Source of the DNA: Candidatus Cloacimonadota bacterium
GTDB lineage: Bacteria; Cloacimonadota; Cloacimonadia; Cloacimonadales; TCS61
Assembly (NCBI GenBank): GCA_021157525.1
Contig: JAGGWK010000080.1
Coordinates: 1-34,186, forward strand
Direction: 5' to 3'
Length of the DNA: 34,186 nucleotides
Below, piece by piece: positions 1 through 34,186 of this stretch; positions within the stretch are counted from its first letter, which is position 1, and every line of letters begins with the position of its first letter. The position numbers and the translations under genes were made by a program. The notes below the pieces were generated by a model that did no database searches, was not told where the DNA came from, and worked only from the letters and a program-made list of their open reading frames with translations.

Positions 1-60
1 CAAAAGCCCTTTAATGTACCAACCCTCATCAAGAAAGTGCGCAGTATTTTAGACGCATAA
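1..60 (+). CDS. 3' end of a response-regulator receiver-domain protein (partial, starts before the window)
   Basis: Frame 1 reads QKPFNVPTLIKKVRSILDA*, matching the KPF...L...V...L end of receiver domains; lies directly upstream of a histidine kinase. Confidence 0.55.
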   Translation, partial: QKPFNVPTLIKKVRSILDA

Positions 61-68
61 GAGGCCAT

Positions 69-2159
69 ATGTATAAAAAAGAGCCCGGTCTTGAGAAGCG
101 GATATTTTCCCTCTACATCGGCATCAGTTCGATATTGATGTTACTGCTGGTAATAACAGAGTGGCAATTGGGGAAATACAAAATTACGCAATTTGAAAAC
201 CAATATATCACCAACGGTCTCCAAGACATGAATACCGCAACCACCGCTGCCCGACAGATCGTTTATTCTCACATAGACACCCTCTCCAACACCCCCACCC
301 TTTCCCGGCTTGTACGGTTCCAGCGAGAAGCTCAGATCCGTAGACTTTTTGAAAAGATCAAAACCGATACCGCCGTCAACTTCATCATCATAGACAAACA
401 CCAAAACATTTCCTGCTGTGAAAACTGGGAACCGATAAAATCCTCTGTAGCAGACATCCTGCAAAAAAGCAAAGACGGCTCTGGAGGCTTCTTCTATTCT
501 ATCGAGTCCGGGATATTGTATGCCATAGGGTACGCAGCACTTCAGTATCAGGATGCCTATATCGGCACCGCCATCTGTACCTATCCTGTGGGGAACACAT
601 CGGCTTCCGGTGAAGATATCACCGAGCTCTACTCCCTCTTCCCTCTGCCGGACGGTTTGGCGCAAAGATATTCTTTGCTGGAAGTGAAACATATCGACCA
701 GATAAACGAGCGGGTACGTTATTCATCCCGCAGCACCATCTATCGCATTTCTTCGGCCATCGCTGTAGGTGTGCAGCCTTTACCCGGTGTAAACAATGCA
801 ACGGGCGTGTTGGGAATGGTGCTGTATCATCGGGAATTCAATGACTTTATACAGCGGGGTTTGCGTTTGGCATTCCTCCTGATAATCGGCTTTTCGCTGA
901 TGTTGATGATCATCGTGGGAAATGTGGTGAGTAAAAGGACGCTCCATCCAGTAAAGTTGCTGAGCAAGCACATGCAAAAGATCAAGGAAAATCCCCGTCT
1001 GCTTCTGCCTTTTGACCATTCCTATCACGGGGTGCTGGGAGAGATGGTTGATACCTTTAATTCTATGAATAGATCTCTGGCAGACTATGGCCAATCGTTA
1101 CTTAATTACAAGGTGACCACCGATAATCTGGATGCCGGTGTTTTCTGGCTTGATAATGAATGGAAGATTACCTTTTGCAATCCGGCTTTAGCCGTCATTT
1201 TTGAGGCCTACGACAAGTATGATGTTGTGGGACGGCAGTTTTCCGATTTTATCGTTTTGGATAATCGTACGTTAAAGCGCGCTCTGGCAGGAGAAGCTCG
1301 GGTGCCGAATTATGTCTTGAAGATAAAGGACAAGACGAAGTACATCATTATCAATTTGCGGATGATCGTAGAAGATGATGCCAAAAAGATAGTGGGATCA
1401 ATTATAGACGTCACCAATGAATTGCAGGAGAAAAAAGCCCGTGAGACCTTGGAGATCGAACTGATTCGTAGCAACAAACTAGCGGAGATTGGCAGCCGGG
1501 TAGAAGGGATCGTGCACAATCTCAATTCACCGCTCAACACCATTTTAGGCTATGCCCAGCTTATGAAAAAAGTATATCCCGACAACCAGGATATCGACAA
1601 GATCATCGCTTCGGGCAAAGTCATTTCCCAAGATGTAAAATCCCTCTTCCGCAAGATACAGGAGGGAAGCATTTCCATGAAGCAACCGGTGGATGTGAAC
1701 AAAATTCTTCGTCAGGAGATAGAACTACTCAAGCACAATCTCTTCTTTAAACACCACGTCACCCTGCATCAGGAACTGGAAGAAAACATCCCACTCATCC
1801 TGGCAGTAAGTGGCGATGTAAGTATGTGTCTTTCTAATATTTTAAACAACGCCATTCAGGCACTGGAGAAACGGCCTACCAAGGAGATATCGGTAAAAAC
1901 TTTCACCTCCGGCAACATGGTCGCCATCCAGATACAAGATACGGGAATCGGGATTTCCGAGAGTAATTTCGATGTTATTTTTGAGCCGTTGTACACCACC
2001 AAGAAGAACAAAGGTGGCAGCGGATTTGGGCTGGGATTAGCCATCAGCAAACGCATTGTCGAAGACGTTGGCGGTAGAATAGCGGTAGAATCGCAGCACA
2101 ACCATGGTAGTATCTTTACAGTGTATTTTCCAAAGTACCTGAGGTCAAATGAGGAATAA
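69..2159 (+). CDS. Membrane sensor histidine kinase (extracytoplasmic sensor, HAMP, PAS, HisKA, HATPase)
   Basis: N-terminal TM, second TM near aa 265-285, H-box VHNLNSPLNTILGYAQLM, N-box NILNNAIQAL, G1 DTGIGI, G2 GFGLGLAISKRIVEDVGG. Confidence 0.93.
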   Translation: MYKKEPGLEKRIFSLYIGISSILMLLLVITEWQLGKYKITQFENQYITNGLQDMNTATTAARQIVYSHIDTLSNTPTLSRLVRFQREAQIRRLFEKIKTDTAVNFIIIDKHQNISCCENWEPIKSSVADILQKSKDGSGGFFYSIESGILYAIGYAALQYQDAYIGTAICTYPVGNTSASGEDITELYSLFPLPDGLAQRYSLLEVKHIDQINERVRYSSRSTIYRISSAIAVGVQPLPGVNNATGVLGMVLYHREFNDFIQRGLRLAFLLIIGFSLMLMIIVGNVVSKRTLHPVKLLSKHMQKIKENPRLLLPFDHSYHGVLGEMVDTFNSMNRSLADYGQSLLNYKVTTDNLDAGVFWLDNEWKITFCNPALAVIFEAYDKYDVVGRQFSDFIVLDNRTLKRALAGEARVPNYVLKIKDKTKYIIINLRMIVEDDAKKIVGSIIDVTNELQEKKARETLEIELIRSNKLAEIGSRVEGIVHNLNSPLNTILGYAQLMKKVYPDNQDIDKIIASGKVISQDVKSLFRKIQEGSISMKQPVDVNKILRQEIELLKHNLFFKHHVTLHQELEENIPLILAVSGDVSMCLSNILNNAIQALEKRPTKEISVKTFTSGNMVAIQIQDTGIGISESNFDVIFEPLYTTKKNKGGSGFGLGLAISKRIVEDVGGRIAVESQHNHGSIFTVYFPKYLRSNEE

Positions 2160-3586
2160 TGGGAATGAATCAGAAGGAATTTGAACGATACGGAAGTCGC
2201 GCCAAGATACTCATCGTTGACGATGAATCCAATACCCGGGATATTTTTTCGCGTCATCTGATGGATGAATATGAGATTGATCAAGCATCTTCTGCCCAGC
2301 AGGCTTTGCAAAAGCTCTCACGGAACGAGTATCATATTGCCATGACGGATTTGGTGATGCCCGGTGAAGATGGTCTGGCATTATTGAAAACCATCAAAGC
2401 TCAATGGCCCCAGGTTGCGGTGATCGTGATCAGCGGAAAAGCATCTATCGAGATGGCGGTGGAGGCGATGAAATCCGGTGCAGAGGATTTTATCGAGAAG
2501 CCGGTGGAAGATCTGGAATTGATCAAAATCGTGATTCGTAAGATATTAAGGGTGAAGTGGCAATCCGAAGAGATCAAACGGCTTCGCACCATTTTGGCCA
2601 AGGAATTTGACGCCTCATCCATCGTTGGTAACAGCCTGCCCATCCAGAAGATTTTGGAGAAAGTAAGAAAAATCGCGCCACTGGACACCACCGTGTTGCT
2701 CACCGGCGAAACCGGCGTTGGTAAAGAGATGTTTGCCGACCTGATATTTCGCAACAGCAACCGCAAAGAAAAGAAATTTGTAGCGGTGAATTGCGGCGGA
2801 CTACCGGAAAATCTGCTGGAAAGCCTGCTCTTTGGCCACAAAAAGGGCTCCTTCACCGGAGCTATCCGAGATAAAATCGGCTATTTTCAAGAGGCCAATG
2901 GGGGAACACTTTTTCTCGATGAGATCACCGAAACTACGCCGACCTTCCAGATAAAACTGTTGCGGGTATTGGAAAAAGGCGTTATCCGTGCCATCGGTGA
3001 CGATAGCGACCAGGAAGTAAATGTACGCATCCTGACCGCAACGAATAAAAACCTCTTGGAGGAAGTAGAAGCGGGGAATTTCCGCGAAGACCTCTATTAC
3101 CGCCTCAATGTGATAAATATCCACATCCCGCCTCTACGGGAGCGGGTGGAAGATATTAAACTCCTCGCCTCATTTTTTATAAAGACCTTTGCCCGTAAAC
3201 ACAACAAGCCAAACCTCAGCATCTCACTGGCCGCAATGTCTGTATTGCAGACCCGGGAATGGAAAGGCAATGTGCGGGAACTGAAAAATGCCATAGAACA
3301 CGCCGTTGTCTTGTGCGCTCACAACCAGATTTTGCCGGAAGATCTGCCTGCCCATATCCTTCAGAAAAAAAACCATTCCTACCGTTTTAATGACAATCTG
3401 CTGGATTTGCCCTTTGCCACTGCGAGAGATTCCTTTGAGAAGCATTACCTCGAAGCACTGTTAGAATCCACCCATGGAGACGTCTCCATGGCAGCCCAAC
3501 AATCGGGAATCAAGCGACAAAATTTGTATGAGAAGTTTAAAAAACATGAAATTAACATCGGTGCATTTCGTCCCAATGAGCAATAA
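2159..3586 (+). CDS. Sigma-54-dependent response regulator (receiver + AAA+ + Fis-type HTH, NtrC/PilR-like)
   Basis: ILIVDDE receiver start, Walker A GETGVGKE, GAFTGA-type motif GSFTGA, GGTLFLDEI Walker B, WKGNVRELKN, C-terminal HTH DVSMAAQQSGIKRQNLYEKFKKH. TAATG overlap with the upstream kinase. Confidence 0.95.
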   Translation: MGMNQKEFERYGSRAKILIVDDESNTRDIFSRHLMDEYEIDQASSAQQALQKLSRNEYHIAMTDLVMPGEDGLALLKTIKAQWPQVAVIVISGKASIEMAVEAMKSGAEDFIEKPVEDLELIKIVIRKILRVKWQSEEIKRLRTILAKEFDASSIVGNSLPIQKILEKVRKIAPLDTTVLLTGETGVGKEMFADLIFRNSNRKEKKFVAVNCGGLPENLLESLLFGHKKGSFTGAIRDKIGYFQEANGGTLFLDEITETTPTFQIKLLRVLEKGVIRAIGDDSDQEVNVRILTATNKNLLEEVEAGNFREDLYYRLNVINIHIPPLRERVEDIKLLASFFIKTFARKHNKPNLSISLAAMSVLQTREWKGNVRELKNAIEHAVVLCAHNQILPEDLPAHILQKKNHSYRFNDNLLDLPFATARDSFEKHYLEALLESTHGDVSMAAQQSGIKRQNLYEKFKKHEINIGAFRPNEQ

Positions 3587-3603
3587 ATAAATCTACGCCT
3601 GAA

Positions 3604-3659
3604 GTTTCCCCGCCCATACATGGGAGAGGGTGGCTTGAACGCAGTGAAAGCCGGGTGAG
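3604..3659 (+). repeat. Interspersed palindromic (REP-like) element, copy A
   Basis: gtttccccgcccatacatgggagagggtggcttgaacgcagtgaaagccgggtgag; shares GGTGGCTTGAACGCAGTGAAAGCCGGGTGAG with copy B. Confidence 0.8.
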
Positions 3660-3669
3660 ATTCCATACA

Positions 3670-3724
3670 GTTTCCCTCTCCTCGCAGGAGAGGGTGGCTT
3701 GAACGCAGTGAAAGCCGGGTGAGG
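3670..3724 (+). repeat. Interspersed palindromic (REP-like) element, copy B
   Basis: Perfect 9-bp stem CCCTCTCCT-cgc-AGGAGAGGG (3674-3694), then tGGCTTgaacgcagtgaAAGCCgggtgagg as in copy A. Confidence 0.85.
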
Positions 3725-3776
3725 TCCCCCCGCCCACACCCTGCAGGTTTGGAAAAACCTGCAAGGTGGCCGGGCT
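3725..3776 (+). repeat. Third palindromic unit, different hairpin core
   Basis: Hairpin GCAGGTTT-ggaa-AAACCTGC flanked by ccccccgcccacacc and aaggtggccggg. Confidence 0.55.
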
Positions 3777-3825
3777 TGTAATGTTTTTATGACACAACCC
3801 CGACTTGTAATGTTTTTATGACACA
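3775..3825 (+). repeat. Direct repeat, two copies of a 22-nt unit (cttgtaatgtttttatgacaca) at 29-bp period
   Basis: Copies at 3775-3796 and 3804-3825 are identical. Confidence 0.9.
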
Positions 3826-3922
3826 CACCAAACATGTCACACCAAAGGGATATTTTCAACAATACCCCCTATCTTCTTATTTTTTGGCTTTTTACAAATA
3901 AATTTTATTCCAGGATGCTATG

Positions 3923-3938
3923 TGGCACATCTGTTGCG
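3923..3938 (+). promoter_or_regulatory. Sigma-54 (-24/-12) promoter upstream of the pilin-like gene
   Basis: TGGCAC-ATCTG-TTGC exactly matches TGGCAC-N5-TTGC spacing; lies 61 nt before the pilin ATG and downstream of an NtrC-type activator gene. Confidence 0.8.
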
Positions 3939-3998
3939 TAGAGAAACAGTGTTAATAGAGTGAGTTAACAAAGACCCTAAAAAACAAGGAGGATAAGA

Positions 3999-4424
3999 AT
4001 GGGAACTCAACAGATTCTTTTAATCGTACTTAGTGTAATTATTGTAGGTGCTGCCGTAGCAGTAGGTATTCAGATGTTTAATGCGCAATCAACAAGTGCA
4101 ACACGTCAGGCTGTGGCTAGTGATCTTCAAAGTTTTGCTACTATGGCTATATCGTATCTTCAGACACCCGCAAGTTTGGGTGGTGGAAATAACTCCGGCA
4201 GCAAGAGCTTTGACGTTACTAAAACAGGAAAGTGGTTAGGTTTTGATACTAAAACAACTGCAGATAATGACACCTTTGCAAATGACAACGCCACATATGT
4301 GTTAACTATTAGCACAGGATCACTTGTTATCACTGCAACGTATAAATCCGATGGCACTACAACATCTACGACGACCATCCCTACAACAGCTAAAACTCTG
4401 GCTGATGTAACAGTAGCCCTGTAA
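3999..4424 (+). CDS. Pilin-like protein with MG + hydrophobic helix N-terminus (probable major pilin-like subunit)
   Basis: MGTQQILLIVLSVIIVGAAVAVGIQMFNAQSTSATRQAVASDLQSFA...; strong SD aaggagg; followed by a hairpin and pilus assembly genes. Confidence 0.75.
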   Translation: MGTQQILLIVLSVIIVGAAVAVGIQMFNAQSTSATRQAVASDLQSFATMAISYLQTPASLGGGNNSGSKSFDVTKTGKWLGFDTKTTADNDTFANDNATYVLTISTGSLVITATYKSDGTTTSTTTIPTTAKTLADVTVAL

Positions 4425-4435
4425 CAGTACCTTTA

Positions 4436-4468
4436 TCATAGATGGCAGATATACTCTGCCATCTATGA
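4436..4468 (+). terminator. Stem-loop after the pilin-like gene (partial terminator or mRNA-stabilising/processing hairpin)
   Basis: Perfect 14-bp stem TCATAGATGGCAGA-tatac-TCTGCCATCTATGA; only a short T run follows. Confidence 0.6.
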
Positions 4469-4587
4469 TTTATAGTATGGAAAACGACTGAAATGCTATG
4501 ACTTAGACGCTCTCAAACCACATCAAATGATTTGCCGGTAATGGAGAATTTGAGATTCAGATAACCGGAGAACAGGAGGTAACGATA

Positions 4588-4665
4588 GTGGCAACCACTC
4601 AATATGCAGATGTATCACCACAACTGATTATTTCGTTACCGGAGAATAAGCAGGAACTTCAGTGA
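4588..4665 (+). CDS. Possible 25-aa leader/small protein ending in a GTGA overlap with the PilC-like gene
   Basis: AGGAGGT 7 nt before GTG; reads VATTQYADVSPQLIISLPENKQELQ-stop; stop TGA (4663-4665) overlaps the next GTG start (4662-4664). Confidence 0.4.
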   Translation: MATTQYADVSPQLIISLPENKQELQ

Positions 4666-6008
4666 GTAATGAATTCAAGTATCAGGGCGTTGCCGCCAAT
4701 GGTAAAGCCATCCAGGGTGTACTGGTTGCAGATAGTTTGGGTAAGGCAAAGAAAAAAATTGAACAACTGGCACAACGGCACCGTGTAAAGATCAATACTA
4801 TTTCCCCCCGCAAAACCTTTCTTTATACCGTTACGCTGGAAAACAAAAAAAAGAAAATCAAAGGTAGACAAAGTGCCTTCAGCAAGGAAGAAGTAGCCCA
4901 GGCCCTCAAGAAAATCGGCTATGAAAATGCGAAGATAGAACCGGTACTCATTGATATTAAGCCCAAAGTAAGCCAGGATCAGGTGATGATGTTTGTGAAT
5001 CTCTGCTCCTTTTTACTCAAAGAGAAAATGAGCTATGATAAGATTTTACGACTCCTGGCAGAAGAAGAAAATAATCTTACCATGCGAGAAGCTCTAAAGA
5101 AAATAGAATCAGAGCTGAAGAAAGGGAAGGAAGGTACTGAAGTATTTAAAAAATACGAGCATGTCTTTGGTAAATTCCCGGCCTACATGCTGGGGCTTGC
5201 CACCAAGAGTGGTAACATGGCAGAAGTCTATGATGCCACAGCCAAGTTTATGGAGCGGGATGCCGAATATCGTAAAAGTGTTAAACAGGCATTGATTTCG
5301 CCAATGGCTACCGTAGCCCTAACGTTGGCCGCAGTTGCCTACTATGTACTCAAGATTTTCCCCGATACTGCCGGTATTTTCCTCAAATTTAACCTCAAGC
5401 TGCCGCCGATGACAGCCTTTACTCTGAAGATGAGTGATTACTTGCAGGCCACTTGGTGGATATGGCTCCTGGTAATTGCCATACCAATATCGGCTGTTCT
5501 CATGTGGTGGCGCACGCCAAAGGGCAAAGTGCAGCGAGATAAATTAATTATTAACCTCCCCATTATTGGTCACTTGATGCATAAGTCATCAATCGAGATT
5601 TTCTTCCGGGTTTTTGCTGCTATTTATTCGGGAGCAGAAAACAATATAGAGACCCTCTCTGCATCTGCAGAAGCCTGTAGAAATGCCTATATGGAAAAAG
5701 GGGTGAAAGAAATTGCCATCCCATTAATGCTGAAAGATGGTATGTCTCTAGTACCGGCATTGGCCAATGCCGATGTCTTTAACAGAAGCACTCTCAGCCG
5801 TCTCAAATCTGGCTCCGAAACCGGTAACGTTCTGGCGTCTGCCCGGCAGATTGCCAGCTTTTATGAAAAAGAAACCACCTATAAGATGGACAATCTCATC
5901 CAATACATACAAACCATCATCGGTTTCTTTATTGGTATTGTGATTACTCTTTTAACCATGGTATCGGCTGAAATTGCGTTAATCGATACCTCGAGCATGA
6001 TGAACTGA
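4662..6008 (+). CDS. Type IV pilus / type II secretion inner-membrane platform protein (PilC/GspF family)
   Basis: Two GspF-type domains (LKEKMSYDKIL..., GLATKSGNMAEVYDATAKFMERDAEYRKSVKQALISPM...; later repeat ...LKSGSETGNVLASARQIASFYEKE...) with three TM segments. Confidence 0.9.
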   Translation: MSNEFKYQGVAANGKAIQGVLVADSLGKAKKKIEQLAQRHRVKINTISPRKTFLYTVTLENKKKKIKGRQSAFSKEEVAQALKKIGYENAKIEPVLIDIKPKVSQDQVMMFVNLCSFLLKEKMSYDKILRLLAEEENNLTMREALKKIESELKKGKEGTEVFKKYEHVFGKFPAYMLGLATKSGNMAEVYDATAKFMERDAEYRKSVKQALISPMATVALTLAAVAYYVLKIFPDTAGIFLKFNLKLPPMTAFTLKMSDYLQATWWIWLLVIAIPISAVLMWWRTPKGKVQRDKLIINLPIIGHLMHKSSIEIFFRVFAAIYSGAENNIETLSASAEACRNAYMEKGVKEIAIPLMLKDGMSLVPALANADVFNRSTLSRLKSGSETGNVLASARQIASFYEKETTYKMDNLIQYIQTIIGFFIGIVITLLTMVSAEIALIDTSSMMN

Positions 6009-7789
6009 TGTTGAAACTAACCCGCTACTCTGAACTCCTTCTGAAGAAGGGAATCGTTGAAAAAGACATCCTGGAAAAAGCAGCCATCATTCAAGCCGGA
6101 GAGGCCGAAAACCCGAGGAAACTGGAAGAGATCCTGGTAACCGATTTCAAGATAGACCACGACCTTGTATATGGCACATTGGCAGAGCTTTATGCCTTTC
6201 GTAAGATAAAGATCAACACCGAACAATTTGAGTCTAACCAGCTGGCAAAGACTAAAGAGTTGCTGAACAGTTTCCCGGAAAAGCTCCGTAATGAATTAAT
6301 ATACAAGAAGATCCTTCCTTACCGGGCATCCACAGGACGCAAGGGCTCTCTCATCGTATTGGCAGTAGATACCACCGACCGCATTGTGCAGCAAATACCT
6401 TTGCAAACAGAGTATAAAAAGTACGAAGTTGTCTATTGCCCGTTGGCAACCATGGAACAACTCATCGGCATGGTAGCTCCTCAGAAAAATGAATTTTTGG
6501 AGATTCTGGAAGAAGTCGGCGAACAGATGAACGAGCTTGACGATGTTTCAAAAGACTCCGGTTTAGACGAATATGCCCTGGATGAGGAGATCAATAAAAG
6601 CCTGCTGGTAAACCTTTTTGAAGGCTGCATTCTGGAAGCAGTACGCCGGGGAGCCAGTGACATCCACATCATGCCCTTCGGCCGCTCAAGCGTGGATTTC
6701 TATTTCCGGATAGATGGCAAACTGATGCGCTGGCATCGTCAGGAAAACACTTCCCCGGAAGCCATGGCCGCCGTGGTGAAAGACCGCAGTTCCGGGGTTG
6801 ACCGTTTTGAGCGGGACAACGCTCAGGACGGATTTACCCAGCGCCTGGTAGATGGCCATCTCATCCGTTTCCGTATATCCATCATACCTATCGTTTCATC
6901 GGAAATCGAGCGGCGCTACGAAAGTGTGGTTATCCGTGTTATTGATGACCGAAATGTGATCACCGATTTACGGAAACTGGGTTTCCAGGCCAAAGCTGAA
7001 AAAGACTTTTTAAAATCCATATCCAAATCAAAAGGGATTATCTTGGTTACCGGCCCCACCGGTAGTGGTAAAAGTACTACCTTGATGGCTGCGCTGTATA
7101 ATGTTATCGACCCATCAAAATGCGTGCTTACCGTTGAAGACCCGGTGGAATACGTTATCCGTGGCGCACGACAGCTCAAAATCAGTCATAAGATGAATTT
7201 CGAAGAAGCCATACGCGCCATTTTGCGTCATGACCCAGACATCGTGATGGTGGGCGAGATTCGTGATAAAATCACAGCAGAGATCGCCATCAAACTGGCA
7301 AACACGGGTCATCTCACCTTCTCTACTTTACATACCAATGATGCGCCCAGTGCTGTTTCCCGTTTGTACAAAATGGGTGCGGAGCCATTTTTACTGGCCT
7401 ATGCCATAAACATCATCATTGCCCAACGTCTGGTTCGCAAACTTTGCCCCGAATGTCGCCAACCCCTCAGCAAAGAAAAGTATCCTGCTGCCCTGGAAAT
7501 GGGCATCACACAAGAAGAACTGGATAAAGGACTGGTTTACGAAGCTGGCCCGGGATGCAAAAAATGTAATGGGGGCTACAAAGGTCGTGTAAATATCTGC
7601 GAAGCCCTTTACTTTACTCCCGAGATCAGACAGTCCATCGTCAATTCCGGCAAAGAAATTGACGAAGATGAAATACGCCGGATCGCTGAAGAGCAAGGTA
7701 TGCTCTCTTTGAAGGATTCCGGCCTCGACCGCATCCGCAACGGGCTCTCTTCTTTGGAAGAAATAGCCTACGCAACATCAGAGGATTAG
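6008..7789 (+). CDS. Type IV pilus / type II secretion assembly ATPase (PilB/GspE family, MshEN N-terminus)
   Basis: Walker A GPTGSGKST, Walker B DPDIVMVGEIRD, His box TFSTLHTNDAPSAVSRL, tetracysteine CPEC...CKKC. Confidence 0.96.
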   Translation: MLKLTRYSELLLKKGIVEKDILEKAAIIQAGEAENPRKLEEILVTDFKIDHDLVYGTLAELYAFRKIKINTEQFESNQLAKTKELLNSFPEKLRNELIYKKILPYRASTGRKGSLIVLAVDTTDRIVQQIPLQTEYKKYEVVYCPLATMEQLIGMVAPQKNEFLEILEEVGEQMNELDDVSKDSGLDEYALDEEINKSLLVNLFEGCILEAVRRGASDIHIMPFGRSSVDFYFRIDGKLMRWHRQENTSPEAMAAVVKDRSSGVDRFERDNAQDGFTQRLVDGHLIRFRISIIPIVSSEIERRYESVVIRVIDDRNVITDLRKLGFQAKAEKDFLKSISKSKGIILVTGPTGSGKSTTLMAALYNVIDPSKCVLTVEDPVEYVIRGARQLKISHKMNFEEAIRAILRHDPDIVMVGEIRDKITAEIAIKLANTGHLTFSTLHTNDAPSAVSRLYKMGAEPFLLAYAINIIIAQRLVRKLCPECRQPLSKEKYPAALEMGITQEELDKGLVYEAGPGCKKCNGGYKGRVNICEALYFTPEIRQSIVNSGKEIDEDEIRRIAEEQGMLSLKDSGLDRIRNGLSSLEEIAYATSED

Positions 7790-7792
7790 GCC

Positions 7793-8236
7793 ATGGGAAC
7801 AGGACAAATGATTTTGGTGCTATTGGGTGCTATGCTTTTTTCATCCATCCTGATAACCACATACAATGGTCTGGCAGACCAGGCAGAGCTGACGTATAAC
7901 GGGCTCAATCTTTTGCAGGCCCAAAAGCTGGCAAACCGCTATCTTCAGCAGGTGGACTCCGAGATTTTGGGAAATGTGGTTTCCTATGATGACATCTACA
8001 CGACATATCACAATAACACCTCTTATATCTCAGATATGTTTAGCGGTATGACCTTTCGCACAAACATCCGGACTAATTACTGTGATGCAACCGGCGATAC
8101 CACCGCAGCTGCCGGGTCCACCGATTATATGCGTGTGGATGTGCGGATTCGTTTCACTTCAGAATCCGGTAGATCCTTGCAGGCGGGTACTTCAGATGCA
8201 CCCTTCAGCAGGGTGATAGCAAACCTGAACTTTTAG
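7793..8236 (+). CDS. Minor pilin-like protein with MG N-terminus
   Basis: MGTGQMILVLLGAMLFSSILITTYNG...; in operon with PilB and further MG-proteins. Confidence 0.6.
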   Translation: MGTGQMILVLLGAMLFSSILITTYNGLADQAELTYNGLNLLQAQKLANRYLQQVDSEILGNVVSYDDIYTTYHNNTSYISDMFSGMTFRTNIRTNYCDATGDTTAAAGSTDYMRVDVRIRFTSESGRSLQAGTSDAPFSRVIANLNF

Positions 8237-8245
8237 GGAGATTAT

Positions 8246-8854
8246 ATGGGTTCAATGTTAGATGTTATTGGCGCTACGATAATCGGCGCTGTTTTCATAT
8301 TGGCCATGGTTACCGCTGTGTACAATGTGCAGGTAATCACCTACAATTCTAACATGATGCTCACCACCACCCAGATAACCGACAAGGTGATTACCGCTAT
8401 CGATTCCTTTTATGTACCAAACCTGGGCCTGGGAGTGACATCCGGTGATGCGATAAAAGAAGCGGGAGAACATAGTTTTAAATTTAAGGGGATCATCGAA
8501 GGGTCCGTGATCGATACGATATTGATCCGCAGAGAAGGTACTGCAGGAAATTATACCCTTAATATCTACAAGGAGCTCCCCGGGGGATCGCTATCCCAAC
8601 AGCTGGGACCCTTTAACCTTACCGACAGTGAAAACAATCTGAAATTCACCTATTTTAAGTATGTACTCAGCGGCGGCACCTACACAGCCACGCCAATTAC
8701 CGGGAGTGCAGACATTCCCGATATTCGATTTGTACAAATAGACCTGGATATGAAACAAAATATGGTTCGCAATGATGTCGATGCCAGAGACCTGCATAAT
8801 CACATACAAACATGGGTCTATTTTAAAAGCCTCTACATCACATTGGGGCCTTAA
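8246..8854 (+). CDS. Minor pilin-like protein with MG N-terminus
   Basis: MGSMLDVIGATIIGAVFILAMVTAVYNVQVITYNS...; SD agggaga upstream. Confidence 0.6.
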   Translation: MGSMLDVIGATIIGAVFILAMVTAVYNVQVITYNSNMMLTTTQITDKVITAIDSFYVPNLGLGVTSGDAIKEAGEHSFKFKGIIEGSVIDTILIRREGTAGNYTLNIYKELPGGSLSQQLGPFNLTDSENNLKFTYFKYVLSGGTYTATPITGSADIPDIRFVQIDLDMKQNMVRNDVDARDLHNHIQTWVYFKSLYITLGP

Positions 8855-8863
8855 TCGATAAAT

Positions 8864-8895
8864 AGTTTGACACAATTCTGCTCGAACTGTTTTTT
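8864..8895 (+). terminator. Weak hairpin plus T-run; could alternatively contain a promoter
   Basis: AGTTTGA-cacaattctgc-TCGAACT then T6; the same segment contains TTGACA. Function ambiguous. Confidence 0.3.
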
Positions 8896-8945
8896 ATGAG
8901 TGTAGATTTGTTCTTTTAATAGTTAAAGAAGTAAATGGAGGAAAT

Positions 8946-10640
8946 ATGGGAAAAGTCATTATTATTATGGCAGTCGTTTTTACGGTGATTTTTGCTACCG
9001 TAACGCTAACGATTAAATCCAGATCTAATGTAATTCCAGACCTTTTGACCGAAAGGATGGCATCAGATAATGCATCAAATTTAGGAGCGTATGCTTTGAA
9101 GTATGCAATATCTCGATTGAAAAAAATAGACAACTCACCTAAGGGCTCTGACCCTGGTGATATTATCGATCAGAGCACGGTGATAGCCTATGAAGGGACC
9201 TTTGAAGTTTTCTCCAATGGCTTTATCGACAACATCGTGTGGGATTTTGTGAAATCGGATGATTACTCCTATCCCGATGGAGATACCACGAAGGAACCGC
9301 AACAAAATGGCAACAATTGGGGCAAAAACCGCTATCGCTGGCGTGGTGGCTCTCATGCACTCAATACGACAATTTCACCTTTCACTTTCTCTGTGGCAAG
9401 TGTTACATCTATGTACCTCCCCGCAGCAAGAAGTGGCATTGGTACTCATGGACACAATGGCAACGGAAACAACGGCAATGGAAATGGCAATGGAAATGGA
9501 AATGGAAACAACGGAAATGGCAATGGAAACACCGGTACTGGAAACCAGGGCAATGGAAAACCCGTAGGCAATGCCGGAGGAAATTCCGGTGGAAACGGTA
9601 ACGGAAATTCCGGTGGAAACAGTTATCAACATTGCTGGGCTTGGAAATATGCCTGGGGTCAAGATGGCAATGCGCCATCAGGATCTACCGGCGCTCAGGG
9701 AGATGATTATCGCATCGTACAAATCATTGCAGACGTCAGCTGGATTACCGAGGGCAAACTGTACACTCATCAGGCTGAAGCGGTGGTAGAACTGGTTGAC
9801 GGCAATATCCAGGGAGTAATTGGTTACTGGCCCCTCGATGAAGGCTCCGGCAGCACTGTCACCGATCAATCTGACGTTGGTAATGAAGACGGTACATTGA
9901 AACATATGAAAAGCTCTGCCTGGGTTGACGGCTATGACGGAACCGCACTAAACTTCGACGGTTCAAACGATTATGTCGACCTTGGCAAAGGTGTGGATGA
10001 CGATATCAGCACTGCCTTTACCGTGGCTTCATGGGTAAAGCCAGACAGGGCGTTTCTTTTTGACTGGGGCCTGATAGCCTGCAGTTCACACCAAAACGGT
10101 AGGAAAGCAGATTGGTATTTGAGAAATTTCGTGAATGATGTGAGCTTACCAAAATGGAGCTGGGATAGAGGCTTCTTTTGGGATCCTATTGCACGCTATA
10201 CAAAATATGCCTTTGGAATACGTACCGGAAATAACAGCTACTCGGAAACCATAGTGAAAATGGATGCGTTGGCAAATCCATCCCTGGACATCTATGACTG
10301 GCATTATGTGGCAGGTACCTACAATGGAGACTACTCCAATTCTCAGGCAGAGATCACTGTTCAGGTGGTAGGCAAAGAACTTAAGAGTTCTAAGTTGGTA
10401 AGCAAAATGATCTCCCATGGCAATGATAACATCGTAGCTATTGGCGGTATCGGGCCCAATAGACGTAGGTGGTTTAGCCGTCTGCTCAACAGCCTTCGCT
10501 GCTTCGATGGTACACTGGATGAAGTACGGCTTCTAAACCGTTCGATGCCTGATGACGAGCTTGCATCAATGGCCATGACGACAGCCAGCAGCTCAGGAGG
10601 CGGGGACTCTTCATTCAAGATAGTATATTGGGATGACTAG
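8946..10640 (+). CDS. Pilin-like protein with Gly-Asn repeat linker and LamG/concanavalin-like C-terminal domain (candidate pilus adhesin)
   Basis: MGKVIIIMAVVFTVIFATVTLTI N-terminus; (GN)n linker; GVIGYWPLDEGSGSTVTDQSDVGNEDGTL...GTALNFDGSNDYVDLG... LamG-type signature; C-terminus FKIVYWDD. Confidence 0.75.
   Translation: MGKVIIIMAVVFTVIFATVTLTIKSRSNVIPDLLTERMASDNASNLGAYALKYAISRLKKIDNSPKGSDPGDIIDQSTVIAYEGTFEVFSNGFIDNIVWDFVKSDDYSYPDGDTTKEPQQNGNNWGKNRYRWRGGSHALNTTISPFTFSVASVTSMYLPAARSGIGTHGHNGNGNNGNGNGNGNGNGNNGNGNGNTGTGNQGNGKPVGNAGGNSGGNGNGNSGGNSYQHCWAWKYAWGQDGNAPSGSTGAQGDDYRIVQIIADVSWITEGKLYTHQAEAVVELVDGNIQGVIGYWPLDEGSGSTVTDQSDVGNEDGTLKHMKSSAWVDGYDGTALNFDGSNDYVDLGKGVDDDISTAFTVASWVKPDRAFLFDWGLIACSSHQNGRKADWYLRNFVNDVSLPKWSWDRGFFWDPIARYTKYAFGIRTGNNSYSETIVKMDALANPSLDIYDWHYVAGTYNGDYSNSQAEITVQVVGKELKSSKLVSKMISHGNDNIVAIGGIGPNRRRWFSRLLNSLRCFDGTLDEVRLLNRSMPDDELASMAMTTASSSGGGDSSFKIVYWDD
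9450..9620 (+). repeat. In-frame hexanucleotide-type repeat (GGHAAY-like units) encoding a Gly-Asn-rich linker
   Basis: Runs of ggcaatggaaatggcaatggaaatggaaatggaaac... translating to NGNGNNGNGNGNGNGNGNNGNGNGNTGTGNQGNG. Confidence 0.9.
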
Positions 10641-10692
10641 GTTCAATTTCGATTTTGTAGCAGATACTTCATAATATAACAGGGAGGTGAGT

Positions 10693-11577
10693 ATGGGTAA
10701 GGTAACATTGATTTTAGCTGTTTTGTTTATTACCATACTTATCTCTTTTTTTATTCACTTTTCGGAAAATCCCCCCATTGTGGCAGAACTTTCTTCAGAT
10801 AACGTTGAACGTTCCAATGCCAGGAATATCAGCAATTTTGCCCTGCAATACGGCATCCAGCAACTTCTGGATGGCAATGTAACCTTTGCCGACAGTACCC
10901 ATGGCATGATAAATGATTTCTCGTCTTTTCGATCATTGGAAGGGTATGTTGACAGTATAAAATTTTCAAACAACACAACCACTGGAACCATTACAATCGA
11001 ATCTTTCTCCCGTGTTGGCAAGTACCGGCACAGAAGCAGCGCCGAGATAGAAATCGTTCTGGGAACCGACGCTCTTTCAAACATCACAGCCGCCATCGTG
11101 ACAGGCGGCAACATCACCCTCAAAGCAAAGTCGGTTATCACCGGTGACATCCATGTAGAGACCGAGCTCAATTTTGACGAAATTCTGGGCATGACCAGGG
11201 AAAACCTCATTGCTCATGCACAAAGCATCGGAGCCTATTTTGTAAACCCGCCAAACAGCCAGGCAATGACCGACAGCCTGATGTGGGTTGATGGTAACTT
11301 CAAAATTACGAACAATTGGACAGGAAGCGGTATTCTCATTGTAGATGGCGACCTTGATGTTGCGGCACAGATGGAATTTGATGGAATCTTGATCGTTTTT
11401 GGCCATCTTAACATGGCTGCATTTTCTTCTATAACCGGGGCTGTATTCATCATCGGTGATGAAACATCTACCCTGAGTAGTCATTCTGAAATCGTCTTTG
11501 ATGCGCAAGTGGTGAGCAGTTCCTTCAGCTCACTGCCATCCAATGCTTCTTATAAAATACTCTATTGGCGAGAATAA
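10693..11577 (+). CDS. PilX-like minor pilin-like protein with MG N-terminus (start revised from 10687)
   Basis: From ATG 10693: MGKVTLILAVLFITILISFFIHFSENPPIVAEL...; N-terminal region resembles the 8946 protein (GAYALKYAISRL vs SNFALQYGIQQL); C-terminus YKILYWRE. Confidence 0.65.
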   Translation: MGKVTLILAVLFITILISFFIHFSENPPIVAELSSDNVERSNARNISNFALQYGIQQLLDGNVTFADSTHGMINDFSSFRSLEGYVDSIKFSNNTTTGTITIESFSRVGKYRHRSSAEIEIVLGTDALSNITAAIVTGGNITLKAKSVITGDIHVETELNFDEILGMTRENLIAHAQSIGAYFVNPPNSQAMTDSLMWVDGNFKITNNWTGSGILIVDGDLDVAAQMEFDGILIVFGHLNMAAFSSITGAVFIIGDETSTLSSHSEIVFDAQVVSSSFSSLPSNASYKILYWRE

Positions 11578-11595
11578 AAGACAGGTGAAAAAACA

Positions 11596-12501
11596 ATGGA
11601 AAAAAAGCAATTAACCCCCGAAGTCAGTATGTACCAATGGTGGTCTAAAATCCGCTGGTTCATCATCTTGGTAATGTTTGCCGTTGGCATTCTGAGAGTT
11701 GGACAAATTCATCAAACCTTCCCGGTGATGGTCTTCATCTTAACCTTTGTGGGGATGGCAGTTCTCAACTTCCTTTTCCAATTGCAAATAGTAAGTTCGA
11801 ACAATTTCTTTGGAACAATACAGATTGTGTTTGATATCGTTTTTGCCACCATGGTCGTGCACCTCACCGGAGGTCTCGAAAGCTCCTTTGTGTGGATTTA
11901 TCTGCTGGCGGTTATCACCGCTGGCTTCGGTATCGAGCGTGCTGGGGGATTTATTGCAGCAATGATCAGTAGTTTCTGCCTGCTTCTGCTCATCCTGAGC
12001 TACAACTACGGTTGGCTGATTCAGGTTGATGGCCGCACCTTTAACACCGATGTCCCCACACAGACCATTTTTCTTATTTCCTATACGGGATTGTTCAACG
12101 GAATGGCTTTCATCGCAAGTTTTGTGGGTGACACAATCAAAAAGCTTGGCAGTGGCCACGATAACAGTAAGAAATCTGGCATATTAGCTGTAGAAGAACT
12201 TTCTCCAGAAGAACAGAGTGAGTTGGAAATCAAAGAAAATCTTGACGCATATCACGAGTTGGTGCAGTTAGCAACCACAATGTCGAGCCTTGATCACGAC
12301 ATAAACAATCATCTTACGGTGATTTCATTATCAACACGGCGAGTGAAAAAGGCAGCAGACGATTATCATGATGAGAAGTTACAAAAATCGAGTGTACAGA
12401 TGACGGAAGCACTCAAACGCATCCAGAATGTATTAGGCGAATTTGAGAAGCTTAAGCAACAAGAGCTGGTAGCAAAAGAACGACAGAAACGACAGGGATA
12501 G
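11596..12501 (+). CDS. PilS-like multi-TM sensor with a DHp (HisKA-like) helix pair but no HATPase domain
   Basis: Six or so TM segments, then SSLDHDINNHLTVISLSTRRVKKAADDYHDEKLQKSSVQMTEALKRIQNVLGEFEKL; ORF ends without N/G1/G2 boxes. Confidence 0.75.
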   Translation: MEKKQLTPEVSMYQWWSKIRWFIILVMFAVGILRVGQIHQTFPVMVFILTFVGMAVLNFLFQLQIVSSNNFFGTIQIVFDIVFATMVVHLTGGLESSFVWIYLLAVITAGFGIERAGGFIAAMISSFCLLLLILSYNYGWLIQVDGRTFNTDVPTQTIFLISYTGLFNGMAFIASFVGDTIKKLGSGHDNSKKSGILAVEELSPEEQSELEIKENLDAYHELVQLATTMSSLDHDINNHLTVISLSTRRVKKAADDYHDEKLQKSSVQMTEALKRIQNVLGEFEKLKQQELVAKERQKRQG

Positions 12502-12504
12502 AAG

Positions 12505-13359
12505 ATGAAAAAACACATATTAGTAGTTGATGACGAACAATCAATACGAGAGGTTTGTAAGGACTTTCTCGAAGAAGAGGGCTACAAAGTATCTCTCGCG
12601 ATTGATGGCCAGGATGCTCTGGAAAAGATGGACTATGACGATTTTGACCTCTACATCTTAGATATGAACATGCCTCGCATTGGTGGCTTTGAATTGATGA
12701 AGAAAATCAAGAAGAAGCATCCCCTCGCCGTTATCGTGATACTCACCGGATATTCCAGCATTGAAGGTGCAGTGAAAGCCGTGCATGCTGGCGCTTTTGA
12801 ATATATCTCCAAACCCATAAACGCAGACGAGCTGATGGATGTAGTAAGTCGGGGCATGAAATACTCCGAAGACCTCTATGGGCCTCTGCAACAAGCCTTC
12901 GATCCCGGTACAAACACCATCACCAAAGGTGAACCAAACATTCTGCATGGTTTTTCTCCAGAAGATAAAATGGAGTTTATGGCCCTGGGGCGCCTCCAAA
13001 AATACGAGATCGGCGACATCGTTCCCCTTTCTGATGAAAAATACGGCAGCATCGGTATCCTCGAGAGCGGGGAAGTCTCAGTCTGGCTGAGCAATACCAC
13101 TGTGGATTACCTGCAAAAATGGGATTCCTGGGGTGAAGAAAACTTCATCCTGGCAAGCTCTATTGTCACGGTTTTACGTGCCGAATCCACGGTAAAAGTG
13201 CGTCATTTTACCCGTAAACAGCTATTGGACTTCTTTGCCTATAAAGGAGAAAAATTGTTCAAGCGGTTTATCATAAACCTTGTAAACGCAATCTTCCTTA
13301 AATGGCGTAAATCCGTACAACGCATCGTGATGCTGAAACTGGTCACCGGCGATAATTAG
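12505..13359 (+). CDS. Response regulator: receiver domain + cNMP-binding-like (CAP_ED fold) C-terminal domain
   Basis: HILVVDDEQSIREVC, phospho-Asp DLYILDMNMPRIGG, ILTGYSS, SKPIN; C-terminal FMALGRLQKYEIGDIVPLSDEKYGSIGILESGEVSVWL... resembles a CRP-like beta-roll. Confidence 0.8.
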   Translation: MKKHILVVDDEQSIREVCKDFLEEEGYKVSLAIDGQDALEKMDYDDFDLYILDMNMPRIGGFELMKKIKKKHPLAVIVILTGYSSIEGAVKAVHAGAFEYISKPINADELMDVVSRGMKYSEDLYGPLQQAFDPGTNTITKGEPNILHGFSPEDKMEFMALGRLQKYEIGDIVPLSDEKYGSIGILESGEVSVWLSNTTVDYLQKWDSWGEENFILASSIVTVLRAESTVKVRHFTRKQLLDFFAYKGEKLFKRFIINLVNAIFLKWRKSVQRIVMLKLVTGDN

Positions 13360-13381
13360 AATTTGTAAAAATGAGGAGATT

Positions 13382-14593
13382 ATGAGTTTATCATTCACCC
13401 CGGAAATGCAGGTAACGCTTCCTGAATATCTCCACGGAACTGCCCGTTTTCAAAACATCAATAAACTTATATCTTTCAATGCTCACTGGAAAAAAGAAGC
13501 CTACGATCACCTTACCACTTTTTTACGCCATATGCGAGAAATCGAAGCTTCAGATATCGACATCGGTGGCCCGGGAACAAAGGGCTACATCTGGTATCGG
13601 GTGTTTGGGAAAAAGTCTCCCGACAAAACCCTCCCCCGCTATTCAGCAGACGAAGTTACGGCAATCCTACTGAGCATACTCACTGACGAACAGAAAGTAT
13701 CCCTCTTTAAAAACAAAAATGTCGATTTTTCTCTGAGCACGAAACTTGCTGAAGATGAACGGCCAAGCCGCTTTCGTGGTGACGTGTACTATGAAAATAA
13801 CAACCTCGTAGCAAACTTCCGCCGCATCAATCAAACCCTTTTTCCCATAGAAAGTATGGGGTTTCCTGAGCCGATTTTGCAGCGGATGAATATTCTCTAT
13901 GAGAAATCCGGACTGGTCCTGGTTACCGGAATTACCGGATCGGGAAAAAGTAGCACCCTGGATGCCGTGGTAAACCTCAACAACAGCTCAAGCGATTCTC
14001 ACATCGTGATCATAGGTAATCCCATCGAGTTTGTGCATGAATCAAAGCGGTGCATCGTGCGGCATCGTGAAATAGGCGAGGACGTGATAAGTTTCCAGGC
14101 CGGGGCAATCGAAGCCCTGCGCCAAGACCCTGATATCATCGTCGTTGGTGAGATGCGGGACCCGGAAACAATCGCCACCGTGCTGGAAGTTACAGACAGC
14201 GGTCATAAAGTGTTTACAACGATGCATACCAGTTCTGCCATAGACAGTATTCACAGGATCGTGGGAGAATTTCCACCCCGGGAGCAGGATCGTATCCGCT
14301 TGCGTCTGGCAGACACATTAAAAGTTTGCATCTCCCAGAAACTGGTCCCCAGTAAAGACGGAAGACGAGTGTTGGTAAAAGAGATTCTCTCGGTTACAGA
14401 ATCGGTAAAAGCAGCAATACGCAACCAGAATATTGGTGAAATCTATCAGATGTTAACCGAAGGGAAAAAATACGGGATGCTCACTCTGGAGCAAGATCTC
14501 TTCGATCATTATCGCAAAGGAACAATCACTCGAGAATCAGCATTGAACTTTGCTAACAACCGGAAGCGCATGGTGCAGCTTCTTTCATACTAG
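13382..14593 (+). CDS. pilT: Type IV pilus retraction ATPase (PilT family)
   Basis: Walker A GITGSGKSSTLD, Walker B DPDIIVVGEMRD, VFTTMHTSSAIDSIHRIVGEFPPREQDRIRLRLADTLK, PilT-type AIRN motif (AIRNQNIGEIYQML). Confidence 0.9.
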   Translation: MSLSFTPEMQVTLPEYLHGTARFQNINKLISFNAHWKKEAYDHLTTFLRHMREIEASDIDIGGPGTKGYIWYRVFGKKSPDKTLPRYSADEVTAILLSILTDEQKVSLFKNKNVDFSLSTKLAEDERPSRFRGDVYYENNNLVANFRRINQTLFPIESMGFPEPILQRMNILYEKSGLVLVTGITGSGKSSTLDAVVNLNNSSSDSHIVIIGNPIEFVHESKRCIVRHREIGEDVISFQAGAIEALRQDPDIIVVGEMRDPETIATVLEVTDSGHKVFTTMHTSSAIDSIHRIVGEFPPREQDRIRLRLADTLKVCISQKLVPSKDGRRVLVKEILSVTESVKAAIRNQNIGEIYQMLTEGKKYGMLTLEQDLFDHYRKGTITRESALNFANNRKRMVQLLSY

Positions 14594-14598
14594 AAATT

Positions 14599-16953
14599 AT
14601 GGCAGTAAAGAAAAAACGTTATTCTTTCGGGATTTTTCAAGACGGCCTGAATATCAAGATCGCCCAACTGGGGTGTAATAATGGGGTCGTTCGTATCCAG
14701 AAGCTTGAAGAAATTGAGCTCAAATATCCGTTGTATCTCAAAGAGACACCTCGGGATATGGAATTTGACGATTCTGCCGAGTTTACTCTTCCGGACATCG
14801 ATGATCAGGATGAATTCAGCATACCTGAATTTGAAGAATTTGATACCGCCGATACCTTGGAAGAGATCACCAAAGAAGAAGCGATCACCGGCATTTCTGA
14901 GCTGGAAAAATTTGTGATGAAATTCAAACTGGAACGTGGCCGATTGGCCATGAACACCAGTGATGACCAGATATCCTATCATCCCTTTGATGCCGATTTT
15001 GCCCATGGTAACCTGCTTAAAAAGCTTAAGCACGAATATCTCTCAAAAGACGAACTCAAAAAAGGGAACTACTCCCTGGATTACATAATCAATCCGGATA
15101 AATCCGGTTTGGCTTTTGTACATCGAGGCCGTTTTGAGCTCTTGGACGCTCTGCAGGAGATCAATCCCATCGTCTCGAAAAAGAGCTTTTACTACGGGTT
15201 CATCGACACCAATGAAATCGCACTGATTAATCTGGTGCGGGCAAATTATGAATTCCCCGAAGATGAATATGTGCTTATCCTCTACATCGGTATCGACTAT
15301 AAGGTAGGTATCGTGATGAGGGGGGGGAATCACTTACGGACATTCCCCCTCATTGTTCCCGAGTCTGATCCAATTACCATGCGGCAAGCGATTTACTCCA
15401 AAGTGATGCTGGAGCAGGAAACCAGCAACACCTTAATTTCCCAGAATATTGTTTTGGCCGGTGACTATGTTACCGATGATGATTTGGAGTTTTATATCAG
15501 TAAAAACCGGGAGGGTCAGCCTGCTGTACGCCTGGAGCTCATCAACCCCGATATCATTTTAGAAGACGGCGTGAGCTATCCCAAGGATAAAATTGCTCGC
15601 TTTGCCATACCGCTGGCTCTTGCCTGGCGCGCCATGCATCCTCGATACAAAGATTTTTATAAATGCAACCTTCTTCCCCGTAGTATCGTGGAAGGACAGA
15701 AGTATTTTAAGATCGGATGGCACGGGTTTTTAGTGATGGCACTGATTTTTTTCTTTGCTCTTTCGGGAACAACAAAGAACCTTCAGCTCAAACAGGAGCT
15801 GGAGCAGGTGCGGCAACTCAATAAAGGCCTGGAAGTGGAATTACGGGAAAATCGTGGCATCATCGCCAAGCTGAATCAGGTGAAATCAGAACTTTCGATA
15901 TTGCAGGAAAACCTGAAGAAGATCACAGAAATCACCGGCAGAAAAAACCAGTGGCACTACATCCTCACCATGCTTTCAGACACCATGAGAAGCAAAAAAA
16001 TAAGCTGGATATCAAATCTGACCGGTAATGATCAGAGTTTTGAAGTTTCGGGATATTCTACCCAACGTAGGAACATTATCGATTTTTCTCAGATGTTCCC
16101 GGATGGTAGGATCACTGCTATCAACGAACATGAGATTGCAGACATTCCCCTGTGGGAATTCAGTATCAGCTTTTCCTATCCCGACCCTGATGATATCATG
16201 AAGGAAAAACGCACCGACATCCATACAACGGAGGTGGTACCAATGGAACAGGTGGCAGTTGCACCAAAAGCTGAATCCAAGCCTCCGGTGCAAAAAAACC
16301 TTCATGGTTTTGAAGTGCAGCTCCTCGCCAGCAAGGATTATAACCAGGTAGAGTCCTTGAAAAAAATCGTGGACGCTGCCGGTTACTCTACCAGAATCGG
16401 CATCTTTACGACAAAAGGAGCAACGATTTACCGGCTGAGGATAGATACGGTGCTGTCAAAATCAGAAGCCATCGCTTTAGGTGAGACGGTGAAGCGTTCT
16501 ATTCCGCAGGTATCGGATTATTGGATTGATAAAGCCACAGAGGGACCTTCGGTAACGGAGCCCGGTAACAGGGTTGTATCTGCCACGCAACCCGTCACCT
16601 ACAACGAGCTGAAAAACCTCTATTACAAGGGAAAATACCAGCAAGCTATTGATGGTTTCAGCGCATACCTTACGGCACATCCATCCCACCCGACAACCTA
16701 CACGGTAACCTACCTGATGGGCGAATGTTACTATCAGTTGGGTCAATTAAACAAAGCTATAGAGTATTTTAAAAAAATAGAAACTCAACGAGGCTCCAAA
16801 CATCCGGACGCCCTCATCATGCTGGGAAATTGCTATTATAAAATCGGAGACTTTGAGAATGCAAAAGGATATTGGACAACGCTCACAACCAGTTATCCAT
16901 CACACAAATACAGTAAAATTGCAATGCGCAAGCTCGCGCAATTAGAAAATTAA
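14599..16953 (+). CDS. PilM-PilN (GspL-like) fusion with C-terminal SPOR domain and TPR repeats
   Basis: N-terminal actin-like region; internal KCNLLPRS (PilN NLLP-like motif) before TM WHGFLVMALIFFFALSG and coiled coil; SPOR-like HGFEVQLLASKDYNQVESLKKIVDAAGYSTRI...YRLRIDTVLSKSEAIALGETVKR; TPR YYKGKYQQAIDGFSAYLTAHPSHP..LMGECYYQLGQLNKAIEYFKKI. Confidence 0.75.
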   Translation: MAVKKKRYSFGIFQDGLNIKIAQLGCNNGVVRIQKLEEIELKYPLYLKETPRDMEFDDSAEFTLPDIDDQDEFSIPEFEEFDTADTLEEITKEEAITGISELEKFVMKFKLERGRLAMNTSDDQISYHPFDADFAHGNLLKKLKHEYLSKDELKKGNYSLDYIINPDKSGLAFVHRGRFELLDALQEINPIVSKKSFYYGFIDTNEIALINLVRANYEFPEDEYVLILYIGIDYKVGIVMRGGNHLRTFPLIVPESDPITMRQAIYSKVMLEQETSNTLISQNIVLAGDYVTDDDLEFYISKNREGQPAVRLELINPDIILEDGVSYPKDKIARFAIPLALAWRAMHPRYKDFYKCNLLPRSIVEGQKYFKIGWHGFLVMALIFFFALSGTTKNLQLKQELEQVRQLNKGLEVELRENRGIIAKLNQVKSELSILQENLKKITEITGRKNQWHYILTMLSDTMRSKKISWISNLTGNDQSFEVSGYSTQRRNIIDFSQMFPDGRITAINEHEIADIPLWEFSISFSYPDPDDIMKEKRTDIHTTEVVPMEQVAVAPKAESKPPVQKNLHGFEVQLLASKDYNQVESLKKIVDAAGYSTRIGIFTTKGATIYRLRIDTVLSKSEAIALGETVKRSIPQVSDYWIDKATEGPSVTEPGNRVVSATQPVTYNELKNLYYKGKYQQAIDGFSAYLTAHPSHPTTYTVTYLMGECYYQLGQLNKAIEYFKKIETQRGSKHPDALIMLGNCYYKIGDFENAKGYWTTLTTSYPSHKYSKIAMRKLAQLEN

Positions 16954-16954
16954 T

Positions 16955-17875
16955 ATGCCATATGTAATACGTAATACACTGATTTTAACTGGATTGTTGA
17001 TACTGATCTTGCTGATAAGTACAGTAACCAATGCCTTTACAAACAAAGACATCAAAGCTATTCGGGCAACCTACAATCAAAACCGGAAAATGCTCGATAA
17101 TTTGAAGCGTACAAATCCTGATCTGAACAATCAAGAACAGATCATGGCCAGTCTGGAAGCGACCAGACAACGAGCACGGGATAACAATAAGCTGTTTATC
17201 AAGGAAGACAACCCCACCATCACCTTTCAGTATCTCATCGATATTTGTGATGTATTTTGCCCTGATGTGGAATTTAACTTCCTCATCAAGGGGTCGGGAA
17301 TTTCTCCCAATAATGTCAATTTCAACGCCTATGAAATCAATGGTGATGCATTGCTCAGTTCTTTGCATTTCTTTATTTTCCAGTTGGAATACCAGTCACC
17401 ATTGGTCACGATAGAAGACATCCAGCTTTCTGAGCAAAATGTGGCAGAAGATGATCGCGTCTCCTTCTCTTTCATGATGAACGTCTATTATGATCCGGAA
17501 AATGGCGTGGACATCAATGAGATCAAGACACGGCGTTTTACCTTTAATGACCTGGCCTATAATCCCTTCCGCTCCCGCATTTATCAGGCCCGCAGCGGAG
17601 AAGGTGATGAAAACCTTATTAATGTCTTCAATCTCGAATTAATCGGCCTCACACCGGAAAAAGCCTTCATCCGCAATGGAGATGGCAAGATACTTACATT
17701 GGAAGCCGGTGATAAAGTAAAATGGGGATATGTGAATTATATCGATTGGAAGAAACAGTTAGTCGCTTTCAAGATTAACCGCATCGGTATCAAACAAGAT
17801 TATATCGTATATTTAGATAAGTTTAAGCAAGAAGAAGCAGATCGGTATCGTTACTCAAACAAGGATAGACTATGA
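16955..17875 (+). CDS. PilO-like protein fused to a PilP/GspC-like domain
   Basis: Single N-terminal TM, coiled coil, ferredoxin-like region; C-terminal LINVFNLELIGLTPEKAFIRNGDGKILTLEAGDKVKWGYVNYIDWKKQLVAFKINRIGIKQDYIVYLDK resembles a PilP homology domain. Confidence 0.6.
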   Translation: MPYVIRNTLILTGLLILILLISTVTNAFTNKDIKAIRATYNQNRKMLDNLKRTNPDLNNQEQIMASLEATRQRARDNNKLFIKEDNPTITFQYLIDICDVFCPDVEFNFLIKGSGISPNNVNFNAYEINGDALLSSLHFFIFQLEYQSPLVTIEDIQLSEQNVAEDDRVSFSFMMNVYYDPENGVDINEIKTRRFTFNDLAYNPFRSRIYQARSGEGDENLINVFNLELIGLTPEKAFIRNGDGKILTLEAGDKVKWGYVNYIDWKKQLVAFKINRIGIKQDYIVYLDKFKQEEADRYRYSNKDRL

Positions 17876-19053
17876 AGCGAATGTTAATTAGTTTTTTACT
17901 GATTCTCCTGGTAGTATCAGCATTTTCACAGGATATAAAAACGGCTGTACCGTCGGCAGAAAAGATTACATTATCACGGGACAACAATTTTGCCGATGCA
18001 CTGAACATGCTGGAAGAACTCTCCCGGGAATTTGCCGGAAAGAAGATCATAAACATGAGCTCTTACGAGGGGACTATCGATATCAGCATCAACGAGATGT
18101 ATTGGCTGGAAGCCCTTACCGTTCTTGCATCCCTGCACAATCTGGTGATGGAAGAGCTTCCCGGAGCATATGTGATAAAAGATCCTGTGGAAGAAGAGGC
18201 AACATCACCGGAGGAAGAGCTTGGCATCAAGCCCGATACCGAACAGATAAAAATCAGCGCCATATTCTTTAAGGTCGATAAATCCTTCCTCAGCTCTCTG
18301 GGCATCGACTGGTCGACCCTATCCAATGGCGAAGTGGTTGCCTCAGCTGATTTCGCATCTGCCAATAAAGTGGTGGATAACTTATTTACCGTTTCAGGTA
18401 ACACATCGTTGGAATCCGGCGACGTAACGATAAGTATAAATACACTGCTCAAAGTGATAGAATCGAACCAGTTAGGCTCGGTGATAGCCCGTCCAAATAT
18501 GGTTGTGTTATCGGGAAAACGGGGATTCATCCAGGTTGGTGAAGACTTCTCTATAAAGTCCACAGATAAAGATACGGGTGAAGTTACCGATAAATTTTTC
18601 TCTACTGGTACCATAATGGAAGTAACACCCACTATCATCAAAGATGAGGATAATGAGGCGATTCATTTGGTTACTCGGGTAGAAAAAAGCTCAGCAACCC
18701 CGGGAGAGATCAGCACCATTATAAACCGAAGCACATCCAACACGGAGCTACTGATGTATGATGGTGAAGAACAGGTTATCGGGGGACTCTATAGTACCGA
18801 AGAGACCATCGTTCGGAGTGGTATTCCCTTCCTTAAAGATCTTCCCTGGTGGGTTCTTGGACTGCGTTATCTTACCGGGTTCAACAAAAAAGAGCATAAT
18901 GTTCGGGAGATGATAATCATCATCAAAGCAGAGATAGTAAAGCCCATTTCAGACCGCGTTAATGAGTCAAGATCGCTTAAACAACGGTTGAAAGAGCATC
19001 AGGAAGAAACATCAAAATCCATAAAAACCATGGAAGAATTGATAAAGGAATAA
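17872..19053 (+). CDS. Secretin (PilQ/GspD family), short form
   Basis: Signal peptide, N0/STN-like domain, secretin signature VIARPNMVVLSGKRGFIQVGEDF...GTIMEVTPTI...EEQVIGGLYSTEETIVRSGIPFLKDLPWWVLGLRYLTG. Confidence 0.88.
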   Translation: MKRMLISFLLILLVVSAFSQDIKTAVPSAEKITLSRDNNFADALNMLEELSREFAGKKIINMSSYEGTIDISINEMYWLEALTVLASLHNLVMEELPGAYVIKDPVEEEATSPEEELGIKPDTEQIKISAIFFKVDKSFLSSLGIDWSTLSNGEVVASADFASANKVVDNLFTVSGNTSLESGDVTISINTLLKVIESNQLGSVIARPNMVVLSGKRGFIQVGEDFSIKSTDKDTGEVTDKFFSTGTIMEVTPTIIKDEDNEAIHLVTRVEKSSATPGEISTIINRSTSNTELLMYDGEEQVIGGLYSTEETIVRSGIPFLKDLPWWVLGLRYLTGFNKKEHNVREMIIIIKAEIVKPISDRVNESRSLKQRLKEHQEETSKSIKTMEELIKE

Positions 19054-20849
19054 TGATGAAGGACAAAATCATTTTTATCATTCTCGGGGTGGCAGCAGCA
19101 TTAATCGTATTTTATGGATGTGACCTCACTTCCCCGAATGACACCGGCGCACCCTTCAATGTTTCACTGCAAGAGATAAACGATTCCACGGTGAAGATAT
19201 CGTGGTCTTATTCAGCAACAGCGGGGGACACCATCACATTCACCATCGCCCGCAAAGTCGGTGAATCAAGCTGGGACGAAACCTACGATACCGTAGAAGA
19301 TACGTACCACTATTTTGATAACATAGATATTGCCGACACTCTGGTGTATGGTTACAAGGTAAAAGCCTACAACGCTTCTGAAGAGACAGAATCGCCATTT
19401 TCTTCGGCGGTTGCTCATATCTCGAATACTGCAGCTCCTACCGACCTGGTTATTTCGCAGCCAACCGAGGATGCACTTCTCCTTACCTGGCAGGATCACT
19501 GTCTGGGTGAAGAGGGATTTTACATCGACCGGAAGCAGGGAACTGCTGATTGGCAACATAAGTATGCATCCCTGGATGCAAACACCACCACTTTCACCGA
19601 TGCCGCTGTGCTATACGAAGATGTGATTTATTCGGTGTATGGCTATTTTGGAGACGAAAAAACTCCCGCTATTGCAGACACGGTGGTAGCCACATTGGCA
19701 GCACCCTCTGCCCTTACTCTTACAAAGCCCTTTGATACAAAGGTATTGCTTCAATGGACGGATAACAGCAGCGTTGAAGAGGGATTCCGCATCGATCGGC
19801 GCATCGGCTACGGTGGATGGGAAGAGGCAGTGGCTACCGTACCAGCCGATTCCACCCGCTGGATGGATGATATCACTCTGCCAGCGGCAACCGTTACCTA
19901 CCGCATTGTTGCCTACAACGGCACTTTCAATTCGCTTATATCAGAGGAAGCGACCACCAATGTACGCATGGATGTCATCGGCGCTATTGCCACTCCGGGA
20001 AACGCAACCAAATTATCCGTGGATTACCTCACTGTGTATGTGGCAGATTATTATGGCGGCCTGGCAATTATCGATTGTTACAACCCTGACCAACCCGCCA
20101 TCGTCAGCACAGTCAACCTGCCAGACAGGACCCTGTCTGCGTCGGTGGATGGAACATTTTTATACACCACGGGAAACAGCGGATCCTTCCCGGGCTTACT
20201 CACCAAAATTGATGTAAGTAACATAGCAAGTCCGATAATTACCGGAAGTACAGCGACAAACGGCATTGCCAATGACATCGCTATCAGTGGAGACCATGCC
20301 TTTGTGGCAGAAGGTGAAAATGGCCTTTCGGTGGTGTATGTATCATCCTCTACCCCACTGCCGGTAACAACTCTCTCCATCCCGGGAAATGCAAAGAGCC
20401 TCACAATATCCGGCCAATACGCTTTGATAGCCACGGCTTTAGGTGGCATCTCGGTGGTTGATATCGTCGATCCCAACCTTCCGGTATTGGTGAGCTCCAT
20501 GCCCACCAATGGCCTTACACAGAATATTGTGACAGCGGGAAATTTCGCCTATACTGCCAATGGTGAAGAGGGGATGGAGATTATCGACATCACCATGATA
20601 GCATCACCTGCATCCTATGCAACACTGCCTACCGGAGGCTTCGTCTCTGACATTGCGGTGGCAGATGGCTATGCCTACGTACTGGATAAAGAGCAGGGAC
20701 TGTATATTGCAGATATCGCAAACCCTGCTGTGCCAACAATCATCGGCATCCTGCCTATGGAGACCCAGCCTGTAGCAATAGAGGTATCCGGCAGCTATGC
20801 CTATATTTTAGATAACCAAGGTTTAAAACTCATACAAATTAAAGAATAG
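19053..20849 (+). CDS. Predicted lipoprotein with FN3 domains and LVIVD beta-propeller repeats
   Basis: Lipobox-like VFYGC; FN3-like segments; repeats such as SLTISGQYALIATALGGISVVDIVDPNLPVLVSS and SDIAVADGYAYVLDKEQGLYIADIANPAVPTIIG. TAATG overlap with the secretin. Confidence 0.8.
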   Translation: MMKDKIIFIILGVAAALIVFYGCDLTSPNDTGAPFNVSLQEINDSTVKISWSYSATAGDTITFTIARKVGESSWDETYDTVEDTYHYFDNIDIADTLVYGYKVKAYNASEETESPFSSAVAHISNTAAPTDLVISQPTEDALLLTWQDHCLGEEGFYIDRKQGTADWQHKYASLDANTTTFTDAAVLYEDVIYSVYGYFGDEKTPAIADTVVATLAAPSALTLTKPFDTKVLLQWTDNSSVEEGFRIDRRIGYGGWEEAVATVPADSTRWMDDITLPAATVTYRIVAYNGTFNSLISEEATTNVRMDVIGAIATPGNATKLSVDYLTVYVADYYGGLAIIDCYNPDQPAIVSTVNLPDRTLSASVDGTFLYTTGNSGSFPGLLTKIDVSNIASPIITGSTATNGIANDIAISGDHAFVAEGENGLSVVYVSSSTPLPVTTLSIPGNAKSLTISGQYALIATALGGISVVDIVDPNLPVLVSSMPTNGLTQNIVTAGNFAYTANGEEGMEIIDITMIASPASYATLPTGGFVSDIAVADGYAYVLDKEQGLYIADIANPAVPTIIGILPMETQPVAIEVSGSYAYILDNQGLKLIQIKE

Positions 20850-20857
20850 GGGGATTT

Positions 20858-23800
20858 ATGAACAAGAGAATCATGGTATTTGTACTATTCCTGAGTCTAT
20901 GTATTGCAGGGTATTCCACCGATGTCATCGGGCCACAAAGTGGTGTCTGGACACTGGCGAACAGTCCCTACAATGTTACCGGCGAGATAAACGTCCCGTT
21001 GAACCAAACACTTACCGTTGAGCCTGGGGTACAGGTTATCTTCGGTGGACACTATAAGTTCATCATCAATGGCCAGTTATTAGCTGATGGTACAACGGCA
21101 GCTCCCATTGTTTTCACAGCCACAAACACGGTGGACGGGTGGCATGGTCTGCGGTTTATCGATACCGAAACCAACAATCAGCCTGCATCCAGCATAAGCC
21201 ATGCACTTCTTCAATATGGCCGTGCAACCGGTGTTTCTCCGGATTACCGTGGCGGTGCTCTCTATTGCGATGCTTCCACCGACCTCACATTGGAAAGTGT
21301 CGTCATTACCGATTGCTCCGCAGTAGGAAATGGTGGCGCCATCTATCTGGATGATTCCGATATCACCCTTATCGATGTTACCATATCCAACAACACCGCT
21401 GCCGGCGGCGCTGGTATCTCGATGACAAACTCCAATCCTGAGATCAGCGGAAGCGTCATCACCAACAACACGGCAACCTACGATGGAGGCGGCATCTATT
21501 GCAACCTTTCAAATCCAAACTTTACCGACGTTGAACTATCAAAAAATACCACTACCTGGAACGGCGGCGGCATAACACTTTTCAACAGCTCATCGGTCGA
21601 TTTGATTAACCTCACAATCGTAGACAACTTTTCCCCTCAGGATGGTAGTGATATTGCCGTGATGTATAATTCTTCGGCAACGCTGCTCAATTCCATTATC
21701 TGGAATTTTGCTGGAAACGGTATCTATATTGAATCGAATTCTTCGATGGCCGCAACCTATTCCGACATCAAGAATGGCACTGGAGAAGATTACTTCGGTA
21801 CCGGATGCGTCGATCTGGATCCTCTCTTTGCTGATTATCCCAACGGTGACTATCACCTTACCTGGGCCAATGCACCCACACCAGATGAGACAAAATCGCC
21901 CTGTATAGATTCTGGTGATCCAGATGGCAGTCTTGATCCCGATGGCACACGGGCAGACATGGGTGCCTATTATTACGTCCAATCAGGTATCACTGGTGTA
22001 GTTACCATCTCTGGTGGCACCGGTAATGTGGAAGATGTAGAGATCACCGCTGATGATGGCACCACCGTTACCACTACCAATCCAGACAGTGATGGCAATT
22101 ATCATCTGCTGGTGGGCAACGGAACCTATGACATCACCGCATCTCTGGATGGCTACAATTCACAAAACTACAATAATATCGTTGTTAATGATCAGGTCGT
22201 CATCCTCAATATCACCCTCACCCCTCCCCTGCCAGGCATCATCAATGGTATCGTTGATTTGGAAGGAAACGGTGACATCCTTCAAGTCGTTATTTCCGCC
22301 GGAGACATTACCACAAACCCCTACGCTGTAGAAGATCCAACACAACCCGGCGTAATCGATCACTATGAATATGATCTCGAACTTTCTCCCGGACTTTATG
22401 ATGTCACTGCAACCCTGGACGGTTATAATCCGGAAACCCTGAACAACATCAGCGTAAATTCCAACCAAACCAATAGTGGTAATGATTTCTACCTTACCAT
22501 CATCCAGGAGGACGGTACAATCACCGGTACCGTTACTCTGGTGGGTGGCACAGGAGATGTGACGCAAGTAACCATTACCGCAGGAGGTGAAACTACCAAT
22601 CCCATCGCGGACGGCACCTATTCTCTCACTCTTCTCAATGGCAATTATCCTGTGACTGCATCTCTGGATGGCTACTCTACCGTCACCCTCAATGACATTC
22701 CCGTCATCGCCTTCCAAACGGTTGGAGATATTGACTTCTCCCTAATCGACGGATGGGATCCCGTCACGGGCACCCAATATATTACCACCTTGTATGCCAC
22801 TACCGATTACGACGGTGACTTTATCACCGGCGAAGGAATGAATCAGCTGGCCATATTTGATGCATCTGACAATTGTCGCGGAAATGCCATCTGGATAGAG
22901 GGAAACCATCCACTGTGGAACAATTTCTGGCCTCTTGAAGGATATTGGTATCTCTCCGTTGTAAGTAATGATAATTCGGGCACCGAAGCACTTAACTTCA
23001 AATTCTACAACGAAGATGATGGTACAATAAATAACTGCAACGAAACCCTGTACTTCCCGGAAGATCCCAACAACGATGCAGCTGTCAACCTTACCATCCC
23101 TTCTCCTGACCATACCCAAACCTTCGACTTTATGCAGGAGTGGAATTGGTTCTCCTTCAATCTGCATCCCGCCATATCCCTTGTGGCTACCCTGTTTGAT
23201 CCCATATCTTCTGTGGCAACGGGTAACATACAGCTGAAACACGGTGCTACTTCTATTACCTATTGGCTCGGTAGCTCTGCCTGGGTAGGTGGACTGCAAA
23301 ACGTGCAAGATGGGGATGGCTACAAAATGCAACTTCCCGCTGCCTACGATGGCTTCACATTAACCGGTACCCGGATAAATCCGGTTACCCATCCTATCAC
23401 CATGGGATATCACTACAACTGGCTGGGATTTTATCCCTACACCTCAGTATCTCTGGAAGATGCCTTTGTAGGGCTGCAAAATCCGGTAACCGGCGCACAA
23501 ATCGCCGTGACTGATACCATGATTGTAAAGACCCAAACCAAATCCGCTGCCTACTACGGCGGCTGGATCGGTGACCTTACCGTGATGGAACCCGGCAAGA
23601 TGTATATGGTGTATTTCCCTACCACCATGGTGGCAAACGATACAACCTACGTCAGCCTGGCCTATCCTCCCATTTCCGAGACAACCCGTGGTGCCGTAGA
23701 GGTAACCACACCAAATCCTGCAAATTGGGAACTTATGCAGGGCACCAAGTCAAACATGATCGCTCTTGCGTCCATTCAGACATCCAGCGAAGACTATGCT

Positions 23801-24304
23801 GTAGGAGTATTTGACAGCCAGGGTAACTGCCGTTCCATCGGTAAAGCCTACAACGGATTCCATTACTTTACCATAGTAGGAAACACCCCCGATGAAGAGC
23901 TCTTCTTCCATTTGTATGATGTGACCACAGCTCAAACCTTCATCAGCAAGACCTCCATCACCTTCCAGGAAAATGACTTCCTGGGCTCGACACGCAACCC
24001 GATGGAAATCCGTTTCGAAGGCTCCGCACCCGGTGTTCCCACCACTCTCAATCTGGAACAAAACTATCCCAATCCCTTCAACCCGACGACAAATATCAGT
24101 TACTCCATCCCACAGGATGGCCATGTAACGCTGCAAATATTCAATACCCGTGGTCAATTGGTTGAGACCCTTATCGACCAGCATCAAAAGGCTGCATCCT
24201 ATAATGTCAGCTGGGATGCAGAAGGCCAAAGCTCAGGCATCTACTTCTATAAGATGTCCTTTGGAGATCGTGCCGAAATCAAGAAATGCATCTTGCTGAA
24301 ATAG
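20858..24304 (+). CDS. Secreted modular surface protein: parallel beta-helix, carboxypeptidase-regulatory-like repeats, T9SS-type C-terminal sorting domain
   Basis: Signal peptide; GGAIYLDDSDITLIDVTISNNTAAGGAGISM...; three ASLDGYN-type repeats; C-terminus NYPNPFNPTTNISYSIPQDGHVTLQIFNTRGQLVETL...GIYFYKMSFGDRAEIKKCILLK. Confidence 0.88.
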   Translation: MNKRIMVFVLFLSLCIAGYSTDVIGPQSGVWTLANSPYNVTGEINVPLNQTLTVEPGVQVIFGGHYKFIINGQLLADGTTAAPIVFTATNTVDGWHGLRFIDTETNNQPASSISHALLQYGRATGVSPDYRGGALYCDASTDLTLESVVITDCSAVGNGGAIYLDDSDITLIDVTISNNTAAGGAGISMTNSNPEISGSVITNNTATYDGGGIYCNLSNPNFTDVELSKNTTTWNGGGITLFNSSSVDLINLTIVDNFSPQDGSDIAVMYNSSATLLNSIIWNFAGNGIYIESNSSMAATYSDIKNGTGEDYFGTGCVDLDPLFADYPNGDYHLTWANAPTPDETKSPCIDSGDPDGSLDPDGTRADMGAYYYVQSGITGVVTISGGTGNVEDVEITADDGTTVTTTNPDSDGNYHLLVGNGTYDITASLDGYNSQNYNNIVVNDQVVILNITLTPPLPGIINGIVDLEGNGDILQVVISAGDITTNPYAVEDPTQPGVIDHYEYDLELSPGLYDVTATLDGYNPETLNNISVNSNQTNSGNDFYLTIIQEDGTITGTVTLVGGTGDVTQVTITAGGETTNPIADGTYSLTLLNGNYPVTASLDGYSTVTLNDIPVIAFQTVGDIDFSLIDGWDPVTGTQYITTLYATTDYDGDFITGEGMNQLAIFDASDNCRGNAIWIEGNHPLWNNFWPLEGYWYLSVVSNDNSGTEALNFKFYNEDDGTINNCNETLYFPEDPNNDAAVNLTIPSPDHTQTFDFMQEWNWFSFNLHPAISLVATLFDPISSVATGNIQLKHGATSITYWLGSSAWVGGLQNVQDGDGYKMQLPAAYDGFTLTGTRINPVTHPITMGYHYNWLGFYPYTSVSLEDAFVGLQNPVTGAQIAVTDTMIVKTQTKSAAYYGGWIGDLTVMEPGKMYMVYFPTTMVANDTTYVSLAYPPISETTRGAVEVTTPNPANWELMQGTKSNMIALASIQTSSEDYAVGVFDSQGNCRSIGKAYNGFHYFTIVGNTPDEELFFHLYDVTTAQTFISKTSITFQENDFLGSTRNPMEIRFEGSAPGVPTTLNLEQNYPNPFNPTTNISYSIPQDGHVTLQIFNTRGQLVETLIDQHQKAASYNVSWDAEGQSSGIYFYKMSFGDRAEIKKCILLK

Positions 24305-24321
24305 CAACCATGTCAGTTCAT

Positions 24322-24351
24322 AACCCCGAAGTTATAAACCACTTCGGGGTT
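24322..24351 (+). terminator. Stem-loop between two surface-protein genes
   Basis: Perfect 11-bp stem AACCCCGAAGT-tataaacc-ACTTCGGGGTT; no T tract follows. Confidence 0.5.
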
Positions 24352-24374
24352 GTGACACATCCAAGGAGAATATC

Positions 24375-26591
24375 ATGAAACGAATTCTAGCACTTTTACT
24401 CTTCAGTGTGTGCATCATCGGCCTGATAGCTGAAGTTCCGGACTGGGAAAAAATCAGCGGAACGCAGTACTCTATGGTGATGATCTCGGAAGTATGGTTC
24501 AATGCGCAACCCTTCACCGGAAGCGGAGAAAATATGCTGGGAGCTTTTGGTCCCGGAGGAGAATCCGATTGCCGTGACGTTGCCCTCTGGGATGCAAATG
24601 GCTATTGGTACTTCACTATCGTAGGTAATATCAATGGTGAAACTATCGCCTTCAAAATCTATGATGAAGCCACAGACACCGTGTACGATTGTGCCCAAAC
24701 CGTTACCTTCCAGGATAACCTGCTTATTGGTTCACCCTCTGCCCCCTACACCCTTTCAGTGGGAACCAGTAATATAAGCGGCCACGTTACTCTGATTACC
24801 ACCACTCCTCCCATGGGAACGGTGAGCGATGTGAATATAACCAACGGAAACTCCACCACCCATCCAAACCAAAATGGTGAATACCTGCTTCCTTCCCTGC
24901 CTGGCATCTACACCATTACCTTTTCCATGCCCGGGTACAACACGGTTACCTACACCAATATTGTTGTGATTCAAAACCAGACTACCGAAAATATCGATGC
25001 TACCATGATCGACTGGGAACCCATCGGCGGTACCCAATACAGCATGGTGGTGATGGCAGATATAAACGTGGGAGACCAGCTTTTTGTGAACAATCCCGAT
25101 AACTTCGCTGCCGCCTTTGGCCCCGGAGGAGATGCAGATTGCCGCAGTGTTGCCGTATGGCAAGAGCCTAATCCACCCTATTGGGATGGCTACTGGTTCT
25201 TTACCATCGTTGGCGATACTCCCGACGAAGAAATCAACTTCAAGATTTACGACAGCAGCCAGTCAGTGGTATATGAATGCATGGAAACGGTGAACTTTGC
25301 GGATAACAACACCATCGGTTCACCCGACACACCCTACCCCTTACATGTAGACCTGAGCATCGATCAACAGATTCCTCTGGATACCGGCTGGAACTGGATT
25401 TCTTACTATCTGGAGCCGGAAAATCCAGCTATTTCAGAAGTCTTTGGCTCTATCTCATCCAACATATTCCAAGTAAAAAGCCAAACCCAATCTGCTACCT
25501 ACTACGCCGGTTTAAACAGCTGGGTTGGAAACCTGCTTTCTGTGGAAAACGGCAAAGGCTACCTGGTGTACATGAACCAGCCCGAGCCCGATTACTCACT
25601 TCACGGAGTTCCCATTGCTCTGGATACTCCCATTCCCTTGGATGAAAACTGGAACTGGGTGGCATATTATCCCCGCTCCATCCTTGGTCTGGATGCATCC
25701 ATGCTTAGCGTGATAAGCAATGTAAACCAGGTGAAGAATCAAAACCAGACAGCACAGTACATAAACCCGCCTGGCGCATGGGTAGGAGATTTGCTTTATA
25801 TGCAGCCTTCGGTAGGTTACAAGATTAAGATGAACGCCCCGGATGTTTTGGTATATCAAGGTACCGAAGAACTCCATCCCGACATACCAGAACCTCCTGC
25901 TACCGATGAAATCCCTGACTGGGAAATCATCACCGGTACCCAATACAGCATGGTGGTGATGGGACATGTGCTCAATAACAACGTTCCCTTCGAGAATTCC
26001 GGAGACAATATGGTCGCCGCTTTTGGACCAAATGGCCCTGATGATTGCCGCTCTATAGCCACGTGGCAAGAAAGCAATCCACCATCTTACGACGGATTCT
26101 GGTACTTCACTATTGTTGGGAATACTATCGACGAAGAAATCAGCTTCAAGATCTACGACAGCAGTACAGACTCTGTGTATAACTGCGTAGAGACTCTCAA
26201 CTTCAGTGATAACGCCACTATCGGCGATCCTACAAATCCATTTATTATCACCGTTGACCTCACCCACGCACCGGGGATTACGCCGGTTCCGACTCTTTCC
26301 CTCAGTCAAAACAGGCCAAACCCCTTTATAGCTGGCACATCTTCCCGCAGCGGCGGCACACAGATAGCCTTCACCACATCACTAGACAACGCTTCCACCG
26401 AGATCGTGGTCTATAATCTCCGTGGACAGGTAGTTCGGCATCTGCTGGATAAAACAATTCCCGCAGGCTCTCACACCATCTTGTGGAATGGCAATGACGA
26501 CCACAACAATCCGGTGAGCAGTGGCATGTATTTCTATAAATTAAGTCACGATGGCGCCTCGGTGATTAAGCGCGCCGTGGTTCTTAAATAA
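24375..26591 (+). CDS. Secreted modular surface protein with T9SS-type C-terminal sorting domain
   Basis: Signal peptide; three GTQYSMV.M...FGP.G..DCR...WYFTIVG...FKIYD modules; C-terminus NRPNPFIAG...NLRGQVVRHLLD...GMYFYKLSHDGASVIKRAVVLK. Confidence 0.85.
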   Translation: MKRILALLLFSVCIIGLIAEVPDWEKISGTQYSMVMISEVWFNAQPFTGSGENMLGAFGPGGESDCRDVALWDANGYWYFTIVGNINGETIAFKIYDEATDTVYDCAQTVTFQDNLLIGSPSAPYTLSVGTSNISGHVTLITTTPPMGTVSDVNITNGNSTTHPNQNGEYLLPSLPGIYTITFSMPGYNTVTYTNIVVIQNQTTENIDATMIDWEPIGGTQYSMVVMADINVGDQLFVNNPDNFAAAFGPGGDADCRSVAVWQEPNPPYWDGYWFFTIVGDTPDEEINFKIYDSSQSVVYECMETVNFADNNTIGSPDTPYPLHVDLSIDQQIPLDTGWNWISYYLEPENPAISEVFGSISSNIFQVKSQTQSATYYAGLNSWVGNLLSVENGKGYLVYMNQPEPDYSLHGVPIALDTPIPLDENWNWVAYYPRSILGLDASMLSVISNVNQVKNQNQTAQYINPPGAWVGDLLYMQPSVGYKIKMNAPDVLVYQGTEELHPDIPEPPATDEIPDWEIITGTQYSMVVMGHVLNNNVPFENSGDNMVAAFGPNGPDDCRSIATWQESNPPSYDGFWYFTIVGNTIDEEISFKIYDSSTDSVYNCVETLNFSDNATIGDPTNPFIITVDLTHAPGITPVPTLSLSQNRPNPFIAGTSSRSGGTQIAFTTSLDNASTEIVVYNLRGQVVRHLLDKTIPAGSHTILWNGNDDHNNPVSSGMYFYKLSHDGASVIKRAVVLK

Positions 26592-26613
26592 CCAAAGAGA
26601 TTTCTCAAACTTT

Positions 26614-26650
26614 CAGCATCCGGGCTTTTGTCCGGATGCTGTCTTTTTTA
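26614..26650 (+). terminator. Rho-independent terminator
   Basis: CAGCATCCGG-gcttttgt-CCGGATGCTG followed by tctttttta. Confidence 0.92.
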
Positions 26651-26805
26651 TCATTAACACAGATATCTGCAGAGTTGCCAAACCTGGTTCCCACCGCCAC
26701 CGACGAAGCTCAGGCAATCCAGATTAGCGCCTATATCGCTCCCAGTAGAAATATCTCGATTCTGCTACCCTGCGCTCGAGATAACCGTCCTTTGGTTGCG
26801 TTGAA

Positions 26806-27060
26806 TTATTCATCGTCGGAGTGATAACTCCGACAGATACGTTCAACTTCGCGGAAATTCACTTTGCCGTCAGGCATCATGGGAAGGTCTTCGATAACGT
26901 GAAATTCTCGGGGAACCGCAATGTTGTGAAGTTCCTTCTTCATCTGTCTGATAATTTTCCGGGTATCTATTTCGCTGGTGGTAAGGGCTGCCACGATATC
27001 GGCTCCTCTGGTAGGATTTGGCACATCAACCACACAGCAGGATGCATCTTTTTTTACATT
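26806..27060 (-). pseudogene. Remnant of the C-terminal domain of an AMP-dependent acyl-CoA synthetase/ligase
   Basis: Minus-strand CCVVDVPNPTRGADIVAALTTSEIDTRKIIRQMKKELHNIAVPREFHVIEDLPMMPDGKVNFREVERI matches the AMP-binding_C pattern, including the PxGK-like catalytic Lys region; the N-terminal ~400 aa are absent because the ABC-F gene occupies the locus. Confidence 0.7.
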
Positions 27061-27157
27061 ACTTTTTTTGGATGCTTCCCTCCTCTCAGCAACACGAGCC
27101 TTACCGATTGACAAATCCAGGTGCTCCAAAACTCTGTCTGCAAAGTTTTGGAGGCAT

Positions 27158-29029
27158 ATGAGCAAGATAATACTTTCGGTAGAAAACCTCAGCAAAGCCT
27201 TTGCTGAGAAAACCATCTGCCACAATGCAACCTTTGGGATTCATGAAGGGGATAAGATCGGATTGATCGGCATTAACGGCTGTGGTAAAACCACTCTGCT
27301 GAAGATGATCGCCGGTAAAGAACCGGTTGATACCGGCAACATCATACTGCGTAACGAGATGCGCATCGGCTACCTGCCCCAAATTCCAGAACTGAACCCG
27401 GAACTGACGGTTGAAGAGCAGATTCTCAGCGCACACTACGAGCCTCTGCAATTGCTCAAACGCTACTATGAGCTCACTTCCAATACCGCCGATGCATCCG
27501 GCAATGAAGAAGCAGCTCAACTGCTGCTCCGCATTCAGTCCTCAAATGCCTGGGAAGCCGAACTCAAGGCAAAGCAATACCTCACCAAATTGGGATTTAC
27601 CGATCTAACCCAGAAAATCGCCCATCTCTCCGGGGGCCAAAAACGCAGAGTTGATCTTGCCCGTGTAATGATGGAAGAACCGGAAGTCTTACTATTGGAT
27701 GAGCCTACAAATCACTTGGATATCGATACCATCGAATGGCTGCAGGACTTTTTGGAATCCTATGCCGGCGTGGTGATTTTCGTAACTCACGACCGCTACT
27801 TCCTCGATGCCGTCTGCACCCGCATTCTGGAAATAGAAAATGGTCTTTTCCGCTTTTATCAAGGGAACTACTCGGCATACATAGAGCAAAAAGAACAGCA
27901 ACTGATTGACCTGCAACGGAAAGAAACCCGCAGGACATCTCAGCTCAAACGAGAGATGCAATGGCTACGACGGGGTGCAAGAGCCCGCAGTACAAAGCCC
28001 AAAAACCACATAGACCGGGTGAAGGAGCTGCTATCAAAGTCGTACCTCACTACCGACGCCCAGATGGATATTTCCTTCTCTTCCAAACGATTGGGTAAAA
28101 CCATTCTGGATATGCGCAATGTGAGTAAATCCTACGGCTCTCCCCTGTTCCAGGGATTCAATCACACCTTTCAAAAACTGGAACGCATCGGCATCATCGG
28201 ACCAAACGGCTGCGGGAAAACCACCCTCCTCCGGCTTATTACCGACGAAGAAAAGGCTGACGAAGGAACGATACAGGTAGGAATTAATACCCACTTTGCC
28301 TATTTCCGCCAGGACCCTCCTCACTTCGATGAATCCCAGACTGTTTTGGAATACATCACTCAGCAGGCGGAACAAATCCGCACCGAAGACGGTATATTAC
28401 GCAGCGCTTCAGAGATGTTGCAACGGTTTCTCTTCGACGGCAAGATGCAACAGAGCAAGATCAGCTCCCTTTCCGGGGGCGAACGCAGACGTCTCTATCT
28501 ATTACGAGCTTTGATGTTTGGCAGTAACTTCATTGTCCTGGACGAACCCACTAACGACCTGGACATCAAGACTCTGGAAATATTGGAAGAGTTTCTGGAT
28601 GCCTTCCGAGGCTGCCTGGTTGTGGTTTCCCACGACCGCTTTTTCCTTGATCGCGTCACCGATTATCTCTTTATCTTTGAAGAATCTGGCATCCGTAAAT
28701 TCCCGGGAAACTACTCCGACTATCTCCTGGTAAAACGCTATCAGGAAGAGGAGAAAAAAGAAGAGGCTATCAGGATTAAAACAAGGCAAAAGACCTCCAA
28801 AACAAAACTGAATTTTAATGAGCTTCGGGAACTGGCATATATAGAAAAAGAGATGGAGCAATACCGCACAGAGCAGGAACAACTTGCCCGGCGACTATTG
28901 CAGGATGCATCCAGCCTGAAAGCAGAAGACTATGCCAACATCTCCCGCCGTCAAGCAGTCCTGGAAACTACAATGGAAAAGTTGGAGCTCCGCTGGCTGG
29001 AACTGGAAGAAAAACGGGAGCAAGAGTAA
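27158..29029 (+). CDS. ABC-F family ATPase (Uup-like); start revised from 26978
   Basis: ATG 27158 has SD ggagg; two ABC cassettes: GINGCGKTT / LSGGQKRRVDLARVMMEEPEVLLLDEPTNHLD and GPNGCGKTT / LSGGERRRLYLLRALMFGSNFIVLDEPTNDLD; C-terminal coiled coil. Confidence 0.93.
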   Translation: MSKIILSVENLSKAFAEKTICHNATFGIHEGDKIGLIGINGCGKTTLLKMIAGKEPVDTGNIILRNEMRIGYLPQIPELNPELTVEEQILSAHYEPLQLLKRYYELTSNTADASGNEEAAQLLLRIQSSNAWEAELKAKQYLTKLGFTDLTQKIAHLSGGQKRRVDLARVMMEEPEVLLLDEPTNHLDIDTIEWLQDFLESYAGVVIFVTHDRYFLDAVCTRILEIENGLFRFYQGNYSAYIEQKEQQLIDLQRKETRRTSQLKREMQWLRRGARARSTKPKNHIDRVKELLSKSYLTTDAQMDISFSSKRLGKTILDMRNVSKSYGSPLFQGFNHTFQKLERIGIIGPNGCGKTTLLRLITDEEKADEGTIQVGINTHFAYFRQDPPHFDESQTVLEYITQQAEQIRTEDGILRSASEMLQRFLFDGKMQQSKISSLSGGERRRLYLLRALMFGSNFIVLDEPTNDLDIKTLEILEEFLDAFRGCLVVVSHDRFFLDRVTDYLFIFEESGIRKFPGNYSDYLLVKRYQEEEKKEEAIRIKTRQKTSKTKLNFNELRELAYIEKEMEQYRTEQEQLARRLLQDASSLKAEDYANISRRQAVLETTMEKLELRWLELEEKREQE

Positions 29030-29210
29030 GGCCTGTAAGGGTTTCATCAGACGAGAAAATCCTTCCTGGAGCAGCCCGCTACATTCTAAATTGAATCTTA
29101 TAAAAACCAACTCTACGGTTAAATAGCCCAACAATCCCCTGAACAAAGGGAACCTCGGATTATGAAATACCTGCAATAAAGTACTTGACGGATGGCGCTA
29201 ACGAAAAGAG

Positions 29211-29245
29211 TTTGTCGTTTGTCTGCCGACGACAAATTTGTCGTC
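29211..29245 (+). promoter_or_regulatory. Candidate operator: 18-bp perfect palindrome plus an extra half-site
   Basis: GACGACAAATTTGTCGTC (29228-29245) preceded by TTTGTCGTT (29211-29219), directly upstream of the TrmB-family start. Confidence 0.6.
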
Positions 29246-29268
29246 ACGATTTACAGACAGGAGAGATG

Positions 29269-30078
29269 ATGAATGAATTGATAAATCGATTAGTTTTACT
29301 GGGGATTACCGAACAAGAAGCTTCCATCTATATCGTTCTGCTTCAAAAGCAGAGCCAAACCGTTTCAGAACTGGCTAAGATAGCACATACCAACCGCACT
29401 CAAACCTATGACATTATCGCAAGACTTACCAAACGGGGAATGGTTGAAGAAACCCTGGGAAGCGTAAAAAAATATTCTGCGGTACATCCCGCCACTGTCA
29501 TGCAACAATTCAGAGAGACCCTTATGCAAGCACAGAAAAATATCGATCTGTTGTCCCCATCACTGGAAGAGCTCTATAGTCGCAAGGATGAGGAAGGCGA
29601 TCCAATTGATTTTATCAAAGTACTTCGCACCAGCAGCAGCATAAATGATAACGTTATGATGCTTGTGAAAGAGGCAAAACAGAGTGTGCTGGTATTCAAC
29701 AAACCACCCTATGCAATGAAACCCGACGAAAATCCGGACGAAGAAAAAAGCATACACCGTGGCGTTCGGCACATGTGCGTATATGAAGATGAGCCACAAA
29801 CCCGTCAGGCATTTTTGCGCAAACTGCAGAGGTTTGCGGCAGTAGGAGAAGAGATCAGAATTGTACCGGATCTGCCAATGAAAGTCATCCTTATTGACGA
29901 TACTCATGCTGTTTTCACCCTGCATCATCGGGGATTACAGAGCACCAATTTTACTGCCATGACTATTGAACACTCCGATCTGGTATTACTGCTCAAACGA
30001 ACATTTATGCTGTATTGGAACGAAGGAATAACGTTCGAAGAATATAAAAATGGAGGCATAAAATGCAAAAAAAAATGA
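29269..30078 (+). CDS. TrmB-family transcriptional regulator (start revised from 29185)
   Basis: MNELINRLVLLGITEQEASIYIVLLQKQSQTVSELAKIAHTNRTQTYDIIARLTKRGMVEETLGSVKKYSAVHP... is a typical TrmB wHTH; SD aggag precedes ATG 29269. Confidence 0.85.
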   Translation: MNELINRLVLLGITEQEASIYIVLLQKQSQTVSELAKIAHTNRTQTYDIIARLTKRGMVEETLGSVKKYSAVHPATVMQQFRETLMQAQKNIDLLSPSLEELYSRKDEEGDPIDFIKVLRTSSSINDNVMMLVKEAKQSVLVFNKPPYAMKPDENPDEEKSIHRGVRHMCVYEDEPQTRQAFLRKLQRFAAVGEEIRIVPDLPMKVILIDDTHAVFTLHHRGLQSTNFTAMTIEHSDLVLLLKRTFMLYWNEGITFEEYKNGGIKCKKK

Positions 30079-32273
30079 TTCTTTTCCTTATGTTGTGTGG
30101 CTTGATGCAATCAGCCATATTACTGGGACAGTGGTCTTCCGATCCGGCGATAAATTCGGCCATCTGCACACTGGGAGGTGAACAGGCCATTCCTAAAGTT
30201 GCCACCGGCCCAACGGCAGATGTGTATATCAGCTACTTTTCCAATGATGCAGGGAATTACGATGTGCGACTGCAACGTCTGGATGTTAACGGTAACATTC
30301 TGTGGGCTACCGATGGTTTACTGATAAGTAATCACACAGCTATGACATGGCTCACCGATTGGGATATGACAGTGGATGACGCTAACCACGCAATCCTTAC
30401 ATTTCAAGACATTCGGAACAATGGTAACAATAACATCTATGCCTATCGTATTGCTCCCGACGGCACCTTTGTCTGGGGAGCTGATGGCCTGGAGCTGAGT
30501 AACAGCACAACCATGGATGCAGCTCCCAAAGTTGCAGTTGCTTCCAATGGCGACGCAGTGATTACCTGGCATAACGACACAGACATCATCATGCAAAGAA
30601 TATCTGCCAGTGGCGATTTGCTATGGGGTCCCACCGGAATTACCCTTAGCGGAAATGACAATTATACCTGGCCTCAGCCTATCGCTGCAGAAGATGGAGC
30701 GGTAATCGTTAAGTACTTTATCGACAGCGGCCCCTACTGGGCTCCAGACCGCTATGTGTACGCTCAGAAATACGGTATCGATGGCACCGCACTCTGGACT
30801 GAACCCACCGTTATCTCAGAAGCCGGAGGCATCTCTGCCTGGACGCAGGTATTTTCTATGGTTTCCGATGGCAATAATGGCTTCTTTATCGCCTGGCATG
30901 AAGACCGTGATAACAACATGGACGCTGATGTGTATGTGCAACACGTACTTTCTGACGGCACAGTTAGCTGGGATGCAAACGGCCTCCAGGCACATTCCGC
31001 CACAAACAGCGAACACTTCTATCCAAAATTAGCCTATCGCAACAGCGAAGAAATGCTCTATGTCTATTGGAACGAAATGGATTCTGACCAAAACAACCGG
31101 GGAATCAATCTGCAGAAGATAGATTCCGCCGGAACCCTGCTTTGGGGTACCAATGGCCAAACCATTATCCCTCTTTCCGCCGAAGACATCTACCTCTTTG
31201 CCGGCGGTGAAGATGGCTCCAAAGCTGTAGCTTTTTATGAGCAAGGATCAAACAACTCCATAATAAAAGCGGTAGCCGTGGATGCAAACGGCGATTTTCC
31301 ATGGGCAGACCAGACCGTAACCCTGTGTTCCGTAAGCTCCGGAAAGGTTCACCCGAATGTTGCACCCTTTGCCAATGGTCAATGGATTGCATCCTGGGAA
31401 GATAACCGCAATGGCGCTTCGGACATCTATGCACAAAACCTGCATGCCGACGGCTCTATAGGGCCTGGCTCCATGCCGGAAGATGGTTTCATCAGCGGAG
31501 TAGTCACCATAGACCAGGGCCCCGGTGATGTTTCTGCCGCCATAGTGAACGCTTCCACCTCATCTGCTTCTCCTGCCCCCGATGGTACATACACCCTGGA
31601 ATTACCCGCTGGGACCTACACCGTCTCTGCTACTCTACCCTCCTATTTCGCACAGGATGCATCCGACATTGAAGTGATATCCGGCCAAACCACCGAAGAT
31701 GTGAATTTCGCACTCTGTTACTTCGCACCTCCAACAAATGTTCTGGCAGATCCCGCTACAGGCCTTATCACCTGGGAACCTCCAACCTTTGATCCATCCC
31801 TCACCTTCCAGAGCTATTCCCTCTATTTTGAAGGTAATCAAATCACACTTTCGCAACTGGAATACCAGCTCACCGGCCTGATCAACGGACAAAGTTATAC
31901 TGTTGGATTGGAATCCACCTACAATGAAGGCATCTCCCCCATCATAGAGACAACCTTTAACTATACCGGCACTGGCGTCCCTACTGGCGCAGCAAACCTT
32001 CCGCTGCTGCTTTCCAATTATCCCAATCCCTTTAACCCTTCTACAACCATTTACTATCAGCTGGGGATGGGAGGGCCAATAACCTTGGAAGTATATAATG
32101 TGCGGGGTCAGAAAATAAAGACTCTGGTTGATAGGTATCAAACTTCAGGCTCACACTCTATCATCTGGAATGGCGATGATGAAAACGCTAATCCCGTGAG
32201 CTCCGGGCTCTATTTCTACAAACTTCACACAGTGAAGATGATCAAAACCTGCAAAATGGTGCTGCTGGAATAA
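30063..32273 (+). CDS. Secreted surface protein: repeated propeller-like units, carboxypeptidase-regulatory-like and FN3-like domains, T9SS-type C-terminus
   Basis: Signal peptide; repeated D.Y.Q...G...W...G units; ISGVVTIDQGPGDVSAAIVNAS...; C-terminus NYPNPFNPSTTIYYQLGMGGPITLEVYNVRGQKIKTLVDRYQTSGSHSIIWNGDDENANPVSSGLYFYKL. Confidence 0.85.
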   Translation: MQKKMILFLMLCGLMQSAILLGQWSSDPAINSAICTLGGEQAIPKVATGPTADVYISYFSNDAGNYDVRLQRLDVNGNILWATDGLLISNHTAMTWLTDWDMTVDDANHAILTFQDIRNNGNNNIYAYRIAPDGTFVWGADGLELSNSTTMDAAPKVAVASNGDAVITWHNDTDIIMQRISASGDLLWGPTGITLSGNDNYTWPQPIAAEDGAVIVKYFIDSGPYWAPDRYVYAQKYGIDGTALWTEPTVISEAGGISAWTQVFSMVSDGNNGFFIAWHEDRDNNMDADVYVQHVLSDGTVSWDANGLQAHSATNSEHFYPKLAYRNSEEMLYVYWNEMDSDQNNRGINLQKIDSAGTLLWGTNGQTIIPLSAEDIYLFAGGEDGSKAVAFYEQGSNNSIIKAVAVDANGDFPWADQTVTLCSVSSGKVHPNVAPFANGQWIASWEDNRNGASDIYAQNLHADGSIGPGSMPEDGFISGVVTIDQGPGDVSAAIVNASTSSASPAPDGTYTLELPAGTYTVSATLPSYFAQDASDIEVISGQTTEDVNFALCYFAPPTNVLADPATGLITWEPPTFDPSLTFQSYSLYFEGNQITLSQLEYQLTGLINGQSYTVGLESTYNEGISPIIETTFNYTGTGVPTGAANLPLLLSNYPNPFNPSTTIYYQLGMGGPITLEVYNVRGQKIKTLVDRYQTSGSHSIIWNGDDENANPVSSGLYFYKLHTVKMIKTCKMVLLE

Positions 32274-32295
32274 GGAGCTCTTGTTGCTCTTTTCA

Positions 32296-32331
32296 GCTTA
32301 TCCCATAGCGGTTCCGCCCCATGGGAAAAGC
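32296..32331 (+). terminator. Stem-loop downstream of the surface-protein gene
   Basis: GCTTaTCCCAT ... ATGGGAaAAGC with nested GCGG-tt-CCGC; weak T run afterwards. Confidence 0.45.
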
Positions 32332-32564
32332 CGATGGAATCTTCATTTTACTTCTCCTCCATCGAAGTACAAAATCTCTCGGAAATAACCCGCTTCAGCC
32401 ATTTTCGTTATTTGTACCGAAATCAAAACGTTAAGAAATCGGTGCTGTGTGATGGGAGTGAGTTCATCGATTTCAAGTCTTGATGAGGCGAACAAAGAAA
32501 AATGAAAGACAAGACACAGATCATGGATAAAATACTTCCAGGTTAAAGCCGTACAGGAGGAGAA

Positions 32565-32623
32565 TCTTGCCCGCCCAAGCATGGGCGGGATGGCTTGAAG
32601 GAAGTGAAAGCCGGGTGAAATCC
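32565..32623 (+). repeat. Interspersed palindromic (REP-like) element, copy D
   Basis: CCCGCCCA-agca-TGGGCGGG hairpin (32570-32589) followed by atggcttgaaggaagtgaaagccgggtgaaatcc, as in copies A and B. Confidence 0.8.
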
Positions 32624-32939
32624 CTGCATTTTTCATCATCCTTCAAATGCCATATAATCATATCGATTAATAAATACTGACCTCAGTCAATTTTCTGGTT
32701 GACACCAATTTTATGAATTACCTATCTTGGCAACCGTTCATTGAGTTCCAGGGAGTTGCTATGAATTGTGTCGTGAAAATTCGCGCCTGTAGAGGAAAAT
32801 GGAGACAAAGAAAATGGTGAAAGGGATATTTAGATTCACTCCGAAAATCAAGGGGTGTTCACGAACCCGTTTAGGGAAAAAGACGTTATGCCTTTTTGTT
32901 GTAGAAGGTAACATATGCTCTTGACCAAAAATTAAAAAT

Positions 32940-33221
32940 ATGAGTAAAGAAAAAATATCCATACGTTTTTTTGATGATAGAGAAGTTCGTGCAATTTGGG
33001 ACGAAAAAAGCCCAAAATGGTGGTTTTCTGTTTTGGATATTGTTGCTGTACTGACTGACCAGGATGATTATAATAAAACTCGCAACTATTGGAAATACCT
33101 AAAAGCCAAGTTGAAAAAAGAAAATAGTCAAGTGGTTAGCGCCACTACCCAGTTGAAAATTCTTGCTCCTGATGGGAAAAAGCGTTTATCAGATATGTTG
33201 GATTATAATGAAGAAAAATAA
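32940..33221 (+). CDS. Truncated BRO-N / antirepressor-like domain protein
   Basis: ISIRFFDDREVRAIWDEKSPKWWFSVLDIVAVLTDQDDYNKTRNYWKYLKAKLKKE...VVSATTQLKILAPDGKKRLSDMLDYN, then early stop. Confidence 0.7.
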   Translation: MSKEKISIRFFDDREVRAIWDEKSPKWWFSVLDIVAVLTDQDDYNKTRNYWKYLKAKLKKENSQVVSATTQLKILAPDGKKRLSDMLDYNEEK

Positions 33222-33382
33222 ACAACATAACGATTTGGAAATGAAATGCAATAAATCCCGCACTACGCATAGCCAAGAGCGTTGTGCACCATTTGAAGAA
33301 AGAGCCAACGCTCAACCGAAGAAACGAGATAGAGAAAGTATCTTTGGAATTGATTAAATTTAGAAATAAAGGATAAAGAAAT

Positions 33383-34186
33383 ATGGACGGAAAAAGTCTA
33401 ACACCACAGGAAATAAAACTGCAACAGTTAAAGGAAATATTACCCGAAGCATTTGCCGAAGGAAAAGTAGATTGGGAAAAACTAAAAGCCACTTTGGGTG
33501 AAGATATAAACTTTGCAAACGAAAGATATGTATTAAATTGGGCAGGGAAAAGTGAAGCCTTTAAAGTATTGCAAGCACCAACAACCAAGACACTTGTGCC
33601 AGACAAAGAACAATCTGTGAACTTTGATGAAACTGAAAACATTTTTATTGAGGGCGAAAATTTGGAAGTACTGAAAGTGTTGCAAAAATCTTACTTCGGA
33701 AAAGTAAAGATGATTTATATTGACCCACCTTACAACACAGGAAAAGATTCTTTTATTTATCCTGATAAATTCTCTGAAACAAAAGCCGAATATCAAAAAC
33801 GAGTTGGCGACAAAGATGAAGATGGCTACCTTACCAAACAAAATATATTCTCCTCCTTTGGAGGAGTACCCGAAGGGGGAGGTGGTTTTAGAAAAAACAG
33901 CAAAGAAAACGGACAATACCACAGCAATTGGCTGAATATGATGTATCCAAGATTGTTTTTAGCTAAAAACCTACTCAAACAAAACGGAGTTATTTTTATT
34001 TCAATTGATGATAATGAAGTTGATAATCTTCGATTAATGATGAATGAAATTTTTGGCGAAGAGAATTTTTTAAATCAAATTTCGGTAAAAGCAAAACCAT
34101 CAGCAGGAGCAAGTGGTGGTGGAGAAGACAAAAGATTAAAAAAAAATGTAGAATATTTAATTTGTTATACAAAAAACAGAGAAATC
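33383..34186 (+). CDS. Type III restriction-modification DNA methyltransferase (Mod), 5' part; runs off the window
   Basis: Open from ATG 33383 to the window end; ENIFIEGENLEVLKVLQKSYFGKVKMIYIDPPYNTGKDSFIYPDKF (DPPY), NSKENGQYHSNWLNMMYPRLFLAKNLLKQNGVIFISIDDNEVDNLRLMMNEIFGEENF. Confidence 0.92.
   Translation, partial: MDGKSLTPQEIKLQQLKEILPEAFAEGKVDWEKLKATLGEDINFANERYVLNWAGKSEAFKVLQAPTTKTLVPDKEQSVNFDETENIFIEGENLEVLKVLQKSYFGKVKMIYIDPPYNTGKDSFIYPDKFSETKAEYQKRVGDKDEDGYLTKQNIFSSFGGVPEGGGGFRKNSKENGQYHSNWLNMMYPRLFLAKNLLKQNGVIFISIDDNEVDNLRLMMNEIFGEENFLNQISVKAKPSAGASGGGEDKRLKKNVEYLICYTKNREI
33850..33886 (+). repeat. Palindromic REP-like insertion inside mod
   Basis: CTCCTCC-ttt-GGAGGAG-ta-CCCgaaGGG-ggaggtgg. 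Confidence 0.6.

Follow-up and report, generated by a model that had tools for sequence, protein, structure and literature searches.

Canonical type IV prepilins carry a hydrophilic leader that ends in Gly or Ala, and Glu at mature position 5 is usual in them, if not universal. The locus described here raises the question of whether a type IV pilus could be built from subunits that have no leader to remove. Within the window (the whole 34,186-nucleotide stretch of Candidatus Cloacimonadota DNA that was analysed), the products of the genes at 3999, 7793, 8246, 8946 and 10693 begin with Met-Gly, and the original prediction proposed them as a possible near-leaderless pilin class. Our reading, to which we assign a probability of about 0.8, is that the five proteins are leaderless, PilD-independent subunits of a T4aP-like pilus, the second in this genome, with a single major pilin and four minor ones.

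All five products open at the hydrophobic helix, as claimed, and their residues 3–24 are strongly hydrophobic (mean Kyte–Doolittle values of 1.6–2.3). Met-Gly starts occur in 7 of the 38 ATG-initiated open reading frames of at least 100 residues in the window, and a long hydrophobic stretch comes next in exactly these five. The view that mis-called starts are unlikely held up when upstream alternatives were looked for and rejected: in-frame stops lie 6 (3999), 1 (7793), 3 (8246), 25 (8946) and 6 (10693) codons upstream and, with the Shine–Dalgarno (SD) sequences, leave no room for a leader. The sole upstream ATG, GTG or TTG among the five genes, a GTG at 10687, overlaps the SD sequence and adds Met-Ser (MSMGK), no leader. 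For the 7793 protein a leader is impossible, because its ATG lies one codon past the PilB stop in the same frame; the same holds for the 8246 protein, whose ATG lies three codons past the 7793 stop, again in frame. Judged by the definition of a class III signal peptide (a hydrophilic leader ending in Gly or Ala), the proteins have none, and a leader is impossible in nearly all of their aligned relatives. No match to PF07963 (N_methyl leader) was found in the window, and no pilin model in Pfam or NCBIfam matched any of the five proteins.

The core of a T4aP machine is encoded beside them (a PilB-type ATPase, PilC, a secretin and PilT), together with sub-threshold matches to the PilM/PilN/PilO alignment proteins at conserved positions. 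The features of the cluster are as follows.

69–2159, + strand: membrane sensor histidine kinase in a PilS-like role, with PAS and HATPase domains (HATPase_c 9.5e-24); conserved ahead of the pilin gene at many loci
2159–3586, + strand: sigma-54 dependent NtrC-type response regulator in a PilR-like role (Sigma54_activat 2.3e-66, Response_reg 6.6e-26); conserved upstream of the pilin
3923–3938, + strand: sigma-54 promoter motif TGGCACATCTGTTGCG, 76 nt before the ATG at 3999
3999–4424, + strand: leaderless major pilin, starting MGTQQILLIVLSVIIVG; 71-member family A1 with invariant start; AF2 model
4662–6008, + strand: PilC/T2SSF platform protein (PF00482 5.1e-26)
6008–7789, + strand: PilB-type extension ATPase (PF00437 8.3e-97; best PDB match PilB, 6olj, 4.3e-88)
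7793–8236, + strand: leaderless minor pilin, starting MGTGQMILVLLG; stop one codon upstream; 39-member family
8246–8854, + strand: leaderless minor pilin, starting MGSMLDVIGATIIGA, with a PilW/GspJ-like fold (AF2 and Foldseek); 21-member family
8946–10640, + strand: leaderless large minor pilin, starting MGKVIIIMAVVF, a putative tip adhesin; C-terminal Laminin_G_3 (7.1e-12) at about 9957–10562
10693–11577, + strand: leaderless minor pilin, starting MGKVTLILAVLF; 22-member family
11596–12501, + strand: PilS-like transmembrane sensor without a HATPase domain (6TM_PilS 1.4e-7); in 31 loci
12505–13359, + strand: response regulator (PF00072 7.6e-32) with a weak cyclic-nucleotide-binding-like domain (PF00027 0.0022, below cut-off)
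13382–14593, + strand: PilT-type retraction ATPase (PF00437 2e-34; best PDB match PilT, 2ewv, 2.9e-66)
14599–16953, + strand: PilM/PilN-like protein with SPOR (3.3e-5) and TPR, its role assigned from position (Amuc_1101 PilM-like 1.6e-6, well below cut-off)
16955–17875, + strand: PilO/PilP (GspM-like) inner-membrane protein at a conserved position (GspM 7.5e-5, below cut-off)
17872–19053, + strand: PilQ-type secretin (PF00263 1.7e-26; IV_pilus_PilQ 9.8e-24, the best among secretin models)

The order pilin, PilC, PilB, minor pilins, PilS-like transmembrane protein, response regulator, PilT, PilM/N and secretin is kept in dozens of loci. When both strands of the window were scanned, the motif at 3923 alone came within one mismatch of the sigma-54 consensus, and a site of that quality lies within 250 nt upstream of 46 of the 71 orthologues in the 3999 family, compared with 0.11% of mononucleotide shuffles.

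A pilin layout, with a long N-terminal helix and an antiparallel beta-sheet head, is predicted for the 3999 and 8246 products, the clear match being that of 8246. Its AF2 model (pLDDT 83) has the type IV-like pilin TTHA1219 as its top Foldseek match (probability 1.00), with XcpV/XcpW at 0.91. The model of the 3999 protein (pLDDT 79, pTM 0.69) comprises a helix at residues 3–55 followed by a beta sheet; its best match among solved structures is a pilin, weakly (3soj, E = 0.66), and the best PDB sequence match of the family profile is geopilin, also weak (E = 0.017). By profile alignment, the N-terminal register of this family against canonical pilins is ambiguous, with Gly2 either near the canonical Gly−1 or one residue off, and hhalign comparisons did not fix it, giving weak alignments both to this genome's canonical PilA and to the 7793 family. 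The Laminin-G domain of the 8946 protein fits a putative tip adhesin. The five could also be plain bitopic membrane components of the machine that stay outside the filament, with the true pilins encoded elsewhere; they are known here from genes and models, and the 3999 model lacks a strong match to a solved structure. We regard this as the least probable of the alternatives, given the TTHA1219/XcpV–W fold of the 8246 protein, the sigma-54 promoter motif beside the kinase/NtrC pair, the tandem arrays that the 3999 family forms in some genomes (nine copies at L063) and two distributions set out below, namely a near one-to-one occurrence with PilB and the almost complete lack of leader-bearing N_methyl pilins from carriers in which PilD was not detected.

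The search for relatives of the 3999 protein yielded 59 loci, almost all of them in Cloacimonadota. All 71 aligned members start with ATG-Gly, 69 have an SD sequence and 68 have no upstream alternative start; as the search partly used N-terminal peptide patterns, the invariance of the first residues was partly selected for, and a whole-genome profile search and a GTG-Gly start in a closed genome (described below) are less prone to that bias. Upstream alternative starts are nearly always absent across the 71, 39, 21 and 22 aligned members of the four families, and in the 7793 family they are absent from 39 of 39, with the in-frame stop a median of one codon upstream. Gly2 is kept throughout only in the 3999 family and in the 10693 family, where the start is Met-Gly-Lys/Arg in 22 of 22 members, from ATG, GTG or TTG. 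Plain removal of Met gives no explanation for the invariance of Gly2 in these two families. Residue 2 of the 7793 family is Asn in 23, Gly in 9, Thr in 6 and His in 1 of the 39 members, and that of the 8246 family varies among Ser, Gly, Ala, Ile, Gln, His and Asn, with Gly in 4 of 21. The Met-Gly start common to the five proteins is thus a feature of this genome, but not a family trait for 7793 and 8246.

What the 7793 and 8246 families do retain is an acidic residue or Gln near position 5 or 6. Glu5 is absent from the five proteins of the window, as had been stated, and from the major pilin family, but counted from Met1 it is present in 15 of the 39 orthologues of the 7793 protein, with Asp in 2 more. 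At aligned position 5 that family has Gln in 21, Glu in 15, Asp in 2 and Arg in 1 (Glu, Asp or Gln in 38 of 39), in a register that is loose because Gln is residue 4 in 11 of the Gln members. Its acidic members mostly follow M-N-(L/M/F)-(M/L/F)-E-M (MNLMEM, for example), and so resemble mature pilins with the initiator Met as residue 1; Asn at residue 2 is expected to block methionine aminopeptidase, from the established specificity of that enzyme. Residue 6 of the 8246 family is Asp or Glu in 21 of 21.

The stated absence of a prepilin peptidase is correct for the window, but not for the genome (2.23 Mb, 98.5% complete), where a search for a PilD homologue returned exactly one, on another contig. 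This sole detected A24 prepilin peptidase sits inside a complete canonical T4P cluster (contig C82) that encodes PilA with an ordinary leader (MFKNIKNKKG/FSLIEL), PilT, PilV/PilW-like proteins, PilM-N-O-P-like proteins, PilQ, PilB and PilC, the gene names that lack a Pfam test having been assigned by eye. Since the genome encodes PilD, processing in trans is possible there.

Across other genomes, most of them drafts and counted with no correction for shared ancestry, a single Pfam model (PF01478) served to look for PilD; its sensitivity is supported by matches in 69 of 75 Cloacimonadota and 12 of 14 control genomes. Within Cloacimonadota, carrying the pilin shows no association with carrying PilD (both in 53 genomes, pilin only in 4, PilD only in 16, neither in 2; p = 0.63), and this phylum by itself is indecisive on PilD because just 4 of its 57 carriers have none detected, which is within draft incompleteness. 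PilD was not detected in 4 of 10 carriers among the Neomarinimicrobiota. The class that holds the Ignavibacteria locus L071 was represented by 149 genomes (requested at ≥90% completeness), of which 79 carry a 3999-family pilin. An A24 peptidase was found in 7 of the 149, all of them pilin carriers, and PF01478 was not detected in the other 72 of the 79. Leader-bearing N_methyl pilins occur in 10 of the 149 genomes, in 7 of 7 with PilD versus 3 of 142 without. A strong PilB-family ATPase match is present in 80 genomes, 77 of which have the leaderless pilin, so that the proposed check on co-occurrence with a PilB machine returned a near one-to-one relationship (77 of 79 carriers; both in 77 genomes, pilin only in 2, ATPase only in 3, neither in 67; Fisher p = 5e-36, uncorrected for relatedness). 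The best reading of these gene distributions is that PilD would not be needed in most carriers of this class. The leaderless pilin class recurs, as anticipated, alongside a PilB/PilC machine in Cloacimonadota, Neomarinimicrobiota and the Ignavibacteria-containing class.

A closed genome provides a specific case. G217, presumed to be Melioribacter roseus, is a single contig of 3,300,414 bp, in which two leaderless pilin genes at locus L090, one of them starting with GTG, precede those for PilC, PilB, PilT, PilM-like and PilN-like proteins and a secretin; no PF01478 or PF07963 match was found in this genome. In M. roseus, pilB, pilC, pilT and pilQ have been reported, with pilA and pilD "not found", and the T4P system was judged probably incomplete by its authors (PMC3534657). 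The leaderless pilins adjoining pilC at L090 are candidates for the missing pilA.

These distributions bear on the proposal, made in the original prediction, that Gly2 is a PilD cleavage site behind a two-residue leader, PilD acting in trans to cut a leader reduced to Met-Gly. Such cleavage is highly unlikely. In its favour, the 3999 and 10693 families keep Gly2 without exception, one PilD is encoded on another contig of this genome and one profile alignment sets Gly2 at the canonical Gly−1; against it, most members of the 7793 and 8246 families have Asn, Thr, His, Ser, Ala, Gln or Ile in place of Gly2, pilin and PilD show no association in Cloacimonadota, and the A24 match is absent from 72 of 79 carriers in one class, the closed genome included. 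It is even less probable that another, unrecognised protease takes off one or two N-terminal residues. The variable residue 2 of the remaining families speaks against one shared specificity, and the genes conserved across the aligned clusters showed no candidate protease, even if Gly2 is invariant in two families and the genome-wide peptidase search covered PF01478 alone.

We therefore return to leaderless, PilD-independent subunits, and consider it likely that these loci represent a type IV pilus lineage, spread over three or more groups of phylum or class rank, whose subunits are never matured by prepilin peptidase and whose ribosome-made N-terminus is trimmed at most by methionine aminopeptidase. 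As part of the same reading, this N-terminus probably replaces both prepilin peptidase cleavage and N-methylation, the latter a modification whose purpose, to our knowledge, is still unknown. Translation would begin at the helix, such that the assembled subunit would begin at, or almost at, the first residue made; the helix would insert N-in without a basic leader, and the formyl group would then be removed. The initiator Met would be cut by methionine aminopeptidase if residue 2 is Gly, Ser, Ala or Thr, and kept if it is Asn, His, Gln or Ile, making a prepilin peptidase cut unnecessary. PilB and PilC would polymerise the subunits, the filament would leave through the secretin and might be retracted by PilT, with the Laminin-G protein (8946) possibly serving as an adhesin at the tip. 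Canonical leader removal is required before type IV filaments assemble (PMC10191384); a leaderless subunit would be free of the assembly block that an unremoved leader imposes.

The rule that every type IV pilin needs trimming first may not hold. Searches of the open-licence PubMed Central literature turned up no account of type IV pilins that lack a leader or do without PilD. If true, a PilD-free lineage would reveal what assembly actually requires of the pilin N-terminus, and would explain T4P loci that have been dismissed as incomplete, such as that of M. roseus with its missing pilA and pilD; as this organism is cultured, the claim is testable there. It would also mean that tools based on signal peptides miss some surface filaments of FCB-group bacteria.

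Among known systems, the cluster resembles T4aP in its PilB, PilC, PilT, PilM/N/O-like proteins and PilQ-type secretin, its sigma-54/two-component control and its several minor pilins; it differs in that the five subunits are leaderless, the cluster is without PilD, many carriers have no detected PilD and the major pilin is without Glu5. The predicted fold of the 8246 protein is like those of TTHA1219 and GspI/GspJ (XcpV/XcpW), which are made as prepilins and then cleaved, whereas the 8246 protein starts at the helix. MSHA loci also have no prepilin peptidase, and MSHA systematically co-occurs with a system that supplies one (PMC6668835). The lack of a peptidase in the locus is thus shared with MSHA, but most carriers of one class here have none detected anywhere. 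ArlF and ArlG of the archaellum are not known to carry a leader. They combine an N-terminal membrane helix with a soluble domain, and their genes accompany those of a type IV filament machine (PMC8667602). The proteins described here share that layout; unlike them, ArlF and ArlG are archaeal stator proteins and not the main filament subunit.

Besides the leaderless-pilin cluster's main genes, the window and another contig of its genome show the following features:

3610-3780: repeated element (gagagggtggcttgaacgcagtgaaagccgggtgag), 5' of the pilin promoter
9455-9630: Asn-Gly repeat (NGNGNGN...) in the putative tip adhesin encoded at 8946, between helix and Laminin-G domain
11596-12501: PilS-type membrane domain protein, remnant HisKA region, HATPase domain absent
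20858-24304: large surface protein, type IX secretion sorting domain
24375-26591: large surface protein, NPF-containing C-terminal tail (by eye)
30063-32273: large surface protein, NPF-containing C-terminal tail (by eye)
About 32340-32640: translated motif resembling the 3610-3780 element, near the window's end
L011 5556-6767 (G000:C68): second PilT-like ATPase, same type as 13382

The 11596-12501 product is predicted to be a kinase-domain-less sensor within the pilus cluster; a response regulator adjoins sensors of this type, an arrangement kept in 31 loci. The Asn-Gly repeat is likely a flexible spacer. The tails of the 24375-26591 and 30063-32273 products resemble each other by eye, and the second PilT-like ATPase lies outside both pilus clusters of the genome.

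Three genomes (G075, G111 and G139) carry leader-bearing N_methyl pilins with zero A24 peptidase matches, which may reflect draft gaps or a divergent peptidase. PilD was not detected in the genome of locus L063 (G071/G078; possibly contaminated, 8%), where fifteen matches to the 3999 pilin family, nine of them genes within one 20 kb stretch, possibly constitute an antigenic or functional repertoire.
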